Assembly: GCF_009662475.1 (NCBI RefSeq)
Contig: NZ_CP045571.1
Coordinates: 2,168,501-2,232,500, forward strand
Reading direction: 5' to 3'
DNA from: Acidithiobacillus thiooxidans ATCC 19377
GTDB taxonomy: Bacteria > Pseudomonadota > Gammaproteobacteria > Acidithiobacillales > Acidithiobacillaceae
DNA: 64,000 nucleotides
Each line of letters begins with the position of its first letter. Position 1 is the first letter of the stretch. Shown one piece after another: positions 1 through 64,000 of the stretch. Below the pieces are notes generated by a model, which was given only the letters and a program-made list of their open reading frames with translations, did no database searches and was not told where the DNA came from. Made by a program: the position numbers and the translations under genes.

Positions 1-94
1 TCAATATACGGATCAACGAAATATCTGTAAAATGCAGGACCTTACCCGCCCCCGAAATGCCGGGGCAACTTTCCTTTTCCTATAGGTTTTGATC

Positions 95-1309
95 ATGTCT
101 GCCACCCACCATTACCCTGTTCTGCGCCTGCGCCCCAAGGAAGACCGCCGTTTGCGTGCCGGTCACCTCTGGATTTACAGCAACGAAATCGACGTCACCA
201 AAACGCCTCTGCATGGAATGATCCCCGGCAGTGTCTGCAGAATAGAAGATGCCCAGGGTAAAGCCATCGGCCTGGCGCATATCAATCCGCACACCCTCCT
301 TTGCGGGCGCCTCCTCAGCCGTGATCCCCATCTACTGATTGATGAAGCATTTTATCAGGAACGCTTGCACCAGGCGTTGCGCATGCGTGAAAAATTTTTT
401 TCCGCGCCTTTTTACCGATTGGTGCATGGCGAGGGAGATGGCCTGCCCGGCCTGATTATTGATCGCTATGAAGATACCTTGGTCATGCAGCCTGGCAGCT
501 TGGGTATGGATCGGGACATCGCCCTGGTTGCCAACGCCCTGCAAGCACTTTTACACCCCACGGGCATACTATTAAAAGCGGGCGGCGCGGCGCGGCGTCT
601 GGAAGGTTTGGAAGATCGGGTAGAGGTTCTATTCGGACAGGTTCCGGAGCGTCTGCAGATTTGGGAGAATGATTGCTTATTTGAGATGGACCCGCGCGGC
701 GGTCAAAAAACCGGATGGTTTTACGACCATCGCGCCAATCGTCGTCGCCTGCTGAGTTATGCCCCCGGTAGACGTGTTCTGGATTGCTTTGCCTATCTCG
801 GCGCTTTCAGCATCCCCTTGGCCAAGGCCGGGGCGCTTGAAGTCACCGCAGTAGACAGCTCGGCGCCCGCTCTGGCCCTGCTGGAAGAAAATGCCCGGCG
901 CAATGCGGTAGCCCCTATTCGCATCATGCACGATGACGCCATGGAAGCTTTGGCCCGACTTCGGGATCGTGGTGAGCAGTTTGATTTGATCGTCCTCGAC
1001 CCCCCGGCATTGATCAAATCCAAAAAGGATTTCAAGGAAGGCAGCATTGCCTACCGACGCTTCAATGATCTGGCCATGCGCCTGCTCGCGCCGGGCGGAA
1101 TTCTGTTCACGGCCTCCTGCTCCCATCATCTCAACCGCGAGACGCTGCTCGGCCAGATTGCCTTTGGGGCGCAAAGAGGCGATTACGCCATTATCGGCGA
1201 AGGCACCCAGGACATGGATCATCCCATCCATCCCGCTGTGCCCGAAAGCAGCTATTTGAAAGGTTTTTACATACATCGACGGGAATTGATTGCAGACGAA
1301 CCGGAGTAA
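95..1309 (+). CDS. rlmI: Class I SAM-dependent rRNA methyltransferase, RlmI-like
   Basis: This 404-residue protein has the layout of the RlmI/YccW family, which methylates a cytosine C5 in 23S rRNA. A PUA-like RNA-binding part (residues about 8-75, with RRLRAGHLWIYSNEI) is followed by a central domain and a Rossmann methyltransferase domain with the SAM-binding stretch VLDCFAYLGAFSIPLA and the catalytic-loop motif VLDPPALIKSKKDF. The conserved SCSHH segment near the end would carry the second catalytic cysteine region. I start at the ATG at 95; a TTG two codons upstream is possible. Gene and neighbouring tRNA are on the plus strand and form the chromosomal flank. It contains none of the 18-bp units seen in the element. 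Family is confident; the exact rRNA target is inferred. Confidence 0.88.
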   Translation: MSATHHYPVLRLRPKEDRRLRAGHLWIYSNEIDVTKTPLHGMIPGSVCRIEDAQGKAIGLAHINPHTLLCGRLLSRDPHLLIDEAFYQERLHQALRMREKFFSAPFYRLVHGEGDGLPGLIIDRYEDTLVMQPGSLGMDRDIALVANALQALLHPTGILLKAGGAARRLEGLEDRVEVLFGQVPERLQIWENDCLFEMDPRGGQKTGWFYDHRANRRRLLSYAPGRRVLDCFAYLGAFSIPLAKAGALEVTAVDSSAPALALLEENARRNAVAPIRIMHDDAMEALARLRDRGEQFDLIVLDPPALIKSKKDFKEGSIAYRRFNDLAMRLLAPGGILFTASCSHHLNRETLLGQIAFGAQRGDYAIIGEGTQDMDHPIHPAVPESSYLKGFYIHRRELIADEPE

Positions 1310-1379
1310 TTTTCACGATGGGGCGGGTACGGGGTGGATTCTTGTCGCGCTGCCCCATGACAGGTACAATCGCGCCCAC

Positions 1380-1455
<76 letters not shown>

Positions 1456-1493
1456 AATAAAACAAGATGTTGCAGAAAGTTCAGTTCTGATAT

Positions 1494-1548
1494 GGTGCAG
1501 TTGGTGGTGCAGTTGGTGGTGCAGCAAGTGGTGCAGCAAGTGGTGCAG
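1494..1548. repeat. 12-bp tandem repeat just inside the left end
   Basis: Two copies of ggtgcagttggt are followed by two copies of ggtgcagcaagt and a partial ggtgcag, all with exact 12-bp spacing. The array begins 39 bp after the tRNA. Its position fits arm-type binding sites for an integrase or excisionase, but that role is inferred. An ORF can be read through it, but the product is low-complexity and shows no gene features. Confidence 0.85.
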
Positions 1549-1599
1549 TACCGTCGAATCAGCGAGGACTTCTTGACGGTTCGACGCCTCCACATGCTT

Positions 1600-1959
1600 T
1601 TAAGGGCTGCTTTCCCCATCCCCTCCTGCAACATTCGCGCCCTTTCCATCTTGATAGAGTCTATGGTTTATCCATTGCCTTTCTGGATCCGGTGCAGGAT
1701 CTCCATGCGACACGCTTCCAGAGAAAAGACTACCCACCATCTTCAGAAACTGGATTGCCAGGTACCACAAACCCACCACGGCCAAAAAAAGGATCAGGTG
1801 ATCCTTGTTGACATGGAGATAACCGGAAAGGTAATGCATCACCCAGGCAGCCTTGCTGAACAGGTAATTTATCAGGGTTTGCATGACCAGTAACAAGGCC
1901 ACCATGACCTGATGTATCGCGGTCATGACCTGCCCAAAAGAACTTTTTTCATGGATCAT
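1600..1959 (-). CDS. Small single-pass membrane protein downstream of parB
   Basis: This 119-residue protein starts at MIHEKSSFGQVM, one base after the parB stop codon, so it is probably co-translated with parB. It has hydrophobic stretches near residues 12-30 and a clear transmembrane helix around residues 50-72 (HLILFLAVVGLWYLAIQFLK). The C-terminus is polar. No family is recognised. As the last gene of the trbF-trbG-trbI-parA-parB unit it may be an accessory membrane component of the element. Confidence 0.6.
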   Translation of the reverse strand: MIHEKSSFGQVMTAIHQVMVALLLVMQTLINYLFSKAAWVMHYLSGYLHVNKDHLILFLAVVGLWYLAIQFLKMVGSLFSGSVSHGDPAPDPERQWINHRLYQDGKGANVAGGDGESSP

Positions 1960-1960
1960 C

Positions 1961-3289
1961 TTACAGCGCCTCGATAGCCGCATGGATGGTGTTGACATCC
2001 GGAGTTCCTTCTACCCCGGTAGCATCAAGCAGGCGTTGCCAGATATGCTTCTGCAGCGTAATGGACAACCATAAATCCGGTGCTGGATCGGAATGTGAAA
2101 CATCGGTTTCCGGCGCGGTATTGCCCTCTTCCGTCCGTTCTGCCAAAGGACATGGATTCTCCGTACCTTCTTCCTGTCCGCCAGTATCTTCCGCATCATC
2201 TTCAGGTTCGCCGCCGGGTACAGAACCGTCATCCGCAGGCGTGCCCTCCGCAGGAGCGTTCTCTGCGGGAGCGTTCTCTGCAGGAGCTCCACCAAAACGG
2301 TCTTCCAGGGGAGCATGACAGCCTGAGCTGTCTTCGACGCTCTCGCCGTCATTCATGGAAGATTCATTCTGCGTATCCTCCGCAAAAGCACCATTCGTAG
2401 GTGCACGTTCCGCATGGCTGCCTTCAGCAGGACTATTGCCGTCCGCAGGACCATAGTCGTCCGCAGGACCTTGCAGGTCGGCATGACTGCTGTCCGCAGG
2501 ACTATTGCCCTCCGCAGGAGTCTCAGGTGTTATGTCCGCCGCAGGCGTTATGTCTGCTGCAGGCGGCTTCAGGGACTCTTTGCCCTGCTCCATCAGGTTC
2601 CGGTCCAGCGTTGCACCTTCGGCGATACGGTCGCGTATCCAGTCCAGAGACGCATCACTACAGGCCAGTATCTGCTGCGCCAGGGCGATAGGCAGGTCTT
2701 CCGCGCGGATGGACAGATATGCCAGACGGGATTCCAGGTCCGGATCGGCAAAAGCCAGTACCTGGCGCACCCAGGGGGCACTTTTGCCAATGCGTTTGGC
2801 AATGGCCGAGGCGGATTCTTCCGTACTTTCCATGATCCGCCTGAGCGCCATGGCGGTATCCGGGATCGACATATCTTCACGGACCAGGTTCTCGATGAGC
2901 TGACGCTCCAGGATCTCCTGATGGTTTTCCGGGACGGTCACCACCAGCGCGGGGATAGTCTGCAGGTCATAATCCAGTCTGGCGCAGAGCGTGTTGCGAT
3001 CACGGGCCAGGCGTGCTGCCCGCCAGCGCCGTTCACCGGACACCAAACGATATTTGCCGCTTTCCAGCGCCATGACCGTAATGGGCTGCAGCACCCCATA
3101 CTGCAGAATACTGTCGGCCATTTCCTGCAAGGCCGATTCGTCCATGTACTGCCGTGGCTGCCCGGCGTCTGGTTCGATGGCGTCCAGGTTCAGCAGGGTG
3201 AACAGACTGCCCACAGTGGTGACTGTCTGCGGGCTTTCCTCTTCCGTGAGCCCGGAAAGCATGTCATCCAGAAAGGAAACGTCTTTCAC
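1961..3289 (-). CDS. parB: ParB-family partition protein with low-complexity C-terminal half
   Basis: Residues about 30-140 form the ParB/Spo0J N-terminal domain, with QPRQYMDE, the GERRWRAARLA box and the LIENLVREDMS segment. A helix-turn-helix region follows (ASAIAKRIGKSAPWVRQVL, residues about 155-175). ParB binds centromere-like sites and works with ParA to segregate the element or stabilise its excised form. From about residue 235 to 390 the protein is acidic and built of repeats such as PADGNS, PADDYG and PAEN, encoded by the dispersed 15/18-bp units described elsewhere. The GTG start overlaps the ParA stop (GTGA). The family is clear; the repeat-rich tail is unusual. Confidence 0.88.
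   Translation of the reverse strand: MKDVSFLDDMLSGLTEEESPQTVTTVGSLFTLLNLDAIEPDAGQPRQYMDESALQEMADSILQYGVLQPITVMALESGKYRLVSGERRWRAARLARDRNTLCARLDYDLQTIPALVVTVPENHQEILERQLIENLVREDMSIPDTAMALRRIMESTEESASAIAKRIGKSAPWVRQVLAFADPDLESRLAYLSIRAEDLPIALAQQILACSDASLDWIRDRIAEGATLDRNLMEQGKESLKPPAADITPAADITPETPAEGNSPADSSHADLQGPADDYGPADGNSPAEGSHAERAPTNGAFAEDTQNESSMNDGESVEDSSGCHAPLEDRFGGAPAENAPAENAPAEGTPADDGSVPGGEPEDDAEDTGGQEEGTENPCPLAERTEEGNTAPETDVSHSDPAPDLWLSITLQKHIWQRLLDATGVEGTPDVNTIHAAIEAL
2423..2527. repeat. 18-bp coding repeat cluster in parB
   Basis: About six consecutive units spaced 18 bp (one of 15 bp), such as gtccgcaggaccatagtc and gtccgcaggaccttgcag, read in the antisense of parB as six-residue blocks of the PAD type. 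A related 15-bp series (tccgcaggagcgttc type) lies at 2232-2290. A 43-bp stretch is nearly identical to one at 44762-44804 in an unrelated gene. Confidence 0.85.
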
Positions 3290-4131
3290 GATGAAATCTC
3301 CTCTGCCGCTTCTTCCGTTTTTGCCACCTCGACAAGCTCTTCCGCTGCATCCACCAGGTCTTCGGTGGATGCCACACCCTCCAGAAGACTTTCAAAGGCC
3401 CCTTCCCATTCTTCACGTTGACTATCTTTGCAGATTTGCCAGTAGGCTTTCCCTTCATTCAGCCCCTTGCGCACGTCCTCGCGCTCGTAGAGGACGTATG
3501 GCAACACCCGTTTACCCAGTCTTTCCGCCAGCGCGTCGGCTATGATCCGGTTGGTACGGGAATTGGCTTTCAGGCGATTGATCAGTATCTGCAGTTCCAG
3601 ATGTGGATTGCGCATCCGTATCTGCTTCTGGAAAAGCTGCAACGCCTGGGAAATTCCCTGGGTGCCCAGGGCGTCCGGGGTGACCGGAATCACATGGACA
3701 TCCGCAACGATCAGGGGGGCCAGTTGCCGCACACTGGGCGCGGGCGGGCAGTCGAGAATGACCACGTCATAATCCAGGCTTCGCAGACGCTGCAGGGCCT
3801 GTACACCGGCGTCGAGATCGTCATCCACACGGTCCAGGCCCGCATGGGCGGGCAAAAAATCGAAGGTGAAGCCCCGTGCGCTTTCGGTGAGTGGCTGGAT
3901 TTCCCTTGCAGGGGTCCACAGGTCCAGGGCCGAACGCACTTCGCCGCTTACCATGGCGGCTGACCGGTGATATTTAGCGTCTCCGGTGTACAGGTAGGTA
4001 CTGGAACCCTGCTGGTCCAGGTCCACGAGCAGGGTCTGGCAGTTGCGCTGCATGGCCGCCACCGCCATGTGCATGGACAGGGTGGTCTTGCCAACTCCAC
4101 CTTTCTGATTGGCGAAAGCATAAATGTGCAT
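3286..4131 (-). CDS. parA: ParA-family partition ATPase
   Basis: This 281-residue ATPase begins with the deviant Walker A box NQKGGVGKTTLSMHMA (residues 8-23), typical of ParA/Soj. Walker A' (LLVDLDQQGSST) and Walker B (DVVILDCPPAPS) follow at the expected spacing. ParA binds DNA non-specifically and moves ParB-bound DNA. It lies directly upstream of parB and overlaps it by 4 bp. A 99-residue gene separates it from trbI, so partition and mating-channel genes look co-transcribed from the trbF promoter. Confidence 0.92.
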   Translation of the reverse strand: MHIYAFANQKGGVGKTTLSMHMAVAAMQRNCQTLLVDLDQQGSSTYLYTGDAKYHRSAAMVSGEVRSALDLWTPAREIQPLTESARGFTFDFLPAHAGLDRVDDDLDAGVQALQRLRSLDYDVVILDCPPAPSVRQLAPLIVADVHVIPVTPDALGTQGISQALQLFQKQIRMRNPHLELQILINRLKANSRTNRIIADALAERLGKRVLPYVLYEREDVRKGLNEGKAYWQICKDSQREEWEGAFESLLEGVASTEDLVDAAEELVEVAKTEEAAEEISS

Positions 4132-4134
4132 GTT

Positions 4135-4434
4135 TCATTTTCTCCTTCCCGGGAATTCCGGGGATAACAGGTGTTGTGCCAGGGCGGACACGCTTGCATT
4201 GGCGGGCAGATGTTGCAGTTGCCCGATGACTTCCGCGTCCACCGCGATACAGAATGGGACATAAGGGGGGTCCGGTTTGCGTCGGCAGGCACGTCTTAGC
4301 GACAGCTTGCGCAGGGTATCCGGGTCGCAGGACCGGATGCGCTCACAGAGAACCCGTGAACGCAACTGTGCGTCCCTGTAGAGATCGCTGCGTATTCGTG
4401 TCGGGTCCAGACGGACATGGATATAGGTCTGCAT
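4135..4434 (-). CDS. Hypothetical 99-residue protein between trbI and parA
   Basis: The protein is small, basic and has no signal peptide or membrane segment. Its start codon overlaps the trbI stop by one base and it ends 3 bp before parA, so it is part of the operon. The N-terminal pattern YIHVRLDPTRIRSDLY could be a beta-strand/helix DNA-binding fold, but this is not strong enough to name. A regulator of the parAB genes or a ParA accessory factor is a reasonable guess from position only. Confidence 0.55.
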   Translation of the reverse strand: MQTYIHVRLDPTRIRSDLYRDAQLRSRVLCERIRSCDPDTLRKLSLRRACRRKPDPPYVPFCIAVDAEVIGQLQHLPANASVSALAQHLLSPEFPGRRK

Positions 4435-5735
4435 TACGGTTCCTTATAGGGATTGGTCATGGACGGCGCAGCAGGTAGTTCTGTCCGTGTGGTGCCCACT
4501 TCGCTCAAGCCGTGGACATAAGGTTCGGGAAACACCAGGTCGCGGGTAACGATGACGTTGAATGCGTAGCCCGGGCGGATGGTCATGGTCGGCGCGATGT
4601 TGATGTCCCGCTGGAACATCTGCGCCTCCGCCTCCCCGAAGGTCTGCGCCAGGGCCTGTTCGCCGTTCTGCAACGCCTGGTTGCCCGTTACCCCGGTGGT
4701 ATTGGTACTGGTGCTGGTAGGACTGGACATGGCCATACCCACGTCGATGAGCGAAAGCAGCAGGGCGTTCTTGAAGATCGTCCAGGTATGGTTGTTGACC
4801 AGGTCCCGGAAACCGGCGTAACCGGCGGGGGATGTTCCGGGCATGGATGATCCGAGCTGCAGGTACGTTCCGTTGGGAAACTCGATGCGGGTCCACTGGA
4901 CGGCAACACGGTTCTGGCCCATGGCCGCACCGCTGGCGTAGCTACCGATCAGGGTGGAACCTGCCGGAATCAGGACAGAGGCCCCGTTCAGGCTGTTGTA
5001 CACCGGATGGGAGACGACAGCCTTTACCAGTCCCGAAATGTCCGACTTGATACCGCTTTCCAGGAGGGCCGGAATCACTGTGCCCTGCAGCAGTTCATAG
5101 GGACTCACTTCCTTGCGCACCAGATGGGTGGAATAAACGCCATTGGCACCAGAAGTCAGATTCTGTCCGCCCTTCGCAGGAATCTGTGGTACCTTCATGG
5201 GTGTAACAGCGGGTTCATCCGCTGCGGCTGGTGCGGCTGCTCCGCCACCGTCCTGCCAAGCAACCACATGGATACCACCGTCCAGTGCCGTTTTGAATGC
5301 GGCATCCTGGGTCTTGTTACCGGGGGTGGGTTGCGCCTGAAAAGATGCATGGCTTTCCGGGGTACTCCCTGTAAGCGCGTTTCCTGTAGAGGCGGTCTTT
5401 GCACCCAGCGAAGGGCTTGCAGCCTGCGAAGGACTTGTCGCAGGGGCCGTTGGCGCCTGTATTTTGGACACCTTCTGCGGAACCCGAAAAACAGGCGCTT
5501 GATGACCGGTGTCCAGCTTCGGTCTGGGCGTACTGCCGCCAGATCCGGAAAACATGTCCACGGCCACATAGCCTACCCCGATGACACAGGTTACGAGCAG
5601 TATGACACCTAAAGCGATGGGTGTACGCCGCAGGTGAGCGGCGAGTTCAGAAGCATTCTGGCGAATAGGTCCCTTGACGGTCGGCGTAGTGATGCCGGGG
5701 CCTTCACCCATGGGCGTCTGCGTGGGGTCCGTCAT
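4434..5735 (-). CDS. trbI: TrbI/VirB10-family T4SS core component
   Basis: TrbI/VirB10 spans both membranes and links the inner-membrane ATPase complex to the outer-membrane core. This 433-residue protein has a short cytoplasmic N-terminus, a transmembrane helix at about residues 37-58 (TPIALGVILLVTCVIGVGYV) and a proline/alanine-rich periplasmic linker. The VirB10 C-terminal domain follows (about 200-430), with ASVLIPAGSTLIGSYASGAA, RVAVQWTRIEFPNG and RPGYAFNVIVTRDLVF. The linker carries an 18-bp-repeat segment at 5404-5450. Its start overlaps the trbG stop by 4 bp, the usual order trbF-trbG-trbI. Confidence 0.92.
   Translation of the reverse strand: MTDPTQTPMGEGPGITTPTVKGPIRQNASELAAHLRRTPIALGVILLVTCVIGVGYVAVDMFSGSGGSTPRPKLDTGHQAPVFRVPQKVSKIQAPTAPATSPSQAASPSLGAKTASTGNALTGSTPESHASFQAQPTPGNKTQDAAFKTALDGGIHVVAWQDGGGAAAPAAADEPAVTPMKVPQIPAKGGQNLTSGANGVYSTHLVRKEVSPYELLQGTVIPALLESGIKSDISGLVKAVVSHPVYNSLNGASVLIPAGSTLIGSYASGAAMGQNRVAVQWTRIEFPNGTYLQLGSSMPGTSPAGYAGFRDLVNNHTWTIFKNALLLSLIDVGMAMSSPTSTSTNTTGVTGNQALQNGEQALAQTFGEAEAQMFQRDINIAPTMTIRPGYAFNVIVTRDLVFPEPYVHGLSEVGTTRTELPAAPSMTNPYKEP
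5404..5450. repeat. 18-bp-family units in the trbI linker
   Basis: The sequence cgaagggcttgcagcctgcg followed by aaggacttg matches 27 of 29 bases at 20818-20846, inside an unrelated gene. It lies in the flexible linker of TrbI, where an insertion would be tolerated. Confidence 0.7.
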
Positions 5736-6970
5736 TTTTTACCCTCGTGCACCAGTTTCACCACCTTTGCCGAACGCCCCTTGCCCGCCAGCAGCAGGAT
5801 TTTCGGGGGCACGCCATCAACAATGGTGTATCCATCCCGGAACTGGGTATTGACGATGGCATTCTGTCCAGCGGCATTTTCGGCCAGCACCGAAGGTATT
5901 CCGCCGTAGCTGGCCTGGCCTGCTTTCCAGTGGATGAAAGTCTGCCGTCCGTCATCGAAGACCTGCGTGGGTTCGATGGAACGGCAATCGCTGTTGTCGA
6001 ACCAGCCACCACCGCCGCATTCGATACGCCAGTGGAAATCAAGGTCTGATGGATTGATGGCGGGTAATACCGCCACCGTCTGTGCTTCCACCTTTTTCTG
6101 GAACGTTTGTCTGGCTGCAGTGGTGGCTTTCCATCGGAGGACGATGGGGCCCGGGTAGTAGAAACCGATTACCGGCGTGTAGCGGTTGGCGTCGCTGGTC
6201 ATCTCAATGACGTAGTTACGGGGATTGCCTTCTGGACCGGTCCCGGTAATGACCAGATTGCTGTGCAGTCCCTTGAAGCGTGGGGTAATGGCGAGTTCAG
6301 GCTGGTTCCCCGCCTTTATGGTCTGCATGCTCCAGTAGGCTGGCGAAAGCCCGATGGCCTGCGTGTCTTTCAATCCGGGTTCCAGCAGAATGAGTGAAGT
6401 ATGCAGGGGTGCGGTCACCAGGGTCGGCAGGCTCTGTCCGTAGGCATAGAGCACTTCGCCATTGGTCCCCGCGATGGGCGGCAGGTTCTGGGTCTTGCCC
6501 GCTTCATAGGCGGACACCAGAGCCTTTTCCATCGCCTCTTTCGAGCGTTGGGAAATCTTTCCCTGGGGCGGGGTAGCGATGGCCCTTTTCCATACTTCTA
6601 CAGAGCTTTGCCCCATGGGGGTTGCGGGGCCGTCCTGCCCCGCGCCAGCGTCCTGCCCCGCGCCAGCGTCCTGCCCCGCGCCAGCGGCGATGGCGGGAAC
6701 GGTCTGCACATTCTGCGCGACAGACACAGGGGCGGTTTGCGCGGGCTTGTTGCCCGATGAGGACAACGGCTTTTGTAATGGCGGGGCGATCTGTCCGCCA
6801 GGACCTTGCAGGTCGGCATGACCTTGCAGGCTGGCAGAACCTTGCTTTCCGTCAGGGCTTTGCTGTCCGCTAGAACTGCCGTCTGCAAGACCTGATGATA
6901 CAACGCCCGCCATGGCGGTTCCGGAGCAGATTGCGGCAAGTATTGCTGCGATGAATATGGATTTTCTCAT
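5732..6970 (-). CDS. trbG: TrbG/VirB9-family T4SS core component
   Basis: TrbG/VirB9 forms the outer-membrane layer of the secretion channel with the VirB10 C-terminus. The 412-residue protein starts with a signal peptide (MRKSIFIAAILAAICSGTAMA). A long low-complexity segment follows (residues about 25-125), then the conserved domain with LVITGTGPEGNPRNYVIEMT, an FYYPGP motif and a C-terminal beta-rich region ending KVVKLVHEGKK. The low-complexity segment is about 100 residues and contains two clusters of the 18-bp units. Overlaps trbF and trbI by 4 bp on each side. Confidence 0.88.
   Translation of the reverse strand: MRKSIFIAAILAAICSGTAMAGVVSSGLADGSSSGQQSPDGKQGSASLQGHADLQGPGGQIAPPLQKPLSSSGNKPAQTAPVSVAQNVQTVPAIAAGAGQDAGAGQDAGAGQDGPATPMGQSSVEVWKRAIATPPQGKISQRSKEAMEKALVSAYEAGKTQNLPPIAGTNGEVLYAYGQSLPTLVTAPLHTSLILLEPGLKDTQAIGLSPAYWSMQTIKAGNQPELAITPRFKGLHSNLVITGTGPEGNPRNYVIEMTSDANRYTPVIGFYYPGPIVLRWKATTAARQTFQKKVEAQTVAVLPAINPSDLDFHWRIECGGGGWFDNSDCRSIEPTQVFDDGRQTFIHWKAGQASYGGIPSVLAENAAGQNAIVNTQFRDGYTIVDGVPPKILLLAGKGRSAKVVKLVHEGKK
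6632..6685. repeat. Three perfect 18-bp tandem copies in trbG
   Basis: Three identical copies of gtcctgccccgcgccagc lie head to tail and encode the block AGAGQD three times on the minus strand. Perfect identity suggests very recent expansion. Confidence 0.95.
6793..6892. repeat. 18-bp-family units in the trbG N-terminal region
   Basis: Degenerate units with 18-bp spacing (gtcggcatgaccttgcag, gctggcagaaccttgctt and neighbours) encode six-residue blocks such as HADLQG and SASLQG just after the signal peptide. Confidence 0.75.
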
Positions 6971-7752
6971 TGAGTCACCTGGTTATAGACAAAGGACTGG
7001 ATGACGATTCCGAAGGGGTCTTCCCTGAGCACACGGGGATTGTTGGAGACGGGTTCTATGGTATAGGTCACCATGCCTTCGTAGTTCTTTTTCCATTTCA
7101 CCTGTCCACTATCGTTGTACTGGGTTTCGCGCCACTGCACCTGCTGTGTGCCGCCTTTGGCGGTTACCTGGCCTTCGGGCAGGACGGAAACGATTTCGAC
7201 AGTGCGCCCGCCATTGTTTTTCACATAGGCAGAATAGGGATTGTGCTGCTGGTAATAGGCCGTGAGCCGTTCGGCTTCCTGTCCATCGACGATGGAATAG
7301 GTGGACTGATAGATTTGCTTTTCGGCGGCTACGGCGGGAATCCGTTCGCGGACCTTGTGCACCCAGTTGGCAACGACATGGCGGATGACAGGCATATTAT
7401 AGGTTCCAGCCTGAACAGCCTGTGCCAGATGCACGGCGTCGCCCAGATGGTTGACCTCAACGACATAGGGGACAACATGGACGCGGTCGGCTTCATAGAC
7501 CATGCCTGCGCCAAACAGCGCCGCAATGCCGATGGCCCCGAAAGCGGCCATCCGCCAGTTTTTTGCCGAAGCGATATAATCCCCGTAGCGTTCCAGCCAC
7601 TCACGGCGGGCGGTCAGATAGAACTGCAGATCCTTGCTTTTTGCTGTATCACCGCTGTTATGGTCCTGCGGACCGCATTGGTCCTGCGGACGGCCATGGT
7701 CCTGCGGGCTGTCAGGGACCTGTACGTCACCGGGGGTTTTCTTTTTGAACAT
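6967..7752 (-). CDS. trbF: TrbF/VirB8-family T4SS inner-membrane component
   Basis: TrbF/VirB8 is a bitopic inner-membrane assembly factor of the mating channel. I start at MFKKKTPG (7752), because the GCTATACC promoter box lies upstream of it at 7782-7789; an in-frame start at 7818 would include that box. The N-terminus contains three 18-bp-encoded blocks (PQDHGR type). A transmembrane helix follows at about residues 68-90 (MAAFGAIGIAALFGAGMVY), then a periplasmic domain with the VHVVPYVVEVNHLG strand and the YTIEPVSNNPRVLREDPFGI segment near the C-terminus. It is the first gene of a trbF-trbG-trbI-X-parA-parB unit. Confidence 0.88.
   Translation of the reverse strand: MFKKKTPGDVQVPDSPQDHGRPQDQCGPQDHNSGDTAKSKDLQFYLTARREWLERYGDYIASAKNWRMAAFGAIGIAALFGAGMVYEADRVHVVPYVVEVNHLGDAVHLAQAVQAGTYNMPVIRHVVANWVHKVRERIPAVAAEKQIYQSTYSIVDGQEAERLTAYYQQHNPYSAYVKNNGGRTVEIVSVLPEGQVTAKGGTQQVQWRETQYNDSGQVKWKKNYEGMVTYTIEPVSNNPRVLREDPFGIVIQSFVYNQVTQ
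7645..7734. repeat. 18-bp units in the trbF N-terminus, opposite orientation to parB
   Basis: gtcctgcggaccgcattg, gtcctgcggacggccatg and gtcctgcgggctgtcagg are contiguous at 7663-7716, with weaker flanking units. Relative to the coding strand they run opposite to the parB units, so they encode RPQDHG rather than PADGNS blocks. Confidence 0.88.
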
Positions 7753-7781
7753 GCAGACTCCATCGCCAATGTCATCGGAAC

Positions 7782-7789
7782 GGTATAGC
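7782..7789 (-). promoter_or_regulatory. GCTATACC box upstream of trbF
   Basis: The box reads GCTATACC on the minus strand, 29 nt before the trbF start. ATATCTCCA lies 9 bp further upstream, identical in sequence and spacing to the box in front of trbC. It is a probable promoter -10 region or regulator site. Confidence 0.7.
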
Positions 7790-7805
7790 ATTCGGTGGTG
7801 GAGAT

Positions 7806-10175
7806 ATGGGGGGAGCAATGTCAGAACGTATGACCGAGAACTTGGTGCGCGATAGGCTGGCGACGCTGGGTTACAGGGAACCTGATAACGGCATCACAAT
7901 CGAAGAGCAGAAGTCCGAGATAGCCAAGGTCAAAAGCCTGCTGTCCAAGGCCAGCAAGAAGGCCAGCGGCAAATCTGGATACCCTGAGTTCATCATCACT
8001 GACAAAAAAGATGCGGGTTTCATCATCGTGGTGGAGTGCAAGAAGGACGTCAAAAAGCACGAGAGCCCCGACCGGGACAAGCCAGTCGAATATGCGGTAG
8101 ATGGTGTTCTGCATTACGCAAAACATCTGGCAAAGCACTACACGGTGGTAGCCATTGCGGTGAGCGGCACTACCGCCAGTTCCATGAAGATATCGAATTT
8201 CCTGATTCCAGCGGGGACCAGTGAAGTCAAAGACCTGACAAACGAATCAGACGTGGTCGTAGACGCTCTCATCCCGTTTGATGACTACTACCGACTTGCG
8301 TCCTTCGACCCGGATGTGGCCAAGAAGCGCCACTCCGACTTGCTGGCATTCTCCAAGGATCTGCACGAGCTGATCTGGACGAAAGCCAAAATCTCTGAAG
8401 AAGATAAACCGCTGCTGGTGAGCGGTACCCTGATTGCCTTGATGAACTCTGCATTTCTGAAGACCTTTGCAGCCTTGTCGGCTGAAGATGTTCAGGAAGC
8501 GTGGCTGGGGGCTATCAAGAAGGAGTTGGACAAGGCTGACATCCCCAAGGCCAAGAAGGACACGATGCTGCAACCGTACTCCACGATTGCCGTACATCCC
8601 AACCTGGGTAAGCCAGATAGCAAGACAGCAAAAGAGTACCCGGACGGCGTATTCAAGGAAATCATCACCCGCATCTGTGACAACGTCTGGCCTTACATCA
8701 ACGTCTACCATGACTTTGATGTCGTCGGGCAGTTCTATGGCGAATTCCTGAAGTACACCGCAGGCGATAAGAAAGCATTGGGCATTGTCCTGACGCCCCG
8801 ACATGTGGCTGAACTGTTCTCTTTGATAGCGAATGTCGGTCCGGAATCAAAGGTGCTTGATATTTGTGCCGGCACCGGCGGATTTCTTATTTCGGCGATG
8901 CAGCATATGTTGAAAAAGGCGGTCACCGAAGAAGATCGTACCGATATTAAGAAGAATCGCCTGATTGGCATTGAGAATAACCCCAAGATGTTCGCCCTTG
9001 CTGCCAGCAATATGATTTTGCGTGGTGACGGCAAGGCGAACCTGCATCAAGCCAGTTGCTTCGACGACGCGGTTATCAAGGCCGTGAAGAAGATGAAGCC
9101 AAACGTAGGCATGCTCAATCCGCCCTACGCTCAGTCCAAAAGTGATGCGGAGCTTCACGAACTGTATTTCGTGAAGCAGATGCTGGACTGCCTGGAACCC
9201 GGCTCAATGGGAATTGCAATCGTGCCTATGTCATGTGCGATTTCACCAAACTCTGCGCGGGATGAGATGATGAAGCATCATACCCTGGACGCTGTTATGT
9301 CCATGCCGCAGGAGCTGTTCTACCCTGTCGGCACTGTGCCCTGCATTATGGTATGGATTGCGGACAAGCCGCATGCCAAATCCGCGAAGAAAACCTGGTT
9401 TGGCTACTGGCGGGATGACGGATTCGTCAAGACAAAGCACAAAGGACGAATTGACCTATATGACAGATGGCCCACCATCCGTGACCGTTGGGTAGAGACA
9501 TACCGAAACCGTGAAGTACATGCCGGGGAAAGCGTCATGCACACGGTTACGGCAGCGGATGAGTGGTGCGCAGAAGCCTATATGGCAACCGATTATGAGA
9601 AAGTTTCAGCGTCAAGTCTGGCGCAGTCAGTCAAGGATTACCTTGCATTCAAACTCCAGGCACCAAGCAAGGTTGCGGTCCCCGACCTGGAGCCGAACTC
9701 GGCAGGATGGAAGGCATTCAAGTTATCCGATTTGTTCGATATCAAGAAGGGTAAACGGCTTACCAAGGCAAACCAAACGGAAGGGAGCACTCCCTACATA
9801 GGGGCGGTAGATTCCAACAACGGCGTTTCTGGCTATATTGGCCAACCGGCAATTCATGCTGGCGGAACAATCAGTATCAACTACAATGGGTCGGTGGCTG
9901 AAGCATTCTATCAGCCTGACCCATTCTGGGCGACCGACGATGTAAACGTGCTCTACCCATGTGGATTTACGCTAACTGCTGAGACCGCCTTGTTTCTATG
10001 TACACTAATCCGACTTGAGAAGTACCGCTTTAACTATGGACGTAAATGGCATCTTGAGCGTATGCGCGAGTCAGTTATCAAACTGCCGGTAACAAAAGAT
10101 GGCGAACCCGATTGGGACTTCATAAGGAACTACGTCAGATCCTTGCCCTATGGCTCTGAGGTCCATAAAAGCTGA
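7806..10175 (+). CDS. Single-chain (type IIG-like) restriction-modification enzyme
   Basis: The 789-residue protein combines three functions. The N-terminal ~190 residues look like a PD-(D/E)xK nuclease (PEFIITDKKD then FIIVVECKKD). The centre is an N6-adenine methyltransferase with motif I VLDICAGTGGFLIS and motif IV GMLNPPYAQ. The C-terminus (from about 640) resembles a type I specificity subunit target-recognition domain (AFKLSDLFDIKKGKRLTKAN). It would both methylate and cut DNA without partners. It stands alone on the plus strand, divergent from trbF by 53 bp and convergent with the next gene, and splits the trb operon, so it is an inserted defence cargo. Start could instead be the ATG at 7818; both have short SD spacing. 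The cleavage role is inferred from the motif. Confidence 0.82.
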   Translation: MGGAMSERMTENLVRDRLATLGYREPDNGITIEEQKSEIAKVKSLLSKASKKASGKSGYPEFIITDKKDAGFIIVVECKKDVKKHESPDRDKPVEYAVDGVLHYAKHLAKHYTVVAIAVSGTTASSMKISNFLIPAGTSEVKDLTNESDVVVDALIPFDDYYRLASFDPDVAKKRHSDLLAFSKDLHELIWTKAKISEEDKPLLVSGTLIALMNSAFLKTFAALSAEDVQEAWLGAIKKELDKADIPKAKKDTMLQPYSTIAVHPNLGKPDSKTAKEYPDGVFKEIITRICDNVWPYINVYHDFDVVGQFYGEFLKYTAGDKKALGIVLTPRHVAELFSLIANVGPESKVLDICAGTGGFLISAMQHMLKKAVTEEDRTDIKKNRLIGIENNPKMFALAASNMILRGDGKANLHQASCFDDAVIKAVKKMKPNVGMLNPPYAQSKSDAELHELYFVKQMLDCLEPGSMGIAIVPMSCAISPNSARDEMMKHHTLDAVMSMPQELFYPVGTVPCIMVWIADKPHAKSAKKTWFGYWRDDGFVKTKHKGRIDLYDRWPTIRDRWVETYRNREVHAGESVMHTVTAADEWCAEAYMATDYEKVSASSLAQSVKDYLAFKLQAPSKVAVPDLEPNSAGWKAFKLSDLFDIKKGKRLTKANQTEGSTPYIGAVDSNNGVSGYIGQPAIHAGGTISINYNGSVAEAFYQPDPFWATDDVNVLYPCGFTLTAETALFLCTLIRLEKYRFNYGRKWHLERMRESVIKLPVTKDGEPDWDFIRNYVRSLPYGSEVHKS

Positions 10176-10202
10176 AGCCGCCCCAAAGGACGGCCTCGTT
10201 AC

Positions 10203-10556
10203 TCATTCATAGTAACGGCGAAGCCTGTTCTCTTCTTCGCTCCGGCGGCGGCGGTCAGCTTCTTGTTGACGCTGCCACGCTTCTTCGGCGCGCTTCTTTT
10301 GTTCTTTCTGCCGCTGTGCAAAATGTTCCAAATATCCATCTTCTCTTATGCGTGTCTCCGAAATCCCCTTGGCCACTCCATAGACGAGCATGACCAGCAG
10401 CCCCAGAAGCCCGAAGCCCAGAATCTGGTGCCAAATATAGGCATTGATTGCTGATGGCCCCTTCTGCACCCAGGTCAGGACCAATCCTGATACAAAAGAC
10501 ACGGCGAGCGCGGCACCGACGATATAGAGAATGAATTTGCCAATTGTGCGAAGCAT
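10203..10556 (-). CDS. Small two-helix membrane protein separated from trbL by IS21
   Basis: The 117-residue protein has two transmembrane helices (about residues 8-30 and 44-64) and a strongly charged, probably helical C-terminal tail rich in Arg, Glu and Gln. It starts at MLRTIGKF with an AAGGAG site 7 bp upstream; that site lies directly beside the IS21 target duplication. Removing the IS places it 40 bp after trbL in the same orientation, so it was part of the trb operon and may now be cut off from its promoter. No family is recognised. Confidence 0.65.
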   Translation of the reverse strand: MLRTIGKFILYIVGAALAVSFVSGLVLTWVQKGPSAINAYIWHQILGFGLLGLLVMLVYGVAKGISETRIREDGYLEHFAQRQKEQKKRAEEAWQRQQEADRRRRSEEENRLRRYYE

Positions 10557-10574
10557 GGTGTTTCTCCTTAAAGC

Positions 10575-10620
10575 TGCGTATTCTGTTGATCGTGGGCACC
10601 GATTCTGGCGATCGTGGGCA
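10575..10620. repeat. Left-end IS21 terminal repeats
   Basis: Two units of the pattern attctgNNNNatcgtgggc occur here in plus orientation, at 23/22-bp spacing. They match the reverse complement of the right-end units and are the expected transposase-binding multiple terminal repeats of the IS21 family. Confidence 0.85.
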
Positions 10621-10668
10621 CCCCTGGAGAGGGAACATTTTGGTCGTTGTGATTTTAAGCACGGGTGG

Positions 10669-11427
10669 TCACGATGGGTCAACTTTGGGGGCGGTGCCGG
10701 GGTCCCGGTGACGGCGTAAGGATTCGCCTTTCAGCTCCAGGCGGTGGGCACTGTGCAGCAGGCGATCCAGGACGGCATCGGCCACGGTGGGCTCGCCCAG
10801 ATAGTCATGCCAATGGTTGACCGGTAGCTGGCTGGTAATCAGGGTGGCCTTCTGGTTCACCCGGTCATCGAGGATTTCCAGCAGGTCACGGACCGCTTCT
10901 CCGCGCATGGGCGCCAGGCCCCAGTCATCCAGAATCAGCAGGTCCACCTTGGCCAGGGTGTTCAGGTAGCGCCCGAAGCTGCCGTCCCCATGGCGGGTCT
11001 GCAGTTCTTCAAACAGCCGGGGGAGACGGAGATAGCGGACACTCAGTCCCTGTCGGCAGGCCTGCTGTCCCAGGGCACAGGCCAGCCAGGTTTTGCCGGT
11101 ACCGGTGGCACCGGTGATCAGGAGGTTCTGGCCCTGACGGATCCAGGTATTCTGGATCAGGGAGAGCATACGGGCGCGTTCCAGGCCGCGCGAAGCACGG
11201 TAGTCGATGTCTTCTACACAGGCGTTGTGCTTGAGGTGGGCGAGCTTCAGTAGGCGCGTCAGGCGGCGCTGGTCGCGTGCACTGAGTTCCCGGTCCAGCA
11301 GCAGGCCCAGGCGCTCCTCAAAGGGGAGATCCTGGACCTGGGGCAGCAGGGATTGTTCTTCCAGGGCTTCGGCCATGGCGGTGAGATTCAGTTGCCGTAA
11401 GGTGTGCAGGGTGGGTTGGTATAACAT
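10669..11427 (-). CDS. istB: IS21-family helper ATPase IstB
   Basis: IstB is an AAA+ ATPase related to DnaA/DnaC that selects and remodels the target for the IstA transposase. The 252-residue protein starts at MLYQPTLHTLRQL, 18 bp after the istA stop. It has Walker A GATGTGKTWLACALG (residues about 104-118) and Walker B LLILDDWGL with the downstream sensor segment RGEAVRDLLEILDDR. Length is normal for the family. Upstream in-frame codons overlap istA and are not needed. Confidence 0.95.
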   Translation of the reverse strand: MLYQPTLHTLRQLNLTAMAEALEEQSLLPQVQDLPFEERLGLLLDRELSARDQRRLTRLLKLAHLKHNACVEDIDYRASRGLERARMLSLIQNTWIRQGQNLLITGATGTGKTWLACALGQQACRQGLSVRYLRLPRLFEELQTRHGDGSFGRYLNTLAKVDLLILDDWGLAPMRGEAVRDLLEILDDRVNQKATLITSQLPVNHWHDYLGEPTVADAVLDRLLHSAHRLELKGESLRRHRDPGTAPKVDPS

Positions 11428-11444
11428 GAGAGACTCCTTGTAAA

Positions 11445-12986
11445 TCACTGGTAGTAGTGGGGGCCACGGATATTGTCGTGGGTCGGGAGGGGGGTCGTGG
11501 GAGAGGGGCTCTCCTGAACTTGATCCATCCCCTGCTTCAGGATGGACTGGATGCTCCGGGTCGTCGGAGAACCGATCTTCAGCGCCCGGGCACAGGCGGC
11601 ATCGAGGCGTTCCTTGCCATAGCGCCGGGAGTAGCTGAGCAGGCCCAGACAGGATCGGTAGCCTTGTTCGGGATGGGCGCGCCGCGCCAGTTGCCAGCGC
11701 ACTACGTCCCGGGTCGCAGGGCCAATGGACAGGGCCCAATTCAGGAGCCGTCCCGGGGACCATTCCCGGTGTTGCTGGTAGGCTTTGGGCAGGTGTTCCG
11801 GGACGGTGCTGTAACGCCCTTGCAGAGTCTGGCGGGGATGGCTGGCCACCCGCTGTTGCTGGTGGAAGATTTCTACCGTCCGGGCACTGACCCGCAGGTC
11901 AACCCGCACACTGACCAGACGATAGGGTACCGAGTAAAAATGCCCCTGATAGGCCACATGGGAGTCGATACTCACCTTGGCGCTTTTCCAGAGCGCATAC
12001 ACATAGTCCTGTGCGGGCAAGGGCTGTAGGGCGGGCCGGTCCAAGGATTCAAAGACGCTTTGGCGGCTGCCGGGCAGGCGCTTGAAGGGCCGTTGATTGA
12101 GGTCCTCCAGCAGGCGGCGGATCTCCCTGTTGAGCTCCATCAGCGAGAAGAACTGGAAGTGGCGTAGACGCGCCAGAATCCAGCGCTCCACCACTTGTAC
12201 GCCGACCTCGACCTTCGCCTTGTCCTGGGGTTTGTAGGGGCGTGTCGGAAGCACTACGGTCCCGTAATGGGTGGCCAGATCCCGATAGCTGCGGTTGATC
12301 TCGGGTTCATAGCGGGAGGCCTTGGTGACCGCCGCCTTGAGATTGTCGGGGACCAGGAGAGTCGGCACTCCGCCGAAGTACCGGAAGGCCCGGACATGGG
12401 AGCCCAGGAAGTCCGGCAGACTCTGGCTCCAGGTGGCCTCGCAGTAGGTATAGCTGGAAGCCCCCAGCACCGCCACAAAAATCTGCGCCTGCCGGATCTC
12501 GCCGGTGCCCGGGTCCACGACCGCAACCGTAGGCCCGGCATAATCAATGAAGAGTTTTTCGCCCGCCACATGCTGTTGCCGCATGCTGGTTTTGAGGCGG
12601 GCTTTCCAGCTACGGTAATGGACACAGAACTGCGCATACTGATAGGTGCGCTCATCCGGATGGGTGGCTACATACTCCTCCCAGAGCAGTTGCAGGGTCA
12701 CGCCCTTGCGCCGTAACTCCGTATGGATCTGCGCCAGGTCGGGCGGGACCGGCCGGGACGCCGGGAGGGGCTGGCGGCGCGGGTTCAGCCGCTGTTCTAC
12801 CTCCACGACCGTCAGCCCCTCCGACAGCGGCCAGCCGATCCGGGCTTCCGTCGCCCGTTGCAGATACTTGCCCACGGCCCCCTTGGACAGCCCGCAGGCC
12901 CGGGCTATTTGCCGCTGGCTACAGCCGGCGGCATGTAATCGCAGGATCTCGATAATCGCTTTCATGGTCATCCTCGGTGTGGGCAT
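11445..12986 (-). CDS. istA: IS21-family transposase IstA
   Basis: The 513-residue protein has an N-terminal helix-turn-helix ([21 protein letters not shown], residues about 18-38) and a DDE integrase-type catalytic core. The first Asp lies in [15 protein letters not shown], the second in [13 protein letters not shown], and the Glu in the [18 protein letters not shown]-like segment. Length and gene order (istA then istB) are typical. The start ATG lies 227 bp inside the right IS end, which is longer than usual because of the expanded terminal repeats. Confidence 0.95.
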
Positions 12987-13085
12987 GCTGGATCTCCTCT
13001 AAAAAAGACCCAGAATGCCGCTCAAGCCAATGAATGACCAAAATGTTTTTTACTCCACAGACGAATTTCCGCAGGCCATTCTGGC

Positions 13086-13213
13086 ATCGTGGGCACCGAT
13101 TCTGGAAAATCGTGCAAACTGCCCACGATCCGCCAGAATCATTGCCCACCATCGCCCAGAATCACCGCCCACGATCATTCAGAATGACTGCCCACGATGG
13201 GCCAGAATACGCA
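13086..13213. repeat. Right-end IS21 repeats: four 23-bp tandem units plus one inverted unit
   Basis: Four contiguous 23-bp units at 13121, 13144, 13167 and 13190 each begin gcccac(g/c)atc and contain cagaat. One further unit at 13086-13105 (atcgtgggcaccgattctgg) runs in the opposite direction and equals the left-end sequence at 10589-10608. The four units explain the IS end; the inverted inner copy is unusual. Confidence 0.9.
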
Positions 13214-13250
13214 TTAAAGCTCCCTGCTACCCATTGCACCGCTGGTCTCG

Positions 13251-14780
13251 TTACTCGGAATGGCTCAACTTATTGCCCTCTGCACTAACCGAGACTGTCT
13301 CGTGTTCTCCAGGCACCACATGCTGCTCCACGAAATGCGCATCTTTCTCCCTGCTATCAATCCATTCCATGGCACGCTCATGCAACGGCTTCTGCTCCGG
13401 CTTCGGCTGCGCTTCTCCTCTCATTGCATCTGCAGTCTCGGTGCCAGATGCAGGTCCGGTGCTGGACGCAGTCCTATCAGACGATTTCATCCGCGCGAGT
13501 TGCCGACGGATGGATTCTGTTTCCGCCTCTGTTACCGGCGCTGGCGAAGCCGGGCTGTTGCTGGACGCATTCCCGGTGTCCGCCATGCCGCTGTCGGCAA
13601 GTCCATTGCCCATGCCGCCAGCGCCGCCACCGGCTGTTTCAGCCGCATTTCCAGCGGCAGCGCCCATCTCCCCGGCGCCACCCACGCCACCACTGGCCGC
13701 CACCGCTTCCGATGCGGTCATGGCACCGCTGGCACCACCCGCAGCCAGGGCCGCTCCACCGGTAGCCAGGACCGCTGCTCCACCCGCAGCCAATGCCGCA
13801 CCACCAACTGCCGCACCCATAAGTTCTCCACCGCCCAGGCTCGACGATCCCGACAGCACACTCGCCGCAATGCCCGGCAGTTTCTTGGTGAGCCAGCCCA
13901 CGAGCAGGAAGAAGACCAAAATTTCGCCATAGAGCTCGAACAATCCGGCCAGGTGCGTACCGGATTCGAGGCCCAGCCCGGAATTCTTCATCAGGAGTTC
14001 TATGCTTTGCGGTATTTCCTTGGTAATAAAGCCCATCCAGAGCGTCAATACCAGCAGGCGGACGCCCACGGAAAGGGCATACTTGATGAATCCGTCAGCA
14101 TGCTGCACCGTCCAGCGACTGCCCGAAAAGCCCAGCAGGATGGCACCGATGCTGCCTACCAGCATGGCTTCAAGCTGGACGGTAAAGAACTCGATGACCA
14201 TGTACACCACGATGAACAGCATGACCAGCGCCGTAAAGAGTCCCAGCAGGTCGCCCAGCAATCCGGAAATCATGATCGATCCGACATGGCTGATATCGTA
14301 AAGGAAGCCATGTGACTTGGCGTCATAGGGACCCTGGAGCAGTTCTGTCCAGATTTTCATCATTTCGCCGAGCAGGGAAGACGCCGTGACATTGACGGCC
14401 CCGCCCGCCTCCACGCCAGTCTGCTCGAAACCTCCATATATCCAGTGCAGGAACTGCTGGCTGTGCAGCAGGAGCGTGTACCAGAAACCAATCGTGATGA
14501 GTTTCTTGACAAAGGATGTGAGAATCTCATGCACGTCCTTGCCACCGATCATCCACTGAGCCACCAGGTATACGAAATCGATCCCGAAGAGCGTAAAGAA
14601 AATTTCCTCCGACACAATTAGGATTTTACCATACCAACCCGTCACCACTTGACTGAATGCCGACAGGATGCCAGAAGTGGCCCCCGTCGCGGCATCCGCA
14701 GGCAGTGCGGCAAACAGGAGCAGTACCCCGACGATCAGGGCGATGGCCGGGATTTTCTGGTTTCCTGTCCTGCCGCGCAT
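13251..14780 (-). CDS. trbL: TrbL/VirB6-family T4SS inner-membrane channel protein
   Basis: TrbL/VirB6 is the polytopic inner-membrane protein thought to form the base of the translocation channel. The 509-residue protein starts at MRGRTGNQ with AAGGAG just upstream and has a signal-like first helix (residues 10-29). Further transmembrane helices lie at about 60-80, 95-120, 190-215, 235-265 and 315-335. The C-terminal 170 residues are glycine/alanine-rich (GGAALAAGGAAVLATGG) then polar, as in other TrbL proteins. It was followed by the gene at 10203 before IS21 inserted. Confidence 0.88.
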   Translation of the reverse strand: MRGRTGNQKIPAIALIVGVLLLFAALPADAATGATSGILSAFSQVVTGWYGKILIVSEEIFFTLFGIDFVYLVAQWMIGGKDVHEILTSFVKKLITIGFWYTLLLHSQQFLHWIYGGFEQTGVEAGGAVNVTASSLLGEMMKIWTELLQGPYDAKSHGFLYDISHVGSIMISGLLGDLLGLFTALVMLFIVVYMVIEFFTVQLEAMLVGSIGAILLGFSGSRWTVQHADGFIKYALSVGVRLLVLTLWMGFITKEIPQSIELLMKNSGLGLESGTHLAGLFELYGEILVFFLLVGWLTKKLPGIAASVLSGSSSLGGGELMGAAVGGAALAAGGAAVLATGGAALAAGGASGAMTASEAVAASGGVGGAGEMGAAAGNAAETAGGGAGGMGNGLADSGMADTGNASSNSPASPAPVTEAETESIRRQLARMKSSDRTASSTGPASGTETADAMRGEAQPKPEQKPLHERAMEWIDSREKDAHFVEQHVVPGEHETVSVSAEGNKLSHSE

Positions 14781-14790
14781 GGTTTTCTCC

Positions 14791-15039
14791 TTACCAGCTG
14801 AAATGGGGCAAATGTGGTGAATTCTTGTCGATGGCTGCGGCCTGTGCGTTTTCACAATCGGTAGCCTGGGACCGGCTGAGATGCTTCAGATTGCACCATG
14901 CATTGGCACGCTTCAGGGCCTTGGGATGCTTCACATAATAAGCTTCGGAATGCACCTTGACCTTTTCTATCGTGGAAGAAGAACAACCGGCGAGCGCAAA
15001 GACCGCGAGACAGAGAACGAACAGTTTCCAGATATGCAT
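14791..15039 (-). CDS. EexN/TrbK-like entry-exclusion lipoprotein
   Basis: The 82-residue precursor has a lipoprotein signal with lipobox LAGC (Cys19). The mature part contains VHSEAYYVKHPKALKRANAW and a later DCENAQAA motif with two further cysteines, the pattern of EexN-type exclusion lipoproteins that block redundant transfer into a cell already carrying the element. It sits between trbJ and trbL, the normal place of trbK. Family assignment is by pattern and position. Confidence 0.75.
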   Translation of the reverse strand: MHIWKLFVLCLAVFALAGCSSSTIEKVKVHSEAYYVKHPKALKRANAWCNLKHLSRSQATDCENAQAAAIDKNSPHLPHFSW

Positions 15040-15087
15040 GACAATCTCCTAAAAGTGATGGAACCCTCCTATGCACCTGCGGTCTCG

Positions 15088-15819
15088 TCACCAACTGAAA
15101 CTGGGCAAATGATAGGTTGGCGTCTGCCCGGTTCCATTGAGGTCATTATTCATTTTCTGATTGACCTCTTTCTGCTCCTCCTGCTGCATGAGCTGTTTCT
15201 TCCGCCAGGCAGCCTGCATGGTCTGGTACTGTTGCGTCGTCTGCTGCAGTTGCACCATGGCGGAATTCGTCGCCTGTCCCACTTCCGTTGCCGCCTGCAA
15301 AATGGCGTTGCGCGAATTGGGGTTCTGCATGGCCTTGTCCACTGCCTGTTGCGCCTGCGCCTGGGTCTGGAACTCGTTGGGGTTCAGATTCGCTGACTTC
15401 AGGGCTGTATCGATGGCCTTGTTCAGCCCTTCGGTAATGCTCTCATATTGCTGTGTGTACTCCGCCGTGATCTGCGGATTGAACGTGGCGTGCAGATTCT
15501 GGAACTGGTTGGCGATATTCGCTCCCGCCGTGCTCAGGGCTTCCGCCTGCTGCACCACCCCATAAAGCTGATCAACAGGTTGCATAATCTGGTTTAACAT
15601 GGTCTGCGGCAGCGTCACCATGTTCTGGATCATGTTCTCGTAACGCTGGATCATGTTGACCAGCTGTTCCGACTGCGTGACTTTCGACTGGATCAGTGTC
15701 ACTTCCTGCACGATCTGTTCGGGCATCGTCGCGCCACCCGTCAAGGTGCCTGCAAAAGCAGAAACCGGCGAAAGCATCAAAGCTATCGCCAGAAAGATTT
15801 TTTTGTGATTAGTTTGCAT
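15088..15819 (-). CDS. trbJ: TrbJ/VirB5-family minor pilus component
   Basis: VirB5/TrbJ is a periplasmic minor pilin located at the tip of the mating pilus. The 243-residue protein has a signal peptide cleaved near SAFAG (residue 23). The mature chain is mostly alpha-helical and glutamine-rich, with the TrbJ-typical QSEQLVNMIQRYENMIQNM segment and a C-terminal coiled coil. Its start overlaps the stop of the upstream 339-residue gene by 11 bp. Confidence 0.85.
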   Translation of the reverse strand: MQTNHKKIFLAIALMLSPVSAFAGTLTGGATMPEQIVQEVTLIQSKVTQSEQLVNMIQRYENMIQNMVTLPQTMLNQIMQPVDQLYGVVQQAEALSTAGANIANQFQNLHATFNPQITAEYTQQYESITEGLNKAIDTALKSANLNPNEFQTQAQAQQAVDKAMQNPNSRNAILQAATEVGQATNSAMVQLQQTTQQYQTMQAAWRKKQLMQQEEQKEVNQKMNNDLNGTGQTPTYHLPSFSW

Positions 15820-16828
15820 GTTGCACCTCGGCCATGATTTGTTGCACCTGTTGACTGTATAGCGTCAAAGGTTGGCGGAGAGGTTGCATATACTGAGCCA
15901 GCGGCTGCATATCCGATGCCAAAGCCTTCACCAGTTGCATGCGGGTGTCATCCCCGAAGCCGTCCACAGGAACAATGCCCGCACTGCCGCTGAACGGACC
16001 TGGAACAGAATAGGTACTGCCCCCCTCAACGGACTGCACCACCTGTGCCATGCTTGGCGAATCGGCCAGCATTTGCTGCACATTGCTGTTTACCGGGCCA
16101 GAAAGGTTGTACATAGGGACATTGCCAGTACCAGTCGGGCACACGTCGATTAAACGCGCCAGACCTCTGACCGGTTCGACGGCCCAGCCAATCGGCGCGC
16201 CATCATTGAGACCGGCGATATACTGAACAGCAGACAGATCGGGGACATTACCAACACCTGCTTGCCAGTGCTGGATTGGCAGAGGATGCAATGTAGTTCC
16301 CGGCGACAGGGCAGCAGCCACCTGATCCCCTGTCGTGCTCAATAAAGACATGAGCGTATTCAGGGAAGCGTTCATCGGGCCTTTCTGTGCGTTGATCTGA
16401 TCGACAATGGCCATATTGCCTACCTTGGCCTGCTGCACCTCATAATCCGCCAGTTGCGTCTGAAAATCCGCCGTAATTGTCTGGATGGCATAGGCTTCCG
16501 CTTCTGCATCACCAAAGATATTGAGGCCACCCGTCACTAGCTGGTTCGTCACCGTATCCCAATGGATATTGTGGCATTGTTCCTCACCACCCATGGGCGT
16601 GCTGACTACTGGACCCGGACCTGCCCATTCCTGAGCCGCATAAGGGGCCAGTGCCGCATAACCGGATGCCGCGTTTTCCAGCGTGGTCCAGTTCTGTGCC
16701 ATGCTCTGGATGGCCGCAGCGTCAGACTGCATGCCCTGCAAGGGACTTGCGCCCTGCAAGGGGGTACCCGCAACGGACAGCACAGGAATGCACGTCAACA
16801 TCATTAAAACCAACAACTTTTTCTTCAT
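15809..16828 (-). CDS. Secreted protein of the trb operon, function unknown
   Basis: The 339-residue protein has a signal peptide (MKKKLLVLMMLTCIPVLSVAG) followed at once by two six-residue blocks PLQGAS/PLQGMQ from the 18-bp repeat. The rest is periplasmic with two cysteines (EEQCHNIHW and LIDVCPTG), glutamine-rich helices and a C-terminal helix ending VQQIMAEVQHAN. No family is recognised. Position between trbE and trbJ suggests a pilus or channel accessory protein. Confidence 0.7.
   Translation of the reverse strand: MKKKLLVLMMLTCIPVLSVAGTPLQGASPLQGMQSDAAAIQSMAQNWTTLENAASGYAALAPYAAQEWAGPGPVVSTPMGGEEQCHNIHWDTVTNQLVTGGLNIFGDAEAEAYAIQTITADFQTQLADYEVQQAKVGNMAIVDQINAQKGPMNASLNTLMSLLSTTGDQVAAALSPGTTLHPLPIQHWQAGVGNVPDLSAVQYIAGLNDGAPIGWAVEPVRGLARLIDVCPTGTGNVPMYNLSGPVNSNVQQMLADSPSMAQVVQSVEGGSTYSVPGPFSGSAGIVPVDGFGDDTRMQLVKALASDMQPLAQYMQPLRQPLTLYSQQVQQIMAEVQHAN
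16733..16768. repeat. Two 18-bp units just after a signal peptide
   Basis: gccctgcaagggacttgc and gccctgcaagggggtacc are adjacent and encode GASPLQ- and GTPLQ-type blocks in the 339-residue secreted protein. The same unit recurs near 43165 inside pilL. Confidence 0.88.
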
Positions 16829-16830
16829 TT

Positions 16831-17172
16831 TTATGCCTTTTGCTGTGCTACGATCCAGTTACGGACCACCTCGACATGCTTGACCAATTCCCTGCGGGTG
16901 GCATGCAGTCTCACCATGTGACTTGCGGCAGGGGGTGTTACGCGCATCTGGCTTGCCGTGTTCTGGACCGCAAAATTCAAAGCCTGAACCCGCTGCATCA
17001 ACTGGTGCCGGTTGCCCCCTGAATGGACATCATTCAGAACCGCCTGAGCCATCCTGACTTCCTGCTGCAACTGTTCTTGCACGGGAAAATTGCTGACCGG
17101 GCCGCCCGCAAAAGCCAGAGTGGAAACAGACAACAAAACAACAAACGCACTGATTCTTTGGATAGATTTCAT
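16831..17172 (-). CDS. Small periplasmic protein of the trb operon
   Basis: The 113-residue protein has a signal peptide (MKSIQRISAFVVLLSVSTLAFAG) and a helical mature domain with VQEQLQQEVRMAQAVLNDV and a C-terminal TRRELVKHVEVVRNWI. It ends 2 bp before the 339-residue gene and begins 22 bp after trbE. Function unknown; probably an accessory factor of the T4SS. Confidence 0.65.
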   Translation of the reverse strand: MKSIQRISAFVVLLSVSTLAFAGGPVSNFPVQEQLQQEVRMAQAVLNDVHSGGNRHQLMQRVQALNFAVQNTASQMRVTPPAASHMVRLHATRRELVKHVEVVRNWIVAQQKA

Positions 17173-17194
17173 TTTTTCAACCCCCTCTCAAAAC

Positions 17195-19693
17195 TTACCC
17201 GTGAAAAGACCGTTCAATGAACGCGATGACATCTCCCCATTCCCGCAGCACGGGCGCAGGCAACCGTTCCCGAAGCCAGGCAACGGGCCATGCACGGCCC
17301 AGTGTCTCCCGCAGTTCTGCTACCCGTTTCACCGCCTTGGGATCGGATACCCCGCAGAACGCCAGGGTGATGGGTCCCATGGCAAAGCTCACCAGCCGGT
17401 GGCCCAATGGCGAATGAATGTAATAGTCCTGCTTCGGTATAGCCGACTGGAGCAGTTCAATCTGTCGGTCTGACAGCCCGAAATTGTGGTACATAGGCTT
17501 TAGTTGCTGACTGCCTGCTTCCCGGTTCGGCAGAAAGACCTTGGTTGGGCACGACTCCATAAGCACCGGAAGCAACGGACTGCCCTGCAGGTCGGCCAGC
17601 GACTGCGTGGCAAACACCACCACGGCGTTTTTCTTTCGCAGGACTTTCAGCCATTCGCGGATCTTCGCTAGGAATTGCGGGTTGTCGATCAGTGTCCATG
17701 CCTCGTCCATGACGATCAGCGTAGGGCTGCCGTCCAACATCTTTTCGATCCGGTAAAAGAGATAGAGCAGAAGCGGCACTACCAGCTGCTTGCCGGTCTC
17801 CCCCTGGGGCAGACTGTCCATCTCGAAAGTGAGAAAGCGGGATGACAGGTCCAGACCATCCTGACGGGCATCCAGGATATCACCGTACTTGCCGGTACCC
17901 GTGTAGACGCTCACCGCTGCTTTCAGGTGCTCATCCTGCAACAGGTGCATAACATCCGTCAGTGATCGCCCCGACTCACGGGCAAGGCCATCCACGGCGT
18001 CGTTGATGGTTTTGCGCTCCCGTACCGTCATCGTGACGCCCTGGACAATGGCCAGTGCCTCCAGCCAGTCCTTGGCGAACACCCGGTCCATTTCCGCATC
18101 GACACGTTCCAGGGGTGCAAAGGACAATCCGCTGTACTCCCCCCCCAGGTCATAGTGCTGACCTCCGACGGCTTCCGTCAGCGCGAACAGCGAGCGGCCC
18201 TTGTCAAACGCGATGACGCGGGCGTTTTGGTAGCGTAACCATTGGGCGGCAAGCAGGGCGAGCAGACTGCTCTTACCCGCGCCCGTTGGCCCCGCAAGCA
18301 GACTGTGCCCCACGTCCCCCACATGCAGGTTGAAACGGAACGGCGTACTCCCCGATGTCTGGGCAAGGACCAGGCAGGGCGCGGGCTGGGAACCGATCCG
18401 GATCAATGGACTCGGGCATTCCGGGTCGCCTGCCCACACCCCTGTTTTGGGTGAGAGATCCGCAAAGTTCAGGCTGTGAATGGGTGCCCTGCGGACATTC
18501 TCCCAGGTGTGGCCCGGCAGACTGCCGAAAAACGCTTCCACTGCGTTGACCGTCTCCCGCTTGGGCACGAAACCCACCGTCGAAAGCAGGTTCATCACCA
18601 TGCGGGAGCGTTCTTCCAGCGTCTTGGCGTCCCGATGACGCAGGATCACCGTCGCCGTGAAAAACCCCATCAGGATGGCGCCACTCGAAATGTCGGCATC
18701 AACCAGGGCGGTTTCTGACTCCATCCCCGCCTTGAACCGGTCCTGCCGGTCGGCGCGCATCTGGCCATGGCTCATGGCTCCGGAAATGTAATCCCGCAGT
18801 GTGTACTTGGAGCTCGCCCACTTCTCCCGGACTTTGGCCACAAGCTTTTTGGAATCCACAGAATCCAGCAGAATGAAGCGGGTCGTGTAGCGCAGCGGAA
18901 AGGGCAGATTGTGCAGATGCTCCAGCATCTCCGGACGGGTGAGGTCCGGATAGCCCAGAAAGGTCAGTACCGAAATCGATTCACCATCCAGGGCGGGCTC
19001 CAGACCCGCCACGAACTCGTGATGCCCGAGCAGTACGTCCAGATATGCCGGAATCGTGGGTGCGTGGACTGGATGGGATTTTCCGGTCAGACACTCGTGG
19101 TAATGCGTCAACAGCCCTGTATCATCGAGCGGAGTAATGGCGTACTGCCGGGAGAGAATCCCCAATGCCATATTCAGACTATCCTCAAACTTCTTGAGCA
19201 GCGTATCAAAAGAGTCCGAAACGATCCCCTTGCGACTCTCCACGAACAGATGCCCGGCCGAGACTTCTGATTCAGGGGGGGTGTTCCAGGTGAACACGAA
19301 ATAATACCGGCTCTGAAACCTGCGCCCTTCCCGCTCGAAGGCGCGGCGACGCTCGTTATCAATGAGCATCGATACAGGATCCGGGAAAAAGCACTGGTCT
19401 TCCGGCACGTAGCCATCGGCGGATTCCCGGATGGCAGTCGTCTGTACTGTCCATCCGGTGCCCAGACGGGTAACCGCAGCATTCAGCACTGCTGACAGAC
19501 GGTTGATGTCGTCCGCCGACAGACTTTCCAGGTCCTGTCCGAAAAACCGGACAGCAGACAGAAAAGCCCCGTCCTTGGTGAGCAGCACCGCGCAGGGCCG
19601 GTTCAGTACCAGCACACGGCCTGCCAGGATAGCCGGATTCAGCAGGTCCGGCAGAGACAGGTTCTTACTCCGGAATTCCCGCAGGTTCAGCAT
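17195..19693 (-). CDS. trbE: TrbE/VirB4-family T4SS ATPase
   Basis: VirB4/TrbE is the largest and most conserved T4SS ATPase and powers pilus assembly and substrate transfer at the inner membrane. The 832-residue protein starts at MLNLREFRSK (19693) and overlaps trbD by 29 bp. The CagE/TrbE N-terminal domain covers about residues 170-400. Walker A GPTGAGKSSLLALLAAQW lies near residue 450 and Walker B TLIVMDEAWTLIDNP near 670, followed by the VVFATQSLADLQ arginine-finger region. Length is normal for the family. Confidence 0.95.
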   Translation of the reverse strand: MLNLREFRSKNLSLPDLLNPAILAGRVLVLNRPCAVLLTKDGAFLSAVRFFGQDLESLSADDINRLSAVLNAAVTRLGTGWTVQTTAIRESADGYVPEDQCFFPDPVSMLIDNERRRAFEREGRRFQSRYYFVFTWNTPPESEVSAGHLFVESRKGIVSDSFDTLLKKFEDSLNMALGILSRQYAITPLDDTGLLTHYHECLTGKSHPVHAPTIPAYLDVLLGHHEFVAGLEPALDGESISVLTFLGYPDLTRPEMLEHLHNLPFPLRYTTRFILLDSVDSKKLVAKVREKWASSKYTLRDYISGAMSHGQMRADRQDRFKAGMESETALVDADISSGAILMGFFTATVILRHRDAKTLEERSRMVMNLLSTVGFVPKRETVNAVEAFFGSLPGHTWENVRRAPIHSLNFADLSPKTGVWAGDPECPSPLIRIGSQPAPCLVLAQTSGSTPFRFNLHVGDVGHSLLAGPTGAGKSSLLALLAAQWLRYQNARVIAFDKGRSLFALTEAVGGQHYDLGGEYSGLSFAPLERVDAEMDRVFAKDWLEALAIVQGVTMTVRERKTINDAVDGLARESGRSLTDVMHLLQDEHLKAAVSVYTGTGKYGDILDARQDGLDLSSRFLTFEMDSLPQGETGKQLVVPLLLYLFYRIEKMLDGSPTLIVMDEAWTLIDNPQFLAKIREWLKVLRKKNAVVVFATQSLADLQGSPLLPVLMESCPTKVFLPNREAGSQQLKPMYHNFGLSDRQIELLQSAIPKQDYYIHSPLGHRLVSFAMGPITLAFCGVSDPKAVKRVAELRETLGRAWPVAWLRERLPAPVLREWGDVIAFIERSFHG

Positions 19694-20063
19694 GTTTTCT
19701 ATCCTTTTTCGCGAAACGGGAAAGTATCTGGTTCCAGATAGATGCCTGCTGGCTCTTCTCCACCGGAATCTCCCGGACCGGCGCATCGAGCGAGGGCGCA
19801 TCCGGGTAATAGTCCTGCCACTTCCTGGCCCGGAACACGATACTGATCATCTGCGGGTCCTGTCTGGCCAGAATGCGCAACACCGTCTGCACGGCAGTAA
19901 ATGTCAGGACGCCCGCGATGATGCCGGGAATGGAAAGCGTCAGGAAATAAATCGTGATCGCCGCCCCGCCATTGAGCAGTGTGGCTGATCGCTCACCGCC
20001 CATCAGCAAGTGCGGCCGCACCATGCTCTGGTACAGCCGCGTGCTGCGGGTTTCCTGGCTCAA
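19665..20063 (-). CDS. trbD: TrbD/VirB3-family T4SS membrane protein
   Basis: The 132-residue protein has the VirB3 pattern. A short N-terminal segment (TRSTRLYQSMVRPHLLMGGE) is followed by two close transmembrane helices (about residues 32-66, with ITIYFLTLSIPGIIAGVL), then a polar C-terminus. VirB3 works with VirB4 in pilus assembly, and it lies directly upstream of and overlapping trbE, with trbC one base upstream. Slightly longer than typical VirB3 because of the C-terminal tail. Confidence 0.85.
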   Translation of the reverse strand: MSQETRSTRLYQSMVRPHLLMGGERSATLLNGGAAITIYFLTLSIPGIIAGVLTFTAVQTVLRILARQDPQMISIVFRARKWQDYYPDAPSLDAPVREIPVEKSQQASIWNQILSRFAKKDRKHAEPAGIPE

Positions 20064-20450
20064 TCAGGCCCCCAGGAGATGCAGAAATGGCGCCATCAAC
20101 GCCACATGCCCGCCCAGAGTGGCAGCGGAAATGCCAGCCTGCTGGCCAAACCATCCGTACTGACTGATCATGAATCCACCACCCGCCGCCGTGCCGATGC
20201 CGACGGCGGACTTGCCGTAGTCATGCTTGAAGGCGTGGACGGCGCCATAGCCAATGCCGCCCGCAATGCCCACCGAGCCGATGAACGGCATGAAGTTGCT
20301 CTGGATGAAGTTGCTGATCTTGCCGAATGGTCCGCCGCTGGATGCCATGGCCGTTTCCAGCCCCAGAACCCCGAACAGGGCCAGACCAAACAGCACCTGA
20401 TTCCGCAGACGATGCGGATGTTTTTGCACTACAACGATTTTTTCTGCCAT
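20064..20450 (-). CDS. trbC: TrbC/VirB2-family pilin
   Basis: VirB2/TrbC is the major subunit of the conjugative T4SS pilus. The 128-residue precursor has a long leader with a hydrophobic segment ending near LETAMASS, then two membrane helices (FMPFIGSVGIAGGIGYGAV and SAVGIGTAAGGGFMIS) separated by a short charged loop. This is the classic two-helix VirB2 hairpin. The promoter box GCTATACC lies 28 nt upstream, so this gene starts the trbC-D-E-J-L unit. Confidence 0.82.
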   Translation of the reverse strand: MAEKIVVVQKHPHRLRNQVLFGLALFGVLGLETAMASSGGPFGKISNFIQSNFMPFIGSVGIAGGIGYGAVHAFKHDYGKSAVGIGTAAGGGFMISQYGWFGQQAGISAATLGGHVALMAPFLHLLGA

Positions 20451-20478
20451 GGGAAACCTCCTGAAATGCTGTCCCAGG

Positions 20479-20486
20479 GGTATAGC
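20479..20486 (-). promoter_or_regulatory. GCTATACC box upstream of trbC
   Basis: The box lies 28 nt before the trbC start. ATATCTCCA is found 9 bp further upstream, exactly as at trbF. Two T4SS operons thus share the same bipartite upstream element. Confidence 0.7.
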
Positions 20487-20508
20487 AGCGCGTTCTGGAG
20501 ATATTGCC

Positions 20509-20994
20509 TTAGCGCAATGGGGCGTTGTGTACCTTCACCGAATGCAGGCGCACGGTCATCGTGCCCTGGATATAGGGAATCACGGCCAGATCACGCAACA
20601 GTTCAAGGGCTGGAACAGGCTTCCCGAAGGGAACTCCCGCGCCATACAGCGCATAATCCGGTCCCTGAAAATCCAGACGAAGCGAAAGTCTGCGACAAAT
20701 CCACTGCAATGCCTGCCGCTCGCTGGATGCCGTTTCCGTCGGCAAGGAAAGCCGCATGGCGAATTCCCGTGGCAGTCTTGCAGACGGCAGTCTTGCCGGG
20801 GGCAGTCCTGCAGAAGGCGAAGGGCTTGCAGCCTGCGAAGGGATTGCTCCCCGCAAGGGGCTTGCGGACAGCGGTATCCCCGCAGGGGGCTTGCGCCCTG
20901 CTAAGGGATTGCTCCCCGCAGGGGACTGCAAGGGGCGAACCATGGCGGGCGGAGACGGTGGATCGGCAAGTTCCGGGGATATGGCATACCACAT
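20509..20994 (-). CDS. Proline-rich repeat protein downstream of trbB
   Basis: The 161-residue protein begins at MWYAISPELADPP, five bases after the trbB stop. Residues about 18-78 are a proline/serine-rich stretch encoded by nine or so 18-bp units (SPAGSNPLAGRKPPAGIP type). The C-terminal ~80 residues look like a folded domain (LRDLAVIPYIQGTMTVRLHS). No family is recognised. It sits between trbB and trbC, so a T4SS accessory role is plausible. Confidence 0.6.
   Translation of the reverse strand: MWYAISPELADPPSPPAMVRPLQSPAGSNPLAGRKPPAGIPLSASPLRGAIPSQAASPSPSAGLPPARLPSARLPREFAMRLSLPTETASSERQALQWICRRLSLRLDFQGPDYALYGAGVPFGKPVPALELLRDLAVIPYIQGTMTVRLHSVKVHNAPLR
20764..20935. repeat. Longest 18-bp-family cluster (about nine units)
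   Basis: Degenerate units of both subtypes occur here, including gcctgcgaagggattgct, cccgcaaggggcttgcgg and gcagtcttgcagacggca. They make up more than a third of the host gene, which stays open throughout. Confidence 0.8.
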
Positions 20995-20999
20995 GGTGT

Positions 21000-21962
21000 T
21001 TAATCCTGTTTGTCCATAAAGAGAATATCGGTAATCCGGCGGCCTGCCGGAACAGACGCATCCCGCGCAATCTGGATGATGACATCGACCGCTTCGTGGA
21101 TGAGTGGCATCTGCGACGGCACACCCGCTTCCTGGCAGAGTTGGTCCAGACGGGTAAGCGCTGCTTGCGTGCTGTTGGCGTGTAAAGTAGCCAGTCCGCC
21201 GGGGTGCCCGGTATTCCATGCTTTCAGCAAAGCCAGAGCCGCACCATCGCGCACCTCACCGACGAAAATCCGGTCGGGCCGGTACCGTAGCGTGAGTTTC
21301 AGCAAGCGGGTCATGTCAATGTCGGTGTCCGCATCGGTCAGCATCTGCACGGTATTTGGCGCATTGCAGACGATTTCCCGTGTGTCCTCGATGATGACGA
21401 TCCGCTGATCCAGTCCGGCACGACAGGCTATGGTGTCGGATACGGCATTAAGAAGGGTGGTTTTGCCCGACCCGGTGCCACCACTCACCAGGATATTTTT
21501 TCGGTTTTCCACGGCTTCAATGATCTTGTCGTACTGTTCACCGGTGATAATGGCGTTGTTCCGGTAATCTTCGAGCGTGTAAATCTTCCTCGCCGGCAAA
21601 CGAATCGAAAAAGTCGGTCTCGGCATGAGCGGCGGAATGGCTCCTGCAAAACGCGCACGCAGGAACTCATCGGGCATCGCACCCTCAACAATGGGCTTGT
21701 CGCGTGTGACGGTAGTCCCACGGAAATCGGCCATCAGTGCCAGCAGGTTCAGGGCCTTGGACGCGGATAAATCCGTCAGGTGCGTGATCCCCTGCCCATG
21801 TCGTTCCACCAAAACCCGTCCATCATCGTTGAGCATGATTTCCACGGCAGCAGGGTCTCCAAAGACTGCACAGATATCCGCACCGAGAATCCGGCGCATC
21901 TGCTCGATAAGTCGCCCATGGGCTTCGACCTGTGCGCGGTCCATGGTGATCGGATCAGCCAT
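21000..21962 (-). CDS. trbB: TrbB/VirB11-family traffic ATPase
   Basis: VirB11/TrbB is a hexameric cytoplasmic ATPase that switches the channel between pilus assembly and DNA transfer. The 320-residue protein has the N-terminal domain (residues 1-140), Walker A LVSGGTGSGKTTLLNAV (about 160-176), the Asp box IVIIEDTREIVC, Walker B RPDRIFVGEVRDGAAL and the His box TGHPGGLATLHANS. Length is typical. It is preceded by an RHH protein gene with which it overlaps by 8 bp. Confidence 0.95.
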   Translation of the reverse strand: MADPITMDRAQVEAHGRLIEQMRRILGADICAVFGDPAAVEIMLNDDGRVLVERHGQGITHLTDLSASKALNLLALMADFRGTTVTRDKPIVEGAMPDEFLRARFAGAIPPLMPRPTFSIRLPARKIYTLEDYRNNAIITGEQYDKIIEAVENRKNILVSGGTGSGKTTLLNAVSDTIACRAGLDQRIVIIEDTREIVCNAPNTVQMLTDADTDIDMTRLLKLTLRYRPDRIFVGEVRDGAALALLKAWNTGHPGGLATLHANSTQAALTRLDQLCQEAGVPSQMPLIHEAVDVIIQIARDASVPAGRRITDILFMDKQD

Positions 21963-22407
21963 TCTGGACGGGTTCCAGCTTCTTTTGCAGGAGTTCGGCG
22001 ATCTTTTTCAGCGCCCGGGGCCGGTCCCCGTCGAATCCGGCATCGGCCACCTGCTTCAGGAACCGCTCATAGCGGGTAAGCGCCGAGGATTGCACCGCCT
22101 CGGCCTCGTCCAGGACGGGTTCGGGCAGGTGGATCAGCATGAGCTTGACGAAGAGATCCAGCATGGCCGCCACCGTGTCCAGCTCCGCCTGGACGGCCTC
22201 CACGTCCCCACGCACGGCCAGCATGGTGGCCGCAATCCGCCGCTCAAAGCCATCCATCGGACTACCTTCCGCCTGTTCCGCCGTCTCGATGCCCCGCATG
22301 GCATAGTCGGCGATCAGTGCGGCCTTTGAAACGCTCCGCTCCCGCGCTTCCTGCTCAATTCGGTCCCCATAGCGGCCCGTCAGTTTCACTGTTCCTGTTG
22401 CGCTCAT
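21955..22407 (-). CDS. Ribbon-helix-helix (CopG/TraJ-like) protein upstream of trbB
   Basis: Residues 5-45 (VKLTGRYGDRIEQEARERSVSKAALIADYAMRG, read as two parts) fit a ribbon-helix-helix DNA-binding motif: one strand, then two helices with a Ser-Lys-Ala-Ala turn. The remaining ~105 residues are helical with leucine/valine heptads. RHH proteins at the head of transfer operons usually act as autoregulators or relaxosome accessory factors. Length 150 residues. The GCTATACC box at 22440 lies 32 nt upstream. It is a candidate ligand for the shared promoter element. Confidence 0.7.
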   Translation of the reverse strand: MSATGTVKLTGRYGDRIEQEARERSVSKAALIADYAMRGIETAEQAEGSPMDGFERRIAATMLAVRGDVEAVQAELDTVAAMLDLFVKLMLIHLPEPVLDEAEAVQSSALTRYERFLKQVADAGFDGDRPRALKKIAELLQKKLEPVQNG

Positions 22408-22419
22408 CTCCTGCAGTCC

Positions 22420-22497
22420 TTAGCGATCCTCGTTGTTGAGGTATAGCAAGGACTGGTGCGGATCTTCGGAAAGATGGATGGACCGGTGACGGGCCAT
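22420..22497 (-). CDS. Possible 25-residue leader peptide before the RHH gene
   Basis: A short frame starts at the ATG at 22497, 6 nt after a good AGGAG site (another ATG at 22503 abuts it). It runs MARHRSIHLSEDPHQSLLYL and ends at a TAA 12 nt before the RHH start. Its own GCTATACC box is at 22528, and it contains the next box (22440) inside its codons. It may be a translated leader that couples or attenuates expression of the trbB unit. Confidence 0.4.
   Translation of the reverse strand: MARHRSIHLSEDPHQSLLYLNNEDR
22440..22447 (-). promoter_or_regulatory. GCTATACC box upstream of the RHH/trbB unit
   Basis: The box lies 32 nt before the RHH protein start; the upstream half is weak (GATCCGCA at 19 bp). 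Confidence 0.55.
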
Positions 22498-22527
22498 GGC
22501 CATCTCCTGATCATGCTTGAATGGTCA

Positions 22528-22535
22528 GGTATAGC
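22528..22535 (-). promoter_or_regulatory. GCTATACC box upstream of the leader ORF
   Basis: The box lies 24-30 nt before the small ORF. A second CTATACC (22549-22555 on the plus strand as ggtatag) sits 20 bp upstream in the same direction, giving a direct repeat. Confidence 0.6.
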
Positions 22536-22575
22536 CCGGGGGGTTATGGTATAGATTGCTGTTTAATTTAGTTAT

Positions 22576-22767
22576 GTGATTGGTCAAAGGAGGAACATCC
22601 ACCATGCCCAAACAGGAATTGGTAAGGAGAGTAAGAGGTTGGTGGAATCATTTTTCAACACCCGCCCCAATCCCAAGACCGGCGAGATGGTTCCAATAAC
22701 TGCAAGGCGGGTGGTGACGTACCGGGCCAGCCACCTGCTGAAAGAAGCTTGTCTTGTCGTTGGATAG
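22576..22767 (+). pseudogene. IHF/HU-family remnant with internal deletion
   Basis: The frame encodes TGIGKESKRLVESFF joined directly to NTRPNPKTGEMVPITARRVV and THL-type C-terminal residues. These match the N-terminal helix and the C-terminal arm/helix of IHF-alpha-like proteins, but the beta-sheet core between them (about 25-30 residues) is missing. A well-placed ATG with AAGGAGG (22603) is in a different frame, so a frameshift also separates start and body. It is therefore a decayed copy rather than a working nucleoid protein. Confidence 0.6.
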
Positions 22768-22842
22768 TGATTTGCGGCGCATCTACCCGAGAAGATCGGG
22801 TTCGATGTGGCACTGCATATAGCTTTTGTTATGACGTGCGAA

Positions 22843-24000
22843 TCAGATATCTCCGTAAATCCACATTAAATTTTTGCGCGCGTTAGAAACGTCTTCGTTT
22901 TCCATAAATGTTTTAAAAAGATCACACAACCCATCATATTCTTCTTTCTCCATAAACACCCTGCATCCACCAACAGAAATGAAGAATGTGCTCATTTGCG
23001 GAGAAGCGCTGTTAATCGTATATTGGCAATGGAATCTACCGACAACCGCTTCCATAACACCGTCTTGCCTTGCCGACATAAGTGCCGCAATAAAATCATC
23101 AATTTCTGGTGTATTGTTGAGAGAGAACACTACGTTTCTTCCTCGCAACTCAACAGCACAGCTCAATCCGTTTTCCGACAGCATCGGGGTTATCCAGAAT
23201 GATTCGTTAATAACGTCCTGTATCATCTTTGGTTCAGCAAAATCACCCTCAATTTTTACTGCCGTAGAGCCATTCTTTATATAATACACCCTCAGTAGAA
23301 ACAGGATCATGTTTCCAATAAACGGTCGTATTGCGTCATTAAGTTTGCATATTGACAACTCTGGCTCATCCCGCGAAGCAACCTCAAAGCACCTTGCAGC
23401 CATCTCTGCGGAAGTCGGGTGTACATAATCCGCTCCGAATATTTCGTTAACAATGTAATGAACATGTTTATCTATTGATGACTCAAACGGTCGACCTTGT
23501 CGGCCAAGGCAACCATGATAATAGTGGTCGAGACGATTTGCTTCCTCAGTCATGGGTTTGGTAGCATCCCTTAACTTGATCATTTCATTGAATGCCAGCA
23601 AATTCGATACGATGGAAAAGTTCTTGATGCGCTTATATTTTGAGAGCTTGTGCGAGTAAGCACTATGGCACTCGTTCGCGACATACATAATCTCAGCTCG
23701 GCTAAACTGCGAGCTCGTTTTGACCTTGCTTACCAGTCTCTCAAGAGATGCACGGTTGTCTCGCTGAAGTTCTTCGTACTCTTTCATCGTATTAACTCCA
23801 TCAAGGCCAAAGGTTTTTTCCATACTCAGTCGAACCAAATCGCTTGCAGTCTGTTTGTTCGACACGAGCCGTCTAATTGAATCCAGAAGATAGTTTGGAA
23901 TTCTGACGCTAAAATTCTTCATCTTAAACAGATCATCACTTCCCAACGATGGTCGAGCACCATCCTCTGTGCCGAGATCATCATTTTCACCGTGTATCAT
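22843..24000 (-). CDS. Orphan protein with N-terminal RHH-like motif
   Basis: The 385-residue protein starts at MIHGENDDLG with GGAGGTGG upstream. Residues about 25-60 (FSVRIPNYLLDSIRRLVSNK, then TASDLVRLSMEKTFG) look like a ribbon-helix-helix domain. The remainder is a large unknown domain with no membrane segments. Codon use is more AT-rich than the trb genes, and the gene lies in an accessory island beside an ISL3 element, so it was probably acquired separately. It has a convincing promoter with a palindrome over the -10. Function unknown. Confidence 0.6.
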   Translation of the reverse strand: MIHGENDDLGTEDGARPSLGSDDLFKMKNFSVRIPNYLLDSIRRLVSNKQTASDLVRLSMEKTFGLDGVNTMKEYEELQRDNRASLERLVSKVKTSSQFSRAEIMYVANECHSAYSHKLSKYKRIKNFSIVSNLLAFNEMIKLRDATKPMTEEANRLDHYYHGCLGRQGRPFESSIDKHVHYIVNEIFGADYVHPTSAEMAARCFEVASRDEPELSICKLNDAIRPFIGNMILFLLRVYYIKNGSTAVKIEGDFAEPKMIQDVINESFWITPMLSENGLSCAVELRGRNVVFSLNNTPEIDDFIAALMSARQDGVMEAVVGRFHCQYTINSASPQMSTFFISVGGCRVFMEKEEYDGLCDLFKTFMENEDVSNARKNLMWIYGDI

Positions 24001-24033
24001 GGTAACCACCTCCACAATAGCAAAGAACATTGT

Positions 24034-24067
24034 GTATTATTGTTACGGTAATACGCGGCACTGTCAA
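24034..24067 (-). promoter_or_regulatory. Promoter and palindromic operator of the orphan RHH-like gene
   Basis: On the minus strand TTGACA (24062-24067) and AACAAT (24039-24044) are spaced by 17 bp. The palindrome GTATTA-N9-TAATAC (24034-24054) overlaps the -10, a good place for autorepression by the RHH-like product. Confidence 0.6.
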
Positions 24068-24270
24068 CAAGAATATCCTCGCGTCCGCTGACCGACGTCT
24101 CCCGCAACTTCGACAAAGATGCCGCACTCACGGTAGGTCTGGATCACCCGTGGAAATTGTGCCGCACCTTCTTATGGGAAGTGCCGAATCGTCAACAACG
24201 AGTGTTATAATCTATTCTGCGAAAGACAATCGCGCATGCCCATAGGGCCGAGGAGGGCAATACAAAATAA

Positions 24271-25572
24271 GGTTCCTCGTCATTTCAAGTGGGTAGCCTG
24301 AGATCCAGCTTACCCAAGATCAGGTAGGCCATATTGATAAAGTTCTTGTGGGTACGGTAACCCCGAGCTTTCGCCTTGGCGGATTGAATGAGGCTGTTAA
24401 AACCTTCCAGAATTCCATTGGTGATCTGGCTCTCAAACCAGTGGAGCACACCATCCCAATGATTCATGATGGTGTAGGCAACCTTGACGATAGGCGGCAG
24501 ATCGCTGGTCTTGGCGTTTTCCAACCAGGCTTTCAAGAGGGTAGCACCCTGATGGCGATTCTTGATCGTGAAGATGTCCTGAAAGGTCAGGCGGAATTGG
24601 TAGGCCTGCGCCGTCTTGAGGTTCTGGTCTTTGAGTAATGCCTGCAGCTTTTCTTTCTGCTTCACCTTGAGTTTCCGTTCATTCTTGAGCCAGAGCCAGC
24701 GGGTCTTTTTGAGGTCTGGCTGGGTAAATGCTTCGCTCCTGCGTACCGCGTCCACGGCCTCGTTGACGAGCTTCATGAGGTGGAAACGATCAAAGGTCAC
24801 CTGGGCGTTGGGAAGATGCTCTTTAGCCCCTTTCTGGAAGGCGGGAGACAAGTCCATGCTGACGTCCGTGACAGCTTCTGCGCTGCCCCCATGGGCTTCA
24901 AGGTCTGTGGCAAATCGCGCAAAAGTGGAGACGTCCTTACCGGGGGTGGCAAACAGCAGTCGCCTAGCTTCCAGATCTACGAAGAGCGTGATGTAGTCAT
25001 GGCCGCGCCGACTGCTGGTTTCATCGACGCCGACGGCATGGACATGGGCCATATCCACTCTGGTACGGGCTTCGGGCACATAGTGGTCAATCACCCGCCA
25101 CAGGAGCGTGTCGGTCTCGCCGATCAGGCGGGCTACTGTCAATACCGGCATCTCCCGCACCAGGGTCATGATCAGCGCTTCAAAGAGCAGGGTGAAACGC
25201 GAGCCTTCCCGCGCCCAGGGAACAGGGATCTGATGCACCCCATGTTCCGGGCACATCACACGGGGTACGCGGGCGTGGAGATAGGCTTCATGCTGAAAGA
25301 AATCCATGTGCCGCCAAGTATGTTCACGGGTGTCATGTACCGGACACTCCTCACCACAGACGGGGCAAGCAAAGCGACTGCCCTTGGGAAAGTTGATGTG
25401 CAGATCCAGGCGCTTCTCCTCCACTTGGAAGGTCACATCGTCCACCAACCACGGCGGTACCAACCCTAACGCGAGAGAAAACAGCTCTTCTGGGACCATC
25501 AGCTAACTCCTATTCGGGACACAACTGCTCCGCTGCATTGTAAACCCTACCCACTCGATCTGACGAAGAGCC
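24271..25572 (-). mobile_element. ISL3-family insertion sequence with 8-bp target duplication
   Basis: The ends form imperfect inverted repeats of about 26 bp; both contain gtgggtag, and the outer parts read GGTTCCTCGTCA and GGCTCTTCGTCA. The direct repeat CAAAATAA flanks both sides (24263-24270 and 25573-25580), the 8 bp expected for ISL3. Length is 1302 bp with one intact transposase. The insertion lies in non-coding DNA. Confidence 0.95.
24285..25499 (-). CDS. ISL3-family transposase
   Basis: The 404-residue protein has the ISL3 layout. An N-terminal zinc-finger-like part (FACPVCGEECPVHDTREHTW) is followed by an HTH region and the DDE core, with VGVDETSSRRGHDYITLFVD as the first Asp and VSMDLSPAFQKG as the second. 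The catalytic Glu lies near ITNGILEGFNSLIQSAKAKA, and the terminal RGYRTHKNFINMAYL is typical. It fills most of the element and appears intact. Confidence 0.95.
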   Translation of the reverse strand: MVPEELFSLALGLVPPWLVDDVTFQVEEKRLDLHINFPKGSRFACPVCGEECPVHDTREHTWRHMDFFQHEAYLHARVPRVMCPEHGVHQIPVPWAREGSRFTLLFEALIMTLVREMPVLTVARLIGETDTLLWRVIDHYVPEARTRVDMAHVHAVGVDETSSRRGHDYITLFVDLEARRLLFATPGKDVSTFARFATDLEAHGGSAEAVTDVSMDLSPAFQKGAKEHLPNAQVTFDRFHLMKLVNEAVDAVRRSEAFTQPDLKKTRWLWLKNERKLKVKQKEKLQALLKDQNLKTAQAYQFRLTFQDIFTIKNRHQGATLLKAWLENAKTSDLPPIVKVAYTIMNHWDGVLHWFESQITNGILEGFNSLIQSAKAKARGYRTHKNFINMAYLILGKLDLRLPT

Positions 25573-25595
25573 CAAAATAATCTTTAAAATTTCCA

Positions 25596-25781
25596 ATGGA
25601 ATCAGTTAAAACATATGGCTCGAACACCAGCCACTATTCTTGGCCGGTTGCGCCAAAAAAGAAGGACCCTACGGAGAGAGCATTCTGGAGAACCGTCGTT
25701 GTATTTGACCAAAGCAGTTTTATCCTGATAAGTTTCGCAATCAAAGCCGCCGACCGCCCATACCATAACGAAAACATGTAA
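25596..25781 (+). CDS. Doubtful 61-residue ORF ahead of the glycosyltransferase
   Basis: The ORF ends in TAATG, overlapping the start of the glycosyltransferase gene, so it could supply translational coupling for a gene with a weak ribosome binding site. Its product has no recognisable features apart from a hydrophobic stretch (FILISFAIKAA). It may be the eroded end of another gene, for example a lost flippase of a gtrA-B-C cluster. Low confidence that it is translated. Confidence 0.25.
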   Translation: MESVKTYGSNTSHYSWPVAPKKKDPTERAFWRTVVVFDQSSFILISFAIKAADRPYHNENM

Positions 25782-26728
25782 TGACTGTTTCCATCATCGT
25801 TCCCTGCCATAATGAATCGGGCAACCTGAAAATCCTTTATGAGCGGGTGAGTGGCATTATGGATGCCTGCGGAGAACCGTGGGGAATGGTCTGTGTGAAC
25901 GATGGCAGCATAGATGACACCCTTCTTCAGCTTATTGAGTTGCATCAGCAGGATTCGCGCATTCAGGTCATAGATTTATCCCGAAACTTCGGAAAAGAAG
26001 CGGCATTGACGGCCGGACTGGATGCTGCCCGGGGTGATGCCGCCATTCCCTTGGATGCAGACCTGCAAGATCCTCCAGAGCTCATCCCTGAACTGCTTGC
26101 CCAATGGCGCGATGGTTATGATGTGGTCAATGCCGTACGTCTATCCAGAGAGGGGGAATCCTGGCTCAAACGCGCTTCAGCCCACTTTTTTTACCGGGTG
26201 ATCAATCGGATGAGCGTCGTAGATATTCCCGCTGACACGGGTGACTTCCGGCTTTTGTCGCGTCCGGTACTGGATGCCTTACAAAGCCTCCAAGAACGTC
26301 GTCGCTTCATGAAAGGACTGTTTGCCTGGGTGGGTTTCCGCAGCACCAATGTTTACTACCACCGTGCGCCGCGACATAGTGGCAAAACCACCTGGAATTA
26401 CTGGAAACTCTGGAATTTTGCCGTCGAAGGAATCACCTCATTCAGCCAGGTGCCCTTGCAGCTCGCCGCTTATCTGGGTTTTATCGTCTCCGGTCTGTCC
26501 TTCATTTATGCTTTATGGCTGATTATCAGCACCCTAGTTTATGGTAATCCTGTCAAGGGATATCCCTCCATGATGGTCACCCTCCTGTTTTTGGGGGGCG
26601 TGCAATTGATGGCGCTGGGTGTCATAGGTGAATATCTGGGAAGAATTTACGAAGAAAGTAAGCATCGGCCAGTTTATTTAGTCAGGAAGGTGTGGGGAAA
26701 AATTAGGGATAGAGAGCGAAATGATTAA
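25781..26728 (+). CDS. GtrB/DPM1-like polyprenyl-phosphate glycosyltransferase
   Basis: The 315-residue GT2 enzyme carries IIVPCHNESGNLKILYERV at the N-terminus, the metal-binding LDADLQDPPELIPEL (about residue 90) and the acceptor-site segment DTGDFRLLSRPV. Two C-terminal transmembrane helices (about 230-295) complete the bactoprenol glucosyltransferase form. Such enzymes load a sugar on undecaprenyl phosphate for later transfer at the periplasmic face. It overlaps the next gene by 8 bp, and the pair is convergent with the pilus operon. Confidence 0.9.
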   Translation: MTVSIIVPCHNESGNLKILYERVSGIMDACGEPWGMVCVNDGSIDDTLLQLIELHQQDSRIQVIDLSRNFGKEAALTAGLDAARGDAAIPLDADLQDPPELIPELLAQWRDGYDVVNAVRLSREGESWLKRASAHFFYRVINRMSVVDIPADTGDFRLLSRPVLDALQSLQERRRFMKGLFAWVGFRSTNVYYHRAPRHSGKTTWNYWKLWNFAVEGITSFSQVPLQLAAYLGFIVSGLSFIYALWLIISTLVYGNPVKGYPSMMVTLLFLGGVQLMALGVIGEYLGRIYEESKHRPVYLVRKVWGKIRDRERND

Positions 26729-28394
26729 GCATTGGCTTATGTGGGGGTTGTTTGCTGTACTTTCGGTTGCAGCACTCATCAGTAGTCTGGGTACAGCGTT
26801 TCAGACGCTTCCTTTGAATCCCGACATGGCGGAAATGGCGCTAATCTATCAAGGTATCGTCCACCACGGTTGGCGTTTCCCATTTACCTGGCGATTCAAC
26901 CAAGATAACCAGTTTCTGAGCCTGCTTCCTTTTGCTCTTATATTCTATGCTTTGGTCGGAGTTTCCGGGGCTTCGATCGTCATTCAGGGTTGGCTTATTT
27001 TTGTTGTGAATGCCATGTTGTCCGGTTTAGTTGTTAAAACAGTAACAAGGTCCTGGATGTGGGGATATTTGGCATGGTTAATTGCACTGCTGGCAGGACC
27101 TATGGCCATAGGTCAGCCTGGGATACTTGCCTATCCTGTATCTCATAATGCGGTCTGGATGTTTGGATTAATTGGCATTATTGCACTTTTAAGATATATA
27201 ATTGATAAGCCAAGGTGGGCATTCCCTACAATGCTGGTATGTGTTTTTACGGGGACGGTATCAGATCCGTGGTTCCAGGCTGCTTACACACTTCCCATAA
27301 TATTTCTTTTGTGGAAGGCACCAGCCCTATTTTCAAGAGACAAAAGCGATTTTAGAATAGCCATTAAATGGATCGTAGCAGCTTATGTGGTAGGAAGAAT
27401 AACTTATTTTATATTTGCAGATTTCAATATTTTCTCGCAGCAATCCATATCGTTTGCATCACCTTCAATAATGTTGAAGCATCTTATCCTGCTAACTAAG
27501 GGTATTGGTACCTATCTATGTCTTTATCCACTGCCAACCAATTTTATCTCATTAGTTGTGTGGTTTATTTTTATATTTTCTGTTCTTGTTGTTTTTTGTT
27601 TTGCTATAATTTATAGAAAATTATTACCAGCAAGTTTTATTATAGTTATTCTATTCGCGTTTTATTCGTCAGCTTTAATGTCTATTTTATTCGTCGTGAC
27701 AAATTTTGCAACAGGCGGATGGGCAATTGAATATTTAATAAACATATTTTATCTTTTTATCTTATCATTGCTAGCGATTGCATATGTATTCGAATCGATG
27801 AATTTTTCGGCACGCATTTTCACGCGCGCTTCCGTCATAGCATACCTTGTTCTTTCTATGACGTTAATTGTTAATGGTGATTTTAGATTCTCTCCAAATT
27901 GGGGGGAAACAAAAAAAGTTGTATACTTTTTGGTAAAAAACCACCTATATTTTGGATATGGGTCTTACTTCGGCGCACAATCACCATTGTTCGCCCTGGC
28001 TAGCGATGGCGCAATAACAGGAAGACATATGGGATCAAATATGGGGCTGCCAATAATCCAGATGGGTAATGGAGACAAAGGTTTCTGGTACAGCGACCCA
28101 TCAAAAGAAACTACACCTCAATTTATCATATTTTCCAAAGCAGACAGCGAGCTGATTTCGATCACAAAAAAATATATTGGGCCGCCAAACCGTGTCATAT
28201 ATTTCCTGAATTACACAATATTCATCTATGATAGAAATTTATTGCCGCACCTATTGGCTAATCGTTGGCTGTCTAATAACAGGTGGCGGCAAATGAATAT
28301 CGAAAGAAATGTAAAAGGAATCAACAAAGTTTGCCGGAGTCTCAACATAAACCCTCTGCCCATAGAGCATGCCTACATAGAGTTTGCACACTAA
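26721..28394 (+). CDS. Polytopic membrane glycosyltransferase-like protein (GtrII type)
   Basis: The 557-residue protein has about eleven or twelve transmembrane helices and a large polar C-terminal part. Early residues LPLNPDMAEMALIYQGIVHH include an acidic pair in the first external loop, as in GT-C enzymes. This fits the serotype-specific partner that moves the sugar from GtrB's lipid carrier to a surface acceptor. The sequence is strikingly AT-rich relative to the trb genes, a sign of foreign origin. The flippase gtrA is not seen. Acceptor unknown: LPS or pilin are both possible. Confidence 0.65.
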   Translation: MIKHWLMWGLFAVLSVAALISSLGTAFQTLPLNPDMAEMALIYQGIVHHGWRFPFTWRFNQDNQFLSLLPFALIFYALVGVSGASIVIQGWLIFVVNAMLSGLVVKTVTRSWMWGYLAWLIALLAGPMAIGQPGILAYPVSHNAVWMFGLIGIIALLRYIIDKPRWAFPTMLVCVFTGTVSDPWFQAAYTLPIIFLLWKAPALFSRDKSDFRIAIKWIVAAYVVGRITYFIFADFNIFSQQSISFASPSIMLKHLILLTKGIGTYLCLYPLPTNFISLVVWFIFIFSVLVVFCFAIIYRKLLPASFIIVILFAFYSSALMSILFVVTNFATGGWAIEYLINIFYLFILSLLAIAYVFESMNFSARIFTRASVIAYLVLSMTLIVNGDFRFSPNWGETKKVVYFLVKNHLYFGYGSYFGAQSPLFALASDGAITGRHMGSNMGLPIIQMGNGDKGFWYSDPSKETTPQFIIFSKADSELISITKKYIGPPNRVIYFLNYTIFIYDRNLLPHLLANRWLSNNRWRQMNIERNVKGINKVCRSLNINPLPIEHAYIEFAH

Positions 28395-28403
28395 AACAGT
28401 GAC

Positions 28404-29918
28404 TCAATTGTTGTTCCAGCACGTCACTGGAGTATTATTGGTGCCAGATCCACCACCAGACCAGTCCCACGCATAATGGTTGCCAACCACGTATGGACCA
28501 CCTACCGGTACAAGTTCATCAGCGCCTTGGCCTTGGTGTCCAGTAATACTACAAAATTCCCATATCCCAAAATTAGAACTGCCGTTGCCAGGGATGGTCT
28601 CAAAACCAACTTGGTTATAACCAGTCATACTCCCCATCGCCTGCCAAGAACTTCCGTTACACATTAAAGCCTGTCCGTTTCCACTGCCACTAGCCGCTAT
28701 TTCACCATAGTCTGAGCAACCCCATCCTTGGTTAGCTGTACCATTAGCGGTGCCTAACCAAGCATCATAGCCAGCATGAATCTGTCCACCCGCATAGAGA
28801 TTCCCCGATTGCGAACTATCACCTGAACTATTAGACCACCAAGCACCATCATAGGTAGAAAAATAATTACCGGAACCAACTCCACCGTTGGCATTAACTA
28901 CCCCACCTACAGAAGCGCTGCCCGCTTGCGAACTATTACCTGCGTTATTAGCCCACCAAGCATTACCACCGTCTACCGTTAGCGCACTCTGCGCATTCAC
29001 ATCGCCTGTACTATTGACGTAACCACCTTGTACGGTAGCAGGTGTCGTGATATTTCCAGACGCGTTAACGTTATCTACTTCATCAATGCTCGCAGGTTCA
29101 CTACCATTCTGGTTCTGCACATAGAATCCACCCGGGGTGCGTACAGCGGCGTTGGAACTATCCCCATAATAATAGTTGTTGCCAATTTGTAGTGCCCCAT
29201 ATTGGCCATTGGGATCCCCAGCGGCCAACGTCTCCGACTGTGCATTGACTTCGTCCGCATTGTTGACGCTGTTCGTCCCCATATTCAGATTCGTCTGCAT
29301 GGTGTTCAACTGCGGCTGGCCAGGGACGGCGACGCGGTAGAGGTAGTCGCTCTGCAACTGGCCGTTGCTGTAGGCCAGTAAAGCCGCGAAATGTCCGGGT
29401 TGAATGTTTTGGTACCCACTGGTAGTCACAGACCAACCGTTATACGACCCACAGGCTTCTCCGCCAGTGCAGCCTGGTACGGCATACTCCCCGCTACCCC
29501 CGCCGATCACACCACCGGACGCCCCGGCAATCTGTGCAACTTGCCCAGCGACTTTAGCCTTTACGGTGTTTCCACCATAGGAGACCACCAATGCCTGCAA
29601 ATTGCCGGAGGTTGGTTGCAATACCTGTACTTCCCAGGTTTGACCAAATGGATTCACCGATGTAAACCCGTTGGGCAAATATCCGGTGCTTTCCAGCATG
29701 GGCACTGTAATGACTGCCGGCGATGATCCGGTAGCAACACTTTCAATAGCCCCGGCATTAGCAGTGATATAGGCTTCTGCTGCCTTTTCCACGCGCGCCA
29801 TCTGGATGGCCGCAGCCGTGGATAGCTCCTGTTGCTGTTGACTGCTCATAACCATGTATACGGCTGGAACCGCGAGCGCGGAAATGATCACGGCGAATAA
29901 TACGGTGATTGGATTCAT
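28404..29918 (-). CDS. pilV: PilV-like minor pilin/tip adhesin of the type IVB pilus
   Basis: In R64-type systems PilV is the pilus-tip adhesin that recognises recipient LPS. This 504-residue protein starts with a pilin-like hydrophobic segment (MNPITVLFAVIISALAVPAVY) nearly identical to that of PilS below, then a coiled N-terminal helix. A long Asn/Gly/Ser-rich domain follows with imperfect internal repeats (WWANNAGNSSQAG and WWSNSSGDSSQSG). The C-terminus has paired cysteines and GSSWQAM. No shufflon inverted repeats were found at the 3' end, so tip switching is not supported. Confidence 0.82.
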   Translation of the reverse strand: MNPITVLFAVIISALAVPAVYMVMSSQQQQELSTAAAIQMARVEKAAEAYITANAGAIESVATGSSPAVITVPMLESTGYLPNGFTSVNPFGQTWEVQVLQPTSGNLQALVVSYGGNTVKAKVAGQVAQIAGASGGVIGGGSGEYAVPGCTGGEACGSYNGWSVTTSGYQNIQPGHFAALLAYSNGQLQSDYLYRVAVPGQPQLNTMQTNLNMGTNSVNNADEVNAQSETLAAGDPNGQYGALQIGNNYYYGDSSNAAVRTPGGFYVQNQNGSEPASIDEVDNVNASGNITTPATVQGGYVNSTGDVNAQSALTVDGGNAWWANNAGNSSQAGSASVGGVVNANGGVGSGNYFSTYDGAWWSNSSGDSSQSGNLYAGGQIHAGYDAWLGTANGTANQGWGCSDYGEIAASGSGNGQALMCNGSSWQAMGSMTGYNQVGFETIPGNGSSNFGIWEFCSITGHQGQGADELVPVGGPYVVGNHYAWDWSGGGSGTNNTPVTCWNNN

Positions 29919-29935
29919 GGTTTCGGTTCCTTCTC

Positions 29936-30400
29936 TTAATTCGTTGGACTATCTATCCAATAGACAACCGCATTGTTTGGGATGCCGTTCGGCGTAGGCT
30001 GAGGAATGGTGCCAACACAAAGCGAGGATACATACCCATTGTTATTTTTCCCGTAGGCGCAGTCTCCACCGGTTTCCCCAGAAAGCGCCGTCAACCCATC
30101 GGCTGGCAAACTATTGGTCCAGGCAATCAGTTGCCCACCACTTTCACTTGCGCTCCATTGCGACGGGAATTGATAGCCATCCATGTAAGGCGCGAGTTGC
30201 GATGCCGTGATGTTTCCTGAGTACCCCTGATTCTGCTCCGAAAAGGCTAATGCCGCGTGCGCTAAAGCGACAAATGCCGCATCCCCAGGTACAGAAGCAG
30301 ACGTTGGCGAACCATTGATAGACTGAGACGTAATGATCGAATTGCCCGCATAAAATGCCAGCAATCCTAACAACAGAAAGGGGTAGATCAACGCGAGCAT
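29936..30400 (-). CDS. pilM: PilM-like type IVB pilus protein
   Basis: The 154-residue protein has an N-terminal membrane anchor (MLALIYPFLLLGLLAFYAG) and a secreted domain with AHAALAFSEQNQGYSGNI and a cysteine pair (GDCAYG, SLCVG). Size, anchor and placement in the pil operon fit the R64 PilM family, which is required for pilus biogenesis. It lies between pilV and a small membrane protein gene, with almost no spacing. Confidence 0.7.
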   Translation of the reverse strand: MLALIYPFLLLGLLAFYAGNSIITSQSINGSPTSASVPGDAAFVALAHAALAFSEQNQGYSGNITASQLAPYMDGYQFPSQWSASESGGQLIAWTNSLPADGLTALSGETGGDCAYGKNNNGYVSSLCVGTIPQPTPNGIPNNAVVYWIDSPTN

Positions 30401-30401
30401 A

Positions 30402-30716
30402 TTATCGGGTTTTCCCTTTTGTTATCGGCAAAACCATGGAAGATGTGCGCCTTTTGGATGCGTGGACGCACGGGCCTCCAGTCAGCGCAGCACGGGCAAG
30501 GCGCTGGATGCTCGCTATCATGACCCCAGTTCCGTTCGTCAAAACGGAGAGGGCACACAATCCCGCTGTGATTCCCCAACTCCATGCCCAGATGACAGGG
30601 CTCATCCCCATGAATGAACGGGACATCGGTTGCACGTAATAGACGGTCATCACCACCGAAAACAGCGCGCAAACCGCATCAAAAGCACGCCAACGCCATG
30701 ACTGTAGTCGCATCAT
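30402..30716 (-). CDS. Small polytopic membrane protein of the pil operon
   Basis: The 104-residue protein (start MMRLQSWRWR, after GGAGGTG) has two or three transmembrane helices: about residues 10-30, 33-56 and a possible third. It starts 8 bp after the ATPase gene and overlaps pilM closely. No family recognised; a pilus-platform or inner-membrane accessory protein by context. Confidence 0.6.
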   Translation of the reverse strand: MMRLQSWRWRAFDAVCALFSVVMTVYYVQPMSRSFMGMSPVIWAWSWGITAGLCALSVLTNGTGVMIASIQRLARAALTGGPCVHASKRRTSSMVLPITKGKTR

Positions 30717-30723
30717 AATATGC

Positions 30724-31707
30724 TCACCTCCCGCCCGCCGATCCATAAATACGACCCATGGACATGGATCGGTTTTTCTGCGCTTCAATATCCTGATTGA
30801 TGGCCGCCATATTACCGTCCCGAATTTTCATGCGGGTTGGCTCATCCTCCACAAAAAACGATTGCACATGCAAAATACTTTGCGGGCTTTTACCGTTAGC
30901 GACTCCCCCACCAGGCATTCCACCCCCGGGCATCGCCCCCCCAGCGGGCTCCTTATCAATCCGTAAGGTCACGACCCCGCGCAAACATTGTGCTAAACCA
31001 TCAAACCCCGATAGCATGCCCATTTTCAAAATGGCCTGTTGCGGGTTATCCGCATGTAACGTACTGATCACCAACATTCCGCTGGCAGCCGCTAACCCGG
31101 CTGTTTTGGCAGCAGACTGTTCCCGAATTTCACCGATATAAAAGGTATCCGCACCGCTGCGCAGGGTGTCCATAAATACACGCTGTACTTCGGTGTCATC
31201 ATCAATCTCTTCCTGATAGCATTGACCATTGCCGCGCGACCCTTGCAAATCGTATTCCACCGGATTTTCTGCCGTCCATGTGAATCCCCCAATGCGTTCC
31301 AGACGATCCATCAACAAGGCACATCCCAATGTCGTTTTGCCCATGCCTGGGCCACCGGCAAACAGCAGTAGACCAGATCGCATCCGCGCATCCCTTAACG
31401 TCTGCACTAAAGGGATCGGTAAACCAATGTCATCCAGTTTGCGTAAAATACTGGCAATACGGCGTGCTATAAAAACAGAGCCATAAGGAGTATCCCGTTT
31501 TTGCACCCGTAAATTCATACCCCCAAAAACCATACGAAAGCGATGCGAATTATGCGCTTCCATCTGGTTTCTCAATGCCTGCAGTTCTCCCCAATAGGTC
31601 TCCGGCACAGAAACGAGCCGGAGATCATCGGAAAACCTTTTGTACCGACTGGCGGCGGGGTCTTGCTCCACCGCCAAATCCGCAAACGCAAGGTCAGACA
31701 ATCCCAT
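30724..31707 (-). CDS. TraJ/PilT-type secretion ATPase (second pilus ATPase)
   Basis: The 327-residue protein is a GspE-superfamily ATPase with Walker A FAGGPGMGKTTLGCALL (about residues 117-133), Asp box WTAENPVEYD, Walker B DTFYIGEIREQSAAK and His box LVISTLHADN. It lacks the long N-terminus of PilQ and resembles PilT/PilU retraction motors and the R64 TraJ protein. It is encoded between pilS and the small membrane protein. A role in pilus retraction or in coupling pilus and transfer is inferred. Confidence 0.85.
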   Translation of the reverse strand: MGLSDLAFADLAVEQDPAASRYKRFSDDLRLVSVPETYWGELQALRNQMEAHNSHRFRMVFGGMNLRVQKRDTPYGSVFIARRIASILRKLDDIGLPIPLVQTLRDARMRSGLLLFAGGPGMGKTTLGCALLMDRLERIGGFTWTAENPVEYDLQGSRGNGQCYQEEIDDDTEVQRVFMDTLRSGADTFYIGEIREQSAAKTAGLAAASGMLVISTLHADNPQQAILKMGMLSGFDGLAQCLRGVVTLRIDKEPAGGAMPGGGMPGGGVANGKSPQSILHVQSFFVEDEPTRMKIRDGNMAAINQDIEAQKNRSMSMGRIYGSAGGR

Positions 31708-31710
31708 AAC

Positions 31711-32193
31711 TTAGGAATTATTACCAAACGTAAAGTATACACTGCTGGCACCGCCACTACATGCACTTACGGCCTGAGCGCCAGTCGGGGCAGAGTTGCT
31801 GTTACCAATCGAACTCCCATTGACGGAAGTGTCGATATCGGAAATCTGTGTCACCAGCTTCTGACAGGCCGTTGGAGAGAGCGTCAAACCAGTCATCTCC
31901 ACATCGAACTGACTGGCAGGCAAACCCGCTCCACTGCTTGCCAAGGCAAACGTGCCACCCAAAGGCGTACTTGTCTGGATGCCTTTGGGGATGATATTGG
32001 ACGCATTAGTGCTGATCCCCGCATAATCGCCCTGTACGCCGTACACTTCCTGCGCGTTGCCCACAATGGTCATAATATCTTGCGCGGCATTGGAGGTATT
32101 ACCTGACGCCAGCAAGCCCAAACCAAAGTAGATGCCCGCCGCAAGACCGGCGATAACGATAATTACTGCAAATAATACGGCTATTGGATTCAT
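31711..32193 (-). CDS. pilS: PilS-like major prepilin
   Basis: The 160-residue protein starts at MNPIAVLFAVIIVIAGLAAG, a hydrophobic N-terminal helix as in type IVB pilins, followed by the pilin helix (SNAAQDIMTIVGNAQEVYG). The globular domain has the C-terminal disulfide pair (PTACQKLV and VSACSGGASS). Good AAGGAG site at the ATG. The first residues match PilV, which suggests that both are handled by the same assembly machinery. No separate prepilin peptidase was recognised in the window. Confidence 0.88.
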   Translation of the reverse strand: MNPIAVLFAVIIVIAGLAAGIYFGLGLLASGNTSNAAQDIMTIVGNAQEVYGVQGDYAGISTNASNIIPKGIQTSTPLGGTFALASSGAGLPASQFDVEMTGLTLSPTACQKLVTQISDIDTSVNGSSIGNSNSAPTGAQAVSACSGGASSVYFTFGNNS

Positions 32194-32265
32194 CAAATTC
32201 TCCTTAGTTGTTTTGCGTCACATTAAAACCATGCGACACAACGCGTTAAAAAACAAACCTACATT

Positions 32266-33369
32266 TTATCCCGTATGCGCAGAAGCCATCATCACGTTCT
32301 GCAAATCAAACACGCCGAATACCACCAGCAAAATAAGCAGGTTGACGCCAATATTGGCAAACAGTGCCATAATCCGCACAGTACCCATCACTTGTCGTTC
32401 GATATCTTCCAGCCATTCTTCACCAAGACTCCGAAGCAGTTTGGCAAAGTCTCCTGACCCCGAAAACGCGGACAGGTCATCCGCAAGGATACGATCCGGG
32501 AAACCCATTTCGCCTTCAATAAAAGCCTGGCCCAGTTCGCGTCCATTTCGCATACGTTGTTGTGCATCCAGCAATCGGTCACGCAACCATGGACGGGCAT
32601 ATTTGGCTTGCAATCCCAACGCATCCGTAGCGGTAATTCCCGACCCCACAAGGCGCGAAAATCCAATCATCCATTGAGCGCCAATGATCATGCGATAAAT
32701 GCTCCACGGAGGGATATTTTCTACATATCGGCGGCCATGCTGTGACCAGAAAGGTAAAGAGACAATGGTGATCACCAATCCCACAATCATCAATAAAAAA
32801 ACCACTGCAGACCATGGACTTTGTGCGGCTGCAGCCATGGGTAACAAAGCGCGGGCAAGTGTCGGCCAGGTATTCGGATTGGACATCAACTCCATAGGGG
32901 GCACCATTTTCGTGCCAACGATATAAACGAGGTAAACACCAAGTCCACTCATAACAATAGGATCGATGGCCTCGCCAACAATTTTCCCCATCATCCGCCC
33001 GATAATCCCTTGTCCTTCGATGGCACTTCGTAATCCACTCGCTAAATCACCCGATAATTCGCCCGCCTGAATAATGGACAAATCCGCTGTCGGGGCCCAT
33101 CCACGCAACGCTTGTGAAAGGGTTTCTCCGTTGGCGAGACGATCCCCGATTTCTTGCAAAGCCAACCGATCCGGGTCAAAAGCGGCCATAAGACCAGAGC
33201 CACCCTGTAAGGACTTCTGCTGAAGCAACCGGGTTGTTGCCGCACGTACCGGAATGCCGTTATTCAGATAGACCGCTAACCGTCGATAAAAGGCGCTCCG
33301 CTTTTTCCCGCCCCACAGGGCTCGGGCCATACGGGTCAACTGTTCCTGTATCCAATAAGGGATTTCCAT
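32266..33369 (-). CDS. pilR: PilR/GspF-like inner-membrane platform protein
   Basis: The 367-residue protein has two GspF-type cytoplasmic helical domains (about residues 20-120 and 240-330) and three hydrophobic segments (about 130-155, 180-210 and 340-362). Typical motifs are LAVYLNNGIPVRAA, GETLSQALRGW and the repeat version RNGRELGQAFIEGEMGF. It organises the base of the pilus and contacts PilQ, with which it overlaps by one base. Confidence 0.9.
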   Translation of the reverse strand: MEIPYWIQEQLTRMARALWGGKKRSAFYRRLAVYLNNGIPVRAATTRLLQQKSLQGGSGLMAAFDPDRLALQEIGDRLANGETLSQALRGWAPTADLSIIQAGELSGDLASGLRSAIEGQGIIGRMMGKIVGEAIDPIVMSGLGVYLVYIVGTKMVPPMELMSNPNTWPTLARALLPMAAAAQSPWSAVVFLLMIVGLVITIVSLPFWSQHGRRYVENIPPWSIYRMIIGAQWMIGFSRLVGSGITATDALGLQAKYARPWLRDRLLDAQQRMRNGRELGQAFIEGEMGFPDRILADDLSAFSGSGDFAKLLRSLGEEWLEDIERQVMGTVRIMALFANIGVNLLILLVVFGVFDLQNVMMASAHTG

Positions 33370-35138
33370 CAGACGTCATCCTCCGTCAACTCGCGCAGTT
33401 CAGTCGGACGAGGCGGAATAGGGCCCAGCACATCCACAATAAAACGGGGGTCAGTTAATCCTTTGAGAATCTTGAGTACCCCATGGGCTTCCATGGATAT
33501 CTCCGCATCACGGCGAGACGCGTATAATTTTCTGGCGGGCATTGGCCCATCCTTGACCATGGCGACCAATAAATCATCGTCCGTAGGAATCACCTGAGCC
33601 ACAACAGCCCGCCCCAAAGACCCCGTATGATTACAGTGACCGCATCCAGGGCCCGTCATCCGGATGCCCGACAAGGGGAAAATGGCACTTTCCCAGGTCA
33701 AAAGGTTTTCCCAGCTTTCTTTATCTAAACCAGATTTCAGGAGTACATCCGGATTCGCTGGCTGTGCGCAGTACGGGCAAACCAATTTCACCAAGCGTTG
33801 TGCAATGAGCGATGACAACATTTTTGGGTCTTGCAGGTAAAAGCCATCCACGCCCATACCCACTAAGCGTTGCGCAATCATAAACGGGTCCGATACGTGC
33901 AGCGTCGTCCATACCTGATGCCCCGTGATCGAAGCATTCACCGCCTCTTTTGCGGTTTCCAGCCCGCGAATTTCGCCGACCATAATAATATCCGGGTCTT
34001 GCCGTAAAGCTGTCTTCAACTTGCCTGCAAATGCCCGGTTTTTTTCCTCATCCGTGTTGGCGTTGGCGATTTTGTACTGCCAGACATAATCGGACTGAAA
34101 GACGTATTCCACAGGATCTTCAATGGTGATGATCCGTACTCCGTGCCGAATACGCAGGATGGTATTAATCATTTGCGCGAGCGTGGTCGATTTTCCCGAT
34201 CCTGTAGGGCCGGTGAACGGGTTAATTCCCATCGTTTGGCGCGATAACAGGTGGAGGATCCGTAATTGACGTGGCGAATAGCCCAGTGCTGCCAATAGAT
34301 CAACATCTGGACTTTGCTTTTCTAAACGATAGAGTAGTCGGATAGCCAGGTTCATACCGTCGTGCAAGGGCGCACGTGCCAATCGGAGCCCGGTTAATCC
34401 CATGTCTTCGCCGTTTTCTCCACGGAGTAGCGATGGGTTAACGATGACCGCATGTTGATCTTCCGTTTCTTTGACTTGGGCATCGGACACGGCCGCCATC
34501 CCTTGAAACATGGCACGAATCATTTGTGCCCCTTCAGTCTGTGGCACTTGATAACGATCTTCCACTTCGTTTTGTACCCGAAACTGCACCTGTAAATATC
34601 CACTACCGTTCATGTTTTCGCGTAGTGTAAGATGAATATCACTCGCTTTTTCGGCCGCTGCCAACACCACCATTCGCCGTACACTGCGCACAGCCGACAG
34701 GTTCATGTCATCGCTATCGGCTATTCCGGACTTGATTTGTGCCAAGGTTTGCATGTCACACAAATCAAGCTGAATGTCTACGCCATCCCTGCGGGCTTCC
34801 GCCAGCCAGCTTTGCACGACCATCTGGTTTTGACGCCCGGACAATACGTGCAGGGTGCGCCCTATAAGCACTGCAAATTCTTGCATAGCGGAAGGTATCT
34901 CGCGCAGATTCAAATCGTTGGCGAGGTTGGAAAGAGTAGAATCTATGATTTGTTGAGAAACAAACTTTTTTCCTACCAGGATTTCACCCAGTTTTTTCTC
35001 TGGAGTCTTCGCCTGTTCCTGCAACGCTATCTCTAGCTGTTGTCGAGAAATGATGCCATCTTCTACCAAAATGTCCCCAATCCTTTTTTTTGCGGACGTT
35101 TTGCTGTTCTCATTCCTGGAACGAATCTGTAAAGCCAT
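33369..35138 (-). CDS. pilQ: PilQ/GspE-type pilus assembly ATPase with MshEN c-di-GMP-binding domain
   Basis: The 589-residue ATPase drives pilus extension. Residues 18-75 carry a two-part MshEN (T2SSE_N) motif: RIGDILVEDGIISRQQLEIA followed by KLGEILVGKKFVSQQI. In characterised relatives this motif binds cyclic di-GMP with high affinity. The C-terminal motor has Walker A PTGSGKSTTLAQMIN, Asp box IITIEDPVEYVF, Walker B PDIIMVGEIRGLETA, His box HQVWTTLHVSD and a zinc-binding tetracysteine (VCPYCAQ and GPGCGHCNHTG). An EAL-domain protein is encoded in the same operon, which supports second-messenger control. Confidence 0.93.
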   Translation of the reverse strand: MALQIRSRNENSKTSAKKRIGDILVEDGIISRQQLEIALQEQAKTPEKKLGEILVGKKFVSQQIIDSTLSNLANDLNLREIPSAMQEFAVLIGRTLHVLSGRQNQMVVQSWLAEARRDGVDIQLDLCDMQTLAQIKSGIADSDDMNLSAVRSVRRMVVLAAAEKASDIHLTLRENMNGSGYLQVQFRVQNEVEDRYQVPQTEGAQMIRAMFQGMAAVSDAQVKETEDQHAVIVNPSLLRGENGEDMGLTGLRLARAPLHDGMNLAIRLLYRLEKQSPDVDLLAALGYSPRQLRILHLLSRQTMGINPFTGPTGSGKSTTLAQMINTILRIRHGVRIITIEDPVEYVFQSDYVWQYKIANANTDEEKNRAFAGKLKTALRQDPDIIMVGEIRGLETAKEAVNASITGHQVWTTLHVSDPFMIAQRLVGMGVDGFYLQDPKMLSSLIAQRLVKLVCPYCAQPANPDVLLKSGLDKESWENLLTWESAIFPLSGIRMTGPGCGHCNHTGSLGRAVVAQVIPTDDDLLVAMVKDGPMPARKLYASRRDAEISMEAHGVLKILKGLTDPRFIVDVLGPIPPRPTELRELTEDDV

Positions 35139-35139
35139 A

Positions 35140-35850
35140 TCAATGCCCTCCTTGCGGGTTAGGAATCATTCCTGGTGGCGGAACCATAAGATTCGATGGG
35201 GGAGCCCCATTAGACGGAGAAAAAGGTGGCGGAGAATAGGACCCGACAGGATTACCAGAGGATGTGCTCCCTTGTTGCGCGGTGTATCCGCCTGACATCA
35301 TCAACAAAACTGGCGTCTTCCCTTTATGACTGGCAAGCACCCCTTGCGGGCCGATATGCTGTATAACCCAGTGCCCAACTCGATTCCCGGTAAATACCGG
35401 TAGCACTCCGCCGTTCGGTAAGGCTAATGTCGCCTGATAACGGCCTTGCGCACCGGAGATAGACAGCACGCGCGGGAGATTGGATATATGAGAAGCGGTT
35501 GATGTCCCCACCTGCTGTATGGAGGGCATTATGGGCGGGATAGATGACTGCGGGAACGCGGATGCGGAAGGGTTTGATGGCTTATTGCTGCCTGCCTTCT
35601 TCCCGGAAAGAACATCCGCAATTTCTTTTTTTAACTTGGCGACTTCCAGTTGAGCCTGGAGCACGGGTATCTGCGACTGTACAGACGCCAGTGACTGAAC
35701 CGTTTCCGCTGTGTTATTGGGCGCAACCGTTTCTGGTGAACCGTTCACCGATGAAGCGGATAAAAGCGATGAAGCCGATGCCATCCCACTTCCACACAAC
35801 AATAACACCCCAAAGAATGGGATATTCCAGACTGCTTTACGGTTGATCAT
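35140..35850 (-). CDS. pilP: PilP-like periplasmic pilus protein
   Basis: The 236-residue protein has a signal sequence (MINRKAVWNIPFFGVLLLCG), a glutamine/leucine coiled-coil (VQSQIPVLQAQLEVAKLKKEI) and a small beta domain (VLSISGAQGRYQATLALP then GGVLPVFTGNRVG). The C-terminus is proline-rich. PilP proteins link the inner-membrane platform with the secretin. It overlaps pilO by 14 bp in the conserved pilN-O-P-Q order. Confidence 0.82.
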   Translation of the reverse strand: MINRKAVWNIPFFGVLLLCGSGMASASSLLSASSVNGSPETVAPNNTAETVQSLASVQSQIPVLQAQLEVAKLKKEIADVLSGKKAGSNKPSNPSASAFPQSSIPPIMPSIQQVGTSTASHISNLPRVLSISGAQGRYQATLALPNGGVLPVFTGNRVGHWVIQHIGPQGVLASHKGKTPVLLMMSGGYTAQQGSTSSGNPVGSYSPPPFSPSNGAPPSNLMVPPPGMIPNPQGGH

Positions 35851-37237
35851 GCATAACTCCTTGAGGAATGACTTTGTCCTTGTCCGATGCGTGAATAGGC
35901 TTCAATGGCAAGGCGACAGCGGGACGATGCATCATGTCAACCGGTCTGTTGCGTACGTACAAATTCCCATACATGGTGACCTCTTGCGCTTCGTTTTTTT
36001 CTTTTTTGCTGGACATGACCGGATACACCATGCGCGTCCAGCGTAACCCGGGTAAGGTCTCCCAGGTTCTGTTCATGGCCAGCGCATCCAGTGGGCCTTG
36101 CATGGACACCGAGAACACTTTCCACAACTTTTTCTGGGCGTCCGCGATCGGTGGAGTCTTCGCCCCGGGCAATCGGGAAACGGGAGAAACTGAAGACGAA
36201 AGAGAGACGTGGATAGCCACATGCGTAAGTTGCGCCATGCCATACAACTTTCGCAAAGCCACAGAAGACCGTAACAAAACACCATTTCTGGATGCGGGGA
36301 TCGAAAGTCCGTTTATAAACTGATCAATTTCTGATCCCTGATGGGATATGGCCCCGGGAGGCGATACCAACATCGTGGCACCGGGCGACCACTTCCAGGT
36401 TAGATTAAAGTGTTGCGAGGATAAATGCGCACCACCCGGCGCTTGTTGGCAAGATACGGCACTTAACAGCCATCCATGATCAGAAAGAGGGATCCCAGAC
36501 ATGCCATGTAGGCATCCCTCCAAAAAAGTAAACGGTCCAGCAAATTGGAGCCACGGAACGTTTGCTTTGGCTTTCTGTTCCATCATAGCCCGTTCAATCG
36601 CCAAGCGATGCATCAATGCGGCCCGCTTCGCCTGCTCTATTTGCTCATTGACATAATTCAAGTAAATAACCCCGCCAATGACAGCCGTTCCAACCACGCC
36701 GCTATAAATCAGAACCGGCAACCAAGTATTCTTGCGAATATCTCGTATGGGCTTTTGTTTTACCGATTTAGACACCAATTCAAGCAGTTTTTCGGTAGTA
36801 TCGTTGACCGTAAGACGCCATGCGTCATAAGACGCATGTTCCCGCATCCTTTTATCAACGGCGTCATAATCTCCGATAAAATCCCCGTCCGGAAGCACTT
36901 CATAGTTTTCTCGAACGGCGACATACCAGTATCGACCATCACCCAGATCGAAAACGCCCTGCCATGGCTCCTGCAAAACTTCGGCTACTGCAGCAGCCAA
37001 TGAATACATCTTCCCTTTGAATGGTTTCCCTTCATGACGGCCATCTTCATTCAAAACAGGTTCCGTAAACCCTGATTGAATGGCCCCCGCTTGCGTTCGC
37101 CGCACAGCGACCATGAAGTCTTTATTGCGGGCGCCATCTTTTAATATCTTTTTGGATGGATAGCGATCCTCATGCCGCCAATACATGCCCGCCACAAAAA
37201 CGCGGCGATCTCCGGGCAACCGAATAAGTGTCCCCAT
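35837..37237 (-). CDS. pilO: PilO-like pilus assembly protein
   Basis: The 466-residue protein has a cytoplasmic N-terminal domain (residues 1-165, RLPGDRRVFVAGMYWRHED), a transmembrane helix at about 172-195 (WLPVLIYSGVVGTAVIGGVI), a short coiled coil, and a large periplasmic domain with two cysteines (LEGCLHGMSG and SCQQAP). This matches PilO2 proteins of type IVB pili, which join the inner membrane to the secretin. Sits directly after pilN with one base between. Confidence 0.85.
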   Translation of the reverse strand: MGTLIRLPGDRRVFVAGMYWRHEDRYPSKKILKDGARNKDFMVAVRRTQAGAIQSGFTEPVLNEDGRHEGKPFKGKMYSLAAAVAEVLQEPWQGVFDLGDGRYWYVAVRENYEVLPDGDFIGDYDAVDKRMREHASYDAWRLTVNDTTEKLLELVSKSVKQKPIRDIRKNTWLPVLIYSGVVGTAVIGGVIYLNYVNEQIEQAKRAALMHRLAIERAMMEQKAKANVPWLQFAGPFTFLEGCLHGMSGIPLSDHGWLLSAVSCQQAPGGAHLSSQHFNLTWKWSPGATMLVSPPGAISHQGSEIDQFINGLSIPASRNGVLLRSSVALRKLYGMAQLTHVAIHVSLSSSVSPVSRLPGAKTPPIADAQKKLWKVFSVSMQGPLDALAMNRTWETLPGLRWTRMVYPVMSSKKEKNEAQEVTMYGNLYVRNRPVDMMHRPAVALPLKPIHASDKDKVIPQGVMHDQP

Positions 37238-37238
37238 T

Positions 37239-38909
37239 TTAGAGAATCCGCGCTGTGATCACGATGGCGATCATCTGTTTGGAAGTGCTGGCGTCAGCAC
37301 CGCCGCCCAGCAACGGCATATACGGACTGCCAACCCCATTGTGCGTCACATTGCTGCCTGACTGAGAGAACCCGGTAAGCAGTAGTGTCTGCCCTGGCTT
37401 TAAGCTGACGGACTGCTGAAAGGTGCTGCTATCCACCGTGGGTACCTGAATACTGTTTCCACCAGACGAGATGGTGTCCAGCGAAACCAGGTTGCTAATG
37501 GTCATGTTCATCCCTAACAACACGCGACCGTTATCAATGCGTGGCAAGAACATAGCCGTAAAGCCTGTCGTCACAGTGCCCGGGACCAGTCCACTGGTGG
37601 CTCCCACGTTAGCGGTGCTCGTCGTGCTGTTCTCAGCAAGGTAGGAGGTCTGTTGAGCCACCTGAATCGGCGCCGGCTGACCGTTCATGCTCATAGCAGA
37701 GCGACTGAACACCTGGGTAACATTGCCCAAAGTAGACAACGCCTGTACCGCCACCTGACTGCCGCTAGTCTGACTCAATGCACCATTGGCAGTGGACAAC
37801 ACGCTTGCACCCAACGACATGGGCGACACATTGCCTGTAGGCGCAGGAGGCGCCACACCTTGCAAGCTGACGCCATATTGCTTGCCGAGGCTGTTGAATA
37901 TTCCGGAAAGGTTTAATCCATAGTTTTGCTCGTTATTAATCTGCACATTGTACACTTGCACAGAGATAATCACCTGACGCGATAATTGCCGGGTCAAGCT
38001 GTGTACCCATTGCCGTACACGATCGACCTGTGGTGGTGTCCCTGTCACCGTCAATGTTCCCGTAGAGCTATCCGCGAACACGCGCGCCGAGCCGCCGGCT
38101 ACTGTTTGGGCAGCCTTCTCCAGGTTCCCCCAGACGTTGACCTTGGACGTATTCTCTATGTCCGTAGTGCCAGTGGAAGTATCTGATTGAGAAGACCCGC
38201 TAATTCCAGCGCTTCCACCATTGATCGCGGACATTCCAGTCGTTGCCCCACCCGTACTGCTGGAACCTCCACTACTGTTTGCGCCGGCGGCAGCGATAAT
38301 AGAGCCGCTGGAATCGGTAACCCATGACAAGGCTGGTATGGAAAACGTTCTTGTTTCCGTGTAAAAAATGTGTACCGCGCCTCCGTAGTATTTCCACCAG
38401 AGACCGTCTTTTGCGGTAATATAGCGCAACAACCCCGCCACGCTGCCGTTCCAGTTGAGAGAAATGCCGGTCCTTGCGTAACCAGAAGCCCCATTAGATG
38501 CTCCACCAAAAGAGGGGATACCAGCAGACGTGCTAGGTAATGGCGGGAGCATTCCTGGTGCCCCCGTCGCACTTTTCTGGGACATTAAATTATCAATATG
38601 TACAGGGACGCCGGTTAGCTGACTGATCCGCGCCCCGATTTCACGAATGGTGAGCGGGTTAGAGGAGACCAGCGTAATGGATTGCTTCAATACAGCAGGC
38701 ACCCTATGCCGTACACCCACTACCGAGCCCATCAGATACGGGGTGTTGACCATGCTCACTACGGCTGGCTGCTTGGGCGGCTGATAGCTGGCGATGGACT
38801 GTTCAGCCTGCGTCTGGTCTACATGCGCCTGATGAAACGTCGCGCATCCCGCCAAGGTAAACGGGAGAATGGCTGCCGCAACTGCCATCTTCAATAAATG
38901 ATTACGCAT
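37239..38909 (-). CDS. pilN: PilN outer-membrane secretin lipoprotein
   Basis: The 556-residue lipoprotein has lipobox LAGC (Cys22), N-domains with REIGARISQLTGVPVHIDNL and TLTVTGTPPQVDRVRQWVHS, and a C-terminal secretin beta-barrel domain (about 370-555). That domain includes GNSIQVPTVDSSTFQQSVSL and KPGQTLLLTGF. It forms the outer-membrane ring for the pilus. A Ser/Gly-rich loop is present between the N-domains. Overlaps the EAL gene by 8 bp. Confidence 0.92.
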   Translation of the reverse strand: MRNHLLKMAVAAAILPFTLAGCATFHQAHVDQTQAEQSIASYQPPKQPAVVSMVNTPYLMGSVVGVRHRVPAVLKQSITLVSSNPLTIREIGARISQLTGVPVHIDNLMSQKSATGAPGMLPPLPSTSAGIPSFGGASNGASGYARTGISLNWNGSVAGLLRYITAKDGLWWKYYGGAVHIFYTETRTFSIPALSWVTDSSGSIIAAAGANSSGGSSSTGGATTGMSAINGGSAGISGSSQSDTSTGTTDIENTSKVNVWGNLEKAAQTVAGGSARVFADSSTGTLTVTGTPPQVDRVRQWVHSLTRQLSRQVIISVQVYNVQINNEQNYGLNLSGIFNSLGKQYGVSLQGVAPPAPTGNVSPMSLGASVLSTANGALSQTSGSQVAVQALSTLGNVTQVFSRSAMSMNGQPAPIQVAQQTSYLAENSTTSTANVGATSGLVPGTVTTGFTAMFLPRIDNGRVLLGMNMTISNLVSLDTISSGGNSIQVPTVDSSTFQQSVSLKPGQTLLLTGFSQSGSNVTHNGVGSPYMPLLGGGADASTSKQMIAIVITARIL

Positions 38910-39582
38910 TCTTCTCTCCCTCTTCGTCCGTCATGATTCCTTTCTTTGCTTCCATGTCGTTGCTCTTGTCCTTTTGGGTCCAGAACCATCCCTGCCCCAG
39001 GTGCGCACCCGCTGCCAGGGCCAGCCGGTAGTCGGCGTCATCTTCCACCCATTCCACGACCACGCGGGCGCCGTTGTGGGACAGGTGCTGACAAAGTCCC
39101 CGCAGATATTCCGGACCCTTGTCGCGAACCGACTGAAAATAGGGTCCGTCAATCTTGCAAAAGCTCGCCTTGATGCTACCTGCGCGGCCCAATCCATCGA
39201 CACCGCCGCCAGCGCCAATGTCGTCGATGGCAATACGGAAACCCAGCCTCTTGAAAAAATTGAGCTTCGCCAGCACATCCACGAGTTTCTCGTCGTGAAA
39301 CGATTGCTCCGTCCACTCGATGACGATCCGGCCGGCCTGTTCACGCAGGGCGCGAACGGACCTGGAGATGTGCGGGTCCAGCAATTGCTGCCCATCCAAG
39401 TTCAAAAACAGCAATCCAGACAAATCCGGCAGTAGCGCCGGTATTTCCCGCGCGAGAAAGCCATACCAGTCGCGCCATGCCTGTTCGTCCCAGTCAGGAC
39501 AGCATTTATCTCCAGCCAGCAGTTCGTAACCGACAGGCTTTCCAGTCAGCAGGTCCACGATGGGTTCCAGACGGTATTTCAT
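38902..39582 (-). CDS. EAL-domain c-di-GMP phosphodiesterase in the pil operon
   Basis: The 226-residue single-domain protein keeps the EAL catalytic set. The EAL box is YELL (Glu19 kept), with Asn in LFLNLDGQQLLD, Glu in IVIEWTEQ, the DD pair in AIDDIGAGGG, Lys in FCKIDGPYF, Glu in VVEWVED and Gln in GQGWFW. It therefore probably hydrolyses c-di-GMP to pGpG. No GGDEF or membrane segment is present. It is co-translated with a small membrane protein upstream and pilN downstream. Together with the MshEN domain of PilQ it suggests local control of pilus extension. Confidence 0.87.
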   Translation of the reverse strand: MKYRLEPIVDLLTGKPVGYELLAGDKCCPDWDEQAWRDWYGFLAREIPALLPDLSGLLFLNLDGQQLLDPHISRSVRALREQAGRIVIEWTEQSFHDEKLVDVLAKLNFFKRLGFRIAIDDIGAGGGVDGLGRAGSIKASFCKIDGPYFQSVRDKGPEYLRGLCQHLSHNGARVVVEWVEDDADYRLALAAGAHLGQGWFWTQKDKSNDMEAKKGIMTDEEGEKNA

Positions 39583-39773
39583 AGTATGTTGTCCTCGATG
39601 ACGGTGATGCCGTAATCCAGCAGCAGGGTTTGCAACTGTTTTTCCAGCGCAGAAAAGTCCATGAGTACCATCGCGGCAGCTATGGTCAGCGCGCTACCTA
39701 ACCGCCCCGCCCACACCCACACCCACAACGGCACGGAAAACCGGATCCGGCGCAAGGCCGAGATGACCGTCAT
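39579..39773 (-). CDS. Small membrane protein between pilT and the EAL gene
   Basis: The 64-residue protein has a basic N-terminus, one transmembrane segment (VPLWVWVWAGRLGSALTIAA through AMVLM) and a short tail. It overlaps both neighbours by 4 bp (ATGA junctions), so it is surely in the operon. It could tether or regulate the EAL protein, but this is inferred from position alone. Confidence 0.55.
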   Translation of the reverse strand: MTVISALRRIRFSVPLWVWVWAGRLGSALTIAAAMVLMDFSALEKQLQTLLLDYGITVIEDNIL

Positions 39774-40471
39774 GGGTGCTCCCCTAAACGCGCGAGTACC
39801 TGCCGATAATGGGCGAGCACCGCTGGCACATACGCCTGCGTCTGGCGGAACGGCGGGATGCGATACCCTGCATTCCTGACCGCCTGCCCGCCTGCGTTGT
39901 AACCGGCCAGCACCAAAGGCCAGCTATGGAACTCCAAAGCCAGGTGCCGTAAATACCGTGCACCAGCCAGCATTGCGGCCTCCGGATTGAACGGCGATCC
40001 CCGTCCGTAATGCGTCCAGGTTGCCGGGATGAACTGCATCAGCCCTTGCGCACCGGCAGGGCTGACCGCATTCGGGTCAAAACCGCTTTCCTGCGCGGCC
40101 ACCGCCAGCAACATGCTCGCAGGAACCCCCGTCTCTGCCTGCGCCTGGTTGGCGTACTGGACGATGCGCTGCGGAATGGATGGCAAGGCAGAGGGGTAAA
40201 TAAAATGCCCCTGTGCGCCCAATGACGGTGTACCGTCCCCCTGATACATCCGCTCTACGGCCAGAATCCAGGTTCCCGCCGCAATGCCCCAGCAGCGGTG
40301 TTTACGCACAGTAGCAACGGGAAAGCCGTAGGCACCCAGTACCGGCAGCCATTGTGCGGGAACCCCCATCGGGCCTATGCCACTGGCATGCTTTGCAGCC
40401 GTCATGACTCGTTCGATGGCCGGAACAGGGACGTGATAGGCGGTGGACGCTTGGGCTATGCAGGCAAGCAT
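39770..40471 (-). CDS. pilT: PilT-like lytic transglycosylase
   Basis: The 233-residue protein starts at MLACIAQAST with AGGAGG 8 nt upstream. It contains an SLT domain (about residues 110-230) with the catalytic Glu in LLAVAAQESGFDPNAVSPAG, then GLMQFIPATW and VLAGYNAGGQAVRNAG. In R64-like systems PilT is this peptidoglycan-cutting enzyme, not the retraction ATPase of the same name. The N-terminal 60 residues (YHVPVPAIERVMTAAKHASG) resemble a degenerate second copy of the fold. Confidence 0.9.
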   Translation of the reverse strand: MLACIAQASTAYHVPVPAIERVMTAAKHASGIGPMGVPAQWLPVLGAYGFPVATVRKHRCWGIAAGTWILAVERMYQGDGTPSLGAQGHFIYPSALPSIPQRIVQYANQAQAETGVPASMLLAVAAQESGFDPNAVSPAGAQGLMQFIPATWTHYGRGSPFNPEAAMLAGARYLRHLALEFHSWPLVLAGYNAGGQAVRNAGYRIPPFRQTQAYVPAVLAHYRQVLARLGEHP

Positions 40472-40567
40472 GTCATAGCCTCCTGCGGAAAATTGGCGGG
40501 GGTACATCCTTTTTCGTACACTGAGGTCCCATTTAACCATGTTGCACGAATCAAAGGAGTAATCCCC

Positions 40568-41128
40568 ATGAAACCATGTTTCAGAAAAAAATATCGCTTT
40601 TCGGCTGTGAGTGTCATCGCTGTGTTAGGATTTTTAGCGCCGGTACCCAGTTTTGCTGATACGTCTTTTGTGCAGTATGCAATTCCATTTACAGTGTTCC
40701 ATAAAAACAAAGAAATATGGTCAAGCGTAATGATCTTTAATACGTCCGATATTCGTGCCCAACATTCATGGTCATCAAGTCTTGACAGAATTGCATATCC
40801 GGAAGTGGTGTGCGCGACAAAAGGAAGTTCAACTACTCGAACCTTTAAGTCAGCTATCCTTAGTAATGGTTTTTCTGCTGATTCTCGTTTAGTGAACAAC
40901 GGGAAAAGTATTGCCATTACCATAAAAAAGATGCAAGCAAGCCCAGTAACAAAGCAAGTTATGCTGATCATGAAGCAGCCAATATCAGCATGTAAAACGG
41001 TTATGCCCAAGCAGCTGACAAGCATCAATAGAACCATAACAACACTGGCATCAGACCATGTCGGCGTTGTTGATTTGGGAAATGGATATCGTCTTAAATA
41101 CAGCATCAGTTCCTCAATCTTTGGTTGA
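40568..41128 (+). CDS. Secreted hypothetical protein, divergent from pilT
   Basis: The 186-residue protein has AAGGAG upstream and a signal peptide ending at SFAD (about residue 31). The mature part is beta-rich with two cysteines (VVCATKG and SACKTVM). It is one of the few plus-strand genes in the pilus region and faces the secreted gene at 41176 across a perfect hairpin. Base composition is more AT-rich than its neighbours. No family recognised; possibly a separate acquisition. Confidence 0.6.
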   Translation: MKPCFRKKYRFSAVSVIAVLGFLAPVPSFADTSFVQYAIPFTVFHKNKEIWSSVMIFNTSDIRAQHSWSSSLDRIAYPEVVCATKGSSTTRTFKSAILSNGFSADSRLVNNGKSIAITIKKMQASPVTKQVMLIMKQPISACKTVMPKQLTSINRTITTLASDHVGVVDLGNGYRLKYSISSSIFG

Positions 41129-41142
41129 TTCGTTTGTTTGTT

Positions 41143-41173
41143 CTGATGCGCCACCCGTATTGTGGCGCATCAG
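41143..41173. terminator. Perfect 12-bp stem-loop between convergent genes
   Basis: ctgatgcgccac and gtggcgcatcag flank a 7-nt loop. It sits between two convergent stop codons, so it may end transcription in both directions. Neither side has a good U-tract, so it is not a canonical intrinsic terminator. Confidence 0.5.
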
Positions 41174-41175
41174 GC

Positions 41176-41670
41176 TTATCGTGCTCGACTCACAGTTAAA
41201 GAAATATCCCCTGTTTTAGGATTAAAACCATGCAACACCATCAACTGACCTTTCTGCAAAAACAATGCGTCCTGAAAATTTTGTGTGCTGACTTCTGGCA
41301 AAACGATGGTTTGCCCGTCTGCAACGAGGGTGCCCATTTTAATGAGCCGCGTGTCCGCCAGCTTCAGGTGAACGACACCATGGTTTTTCCGGGATTCAGA
41401 CAATACGCCACTGACGCCCGTAGTGATGAAGCCCGGCAATAGGGACACTTTGCCATTTTTGATTTTCGATGCTGCGGGATAACTAATTTTCCGTGTTACG
41501 GAAAACGGTGCAGGAGCACCCGGAATGGTCGAAATTGATACATTGGAAATTTTTTTCCCATTGTTCATCACCTTTACGGTGTAAACAGCATGGCCTTCAG
41601 CCGAAGCCATAGCCGCCACTGGAACTATCATCAAACTCAAAACAGCACCAAACATCACTTTCTTCAACAT
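41176..41670 (-). CDS. Small secreted protein with secretin C-terminal-like segment
   Basis: The 164-residue protein has a signal peptide ending AMAS. Its C-terminal third (GQTIVLPEVSTQNFQDALFL then QKGQLMVLHGFNP) lines up with the PilN secretin segment (NSIQVPTVDSSTFQQSVSL, KPGQTLLLTGF). It therefore seems to hold the secretin lip/strand motif without the rest of the domain. It could bind or plug the PilN ring, or be a reduced secretin paralogue. Gene lies 27 bp downstream of the next one in the operon. Confidence 0.6.
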   Translation of the reverse strand: MLKKVMFGAVLSLMIVPVAAMASAEGHAVYTVKVMNNGKKISNVSISTIPGAPAPFSVTRKISYPAASKIKNGKVSLLPGFITTGVSGVLSESRKNHGVVHLKLADTRLIKMGTLVADGQTIVLPEVSTQNFQDALFLQKGQLMVLHGFNPKTGDISLTVSRAR

Positions 41671-41697
41671 AGCATTACTCCTTTTAATGAATGAGTC

Positions 41698-42258
41698 TTA
41701 CTCATACGTCGCGCCGATCCACGTTGCTTGCAATTCGTTTTGTTTCCCCGCATCCCCCGCCAGTTTCCCTTCTGCAGCAGAAACGGGGTTTTTTGACAAG
41801 TAATACATTTTCGATATTGGGGAATAAGCCTGTTCTAGTGAGCCTTTAGTAGCCAATTTCGCCGCCATGGAAGGTACGACAGACTTCCATACCATCGTTT
41901 GACTCTGTTGACTTTGGCCTGTGACCAGAGGTCGCCGTTGCCAGACAATAAAGCTCAATTTGGCTTTATTTCCCTTTATTTCCTGGAATTTCAATGTGTA
42001 GCTGTACGGGTAACCTAACACTATGGACACGCTTGGTAAGGCGGTTGATACGTCTACATTGGTTATCCATTGAAATGGCTGCCCATGAATTTTCCCGTGT
42101 ATAAAAACGGTTCCAATGTGGTTATGCGAGAGAACCTTTATGTCATGCAAATAAAGGGCATACTGGCTACCCACATAAAGCACAGAACCGATAATGCCGA
42201 CGGACAGCAATCCGACAAGAGCGCCCTGCAGAGGTTTCATGCCCCACCACCTGCGCAT
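41698..42258 (-). CDS. Single-pass membrane protein of the pil region
   Basis: The 186-residue protein starts at MRRWWGMKPLQ right after the stop of the chimeric ORF. It has one N-terminal transmembrane helix (GALVGLLSVGIIGSVLYVG) and a periplasmic domain without cysteines that ends GATYE. No family recognised. Possibly an assembly factor between PilL and the secreted protein downstream. Confidence 0.6.
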   Translation of the reverse strand: MRRWWGMKPLQGALVGLLSVGIIGSVLYVGSQYALYLHDIKVLSHNHIGTVFIHGKIHGQPFQWITNVDVSTALPSVSIVLGYPYSYTLKFQEIKGNKAKLSFIVWQRRPLVTGQSQQSQTMVWKSVVPSMAAKLATKGSLEQAYSPISKMYYLSKNPVSAAEGKLAGDAGKQNELQATWIGATYE

Positions 42259-42453
42259 CTAATGACCGCCTTTGTTGGCGGTATGGAATACCGTGTGGAC
42301 AGTTGTGCCATTCGCGGCCAATGGCACTAGCACGCCTCCTGCTTCACGAATTTCTCCCAAAAAAATACAATCCGGGTCCGTGCGTAAAGCTTTGCGCAAC
42401 CCTTCGGCAAAAACATCTGCCGTCATATCTTCGATTTTTTCTGAAGATTTCAC
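42259..42453 (-). CDS. Chimeric 64-residue ORF: ATPase fragment joined to PilL tail copy
   Basis: The first ~38 residues (VFAEGLRKALRTDPDCIFLG then EIREAGG) match the Walker B region of PilQ/PilT-type secretion ATPases (compare FAGKLKTALRQDPDIIMVGE in PilQ). The last ~20 (LAANGTTVHTVFHTANKGGH) match the PilL C-terminus encoded just upstream (LSANGANVHAVFHIANK). It has no Walker A, so no ATPase activity is expected. The GTG start overlaps the pilL stop. It looks like a recombination product that stays open; it may be translated but is probably non-functional. Confidence 0.6.
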   Translation of the reverse strand: MKSSEKIEDMTADVFAEGLRKALRTDPDCIFLGEIREAGGVLVPLAANGTTVHTVFHTANKGGH

Positions 42454-43313
42454 TCCCCGCCTCCTGCACCGTTAATGACCACCGTTTTGTTGGCGATATG
42501 GAAAACCGCATGGACGTTCGCACCGTTCGCGGACAACGCCTGGATCACCTGGCTGACCGCCTTCTGAAAATCTCCGCTGAACGTCGTGGTGTTCGGCACC
42601 TGCCAGTCCTCCGGCACCTGCCAGACCACTGTCCAGCCGGATTGTTTGGCCCACTTCTGAAGATCGGGCAGAATGAGATCACCACGATTCAAAATAAATA
42701 CCGGGGTAACACCAGACAGGGAAGGCGCTGCCACAGGCACCACAGGCCCTTCATGAAAATGGGCGGGCAATGAAGACTGGCTATTCCATGACGTGTATCC
42801 TTTGGTATCCAAAGGTTTCACTGCAGGTTCGGGCCTGACCCGCAAAAGCAGCGCTTGATGCGGCCAGTTCACCGTTCCGATCAATCCCGACTGGCCCAGG
42901 ACTATCCGTAAAGGCACCGTCCATGGCTGATTCCTGGCCTTCCAGGTGACAGCAATCCCGCCGGATATGCCGGGTTTTGCATAGACTTTCCAGCCTTCCG
43001 GCAGGATGAGGCGCAGGGCGTCCTTGATATTCATACCTTTGCCAAAGGAACTGTTTGTCTGCACGAATCCCGTTCCCTCCTGGGACAGGGTCGGCAACGG
43101 GGTCCAGGAAACATAACCATCCGGCAGGGTCGTATCCTGCGGGCTTGCAGCCTGCGAATGGCTTGCGCCCTGCAAGGGGCTTGCAGCCGGTGTCTGCAAT
43201 GGAACATCCACATGGAAAACCCCGGCCATGGCAGTCTGGCAGCCGCCAGACAGGCAGCATCCAGCCACCATCAGAGTGGTTAAAACCCGGATCCTTTGTT
43301 TCAGCGTGATCAT
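42450..43313 (-). CDS. pilL: PilL/TcpQ-like pilus lipoprotein
   Basis: The 287-residue lipoprotein (possible lipidated Cys19 or Cys25 in VAGCCLSGGC) has a linker of 18-bp-encoded blocks (ASPLQGASHSQAASPQ) and two TcpQ-like domains. The first is around residues 85-165 (MNIKDALRLILPEGWKVYAK) and the second around 200-287 (ILPDLQKWAKQSGWTVVWQV). PilL/TcpQ proteins chaperone the secretin in type IVB pili. It is the first pil gene, overlaps the acyltransferase-like gene by ATGA, and has a GCTATACC box 30 nt upstream. Confidence 0.82.
   Translation of the reverse strand: MITLKQRIRVLTTLMVAGCCLSGGCQTAMAGVFHVDVPLQTPAASPLQGASHSQAASPQDTTLPDGYVSWTPLPTLSQEGTGFVQTNSSFGKGMNIKDALRLILPEGWKVYAKPGISGGIAVTWKARNQPWTVPLRIVLGQSGLIGTVNWPHQALLLRVRPEPAVKPLDTKGYTSWNSQSSLPAHFHEGPVVPVAAPSLSGVTPVFILNRGDLILPDLQKWAKQSGWTVVWQVPEDWQVPNTTTFSGDFQKAVSQVIQALSANGANVHAVFHIANKTVVINGAGGGE
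43135..43188. repeat. 18-bp units in the pilL linker
   Basis: The run cctgcgggcttgcagcctgc, then gaatggcttgcgccctgcaa and ggggcttgcagcc, shares units with 16733-16768 and 50670-50705. Encoded residues are of the ASPLQG type. Confidence 0.82.
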
Positions 43314-43897
43314 TTATTGCTCCTTGGCTTTCCGTGCCGCTCTGGTATAGCAAACGATTGTGGGGATTCCGGGGATGGACAAACCAATCCTTGCAGAGGG
43401 CCTGGTTCTTTCTGCTTGCCAAGGTCTTGCTGCCCGCCAGGGCCTTGCCGCCCGCCAGGGCCTTGCTGGAGAGGATCCGTCCAAATACGGACCGGTATGC
43501 CGTGCCAGTGCGTCAACCGATAATGGACGACAGGGGCCAGACTCTTCCGTAGCAGCCATTGCGTACCGGGCCGATCCGGGCGGCGGGAATCCGATAGGCC
43601 AGCCCCCTGGGGAAAGAGGACCACGTTTTGCTCTTCCCGCAGCGCCTGCAGCACCGTGCGCATCCCCATGGGACGCTCCACGTCGAGGGCCACCAACTGA
43701 TGCCCCAGGAGCCATCCGTAGGCCCGCAGGATGTGGCTCCAGAGAGGATGTCGGGCGTAGTCGCTATCCACAGGGAACAGGGCTTGCACCCCGCGAAGGG
43801 CTCGCACCCCGCAAGGGGCCGGAGTCTTGCGCAGCTTCCACGCGACGAAGGGGCCATCAAGCAGGGACACATGCGGGCGGACCAGAATCAGCATCAC
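43310..43897 (-). CDS. PlsC-like acyltransferase domain protein
   Basis: The 195-residue protein begins almost directly with the HX4D catalytic motif (VRPHVSLLDGPFVAW) and later has VVLFPQGAG, which corresponds to the FPEGT substrate-binding box of glycerolipid acyltransferases. There is no N-terminal membrane helix. Two repeat clusters are inserted: one after residue ~24 and one near the C-terminus (GPGGRQGPGGQQ). The first lies between catalytic motifs. Start may be GTG (43897) or the next ATG. Substrate unknown; lipid modification of an envelope component is possible. Confidence 0.6.
   Translation of the reverse strand: MMLILVRPHVSLLDGPFVAWKLRKTPAPCGVRALRGVQALFPVDSDYARHPLWSHILRAYGWLLGHQLVALDVERPMGMRTVLQALREEQNVVLFPQGAGLSDSRRPDRPGTQWLLRKSLAPVVHYRLTHWHGIPVRIWTDPLQQGPGGRQGPGGQQDLGKQKEPGPLQGLVCPSPESPQSFAIPERHGKPRSNK
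43344..43351 (-). promoter_or_regulatory. GCTATACC box upstream of pilL
   Basis: Lies inside the 3' end of the acyltransferase-like gene, 30 nt before pilL, with AATCCCCA 19 bp upstream as the second half. A pilus-operon promoter is inferred. Confidence 0.6.
43424..43470. repeat. 18-bp units near the 3' end of the acyltransferase-like gene
   Basis: gtcttgctgcccgccagg and gccttgccgcccgccagg are adjacent, followed by a partial third. They encode GPGGRQ/GPGGQQ blocks. Confidence 0.82.
43780..43815. repeat. 18-bp units near the 5' end of the acyltransferase-like gene
   Basis: gggcttgcaccccgcgaa and gggctcgcaccccgcaag are adjacent and in the frame give GVRALRGVQAL, a non-proline product unlike those elsewhere. 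Confidence 0.82.
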
Positions 43898-44532
43898 AGG
43901 ATTCCCGCCAGGAACAGGGCAAGCAGTATCCAGCCCATCAACGCCCAGAGGGACTGATGGTTTCCGGACGAACGGGAACGCAGAAAAGCGTAGATTGCCG
44001 CCAGCAGGAACAGAATGACGCCCGTCGGAGCCACCAGTGGAGCCAGAAGCGCCGCCGCGCTGCCCCGTTCAGTCAGCGCCAGAACGGGCAACCATGCCCT
44101 GGCAGGCAGCATAGCCTTTACCGGCTGCATGGCCGCCGTTTGTGTCAGCACCATCCCGAACACGACTCCAGAGGCAAATACCAGCAGGATAGCTATCGCC
44201 GCCAACAGGATGGGAATCCAGGTTTCCTGGATGACTTTTGCAGAAAAACAGCCATCCGACGGCTCCGGCCGCACTTTCTTTTCCCCACGGCGGAGCCAGT
44301 ACGACGGTTTCCCGGCTTTGTCATTTACCGATGGCGTTTCCACCTGCGAAGAGCCTGCTGTCTGCAAGGGATTTGCGCCCTGCGCGGATTCAGTCTGCGC
44401 GGACTTTTCCAAGTCATTCTGCCCGAAGGGTTTCTGCCCGGACATCGCCAGCACATGGGGAACCGGAACGGCGTCCCCATCCCCGAGCAGGTCATCCGGC
44501 AGGTCGATCTCTTCATCAGAGCGCCGCGACAT
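43894..44532 (-). CDS. Membrane protein with cytoplasmic N-terminal domain
   Basis: The 212-residue protein has about 105 polar residues, including a repeat-derived stretch (SAQTESAQGANPLQTAGS), then three or four transmembrane helices (about 110-135, 145-165, 168-186 and 195-212). It overlaps the upstream gene by 17 bp and the downstream gene by 4 bp, so it is translationally coupled on both sides. No family recognised. Confidence 0.6.
   Translation of the reverse strand: MSRRSDEEIDLPDDLLGDGDAVPVPHVLAMSGQKPFGQNDLEKSAQTESAQGANPLQTAGSSQVETPSVNDKAGKPSYWLRRGEKKVRPEPSDGCFSAKVIQETWIPILLAAIAILLVFASGVVFGMVLTQTAAMQPVKAMLPARAWLPVLALTERGSAAALLAPLVAPTGVILFLLAAIYAFLRSRSSGNHQSLWALMGWILLALFLAGIL
44352..44404. 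repeat. 18-bp-family units in the membrane protein gene
   Basis: Units gcctgctgtctgcaagggat and ttgcgccctgcgcggattca, with a third CCTGC/TCTGC-cored unit, lie in the flexible N-terminal part. Confidence 0.65.
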
Positions 44533-44827
44533 GAGGTGGCTCCTCCTGGCGATGGGTCAGCGCATACTCAATCAGATGACATTCCCGCGTCTGATAGAAT
44601 CCATGTACCAGCCAGCCCTTGATACGGCGCTCTTCGTCCGTCCGGCTGGCCGCCAGCCATTCCTCGATCTCCATGTCCAGACGGAACCGGTACAGAGAGT
44701 ACAGCCAGTCTGCCACCTGGAATTCCGTGATTTCCTTGTATTCGCAGGCTGCCTGCATTCTGTCCGCAGGACCATAGCAGTCCGCAGGACCTTGCAGGTC
44801 GGCAAGACGTTCGTTCTCCCGGAACAT
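44516..44827 (-). CDS. Hypothetical protein of the transfer region
   Basis: I start at MFRENERLADLQG (44827), since the GCTATACC box lies upstream at 44861; upstream in-frame codons would overlap it. The 103-residue product has two repeat-derived blocks (ADLQGPADCYGPADR) and then a helical domain rich in Tyr, Glu and Trp (WLYSLYRFRLDMEIEEWLAA). No family recognised. First gene of a short operon running through the acyltransferase-like gene to pilL. Confidence 0.55.
   Translation of the reverse strand: MFRENERLADLQGPADCYGPADRMQAACEYKEITEFQVADWLYSLYRFRLDMEIEEWLAASRTDEERRIKGWLVHGFYQTRECHLIEYALTHRQEEPPHVAAL
44762..44809. repeat. 18-bp units nearly identical to the parB cluster
   Basis: gtccgcaggaccatagca, gtccgcaggaccttgcag and gtcggca follow each other; the same 43-bp order occurs at 2441-2483 in parB with two mismatches, 42 kb away in an unrelated gene. 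Confidence 0.92.
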
Positions 44828-44860
44828 ATTGTTCGTTATCTCCACAAGTTTACCTGCCAG

Positions 44861-44868
44861 GGTATAGC
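44861..44868 (-). promoter_or_regulatory. GCTATACC box upstream of the 44827 gene
   Basis: Lies 33 nt before the start codon, with TATCACCA 19 bp upstream. Confidence 0.65.
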
Positions 44869-44914
44869 GGGCTGTCGTGGTGATACGGCAAAAAAGCGCA
44901 AAAACGACACACAC

Positions 44915-44940
44915 AAAAAAACCCGCCAGAAGGCGGGCAG
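44915..44940 (-). terminator. Intrinsic terminator
   Basis: On the minus strand CCCGCC-TTCT-GGCGGG is followed by seven T residues. It ends the unit that finishes with the 100-residue gene at 44961 and isolates it from the next promoter at 44861. Confidence 0.9.
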
Positions 44941-44960
44941 TTCAGAGAGAAATGTTTTGC

Positions 44961-45263
44961 CTAGAGACCCAACCCCAGTTCCAGGGTGTGGGCACCGATT
45001 TCGAGCAGCGCCCGTTCCGGCGGCTCGTACCCTAAGGCCAGGGCGTGCTTCATGGCGGTGCGTTGCTCATAAAGCGCCAGTGTGTGCTGGACAGACCCCG
45101 GCGGAAATCGGCACGGATCAGCCCGACGCAGTTCCGCCCGCAGGCCCTGCAGGCGCTTTATGCGGGATTGCGCGCGTTCATCACCCCGGTCCTGCAGACG
45201 GCAACAGTCCTGCAGACCTGCAATCTCCGACGCCGCCCAGACATCGATGTCCTTGCTGTTCAT
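44961..45263 (-). CDS. Hypothetical helical protein
   Basis: The 100-residue protein is arginine/leucine-rich and helical, with a repeat-derived segment (IAGLQDCCRLQDRG) and ALYEQRTAMKHALALG. It overlaps the large upstream gene by ATGA and ends before a strong terminator, so it is the last gene of that unit. No family is recognised. Confidence 0.5.
   Translation of the reverse strand: MNSKDIDVWAASEIAGLQDCCRLQDRGDERAQSRIKRLQGLRAELRRADPCRFPPGSVQHTLALYEQRTAMKHALALGYEPPERALLEIGAHTLELGLGL
45189..45224. repeat. Two 18-bp units in a small gene
   Basis: gtcctgcagacggcaaca and gtcctgcagacctgcaat are adjacent and encode the GLQDCC/RLQD blocks. Confidence 0.82.
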
Positions 45264-46420
45264 CGCCCGATCTCCATGCCTTCTTGTTTGCCGCGATCCT
45301 GGGTACGGGCATTCTCCAGAACGTTGACGCCCAGCTTCTCCTTCACAAGCTGGACAGTCCGGTTGCGGACACCCTGTTCCATCGCCGTTTTGTTGGGCTT
45401 CAGGCCGCCGCCACGCCCCTCGATGCGCACCAGTTCCTGTTCGGGATGCTTCTCCGCAAAGCTCGCAGAAATGAATTTCTCACCAGATTTGGCCTCATGG
45501 GGCATCATGGACACATAGACCCGCGCACCATCGCTACGCTCACCCGCAGCCTGCAACATAGGCACCCCCTTCTGGGAGACCTTGTCCTGGAAAATCACGG
45601 GAATGCGATCCTTTTCCCCGTCGGGACGCTGTACAGCCACGCTGCCGACCAGTTTGCCTTCCTTGTCCGCCCAGACGCCAACGCTGTGCCAAGTGCCATT
45701 CGGCTCCTGTACATGGGCTTCCAGCCGGGGAGCAGGATTATTGCTTTGACCGGTTTCCATGGTGATACCCTGCTCTTTCAGGCGTCCGGAGATTTCCGTT
45801 ACCAGTCCGGCAAAATACTTCTCCCGCGCAGCGTCAGCGATTGGTTCCAGGATTTTCTTTTCCGTTATACCAGCATCGAGCATGGGCTTTTTCGCCTGTT
45901 CGGACAGTTCTTTCGCCTGCTCGAAATGGCCGGAAACCGCAGGGATTTCCTTGCCATCGGGACCCTTCAGCGTCGCTACATGATCGACAAAATGCCGTCC
46001 ATCCCGCTCCTTGGGACTGGCAAAGGCACCAATGGTGATTTCACCCTTCTGCGGGCTTTGCGACAGGGTGTCAAGCTTCGCCACGAGACGCTGGGCGAAC
46101 TCCGAATCGAGATCAGCGGACAGGAGAATCCGGTCCTCCCCCTTCTGGAGCGCTACCCGCAGTTTCTGCTGCGGCTCCCCGTTGACCTTGGTCTCGGCCA
46201 GCGCCACACCTTGGAGTTCTCCCTTCAAGGCAGTTTCATAGCCGACACCCTGCTCTTTCAGGATATTACGGGCCGTTTCCTGCTTCTCTTCGGAGAAGCC
46301 CTGTTTCCACTCCTTATCACCAACTTCATGCTGGGCAGAAGCCCGGGCCTTTTTCGTTTCCTCGTCTACCCGGACAAACGCATTAACCAGGTTGTTCCGT
46401 TCCATCAATACCGTAGGCAT
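45260..46420 (-). CDS. Transfer-region protein, now fused in frame to an upstream nucleotidyltransferase
   Basis: The native start is MPTVLMERNNL (46420), with GAGGAGGTG and the GCTATACC box upstream. The 386-residue protein has no membrane segment, many charged residues and segments such as FVDHVATLKGPDGKEIPAVS and RVYVSMMPHEAKSGEKFISA. It resembles in style the two larger polyvalent proteins upstream and probably acts on DNA or in the recipient, but no family is certain. The reading frame continues upstream without a stop into the nucleotidyltransferase gene, so a 590-residue fusion could also be made. Confidence 0.6.
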   Translation of the reverse strand: MPTVLMERNNLVNAFVRVDEETKKARASAQHEVGDKEWKQGFSEEKQETARNILKEQGVGYETALKGELQGVALAETKVNGEPQQKLRVALQKGEDRILLSADLDSEFAQRLVAKLDTLSQSPQKGEITIGAFASPKERDGRHFVDHVATLKGPDGKEIPAVSGHFEQAKELSEQAKKPMLDAGITEKKILEPIADAAREKYFAGLVTEISGRLKEQGITMETGQSNNPAPRLEAHVQEPNGTWHSVGVWADKEGKLVGSVAVQRPDGEKDRIPVIFQDKVSQKGVPMLQAAGERSDGARVYVSMMPHEAKSGEKFISASFAEKHPEQELVRIEGRGGGLKPNKTAMEQGVRNRTVQLVKEKLGVNVLENARTQDRGKQEGMEIGR

Positions 46421-47032
46421 ATCGCACCTCCTCGTCATTACCTGTTCCGGTATAGCGGGAGCGTCGGTTATAGCTTTTGCGGAAGATTCTGATACAGACT
46501 TATCCTCTGTTAATGAAGCGGACAAGTCTTTATCCAGTGCTTTTCTTTTATTGATCTCGTGGATCGCTAATGCAAGCACACGATAATCAGCAATGTCTTT
46601 CTCTCTCGTGCTGACTTTTGTTTTGAGCAGTCCCTCAAGATCAAGCGTTTTAATGGAGTGCCCGTCAATCTCTACGTCTATGATATGACCGGAAAGGCTT
46701 TCGTAAGTTTCCCCATTGGCTGCCACAAACAGTAAGTCCACAATGATTTCATCATTAACACGTATATTTTCGCCATCTGCGAACCATGATGATTCCATTT
46801 CCAGTGAAGCTTGGTCGGGGAGTATGGAAAGCGCATCAATAACCTTGCTGCCATTGATCTCATCTAACGGTAACAAAAAGTCCACGTCTTCAGTTGCCCG
46901 CATATATCCATGCAATTGAAGAGCATGCCCACCAATCAAAATATAATCCACCCCGCGAGTTTCTAAAGCATCTATGATCTGCAACATGTCCGCTTTATTG
47001 GCAGGCCTTGGGACCTCCTGTTCAGGTTCCAT
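46421..47032 (-). CDS. AbiEii-like nucleotidyltransferase lacking its own stop codon
   Basis: Starting at MEPEQEVPRPANK (47032), the frame encodes a nucleotidyltransferase domain. The motif YILIGGHALQLHGYMRATED is followed by VDFLLPLDE, the GG(x)A and DxD pattern of AbiEii/MNT enzymes, and then ADYRVLALAIHEINKR. Such enzymes transfer nucleotides to tRNA or partner proteins and act as toxins or defence effectors. No stop codon follows: the frame runs into MPTVLMERNN of the next gene, passing over that gene's promoter box. The start overlaps the upstream small gene by 11 bp. The coordinates cover only the non-native part of the fusion. Confidence 0.7.
46449..46456 (-). promoter_or_regulatory. 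GCTATACC box upstream of the 46420 gene
   Basis: Lies 28 nt before MPTVLMERNN, with GCTATAACC 18 bp upstream, so the site is a clear direct repeat. It is embedded in the read-through part of the nucleotidyltransferase frame (codons Ala-Ile-Pro). Confidence 0.65.
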
Positions 47033-47285
47033 CAAAGCACCCTCGTAAATGGATCCAAGCCATGAACTCGGCTTTAGTCTTTTCCTGGTCCGCATTCATT
47101 TCTTCCAACGTTCTGAATCGTTTCACTCTTGGCTCCCCATCCTCATAGGGCCTTCTAATAAACGGGCAAAGCTTCGCCGATTCCTGTTGCAGCCGATCGG
47201 CTTTTATGAGATTCGCAGCAAAGTCGCTTGCCGTCTTTGCCGGTGTCCAGGCGCTACTTCGTTTTCCAACTTGCCTTTGATTCAT
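47022..47285 (-). CDS. Small partner protein of the AbiEii-like gene
   Basis: The 87-residue basic protein (start MNQRQVGKRSSAW, GGAG upstream) precedes and overlaps the nucleotidyltransferase gene. The arrangement is that of an antitoxin or accessory gene before a toxin. Its sequence (AANLIKADRLQQESAKLCPF) gives no recognisable DNA-binding motif. Antitoxin role is inferred from order only. Confidence 0.5.
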   Translation of the reverse strand: MNQRQVGKRSSAWTPAKTASDFAANLIKADRLQQESAKLCPFIRRPYEDGEPRVKRFRTLEEMNADQEKTKAEFMAWIHLRGCFDGT

Positions 47286-47380
47286 TTGGCACATTCTCCT
47301 GCGTGGGCACACCACTATTGACCGAGCCGTTTTTTGAATTGGCAAAAGCATCCTACCTTATGCCTAGCCGATCAGACGGA

Positions 47381-48058
47381 TCAGATTTCCAGATCCCCTT
47401 TTTTACGTCCTGGTTCAGGATTCTGTTCCGGTGACCGGACACGCGCACCGATGACCCGGCTCTTTTCTCCGTCTTTCAACACATCAATATCCGGTCCATT
47501 TGTCCTTTGAAAGCGAGCGCTCACATTGCTCTTGAGCACGTGTTGTTCCTCTACACTGATCCCTGGAACCTTTCTTAGAAGATGCAAAACCGTGTTTTCG
47601 TTGACCAACCCTGTGGTAATCATTGCATCCAGAAATGGTCCATCTTTTGGACGACCCGCTATGGATTTAGCAATAAACAGGTCGGCCGGGTGCATGCAGT
47701 GCCCGACGACTTGATGCGTATTGGTATTGACGAGTGGATAACACCGCGAAATCCAGCCTTCCGGGGCCTTCGCAGTTTCCATAGATACACCCTGAGCATA
47801 GTATCCATAGGAATTATGAAAGTAGGAGTCTTCCCCTAAGGATCCGTCAATGAGATCGGATTTATGCTCATCATTATCTATTGGAATAATGTCGGCTTCG
47901 GTAGACAGCGTGAAAACCCCAGGCCACGCTCTGGGTGGATGTCCAGAGAATTTTCTCAACCAGGGAAGAATAGACTGGCTCCCAATAACGACTACCGCAT
48001 CATCACCCAGTATGGCCCCCGATGCGCGAATCAAATGTTCAAGCTGCTCTTCCGTCAT
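47381..48058 (-). CDS. Second nucleotidyltransferase-like protein (DUF6036-like)
   Basis: The 225-residue protein starts at MTEEQLEHLIRASG and has the pattern DDAVVVIGSQSILPWL then LSTEADIIPID, which is the GS-(x)-DxD arrangement of nucleotidyltransferase-fold proteins in the AbiEii/DUF6036 group. The DPADLFIAKSIAGRPKD-like segment follows as expected. It overlaps the upstream 121-residue gene by 20 bp. With that partner it forms a second toxin-antitoxin-like module next to the AbiEii-like pair. Confidence 0.65.
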   Translation of the reverse strand: MTEEQLEHLIRASGAILGDDAVVVIGSQSILPWLRKFSGHPPRAWPGVFTLSTEADIIPIDNDEHKSDLIDGSLGEDSYFHNSYGYYAQGVSMETAKAPEGWISRCYPLVNTNTHQVVGHCMHPADLFIAKSIAGRPKDGPFLDAMITTGLVNENTVLHLLRKVPGISVEEQHVLKSNVSARFQRTNGPDIDVLKDGEKSRVIGARVRSPEQNPEPGRKKGDLEI

Positions 48059-48404
48059 GCCAGGTCCCTTTTCGCCATTGGGCTTCAAAAGCCAATAAAA
48101 CCGTGGTTCGTTCCTTGGTTGTCAGCACATGAGAAAACGGAGAACTGCTACGCATATCAATGGCGTGCTGTTCAGGAGAAAGTAGCAGATCATACAAGTC
48201 GTTACGTCCCTTTTCTGAGGAAAGGGCTGCGTTGAGACGTTCAACCCACTCAGCCAGCCAGATGTCCTCCGGGCGTTGCTGCGAAAATCGCACCGCCCAA
48301 TCACGGGCTTCTTTTAGAAGGTCATGACCATTCGCTGATGTGTGCAGCTTATGATAAATTGCACGCCCCAAATCAAGGCTTTTAGCATCCTGTCGCATCA
48401 GCAT
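48039..48404 (-). CDS. Partner protein of the second nucleotidyltransferase module
   Basis: The 121-residue helical protein starts at MLMRQDAKSLDLG after AGGAATGG. Segments LGRAIYHKLHTSANG and WLAEWVERLNAALSS suggest an all-helical fold. Base composition is more AT-rich than the flanking transfer genes. Antitoxin-like by position. Confidence 0.5.
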   Translation of the reverse strand: MLMRQDAKSLDLGRAIYHKLHTSANGHDLLKEARDWAVRFSQQRPEDIWLAEWVERLNAALSSEKGRNDLYDLLLSPEQHAIDMRSSSPFSHVLTTKERTTVLLAFEAQWRKGTWHDGRAA

Positions 48405-48493
48405 CAACCATTCCTTAATGTATGATTTATGCTATATATCTTCACACTGCGCAGACTGTGATTCAAGCCTTGCAAAACCATTTACGGTCCAAG

Positions 48494-50260
48494 TCACCGC
48501 TCCACTTCCATGGCGGAAGATTTCTGCTGGCCCACCCGCAAATCCGCCCCAAGGGTCTTGCGCAGGTACTGCACCATTCCATCAGGAATACCCTTTTCTT
48601 TCGCTTCCCGATTAGCTTCCAAATGGGCCTGACCAAGCAGTTTTCTGTCCTGCCCCGGCGCGGTTTCCGAGACCGCAACCGCCACACGGTTCGGTTGCGC
48701 AGCATCGGCATACATCATGACCCCCAGCTTCTTACCATCATGCTCAACATGGGCCAGCAGACTGGGGCCTTTGGCAGAGGCTTCAGGCGAGAAATCCAGA
48801 GGCAGAACCTTTTTCTGGTCGCCTTCATGCAACGCCATCTGGCCCTTACCCTCTTCACCCACCGTCACGAACATCTTTCTTCCCGGCTGCTCGACGGTAG
48901 CCACAAGACGCGGAACCGCCGGAGACCTGTCCTTGTCCACTTCCTGCACTTTGCCCGGTTTCGACGGCGCAAACTGGTTCCCGCGCGCATGGGTCTCCCG
49001 TTCGTAAATCTCCTTCGCCATGGGACTGCCAGGCTCCAGGGCAATGCCGCGCTCCATGGCAATCTTCACAGCCTCCTCCAGGAATGCACGATTGCCGTGA
49101 AAGCGTACCGGTTGACCATATCGATCCACAGCAGACTGCAGGGCGGTCTCAACCGCCTTGCGCCGCTTCTCCTCGGCTTTACGCCCAATCCCCAGCATCG
49201 CACGGTTCGTCACCGTAACCTTGTCACCATGATCCAGCACATGAGGCTTGCCTTTGGGATTGGCGAGGAGCACTTCAGGCGGGTTCTTGCGGGGATACGA
49301 TGGACGGGCTTTCGGTGCAGGGTCCGGTTCCTGCTGCGGGAAAAGTGACTCGGCCTGAATGGGACGGTTGGCCATCTTCTTCAGGTCTTCTGCAATATCC
49401 CCTGCAGATTCGATCTGGGGCGCTTTTTCAGGTTCCTTGGCTTTCTCGGGTTCTTCCGCCTTCTCAACTGAAGGTTTTGCAGCAACTTCCTGTGGTTCAG
49501 GCTCCAACGGCTTGTCAGACGGCAAAGCCTTCGACTGTTCTTGCTCTTGCTGCTTCTCAGCAATCACGCCCGTCATGAAATCGAATCGATCCGGCTCAAT
49601 CACTCCTGAACGTGCTCTGGCTTCATACAACGTTTTTAGATCCGCCGGTTCTTTCTCCATCTTTTTTGCGGCAGCTATGGCTTCTTCCTGCGTAGCAAAG
49701 TTCAAAGTTTCAACCATCACTCGATTGCCGCCATCCCTGAACAAGGCATGATCCTGTTTGAATATGCGGTTGGCCTGCCAACCTTTGAAATCGTCGCCCT
49801 CCAGGGGCATTTCCGGTGTCATACGGGCACCTTCGCGCACAACCAGTGCTGCAACGCGCACCTCAGAGCTAAAACCTTCTGGTAGTTTGTCCGCGCCATG
49901 GGTCGCAAAAGGCCGGTAGTTCAGACGTTCAACGACATTTTCCGGTTGATCATCCCGTTCAGCGCCATGCTCCTGCTCCAGATTCATGGATGGACCGAAA
50001 CTTAAAGCGTCCATATCCTGTTCAGGCCCGCCCCACCGATCCTCCTGTTCAAGGCGCGCGTAAATCTGGTTGGCCACAAAGCCTTTGCTGTGCGGATTCT
50101 TTTCAATGAGACTCCGGATTTCCTGATGCAGCGGGTCATCCCGGGAGATAAACGCTTCGCTCGCCTCATGGGCAACGTAAAGCCCCGGTCTTTTCTCATC
50201 GATGCTGCCCACTACATTCATGGGTCCATAAGACAAAAGATAATCTGGTTGCGCTGCCAT
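48494..50260 (-). CDS. Polyvalent protein with LPD7-like domain
   Basis: The 588-residue protein starts at MAAQPDYLLS with GGAGG upstream. It has an acidic Pro/Glu/Lys linker (about 255-330). The middle domain (about 345-440: HVLDHGDKVTVTNRAMLGIG then QSAVDRYGQPVRFHGNRAFL and AMERGIALEP) resembles the LPD7 domain of conjugative relaxases and polyvalent proteins. The C-terminal ~130 residues are homologous to the end of the 1454-residue protein next door. Such proteins are often delivered to the recipient with the DNA. No catalytic motif is identified. Confidence 0.62.
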   Translation of the reverse strand: MAAQPDYLLSYGPMNVVGSIDEKRPGLYVAHEASEAFISRDDPLHQEIRSLIEKNPHSKGFVANQIYARLEQEDRWGGPEQDMDALSFGPSMNLEQEHGAERDDQPENVVERLNYRPFATHGADKLPEGFSSEVRVAALVVREGARMTPEMPLEGDDFKGWQANRIFKQDHALFRDGGNRVMVETLNFATQEEAIAAAKKMEKEPADLKTLYEARARSGVIEPDRFDFMTGVIAEKQQEQEQSKALPSDKPLEPEPQEVAAKPSVEKAEEPEKAKEPEKAPQIESAGDIAEDLKKMANRPIQAESLFPQQEPDPAPKARPSYPRKNPPEVLLANPKGKPHVLDHGDKVTVTNRAMLGIGRKAEEKRRKAVETALQSAVDRYGQPVRFHGNRAFLEEAVKIAMERGIALEPGSPMAKEIYERETHARGNQFAPSKPGKVQEVDKDRSPAVPRLVATVEQPGRKMFVTVGEEGKGQMALHEGDQKKVLPLDFSPEASAKGPSLLAHVEHDGKKLGVMMYADAAQPNRVAVAVSETAPGQDRKLLGQAHLEANREAKEKGIPDGMVQYLRKTLGADLRVGQQKSSAMEVER

Positions 50261-50342
50261 AACGTCCTCCAAAGACTGAAAAAAAGGTGATTTCCGGGTA
50301 TCTATGTTGAAATTCGGTCAGGGAGAGTGGTTTACATGAGAC

Positions 50343-50738
50343 TCATCCCGCATAAACACCCGCATTTCCCTGCGGATTCACAACAGCGGACTGGTACGAC
50401 CGGACATCGACCCCGAAGATGGCCGCCACTTCCGTATCAGGAAGCTGATCCGTCACGCCAACCTGCCCGCCTATCCTGGATAAATACTCCAGACCACGCC
50501 GGACTACAGACAGGTCTTCGGTTTCCGACCGGAGATAAATCACATCAGGCGCCTCATCCCGGATCAGCGCATCAATAGCCAGTTGATAGCCACCCGCACC
50601 ACGGGGATCGTCCACCGGACGCAAACGGTCCGGATGACCACCAATCCACAGATTGCATGGAACCTTGCCTTTCGCAGGCTGCAAGCCCTTTGCAGGGTGC
50701 GAGCCCTTTGCATGGTGAGAACCGAAAATTCCGAACAT
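50343..50738 (-). CDS. Small hypothetical protein with 18-bp-derived N-terminus
   Basis: The 131-residue protein begins MFGIFGSHHAKGSHPAKGLQ, its start almost wholly built of repeat units, then continues into an ordinary domain with VPCNLWIGGHPDRLRPVDDP and DVIYLRSETEDLSVVRRGLE. AAGGAG precedes the start and it follows the large ArdC-type gene by 13 bp. No family recognised. Confidence 0.5.
   Translation of the reverse strand: MFGIFGSHHAKGSHPAKGLQPAKGKVPCNLWIGGHPDRLRPVDDPRGAGGYQLAIDALIRDEAPDVIYLRSETEDLSVVRRGLEYLSRIGGQVGVTDQLPDTEVAAIFGVDVRSYQSAVVNPQGNAGVYAG
50670..50705. repeat. 18-bp units at the start of a small gene
   Basis: tttcgcaggctgcaagcc and ctttgcagggtgcgagcc follow each other, with a partial third unit. 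Encoded SHPAKG and LQPAKG blocks begin ten residues after the start, so the unit is in opposite orientation to the pilL copies. Confidence 0.85.
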
Positions 50739-50751
50739 CGCTATCTCCTTA

Positions 50752-53700
50752 TCATTCCAATCCGACTGCCGCTTTCTGCCGATCTGCCTGCAGACTCACA
50801 CCCAAAGTCTTTTTCAGATATTCCACATCCTGCGACGGCAGGCCTTTCTCCCGCGCTTCCCGGTTGGGCTCCAGCAGTGCATGGCCCAGAATCTTCAGGC
50901 CTTCCGCAGTCTGCTCGGATACCATTACCGTCACCCGATCCTTGCTCAATCCATCGGCATAGAGCGAAACGCCGAACTTCCGACCGTCATATTCAGCCAC
51001 CCCTTGCAAAGACGGCTTCCTGTCGTCATTGCACAGCCGCAGGGCCACCGGAACAATGTCTTTCCGATCCCCTTCATGCACTGCCATAAAACCTCGGCCT
51101 TCCTTGCCCACCGTCACAAAAACCCGGTCATCCGCAGACCCTATGCTGGCCACAAGACGTGGTACCGATGCCATTTTCTCTTGTCCAGCATGCTTGCCTT
51201 GTGCCCTTTCAAGCGTTTTCACTAACAGCGCGTTACCCTTGTCGGCAGATACCTCTACCGGTTTTCCGATCATTTCCTTTTCAGGACCCAGAGCAATCCC
51301 TGCCTTTTCCAGCGCGGGAAGCCATTGGCCCTCGGAGTCCACGTCCCTCGCCGCCTTGATAAATTGCGTGAGCCGCGTGTCTTTCACCGTGCGGTAAATG
51401 CCTTCTTCCTTATTCAGCAAACCGTATTCAAGGACCGCCCCCTTTTTTCGGGAAAAAGTATCCGTAAAACCCATGTCAGCGCTGTGGGACAAATATTCGT
51501 GTCCATTCAGCACCATTTCCTGACCCTGCCCATTCAGCGTCCGAACACGCAGGTTTTTCAGGTCGTCATAGCGGTTTTGCAGATTTTTTATGGGCTTCTC
51601 GATGGCCCGTGCAGCCGCTTTTTCAGCCTGTTCGGTTTTCATGGTCTGCACGACTTCTGAACCCGCCCATTTTTCCAGCGTTTCCACCCTGGCCTTTTGG
51701 GTCTTGCCCAAGGTTTCTCCGGTCAGTCGCTCAAAGATTTCCTGGCTGGCCGGGTTTTGGCTGTTGTGTCCAATGGAAGACAGAAGTTTAGGCAAATCTT
51801 TGTTGTCCACCGCGTCGATGAACCGGTTCAGCATCAGGTTATCCGTGCCTTCGACCTGAATACCATGCTTCCAGAAAACGGCCTGACCCATCTCCAATTT
51901 ACTCAAGTTCTCGGGATTTTTCAGGCGTTCCTTGCCATGCGCTTTCAGGTTTTCGGTGAATTGGTTGTCAAGTTCCTTAGAAAAAGCAGAGAGATTCTGA
52001 CCATGCCGACGAGTAGCATTTTGTACGTCATCCATCAGTGGCATTTTGCTGATTTCATCCGGCGTAAAACCCGCCTTTTCCAACGTCAGCCAGTTTTTAT
52101 TGGCCCCTCTGTCCGGCCCTTCACGAATGATGCCCAGCACATCATCTACGCCCGCCTGAAAATCTGCACGGACTTGCCGGTGTCCCTCAAAATCAGCAGG
52201 GGAGAGCTCCTCATGACGATCTTTGATGGTGTCCATCAAATCATGCACACGGTCGGGCAGGTATTCGTAAAAATCACGAACACTTTCCAGTGCAGTTTCC
52301 TTGCCGGTTTTTAATCCCGTATCCGGGGCTATGTCCTTATTGGCTTCTGCACCCATATCCAGTCCCAGATAGTTCTTGACCATCTTGGCCGCCGGGTCAT
52401 CAAAACCCACTTCTTTCATCGCCTCATTCGGTTTGAGGCTCAAGGCGGTTAGCAGCCGCATCCTTTCTTCACCGTCATGCTTCTCAAAGTAATTCAAGCT
52501 GAGAAAATGCGTACCATCATCTTTTTCAACATTGCGTAGCACGGCCTCGAAATAATGGGCTTTCCCTGCAGGGTTGGCCCTGTCACGCGCCACAAAAACC
52601 GATTCCCCTTTCTCGTTGATTTCGGGAGAAAAACGCACATAGGTCGTATCGGATTGTATGCCCATGTTGCCTTTGGCGTCCGGGCCATAATCAGAAAGTA
52701 CGACCCGCCCCAGAAGATCCTGACCACTTGCAGAGGCGAAGACGGACAAGCTTTCGTGCGGAGGTGCTAGATGCTTCGCAACGAACGCAGGGGAGATCTC
52801 TGCGCGATCTTTGAGTGACATCAATTCAGGATATTTTTCCTGTTTAATTTCCAGCAAGTTTTGCGGCGTAAAATGGTAATCCAGTTGAGCGCCTGCCCGG
52901 GTGATTTCCTCAATGTTGATGTACCCCATTTCAGGCGCCCCTTCCCCCAAATCCGCCAGGCCAAAAGCCTGCTTTTGACGCGGGAAGCCTGATCCTTCAT
53001 TTTCAGGGTCACCACGGTCCTTCTCAATAATGAAAAACTGCGCATTGCCAGGGCCAAAGTAACGCAAGGCCGCCACCTTTTCCGCATCGGATTTGCCGTC
53101 CGTTTCATAGGTCTGCGGCATGTCCATGATGATATTGTTCAGTTCCTGCATTTTGTCTCCGTAAAAAGCTTTTCCTTCTTTATCACGAAGCAATTGATCG
53201 GTCGCCAGAGCCTGCCGGTCGCCCAGGAAATAGCGGACCTTTTCCGGCACTCTTTCGGGTGTCGGCGGGGTTTTTCCATAATGCAGGTTGTTTTCCGCGT
53301 GAAAGGCATTGACGGCTTTTTCAATGCGGTCTCTTCGGGCAATGGAATGTCCGCCATTTTCGGCAGAGGCTATTTCCGGAGGCACCACACCACTGACCTG
53401 ATGCCGGACGGTCTGCTTAAATCGCTCAGGTGACATAGTCTGTATGCCGGGAGAAACCTTCCACTCCTGACCGGACCGATACAGGTTCTGTAACTTCACC
53501 TGTTGGTCATCCAGTCCTACCAGAATCGAATGCGTGTTCCAGTCGGCACCGAAATGGTTTTCGTGCGTAGTCACGAAATCTCCCACATGGAATCCTTGGG
53601 TTTTCTCAGGTTCCGGAGCCAAAGCACGGTCAAATCCTACCGCCTGCTCCATGGCAATCTCGCGAAACTGTCCGTCCCGACCATAGACCCGTGCCTCCAT

Positions 53701-55116
53701 ACTCTGGTCTGGCCCCGTCTCTGCCCGCAAGTGATAGCGGATATCACCGGTGTTGGTATCCAGAGCATCGATGACACGACCAGAGAAGGGCATGGAGTTT
53801 ACTCCCGGTTCGTGCGGTTCAAAACGCACAAGATCACCGACCCGGGGTCGCTCTATGATGTTGACTTCCGCGCTCTCCCGGTCTTTGGCATGCTGTTCCT
53901 GTTCCGGAGACCGGGGCAGGATTTTTTCCCGCTCGGATTCCGGCAACAACTGCGCCGCCGCCTGCCGGCTCCGCTCTGAATCCCGCGCATACCATAGCCC
54001 CTGACCGCGCGACCAGCGAAACCCGCCGGATTTCAGCGCGTCCAGCATTTCCTGATCGGGTTTTTCCTCGAACTGGACTTCCAGCCCCTCCCGCTCTGCA
54101 TTGCGGGCCAACACAAATCCCTCCCCCTGAACCCGGTCAAACTCCGGCAACGCCACATCCGTACTACCGATGGAAAGCTGATTCCGGTCCACTTCCGGAG
54201 TACGCTCCAGCAGGTATTCGCTCATATTCTGGGCATCCCTGATCACATCAACGACAATCTTTTTCCGGTCCTTTTCAGGTAATGCCCTAAGCCAGGAAGC
54301 GAGATAGGCCGCCGAATTACCCATCTCACGGCCTTCCTCAAGATTCTGCGCATCCGGGTCAAAACCAACCCCCAGAGTCGCCGCTGTCATGGCCGCCGAC
54401 ATCTCCGCCCGCAACTCCTCGATGGCGTACTTCTCACTGCCAAAAGCATTCCGCAGATCACGGCCCATGCGACTCGAATGTCCAGTAGCATGGGAAAGCT
54501 CATGGAGCAGCGTACTGTCATGTCCTGCTGCCCTCTCAAAGGTCTCCACAGGCGGCATCTGCACACGGTCTTCCGACGGGCGATAAAAAGCACGGCCACC
54601 ACCGTAGCGCAACTCCACACCCATGGTTTCAGCCAGGCGGGGCAGGCGATCGTCGGGCTTCCCTTCCATCTCCTGCCCCGTAAGGGGACGATCCAATGGT
54701 GGAATCCCATCAATCTGGGAAGCATGGAACACCGTATAATACCTGACACCCATCCGCCGCTCCGTCAGCTCCGGGCTCTCAACACCCTCATCCCTCAGCC
54801 GCTGAATTTCTTCCTCTGTGCGCTGATGCTCATAATTCTTCCAGACTTCCAGCGGCAAGCCGGAAGCACCCTCGCGCACCTGCCAGCCTTGATCCCGGGC
54901 CTGATTGTAGGTACACCAGCGGGGATCAGAGGGGTCCGGCGAGAAAAACATCAGGTTTTCGTAATTCACCCCCCGATAGGGTTTTCCCGTTACCGCATTG
55001 ACTGGCGCAAGAACCTCACCGGCAACCCATGGGCGCTGCCAGTGCGCCGTGCCCTTTTCCATCATCTCGATAAGACGATCGGCCAGTTCCAGACGCATAT
55101 CCTGTTTTTTCGCCAT
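50752..55116 (-). CDS. 1454-residue ArdC-type antirestriction/polyvalent protein
   Basis: The N-terminal ~300 residues match ArdC: the ssDNA-binding domain (RGVNYENLMFFSPDPSDPRW) then a zincin metalloprotease with HELSHATGHSSRM and the downstream Glu in EELRAEMSAA. ArdC proteins protect incoming DNA during conjugation. The remaining ~1100 residues hold several unassigned domains, including a DUF-like stretch at about 480-640 (YGPDAKGNMGIQSDTTYVRF lies further on, near 815). The final 130 residues are homologous to the end of the 588-residue neighbour. The GCTATACC box lies 32 nt upstream. Confidence 0.78.
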   Translation of the reverse strand: MAKKQDMRLELADRLIEMMEKGTAHWQRPWVAGEVLAPVNAVTGKPYRGVNYENLMFFSPDPSDPRWCTYNQARDQGWQVREGASGLPLEVWKNYEHQRTEEEIQRLRDEGVESPELTERRMGVRYYTVFHASQIDGIPPLDRPLTGQEMEGKPDDRLPRLAETMGVELRYGGGRAFYRPSEDRVQMPPVETFERAAGHDSTLLHELSHATGHSSRMGRDLRNAFGSEKYAIEELRAEMSAAMTAATLGVGFDPDAQNLEEGREMGNSAAYLASWLRALPEKDRKKIVVDVIRDAQNMSEYLLERTPEVDRNQLSIGSTDVALPEFDRVQGEGFVLARNAEREGLEVQFEEKPDQEMLDALKSGGFRWSRGQGLWYARDSERSRQAAAQLLPESEREKILPRSPEQEQHAKDRESAEVNIIERPRVGDLVRFEPHEPGVNSMPFSGRVIDALDTNTGDIRYHLRAETGPDQSMEARVYGRDGQFREIAMEQAVGFDRALAPEPEKTQGFHVGDFVTTHENHFGADWNTHSILVGLDDQQVKLQNLYRSGQEWKVSPGIQTMSPERFKQTVRHQVSGVVPPEIASAENGGHSIARRDRIEKAVNAFHAENNLHYGKTPPTPERVPEKVRYFLGDRQALATDQLLRDKEGKAFYGDKMQELNNIIMDMPQTYETDGKSDAEKVAALRYFGPGNAQFFIIEKDRGDPENEGSGFPRQKQAFGLADLGEGAPEMGYINIEEITRAGAQLDYHFTPQNLLEIKQEKYPELMSLKDRAEISPAFVAKHLAPPHESLSVFASASGQDLLGRVVLSDYGPDAKGNMGIQSDTTYVRFSPEINEKGESVFVARDRANPAGKAHYFEAVLRNVEKDDGTHFLSLNYFEKHDGEERMRLLTALSLKPNEAMKEVGFDDPAAKMVKNYLGLDMGAEANKDIAPDTGLKTGKETALESVRDFYEYLPDRVHDLMDTIKDRHEELSPADFEGHRQVRADFQAGVDDVLGIIREGPDRGANKNWLTLEKAGFTPDEISKMPLMDDVQNATRRHGQNLSAFSKELDNQFTENLKAHGKERLKNPENLSKLEMGQAVFWKHGIQVEGTDNLMLNRFIDAVDNKDLPKLLSSIGHNSQNPASQEIFERLTGETLGKTQKARVETLEKWAGSEVVQTMKTEQAEKAAARAIEKPIKNLQNRYDDLKNLRVRTLNGQGQEMVLNGHEYLSHSADMGFTDTFSRKKGAVLEYGLLNKEEGIYRTVKDTRLTQFIKAARDVDSEGQWLPALEKAGIALGPEKEMIGKPVEVSADKGNALLVKTLERAQGKHAGQEKMASVPRLVASIGSADDRVFVTVGKEGRGFMAVHEGDRKDIVPVALRLCNDDRKPSLQGVAEYDGRKFGVSLYADGLSKDRVTVMVSEQTAEGLKILGHALLEPNREAREKGLPSQDVEYLKKTLGVSLQADRQKAAVGLE

Positions 55117-55148
55117 GACACTGCCACCTCTGTAAAACAGACTGCGGG

Positions 55149-55156
55149 GGTATAGC
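55149..55156 (-). promoter_or_regulatory. GCTATACC box upstream of the ArdC-type gene
   Basis: Lies 32 nt before the start, with GCTATATCC 18 bp upstream. This is the clearest two-copy form of the element. Confidence 0.7.
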
Positions 55157-55203
55157 AGAAACGATGGATATAGCTTTCCAGTGTCGAGGTAGTGTCGAGT
55201 GGA

Positions 55204-55491
55204 TCAAAATCCTTGCAGAAAAGCGATTTCAGCAAGGATTTGTTCGTCCAAATCTTTTTCCTGAAGCGGATCAGGATGAACCAGAAAACGCATGACGGGG
55301 ATATCCATGGCCATGCACATGCACTTCAGTTCCGCGATAGAGATTTCCCGGCGGCCTGCCAGATAGGCTTCCACCACAGTTTCCAGCAAGCCGGACCCGG
55401 CGGACAACCATGCGGCAGACCGCCCTTGCAGACAATGCCGCAGACGCATGGCAATTTCTTTTCGTACTTCCCGGCAGGATTTCACGTTCAC
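55204..55491 (-). CDS. Small hypothetical protein downstream of the AlpA-like gene
   Basis: The 95-residue protein starts at a GTG (55491) that overlaps the stop of the upstream gene by four bases (GTGA). It is helical and leucine-rich (EIAMRLRHCLQGRSAAWLSA) with FLVHPDPLQEKDLDEQILAE near the end. No family recognised. Confidence 0.5.
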   Translation of the reverse strand: MNVKSCREVRKEIAMRLRHCLQGRSAAWLSAGSGLLETVVEAYLAGRREISIAELKCMCMAMDIPVMRFLVHPDPLQEKDLDEQILAEIAFLQGF

Positions 55492-55730
55492 ACTACCTTC
55501 CTCGGCCTGCCCCGCCTCGGAAACGAATCCAGCGCAGACTCCGGCGCCACTACCGTTGCCGGCAACTCCGCCAGCCACCGCGCCACGTCCTTTTCCCGCC
55601 AGCGCCGGGAACGCTTCGTGCCCGGCAGAATAATCGCCGGCGGCAAATCCTCCGGACGGCGGTTCTGCACGGTCCGTGGATTCAGCCGCAAAACGCGCGC
55701 CAAATCCTCAATCGTCAGCAGATCATCCAT
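55488..55730 (-). CDS. AlpA/MerR-type small HTH regulator
   Basis: The 80-residue protein contains a winged HTH of the excisionase/AlpA type: LLTIEDLARVLRLNPRTVQN, then ILPGTKRSRRWREKDVARWL. Such proteins regulate or assist excision of mobile elements. Starts ATGGATGA, overlapping the stop of the upstream gene by 8 bp, and has a GCTATACC box 36 nt upstream. Excisionase role is possible but unproven. Confidence 0.65.
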   Translation of the reverse strand: MDDLLTIEDLARVLRLNPRTVQNRRPEDLPPAIILPGTKRSRRWREKDVARWLAELPATVVAPESALDSFPRRGRPRKVV

Positions 55731-57120
55731 ACGCCACCTCTTCCACACGAAAACCACTATTCGGACGGTATAGCAAGCCCGTTCCAGCATCCCGTTTCCG
55801 CTTCTTTCGCTCCGTCACACGACGATCCACCGGCTCCAGTCGCCGGACCCCAGAATCCGGACCCACTCCGGCAGAACCTTCATCCAGTGACGGCGGAAAC
55901 CCGGATGGGTCCTCCGGCAAACCATCCGCCGGGAAATACTGGCGCGTCGGCGGCGGCGTCTGCGGAATCACCGCCTCCAGAACCGTCGGCTGCACCTCCC
56001 GCAACCGCGCCGCTTCCTCCAGAATCCGCTCACGCAAGGCACGATTGCGCAAACCATCCGGTCCACCAATTCCCAGCTCGATAGACCCCCGCTCCACCCG
56101 CTCCGCCAGGCTAAAACAGAGTGCCCGCGCCACGTCCGATTGCTCTGCACGACTCACCAGACGATCCAGCAACTCCCTGCGCCGCTCAAAAGGCCCGAAC
56201 ACCGAAACCGCCTGCTCCGCCGTCGTCTCCCCATCCTCAATGCTCTGCACCACCAGATCCGCCAGACCAGCCGCCGTGATGCCGCGAATGCCCGGCACAA
56301 GGCTTCTCTCATCGGGAAAATCCGAATCGAAGGCTTCCTCTGCCTCCCGCGCAAGCAAGCCCCCCAATACCGGGTCCTCAAGCCCGCCAGAGGACAAATA
56401 CAGGCGATCCACGGAAACACCCTCTTCCCGAAAATCAAAATCTGATTCCCGTTCCGGAAAAAAGAACGCCTTGATCGCATCCCGTTCCTCCGGATTGCAC
56501 GAGCTGGAGCGATACCGCTTCGCCAGCTTCACCGCCGTTATCTCGTCCTCCCAGAACGCACCATCCCGAACCTGGCGACGCCGTTCCTGTGCCTTCAATC
56601 GCGCCTGCCGCCTCTCCACTTCACTCCGTAAGGCGTCCTGCAGGATCTCCATGCCCGCATCAAACTCGATATGGCTGCGCAACACGCAATAACAACGCAG
56701 AATCGCCACAATGTGATTCACCAGCTTCTCCAGGTCATACCGCTCCGGGTGCAGGAAATATTCAGGCTTTTTCTGTATCTGCGAATCCCTTACCGACATC
56801 TGCACGGCAAGAAACGCCAGCGAACTGACATGACCAGCCAGTGATTCCCGGCCATTTTGCACCAGCCAAGGCATCGGAACCTCGTCCAGCTTCAGGAGCT
56901 TCACCATCAGTTCCTGCGACAGGCGGGACAGCAATTCATCATGAACCGCCCGCCCACGCACCGATGTCGGCGCAAAACGTGCCCAGGCAAGCAGGGTGAA
57001 ACCCCCGTTCTCAATGGGCTGACGATGTGCCGCAAGACGCTCGGCGGCAGCGGAATACGCACGCAGGCTGGACAGAGCAGAAGCAAATGAACCGTTCATC
57101 GAAGCACTGGATGTAGTCAT
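55723..57120 (-). CDS. Hypothetical 465-residue protein of the control region
   Basis: The protein is mostly helical, with arginine-rich stretches (VERRQARLKAQERRRQVRDG) that suggest DNA or RNA contact, and a proline-rich C-terminal part. It lacks membrane segments or recognisable catalytic motifs. Gene upstream of it is the ORF6N protein on the same strand with a 133-bp gap. A function in replication or regulation is a guess from position only. Confidence 0.5.
   Translation of the reverse strand: MTTSSASMNGSFASALSSLRAYSAAAERLAAHRQPIENGGFTLLAWARFAPTSVRGRAVHDELLSRLSQELMVKLLKLDEVPMPWLVQNGRESLAGHVSSLAFLAVQMSVRDSQIQKKPEYFLHPERYDLEKLVNHIVAILRCYCVLRSHIEFDAGMEILQDALRSEVERRQARLKAQERRRQVRDGAFWEDEITAVKLAKRYRSSSCNPEERDAIKAFFFPERESDFDFREEGVSVDRLYLSSGGLEDPVLGGLLAREAEEAFDSDFPDERSLVPGIRGITAAGLADLVVQSIEDGETTAEQAVSVFGPFERRRELLDRLVSRAEQSDVARALCFSLAERVERGSIELGIGGPDGLRNRALRERILEEAARLREVQPTVLEAVIPQTPPPTRQYFPADGLPEDPSGFPPSLDEGSAGVGPDSGVRRLEPVDRRVTERKKRKRDAGTGLLYRPNSGFRVEEVAYG
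55767..55774 (-). promoter_or_regulatory. GCTATACC box upstream of the AlpA-like gene
   Basis: Lies 36 nt before the AlpA-like start, within the 3' end of the upstream gene. The second upstream half is not convincing here, so this is the weakest site. Confidence 0.4.
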
Positions 57121-57253
57121 AATTTCTTTCCTATGAAAACAGATGGATACAGCACATACAAGGCAGGATGAACGCTATAACTAGGGTTTCCCCTTTTATC
57201 TTGCGTTACCCTTCTATCACTCAAAAAAACACACAAAAATCTGTATCAAAATC

Positions 57254-58288
57254 TCAAAACAAATCGTGCTGTTCGTTTCCCCAGCCAAATAACTGGCGGG
57301 CATGTCGGGTATCTTCACTTTGCAGAAACGCAAGCAACGGTTTCTCTTTCCAGCGAAAATACCGGAGGGGTACCAGATTCTGCTTTTCCATCCACACGAC
57401 GAATGGCTCGCCCTTTTCCGTGGGTTGCCATGTCGAATTTCCGCCGGGAAGCATTTTCTTTTTTTGCAGCCCCACAGATTCAAGAATTCGGTTCATTTGC
57501 GCCCCATCCTTTACGCCCAGCTTCCGGGCAATTTCTGTGGGACTCAGTACGTTACCTTCCACAACCTCATCCACGCTTCCATCGGGCAGCCGCTTGACGA
57601 TCCGGGTGTGCGCGGAAATCTCGATCACCTCCGCAGTCGCCGTGGCCACAACAGACAACGCTTTAACGCCGCCGCGCCGTTTCGCTTTCTCCTCCGGCAC
57701 AATGATGGGCAGCCCGCGAAACAGGAACTCTGGATCAGCACCAAACCGCTCCTGCAGAATGGGCAGTGCCCGCGTCCGGGCCTGCTCCGGCTCCATACCG
57801 AACGCATGGACGCCCTGCCCCACTAGCTCCCGCTCCATGCGGGTCAGGCGGGCTAGTGTTGTGCCCTTGTAAAAACCAGCCAGGAGATGGGGAAATTTCA
57901 GGCGGGGTTGGCACCCGGCAAGAGAACGGTCTTCAGCCCCGGCCAAGGCCTTTGCCCGGAAGTAGCCGTTCACCAGTTCGCGTTGCACCTGCCAGGCCAG
58001 ATCGTCCGTGAAGGACTTGACCAGCATGAGGTAGCCGGACTCGGTAAGCAGGGTGAGACCGCGTGGCGGCACCTCAATTCCAAAAGCATGTAAAACGTGC
58101 TTTTTAGAATAATCAATAACATAGAAGTCGGTCTCTTCAATGAACCTTTCCCGGTTCCGTCTGAACGCCTCTCTTGCTGTTCTTTCCGGCCGCTGATGCA
58201 CCTGGTCGATCATGGCGAACGTAATCACCCGCTGGCCGTGGTACTCGACAATGGGAAAGTTCTGATTGGCAACCGTTACAGTTTTCAT
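57254..58288 (-). CDS. ORF6N-domain (phage antirepressor-like) protein
   Basis: The 344-residue protein has an N-terminal ORF6N domain (residues about 5-120): IVEYHGQRVITFAMIDQVHQ then AFRRNRERFIEETDFYVIDY and LTLLTESGYLMLVKSFTDDL. The C-terminal half contains an HTH-like segment (SPTEIARKLGVKDGAQMNRI) similar to phage DNA-binding antirepressor tails. AAGGAG lies at the start. It may antagonise the CI-type repressor at 61495, as antirepressors do in phages. Confidence 0.8.
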   Translation of the reverse strand: MKTVTVANQNFPIVEYHGQRVITFAMIDQVHQRPERTAREAFRRNRERFIEETDFYVIDYSKKHVLHAFGIEVPPRGLTLLTESGYLMLVKSFTDDLAWQVQRELVNGYFRAKALAGAEDRSLAGCQPRLKFPHLLAGFYKGTTLARLTRMERELVGQGVHAFGMEPEQARTRALPILQERFGADPEFLFRGLPIIVPEEKAKRRGGVKALSVVATATAEVIEISAHTRIVKRLPDGSVDEVVEGNVLSPTEIARKLGVKDGAQMNRILESVGLQKKKMLPGGNSTWQPTEKGEPFVVWMEKQNLVPLRYFRWKEKPLLAFLQSEDTRHARQLFGWGNEQHDLF

Positions 58289-58298
58289 GCAAATCTCC

Positions 58299-58520
58299 TT
58301 ATGCTTCCTCAATGACTACCAGATACAGGGATTCCACCAGCCGTTTTTTCGCCAAATACAGGTCGGTCTTGATGCCTTTTACATCCACAAACCGGACTTC
58401 CCCGGCTTTCTGGCGTAACTGGCGTAACAACAGTTCGGCGTAATACTGGGCTTCCCTTTTGGACGTGAAGCGAATTCCATCCAACTCGGTCTGGCGGGCG
58501 TGGAACTTGTGGCGGATCAT
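58299..58520 (-). CDS. Shortened DUF1064-like protein
   Basis: The 73-residue protein starts KFHARQTELDGIRFTSKREA and ends with VKGIKTDLYLAKKRLVESLY, which match the start and end of DUF1064 phage proteins. Those family members are usually around 110-130 residues; the middle is missing here, so an internal deletion is likely. Overlaps the methyltransferase gene by 4 bp. Confidence 0.5.
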   Translation of the reverse strand: MIRHKFHARQTELDGIRFTSKREAQYYAELLLRQLRQKAGEVRFVDVKGIKTDLYLAKKRLVESLYLVVIEEA

Positions 58521-59140
58521 GCGAACAACCTCCCCTGTGCATTTGCGCGCTCTATGCGTTCGCAGGCGGCGTCAAAATAGCGGGGGTCTCGCTCGATGCC
58601 GGTAAAGGCTCGCCCTTCTAAAATGCAAGCCATAGCCGTGCTGCCAGAACCCATGAACGGGTCAAAGATGGTGGAGTTATGGGTTTGTTTGTCTGCTTGA
58701 TGAATGCAGAACTGCAATAAACTTGTTGGCTTTTGCGTGGGGTGGACACGCTTTTTGTTGTTTGGGTTTCGAGATAATTCTTTTATGCGTAGATTCCCAT
58801 CCCAACTGCACCAAGCAAGCTCACCGTCTGCCATTGTTAATCCGCGATCGGGCTTGCTCCACACAATCCATGCTCTTGACGCTGGAAGCTTGAAATAATT
58901 ACCACCCCAAACAATAGATAGATTGCATTTCTCAACTATTGATGGCAGAAAATCAGGTCGTAAGTGATCCCAATCTTTATGATCTCCATCATAAGATTTT
59001 CCCCAAGTACCACCTTGTAACTTATCTGCCAATCCATAAGGCGGATCAGTCAAAAGTAGATCAAACCGCCCAAGCTCAGGCAGAACGTCCCGGCAGTCAG
59101 CGTTGTAAAGAGTGCAATTCCCAATAACAACAGGCTTCAT
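58517..59140 (-). CDS. Orphan DNA methyltransferase (N4/N6 type)
   Basis: The 207-residue enzyme has the catalytic motif LLTDPPYGLADK near the N-terminus and the SAM motif STIFDPFMGSGSTAMACILE near the C-terminus, the beta-class order. No restriction gene is beside it, so it probably is a phage-type orphan methylase that protects the element's DNA. Start MKPVVIGNC; an earlier in-frame ATG exists. Confidence 0.9.
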   Translation of the reverse strand: MKPVVIGNCTLYNADCRDVLPELGRFDLLLTDPPYGLADKLQGGTWGKSYDGDHKDWDHLRPDFLPSIVEKCNLSIVWGGNYFKLPASRAWIVWSKPDRGLTMADGELAWCSWDGNLRIKELSRNPNNKKRVHPTQKPTSLLQFCIHQADKQTHNSTIFDPFMGSGSTAMACILEGRAFTGIERDPRYFDAACERIERANAQGRLFA

Positions 59141-59201
59141 GATTCGCCCCTGTGCTGCTTCAAACACTCCGGCCAGCGGTCAACGGCATCGCTTCCGAAC
59201 A

Positions 59202-60005
59202 TCACTGAACCCCCGCCAGCTTTTCCGCTTGCGCCTGGAGCTTCTCAAGCATCGCTTTGCGTTTGGCTTCAAACGCATCCTTGGTTGCCTGGCGCTCGGC
59301 CTGTTTAACCATCTCTGCCTGCTTCTGTTTCTCCGTAGCCGATGCCAAAGCGCGGCGCATCATGTCGGCAAACTCTTTTGTCTTAGCGCTGGGATGCGGT
59401 GAAACCTTCCCGGTTACAAGCCCTGCAATCATCAAGGCGTCATCGCTCATCTCGCTGGAAAGTCGGCTAAGGTATCTGTCGGCCTGCTCAGTGGTTAGGA
59501 ACCCCTCAGCTTTGGCGCGACTGATGGCCTCTAGGCGGCGCTTATGGTCCCACCCCTCAGAAACCAGGAATACAGGCAGACGACGATCTTCAGCGGCCTG
59601 GGCTACGGCGCGCAGGTATGCCGCTTCAAACGCCCTGCGCGCACCTACCTTGTCGTTCATCTCCAGAAGTGGTTTGGCGATTTCAAAAGCCTTAGCCGCC
59701 TCATGGGTCCAGATGACGGTTTCATATTCATCCAAAGCGCGAAGCGCATGCGCCCAGGCTTCGTCAGCAGAAAACCAGCGAGACTTGAGAGCGTCATCGA
59801 TCATCCCGCAAATATCTGCAGGCTTGGGAGGGAACTTGCCGGTACGCATGTATTGGCTTACAGCCCATTCAACCCCCTGGAAGGGGAAACTTTCCAATGC
59901 AGCCCACCAGTTCTTCATAACGCGAGCGGAAGGCTCAGGTTGGTGGTAAGTTTCCAATAGCCCGCCGATCAGTTCTGCAAACTGCGCCTTGTCTTCCCGA
60001 TTCAT
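59202..60005 (-). CDS. Phage replication helicase-loader-like protein
   Basis: The 267-residue protein has an N-terminal domain with EPSARVMKNWWAALESFPFQ and YMRTGKFPPKPADICGMIDD, the pattern of G39P-type loaders/inhibitors of phage helicases. The C-terminus is a long charged coiled coil (EKQKQAEMVKQAERQATKDA). It overlaps the initiator-like gene upstream by 4 bp, the O-P order of lambdoid phages. Loader role is inferred from pattern and order. Confidence 0.6.
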   Translation of the reverse strand: MNREDKAQFAELIGGLLETYHQPEPSARVMKNWWAALESFPFQGVEWAVSQYMRTGKFPPKPADICGMIDDALKSRWFSADEAWAHALRALDEYETVIWTHEAAKAFEIAKPLLEMNDKVGARRAFEAAYLRAVAQAAEDRRLPVFLVSEGWDHKRRLEAISRAKAEGFLTTEQADRYLSRLSSEMSDDALMIAGLVTGKVSPHPSAKTKEFADMMRRALASATEKQKQAEMVKQAERQATKDAFEAKRKAMLEKLQAQAEKLAGVQ

Positions 60006-60931
60006 CGTGTGCCTCCTGCTATTTTTATGGAGATGACATCGCCATCTATGCACTGGTCTTCAGAGAGCCAGTCTTGAATGCCCGATTTCCGCGTGGTGGG
60101 CTTTGCCAGGAATCGCTCGGTATGTTCTGCATCACGGAAGATGAGCGTCAGGTCGTTAAATTCGCGTCTGCGGTCATTGGCGCCCATGTGCCAATCAGAG
60201 TTCTTGCATCCGTCAATGGCAGCCAAGGCCGCTTGTAACCCGTAAGTCTTGAGCGCCCACTCAATGCGTGCTTTGCGTTTGCTATCCAGTTTCGCCAGTT
60301 TTTTTCCCATGACGGATTGCCAATGGGAGAAAACCACATCCACCTGCTCCGAAGGGGCAGGTTTTGGCGTCGGATTTGACAGAGTTGTTTTATTAAGGGG
60401 GATATTTATATCCCCTAATGAATAGTGATTAATGATATCTGCCGGGTTTTTGGAATTTTCGCTTGCCGGGTTCATGCCGGGTTCTTCTGTATCTGGTGTG
60501 TATGTATCTGATTCTGCGTTGGTTTTGTAGGTTTCTTTTTTGCTGGGATTGCCTTGCCGGGTTCTTGCCGGGTTCATGCCGGGTTTATTTTTCTCAGAGT
60601 TATCCAAAGGCGCTAAAATAAGTCGAAAAACAATAGCCTCACCGCGCTGTTTGCTTCCCAAATCCTCCACCAAACCTTGCCGCTTTAACCATTCCATAGC
60701 GCGGCGAACTTTCCCGATCGATGGTGCCCCTGATTCCTCAAAACCTTGGTGTTCTTGTACATAAAGCATGGAACGGAGGCCCATCCATGAAATTCTGTGT
60801 TTTTGCCCAACTACCCCAGTCTGGTAATCCATCCGCTGCTTGAGGCAGAGATAGAGCCGGAAAACAATGTGTGGCAGGCCCTCCAAAGCCTCTAGCTCGT
60901 CGCCAGAGATAAAAACGTATGGGGCAATCAA
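60002..60931 (-). CDS. Phage O-like replication initiator
   Basis: The 309-residue protein has an N-terminal winged-helix region (VFRLYLCLKQRMDYQTGVVG then RAMEWLKRQGLVEDLGSKQR), a low-complexity linker with two GMNPA-type repeats, and a C-terminal domain with VVFSHWQSVMGKKLAKLDSK. This is typical of phage replication initiators. An origin may lie in its linker-coding part (60360-60600), where AT-rich stretches and short direct repeats occur. Confidence 0.65.
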   Translation of the reverse strand: MIAPYVFISGDELEALEGLPHIVFRLYLCLKQRMDYQTGVVGQKHRISWMGLRSMLYVQEHQGFEESGAPSIGKVRRAMEWLKRQGLVEDLGSKQRGEAIVFRLILAPLDNSEKNKPGMNPARTRQGNPSKKETYKTNAESDTYTPDTEEPGMNPASENSKNPADIINHYSLGDINIPLNKTTLSNPTPKPAPSEQVDVVFSHWQSVMGKKLAKLDSKRKARIEWALKTYGLQAALAAIDGCKNSDWHMGANDRRREFNDLTLIFRDAEHTERFLAKPTTRKSGIQDWLSEDQCIDGDVISIKIAGGTR

Positions 60932-61122
60932 TGCTTAATCCCCCGCGCTAACCACTGGACTTGTTTAAGCTCCAGGTAATCGGGAATGGTTTTGCAGCCT
61001 GCCGCTCGCACGATCTGCAAGTTCCGCTGCAGTTCTTCGGCGTTTTTCTTTTCCGCTTGGTATAGCGCGTCCTGCAGTCGCAATTCGCGGGCGCGCCTAT
61101 TCCGAAAGTTTGATGGCCTCAT
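60928..61122 (-). CDS. Small basic protein upstream of the initiator
   Basis: The 64-residue protein (start MRPSNFRNRRAREL) is arginine-rich and helical, with AEELQRNLQIV-like heptads. ATGA overlap with the initiator gene. It could be a CII-like or accessory factor, but nothing in the sequence decides this. A GCTATACC at 61059 is inside its codons and is not placed as a promoter. Confidence 0.45.
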   Translation of the reverse strand: MRPSNFRNRRARELRLQDALYQAEKKNAEELQRNLQIVRAAGCKTIPDYLELKQVQWLARGIKH

Positions 61123-61198
61123 GACGCACACCTTGGGACAGGAACGCATTTGGAATGTACGGTTTCATCAGTGAGACGCGAGGAGCTATTTATCCCGT

Positions 61199-61444
61199 TC
61201 ATGGGCAATTCTCCTGCTGGCGTTGTGCGGCAGGTGGATCTTCATCCTTCGGCCAGATGTCTGGGCGAAGTTCTGAGCGCTTAAGACGGGGATCGGCGGC
61301 GACCAGTTTCCGGACCATTAAAGGCCCAGGTATGCGGCGCTCGGTTGCGCACTGATAAAGGTACTTAGGCGAGGAATGCGTGGCTTCAGCCAGCTTCCTT
61401 AGCCCGTGCGGTCCTTCCAGTTCGTAGATTTCGAGTAGGTTCAT
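61199..61444 (-). CDS. Cro/YdaS-like regulator, probably leaderless
   Basis: The 81-residue protein (start MNLLEIYELEGPHGLRKLAE) ends its HTH with RRIPGPLMVRKLVAADPRLK and SELRPDIWPKD, the YdaS/Cro pattern. It faces the CI-like gene across operator O1, as Cro faces CI in phages. The -10 (TACCAT, 61451-61456) lies only six bases before the ATG, so its mRNA would start at or next to the start codon. Confidence 0.75.
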   Translation of the reverse strand: MNLLEIYELEGPHGLRKLAEATHSSPKYLYQCATERRIPGPLMVRKLVAADPRLKRSELRPDIWPKDEDPPAAQRQQENCP

Positions 61445-61450
61445 GGGCAC

Positions 61451-61479
61451 ATGGTAGCGATTCGCTACAATGTTCGCAA
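61451..61479. promoter_or_regulatory. Divergent promoter with operator O1
   Basis: The operator GTAGCGA-T-TCGCTAC (61454-61468) is a perfect palindrome with 7-bp arms. On the minus strand TTGCGA (61474-61479) and TACCAT (61451-61456) are spaced 17 bp. On the plus strand TACAAT (61466-61471) can serve the CI-like gene. Both promoters overlap the operator. Confidence 0.78.
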
Positions 61480-61494
61480 GAGGGAGGCAGCGAA

Positions 61495-62292
61495 ATGCTG
61501 GTTTTTGATTGTTCAATAAACCCCTATTCTTTTCGCATGGGTTATAAAGAAAACAGGAAAGCCAACCTAGCAAAGCTGGTTGAGGAATACGGATCTGCCA
61601 ATAAGTTGGTAGACGCCATGAGTGCTCGCCTGGGTCCAGGCGACAAGCTGAATCCAAAATACCTGAACCAGATACTCTCTGGGTTCATGGGGGAGCGCGA
61701 CAAAAAGCCTCGAGACCTTGGGGACAAGGCTGCCGCAAAAATAGAAAAGGCCTTGGGTTTACCCGCTAATTGGATGGATCAGGACCATTCATCTCCTGCA
61801 TCTAATGAAGTCGCTTATCCTTTGGCAGTCAATTTTGGAGGTGATGAACATGAGGCGGATTTGGTTGATCTCGGCCCATCTCTTGCGCCCCGCATGATTC
61901 CAGTGGTAGGAATGGCCCAGCTTGGCGATAATGGCTTCTATGAGGAGCTAGGCTTCCCGCCAGGAGATGGAGACGGATTTATTCAAGCTGTTACCAAAGA
62001 TGTCAACGCCTACGCCCTCAAAGTCAGAGGGAACTCAATGCACCCTGCTATCCGGGACGGGTGGATCGTTATGGTTGAGCCAAACAGAGAGCCCCAAATT
62101 GGTGAGTTTGTCGTCGTACAATGTGCCGATGGCCGCAAGATGGTCAAAGAGTTTCTCGGCTGGCGTGGCGATGAACTCATCCTTCAAAGCGTCAATGAAA
62201 ACTACGGCAGATTGACTCTGCACCCCTCAGAAGTGAGGGCAATTCAAGCGGTCGGCGGCATCCATCCGCCAAGCAAAAGAGAAATAAGATAA
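61495..62292 (+). CDS. CI/LexA-type repressor (HTH plus S24 peptidase)
   Basis: The 265-residue protein has an N-terminal helix-turn-helix-like DNA-binding domain (LAKLVEEYGSANKLVDAMSA then NPKYLNQILSGFMGERDK) and a C-terminal S24 domain. Ser is in KVRGNSMHPAIRDGWIVMV and Lys in ADGRKMVKEFLGW. Self-cleavage after RecA activation would induce the element, as for SXT-type and phage repressors. GGGAGG precedes the ATG at 61495; a second start at 61540 is possible. The three operators around it are its likely targets. Confidence 0.88.
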   Translation: MLVFDCSINPYSFRMGYKENRKANLAKLVEEYGSANKLVDAMSARLGPGDKLNPKYLNQILSGFMGERDKKPRDLGDKAAAKIEKALGLPANWMDQDHSSPASNEVAYPLAVNFGGDEHEADLVDLGPSLAPRMIPVVGMAQLGDNGFYEELGFPPGDGDGFIQAVTKDVNAYALKVRGNSMHPAIRDGWIVMVEPNREPQIGEFVVVQCADGRKMVKEFLGWRGDELILQSVNENYGRLTLHPSEVRAIQAVGGIHPPSKREIR

Positions 62293-62314
62293 ACTGCAAG
62301 TATCAGCGCTGATT

Positions 62315-62338
62315 AAAGCCGCCTCTGGGCGGTTTTTT
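62315..62338 (+). terminator. Intrinsic terminator after the repressor gene
   Basis: GCCGCC-TCTG-GGCGGT followed by a run of six T residues, 26 bp after the repressor stop. Confidence 0.85.
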
Positions 62339-62389
62339 ATTGCCCAAATTCTACGGAGGGACGCATAGAAAAATTTTATTATTTTTCTG

Positions 62390-62432
62390 GTAGCGATTCG
62401 CTATTGACTATCCGGTAGCGTATCGCTACTAT
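62390..62432 (+). promoter_or_regulatory. Plus-strand promoter with operators O2 and O3
   Basis: TTGACT (62404-62409) and TACTAT (62427-62432) are spaced 17 bp. O2 (gtagcgattcgctat, 62390-62404) overlaps the -35 and O3 (gtagcgtatcgctac, 62415-62429) covers the spacer and -10. Both match O1. The repressor would thus shut off the following small genes. Confidence 0.85.
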
Positions 62433-62468
62433 GACTTCCATCGGCACCAACCAATGGGAGCACAAACC

Positions 62469-62660
62469 ATGAATACTAAAACCATTGTCTTCATTCCCGC
62501 CCATGAAATGGACCGCCTTTGCTGGCTTGCCGAAAACTGCGGCACAGACGCCAGCGGGCGGTACTCAGAAAGGATCACACAGAACCTTCAGCGCAGCGAA
62601 AACGCCGAAGTCATCCCATTCCCTGAGCGTCATGGTTTGACGCCCAGCCCTGCAGCTTAA
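62469..62660 (+). CDS. Small hypothetical protein, repressor-controlled
   Basis: The 63-residue protein starts at MNTKTIVFIPAHEMDRLCWL after GGGAG. It lies directly behind the O2/O3 promoter, so it would be the first gene induced on repressor inactivation. No family recognised; an early-gene role is inferred. Confidence 0.55.
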   Translation: MNTKTIVFIPAHEMDRLCWLAENCGTDASGRYSERITQNLQRSENAEVIPFPERHGLTPSPAA

Positions 62661-62674
62661 TTAAGGAGAACATC

Positions 62675-62893
62675 ATGCAATTTATAAGCCCGAAATTTAA
62701 TCCTTATCACAAGGAAAAACGTGTAACCATCACTAATCGCGTTGACAAAGTTACCGGCGAACACATTGTCCTGAAACGTGGGAGCATTTCTGGCCGCGCA
62801 TGGTTAAAAACCGGAAAAGAAACGCGGGAATATACGAATGTGCAGGCGGCGCTTGATTCAATACAGATGTCCAACGCGCAGTTGCCGTTCTGA
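62675..62893 (+). CDS. Small hypothetical protein
   Basis: The 72-residue protein (MQFISPKFNPYHKEKRVTIT) has AAGGAG 8 nt upstream, is basic and contains TGEHIVLKRGSISGRAWLK. It follows the previous gene by 14 bp. No family recognised. Confidence 0.5.
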   Translation: MQFISPKFNPYHKEKRVTITNRVDKVTGEHIVLKRGSISGRAWLKTGKETREYTNVQAALDSIQMSNAQLPF

Positions 62894-62950
62894 TTTTTAA
62901 GGAGAAGATTCTAAGAACCAATAAATTATCGGCGCGGTGAGACCATCTGC

Positions 62951-62958
62951 GCTATACC
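62951..62958 (+). promoter_or_regulatory. GCTATACC box on the plus strand
   Basis: Lies 78 nt before the Imm-like start, farther than at other genes. The same octamer occurs here in the orientation of the gene. Confidence 0.4.
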
Positions 62959-63035
62959 AGGTTACTAGAGAAATTTTCATTTAACCCATCATATCGGTTT
63001 GGATAATTCACATTTATCAAACAGGAGTCCGCGAA

Positions 63036-63266
63036 ATGACGACGCTATTTATAATTGTTCTTTTAATTTTTGTGGTAATCATCTACTTCCTTCCAACAAT
63101 CATTGCCATACGTCGAAAGAAAAACAACGTTGCTGCTATTACGGCTTTGAATTTTTTCTTGGGATGGTTGGTGGTTGGTTGGGTAGTGGCTCTGGTCTGG
63201 GCATTGTCAGTGGATGCGCAGCCGCAGACCATCATCGTCAATAATCATAACGGAAAAACGGACTGA
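63036..63266 (+). CDS. T4 Imm-like superinfection immunity membrane protein
   Basis: The 76-residue protein has two transmembrane helices (about residues 3-22 and 35-60) with the pattern YFLPTIIAIRRKKNNVAAIT then NFFLGWLVVGWVVALVWALS, which is that of the superinfection immunity family. T4 Imm blocks entry of DNA from a second phage. AACAGGAG precedes the start. Here it may exclude phages or related elements. Confidence 0.85.
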   Translation: MTTLFIIVLLIFVVIIYFLPTIIAIRRKKNNVAAITALNFFLGWLVVGWVVALVWALSVDAQPQTIIVNNHNGKTD

Positions 63267-63294
63267 TCGGCGTACGGGAACCGATACCCGCCGC

Positions 63295-63302
63295 GCTATA
63301 CC
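63295..63302 (+). promoter_or_regulatory. GCTATACC box upstream of the last gene
   Basis: Plus-strand copy, 29 nt before the start codon at 63332. This shows that the motif follows gene orientation rather than strand. Confidence 0.65.
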
Positions 63303-63331
63303 CGACAAAGGGTAAAAAAGGAGCAGTATTT

Positions 63332-64000
63332 ATGAGTAATATTGGGGCCAGTATTGCATCACTCCTCAAGAAACGGTCTGCCAGGACAGACGATACCCAG
63401 CGCCCATCTGTGGAAGCCGAAATTCCGCAGACGCAGAAAGGCGTTGGTAAGAGGAAGCCTGTGATTTGGGTATTGGTAGCGCTTGGGATCGTCGCTGTAC
63501 TGGGCACTGCCTATGTAGCCATGGAGCGCAAGGTTGATATTCCTTTCCGCGCTGATGTGCCGATGCTGCAGGCTGCAACGAATACGGTCAGACCTACGGT
63601 TCCCTCAGATCCTGAAAACGTGCCCGTTCATACAGACTCCCCCGCCATTCCTCATACAGTCACTACCCCAACTGTTCCGAAACCGGAATTGACGGGAAAT
63701 GCTGCACACAGAGTGGCGCCCGATGTTGTGGTTCCAAACAATCGAGTAACGCAGATATCTCCCGATGCGTCAGCGACTCCCGGCATCTCTGCGACAACCG
63801 GAAAATCGTCCGCCCCTGACTCCGAAATCAGGAAGCTGAAGGCGGAACTGACGGCGCTGAAAAGCGAGATGGCTACGGTGAAGGCTGCCGCCGTCAAAGC
63901 CGCCGCCGAAAAACCCCGCGTCGTGTACCGGACTATCGTTCAGACGGTTCCTGCGGCTCCTGCCAAACCCGCACAGGTGGCACCTGCACCGGTCAGAACA
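63332..64000 (+). CDS. Partial membrane-anchored protein, cut by the window end
   Basis: The frame is open from the ATG (63332, AAGGAG upstream) to the end of the window, 223 codons. It has a basic cytoplasmic N-terminus, one transmembrane helix at about residues 44-63 (PVIWVLVALGIVAVLGTAYV), a Pro/Thr-rich region and a coiled coil (SEIRKLKAELTALKSEMATV). The Ala/Lys tail is low-complexity. Family unknown; the layout recalls inner-membrane tether proteins of secretion or pilus systems. Confidence 0.6.
   Translation, partial: MSNIGASIASLLKKRSARTDDTQRPSVEAEIPQTQKGVGKRKPVIWVLVALGIVAVLGTAYVAMERKVDIPFRADVPMLQAATNTVRPTVPSDPENVPVHTDSPAIPHTVTTPTVPKPELTGNAAHRVAPDVVVPNNRVTQISPDASATPGISATTGKSSAPDSEIRKLKAELTALKSEMATVKAAAVKAAAEKPRVVYRTIVQTVPAAPAKPAQVAPAPVRT

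Follow-up and report, generated by a model that had tools for sequence, protein, structure and literature searches.

Can a mating pilus carried by a transferable element respond to the biofilm signal of its host, c-di-GMP, and can the same element erase that signal? The question is raised by a 64-kb stretch of DNA (64,000 nucleotides, hereafter the window) from Acidithiobacillus thiooxidans ATCC 19377, whose genome has a size of 3.4 Mb. In this stretch one operon holds both the gene of a pilus extension ATPase, PilQ, with a motif of the c-di-GMP-binding MshEN type, and the gene of a predicted EAL-domain phosphodiesterase. The initial annotation had placed pilQ and the EAL gene in a single operon, with coordinates that proved right, and we find both in the following set of genes.

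42450..43313, minus strand: pilL-like gene with a TcpQ domain (PF10671, 82 bits)
39770..40540, minus strand: lytic transglycosylase (SLT; R64 PilT-like), upstream edge of the EAL module (PF01464, 91 bits)
38902..39582, minus strand: predicted stand-alone EAL-domain c-di-GMP phosphodiesterase, 226 aa (PF00563, 83.1 bits against a cut-off of 31.3)
37239..38909, minus strand: pilN, secretin (PF00263, 50 bits), overlapping the EAL gene by 8 bases
35837..37237, minus strand: pilO, PF06864, a marker of R64-type pil operons (214 bits)
35140..35850, minus strand: pilP (synteny; homologues in related operons)
33369..35138, minus strand: pilQ, extension-type T2SSE ATPase of an R64-like type IVB pilus, 589 aa (PF00437, 201 bits; BfpD and PilB structures, E 1e-39 to 1e-43)
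32266..33369, minus strand: pilR, platform protein (T2SSF; PF00482, 60 bits)
31711..32196, minus strand: pilS, major pilin (PF08805, above cut-off)
30724..31707, minus strand: second T2SSE/PilT-like ATPase, candidate retraction motor (PF00437, 59.8 bits; ComGA 70 and PilT 66 bits, both below their cut-offs)
28404..29918, minus strand: pilV-like tip protein, whose C-terminus diverges in the near-identical operon of A. sulfurivorans

Along the minus strand the genes follow each other in the order SLT-EAL-pilN-pilO-pilP-pilQ-pilR-pilS-second ATPase-further pil genes-pilV, with small gaps and overlaps. A PF06864 PilO, a PilN secretin, PilQ, PilR, PilS, a TcpQ-type PilL and a lytic transglycosylase were thus all found in a single run, and we assign the operon to the R64-like type IVB group because its PilO belongs to PF06864 and its PilL has a TcpQ domain. 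Homologues of VirB6, VirB8, VirB9, VirB10, VirB4 and VirB11, together with ParA/ParB homologues, lie beside it at positions 1961-21962. Since these genes adjoin the pil operon, it is placed as part of a predicted conjugative element. Insertion sequences break up this element.

The first half of the question concerns PilQ. The two-part MshEN motif that had been reported in this protein is present, although its second part is partly degenerate.

34923..35084, minus strand: predicted MshEN_N c-di-GMP-binding tandem motif of PilQ, residues 19-72 (NF053729; 5htl; shuffles)

The curated NCBIfam model NF053729 ("c-di-GMP_motif, MshE-related"; 53 positions, curated cut-off 38 bits) matches residues 19-70 of PilQ with 59.4 bits (E 2e-16), a score comparable to those of other family members, and residues 16-78 match V. 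cholerae MshE (5htl) with an E-value of 4e-6 in phmmer. The Pfam MshEN model gave no match to PilQ. Two 24-residue motifs of the form RLGxx..G..L...L..Q are separated by a spacer of 6; the tandem pattern reaches 17/22, while the maximum among 300 shuffled sequences was 12 and none of the 300 reached 17. A chance origin of the motif was ruled out by the shuffles and the curated model taken together.

How well are the key positions preserved? The expectation that they would align with those of MshEN structures was borne out for motif I, which is intact (R19, I20, G21, L24, V25, G28, I29, I30, L35, L39, Q42) with the single change L10 to I. It failed in part for motif II (K49, L50, G51, L54, V55, K58, F59, V60, I65, L69, L72), where R38 has become K, the turn G has become K (Lys58), L54 has become I, and Q61 has been lost to L (Leu72). 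Neither LG/IG pair is damaged, and the third Gly is kept. According to published work on MshEN relatives, R can be replaced by K and L by I, the third Gly is indispensable, and binding becomes weaker once Gln is missing (PMC5013675, PMC12002112, PMC11731258). The Gln lost from motif II bonds ribose and phosphate in solved relatives. PilQ thus has a predicted c-di-GMP-binding domain, whose affinity is uncertain because motif II has lost its terminal Gln and its turn Gly.

These losses allow a different reading: the MshEN-type domain of PilQ may have degenerated into a structural relic that has ceased to bind c-di-GMP, and the adjacent EAL may have nothing to do with PilQ activity. Changes like those in motif II of PilQ have cost XpsE and Thermus GSPII-A their binding (PMC5013675, PMC12002112), and in GSPII-A both Gln residues were needed to restore measurable binding (PMC12002112). 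A relic would also agree with the poor single-sequence AF2 model of PilQ 1-150 (mean pLDDT 55.7), in which helices at 15-26, 32-40, 46-55 and 62-75 follow in an order that fits MshEN_N. Since Foldseek found nothing useful with this poor model, we do not count the model as evidence. Other observations argue against a relic. The NF053729 score is that of an ordinary family member; I in place of L carries a cost of only about 2.4-fold, and R may be replaced by K or L (PMC12002112, PMC11731258); motif I is preserved, as are both LG/IG pairs; and the motif copy in A. sulfurivorans PilQ is 100% identical to that of the window, without decay. Overall, we consider a relic rather improbable.

The second half of the question concerns the EAL gene, described at the outset as catalytically complete. 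We agree: the catalytic and metal set E20, N61, E89, E92, D120, D121, K143, D145, E177, E180 and Q197 is present in full and invariant in 13 family members with 27-79% identity. A degenerate, inactive EAL was ruled out on these catalytic residues. The AF2 model (pLDDT 90.7) has a full EAL fold and aligns with 4q6j over 203 residues (Z 21.8, rmsd 2.6); the solved EAL domains that it matched over about 200 residues include active enzymes. Comparison with orthologues gave an omega (dN/dS) of about 0.1-0.2, indicating purifying selection. The gene codes for no sensor domain. Stand-alone EALs of this kind can serve as adaptors, and FimX works on type IV pili, so that the protein might be a c-di-GMP-binding adaptor, like FimX or LapD, which contacts pilus proteins and has no useful enzyme activity. 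However, the catalytic residues of FimX and LapD are degenerate, whereas here all of them are kept across the whole range of identity compared, and this role seems very improbable to us.

It is instructive to follow the EAL gene and its neighbours across related operons. The gene lies between SLT and pilN in all five Acidithiobacillus pil operons, and three of these (A. ferrivorans DSM 22755, A. sulfurivorans RW2 and the MAG KUB_Bin07) have the arrangement SLT, a partner of about 255 aa, EAL, a protein of about 70 aa, pilN. The partner precedes the EAL gene and is coupled to it in 3/5 operons, the protein of about 70 aa follows the EAL gene and leads into pilN in 4/5, and among the module parts the EAL alone is kept in 5/5. 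The EAL of the window therefore belongs to a larger module, mostly deleted here and missed by the initial annotation. Two traces of it were located.

39585..39662, minus strand: remnant of the partner gene, its last 26 codons (tblastn to residues 228-253 of the A. sulfurivorans partner, 61.5% identity, E 4e-5)
38899..38917, minus strand: EAL-pilN junction, where the gene of about 70 aa present in relatives is missing (junction sequences and alignment)

The small ORF that ends in the partner remnant overlaps the EAL start codon (ATGA). In relatives, the sequence GGAGAAAG occurs at both ends of the gene for the protein of about 70 aa, and the EAL-pilN junction of the window looks as if a deletion between repeats of the GGAGAAAG type had produced it. 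The 8-base overlap, which had been taken as coupling of the EAL gene to pilN, is real, but it is probably a derived feature, a deletion scar, because relatives hold the small gene, flanked by these repeats, at this very place. The window has thus reduced the partner to 26 codons and lost the small gene, and its EAL has stayed intact.

The partner belongs to no known family, gave nothing in a comparison with the PDB, and was absent from the plasmids searched; among 369 genomes drawn from the class it was found only in that of A. thiooxidans ATCC 19377. Neither EAL nor partner was present in IMG/VR. Less similar partner-EAL pairs are found at other loci, both in the family and in the genome of the window itself (L037, L034 and L035). 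Among 84,980 species genomes searched, EAL members with at least 40% identity were confined to Acidithiobacillus, and 72,556 plasmids gave no match to the EAL.

Does the receptor motif accompany the EAL in other type IVB pil operons, as the initial annotation would lead one to expect? In A. ferrivorans DSM 22755 (its contig belongs to an assembly flagged for 7% contamination) the operon has an EAL 79% identical to that of the window, while PilN is only 35% identical and PilQ 31% (ATPase part). This PilQ lacks the N-terminal motif and has instead a 59-residue c-di-GMP motif at 213-271, between its N-terminal and ATPase domains (NF053729, 47.7 bits; 5htl, E 7e-4). Since the motif sits at different places in the two PilQs, it was probably acquired separately in each. 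On the other hand, A. ferruginosus (loci L031 and L041) is a counter-example, with an EAL and a PilQ without the motif. Two Acidithiobacillaceae operons without EAL code for PilQs 67-68% identical to that of the window, and these start without the motif. In another ten operons of the R64-like type, sampled from a plasmid and other Pseudomonadota, PilQ had no motif and there was no EAL within about 10 kb. For the Acidithiobacillaceae pair, "without EAL" refers to the inside of the operon, since about 2 kb past pilV one of them (locus L039) has a GGDEF-EAL gene. In the KUB_Bin07 operon (locus L029), PilQ lies past the end of the contig.

In total, the motif is found in 2/3 operons with an embedded EAL against 0/12 without one (Fisher p = 0.029), a small count based on three EAL operons which are not phylogenetically independent, and without phylogenetic correction. 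The expected pairing was therefore recovered in part, with A. ferruginosus as the exception. The Thioalkalivibrio conjugative plasmid pTK9001 has a pilus-type ATPase with the motif (57.2 bits) and a stand-alone EAL 7 kb away, which may hint that the pairing recurs.

The distribution of the EAL family gives rise to the main rival explanation. An active EAL could serve the element without acting via PilQ, by lowering the overall c-di-GMP level of the host, with effects on motility, dispersal or donor state; lying in the pil operon would then give it co-expression with transfer genes and nothing more. Relatives 43-47% identical sit in the transfer regions of other elements, such as locus L036, where an EAL of the same family stands with TrbL, VirB4, VirB11 and a relaxase and without a pil operon, and locus L037, in another element of the A. 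thiooxidans ATCC 19377 genome. The A. ferruginosus operon points the same way. The pil genes of the A. sulfurivorans operon are 99% identical to those of the window and its EAL only 72%, which suggests that the EAL module recombines independently of the pil genes. Other mobile elements, too, have c-di-GMP enzymes with global effect (PMC6416229, PMC3842833). What such a global role leaves unexplained is the motif, present at two places in PilQs of EAL operons and in 0/12 operons without EAL, and on balance we hold it to be unlikely.

The window shows the binding motif, the full catalytic set and their common operon, and the pair recurs in a second operon, which is diverged. Our best reading is still a local c-di-GMP switch that acts on the extension of the mating pilus, though a tentative one that falls short of an even chance. 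The initial annotation had put forward such a circuit; both of its halves are present and their co-occurrence lends it modest support, but motif II is partly degenerate, A. ferruginosus does not conform, and EALs of this family occur without a pilus. Ligand binding, enzyme activity, locality and the direction of the effect are what we infer from the genes. There is no diguanylate cyclase or PilZ gene within the 64-kb window, and the genome has 24 GGDEF domains, none of them in the window, so the signal would have to come from chromosomal enzymes. The pilus of V. cholerae extends when MshE has bound c-di-GMP, and retraction is favoured when c-di-GMP is low (PMC7096442). By analogy, c-di-GMP made by host diguanylate cyclases would bind the MshEN-type domain of PilQ, and the bound PilQ would favour pilus extension, as MshE does. 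The operon-encoded EAL would hydrolyse c-di-GMP near the pilus machine; once the operon is switched on, the signal would fall, extension would stop, and the PilT-like second ATPase could retract the pilus. The partner and the small protein, both coupled to the EAL in related operons, are its probable regulators there. Their loss in the window would leave the EAL under operon expression alone.

A wider proposal, which we regard as possible and still more doubtful than the local switch, is that a three-gene cassette of acidophile mobile elements (partner, EAL and small protein) controls mating-pilus dynamics via c-di-GMP, and that the pilus ATPase gained MshEN domains on at least two occasions and at different sites, as readers of the signal that the cassette removes. 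If the local switch is real, the biofilm signal of the host sets when the mating pilus of a transferable element extends and retracts, and the element carries its own eraser for this signal. Conjugation would then be tied to c-di-GMP directly at the pilus motor and not via gene regulation. The PilQ motif and the EAL form a concrete testable pair, with two independent operons available for testing.

How does this arrangement compare with known systems? In the open-access literature searched, we found no report of a receptor motif in a mating-pilus ATPase together with an operon-embedded EAL. c-di-GMP enzymes beside conjugation genes on mobile elements are known from the diguanylate cyclases of SXT/R391, PvrR of PAPI-1 and Acidithiobacillus ICEs (PMC6416229). 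The 2019 report on the latter listed the EAL of ICEAcaTY2 with T4P and conjugation genes as targets (PMC6416229), and in PAPI-1 an EAL regulator adjoins the type IVb mating pilus (PMC3842833). The effectors in these ICE reports are PilZ, FleQ or unspecified ones, and none of the reports pairs a receptor domain in a mating-pilus ATPase with an operon-embedded EAL.

The pilus itself resembles the R64/IncI thin pilus and the type IVb conjugative pilus of PAPI-1 in its PilL-N-O-P-Q-R-S-V set, its PF06864 PilO and a PilV with a variable C-terminus. In contrast, the R64-like operons sampled outside Acidithiobacillus, a sample that excluded R64 and PAPI-1 themselves, have neither the PilQ motif nor an embedded EAL. 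PilF of Thermus thermophilus is similar in that K or L replaces R in its MshEN-like domains, with strong binding there, and the spacer of its GSPII-C equals that of PilQ in length. Unlike PilQ, it has three tandem domains and belongs to a chromosomal T4aP, and its GSPII-A, which lost both Gln residues, shows no binding (PMC12002112).

A further parallel is MshE of the V. cholerae MSHA pilus. Like PilQ of the window, it is an extension ATPase with an N-terminal tandem 24-residue c-di-GMP motif, and in MshE high c-di-GMP favours extension (PMC5013675, PMC7096442). Unlike MshE, PilQ belongs to an R64-type conjugative pilus on a mobile element, its motif II is without the second Gln, and its operon also holds a phosphodiesterase gene; in A. 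ferrivorans, moreover, the domain is found inside the ATPase and not at its N-terminus.

The pil operon of the window was compared with its close relative in A. sulfurivorans (L028), and the genes from pilO to pilS are 100% identical. PilV differs: the two proteins share a common start and diverge in the C-terminal part (73% identity overall).

Window 28404-29918: pilV; A. sulfurivorans copy, L028 11061-12467
Window 25781-28394, plus strand: family 2 glycosyltransferase and 557-aa membrane protein

This C-terminal divergence beside identical pilO-pilS indicates tip-protein swapping. The glycosyltransferase and membrane-protein genes directly adjoin pilV in the opposite orientation. The A. sulfurivorans element also carries counterparts of them, and they possibly act in surface or pilin modification.

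Elsewhere in the window the virB-like transfer region is broken, and an open frame about 64 codons long, which includes a hydrophobic segment (FSVPLWVWVWAGRLGSALTIAAAMVL), ends in the partner remnant. This frame may encode a new small membrane peptide or may have arisen by chance.

Window 7806-12986: type I restriction-modification gene and IS21-type transposase pair (IstA/IstB), interrupting the transfer region
Window 39579-39780, minus strand: open frame containing the partner remnant

Another mobile region of this genome (L037) holds a further pair of partner and EAL genes, with 45% and 37% identity, close to genes for a transglycosylase and for a PilT/TraJ-like ATPase.

L037 9673-11457 (own genome C1:1529291-1531039): second partner-EAL pair
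L039 26-2815, minus strand: GGDEF-EAL protein
L156 1282-2034 and 8998-10470: the two pTK9001 loci described below

In the G017 operon (L039), which has no internal EAL, the GGDEF-EAL protein is found about 2 kb past pilV. The conjugative plasmid pTK9001 of Thioalkalivibrio K90mix (L156) carries a GspE-like ATPase with the c-di-GMP motif (57.2 bits) and, 7 kb upstream of it, a stand-alone EAL gene.
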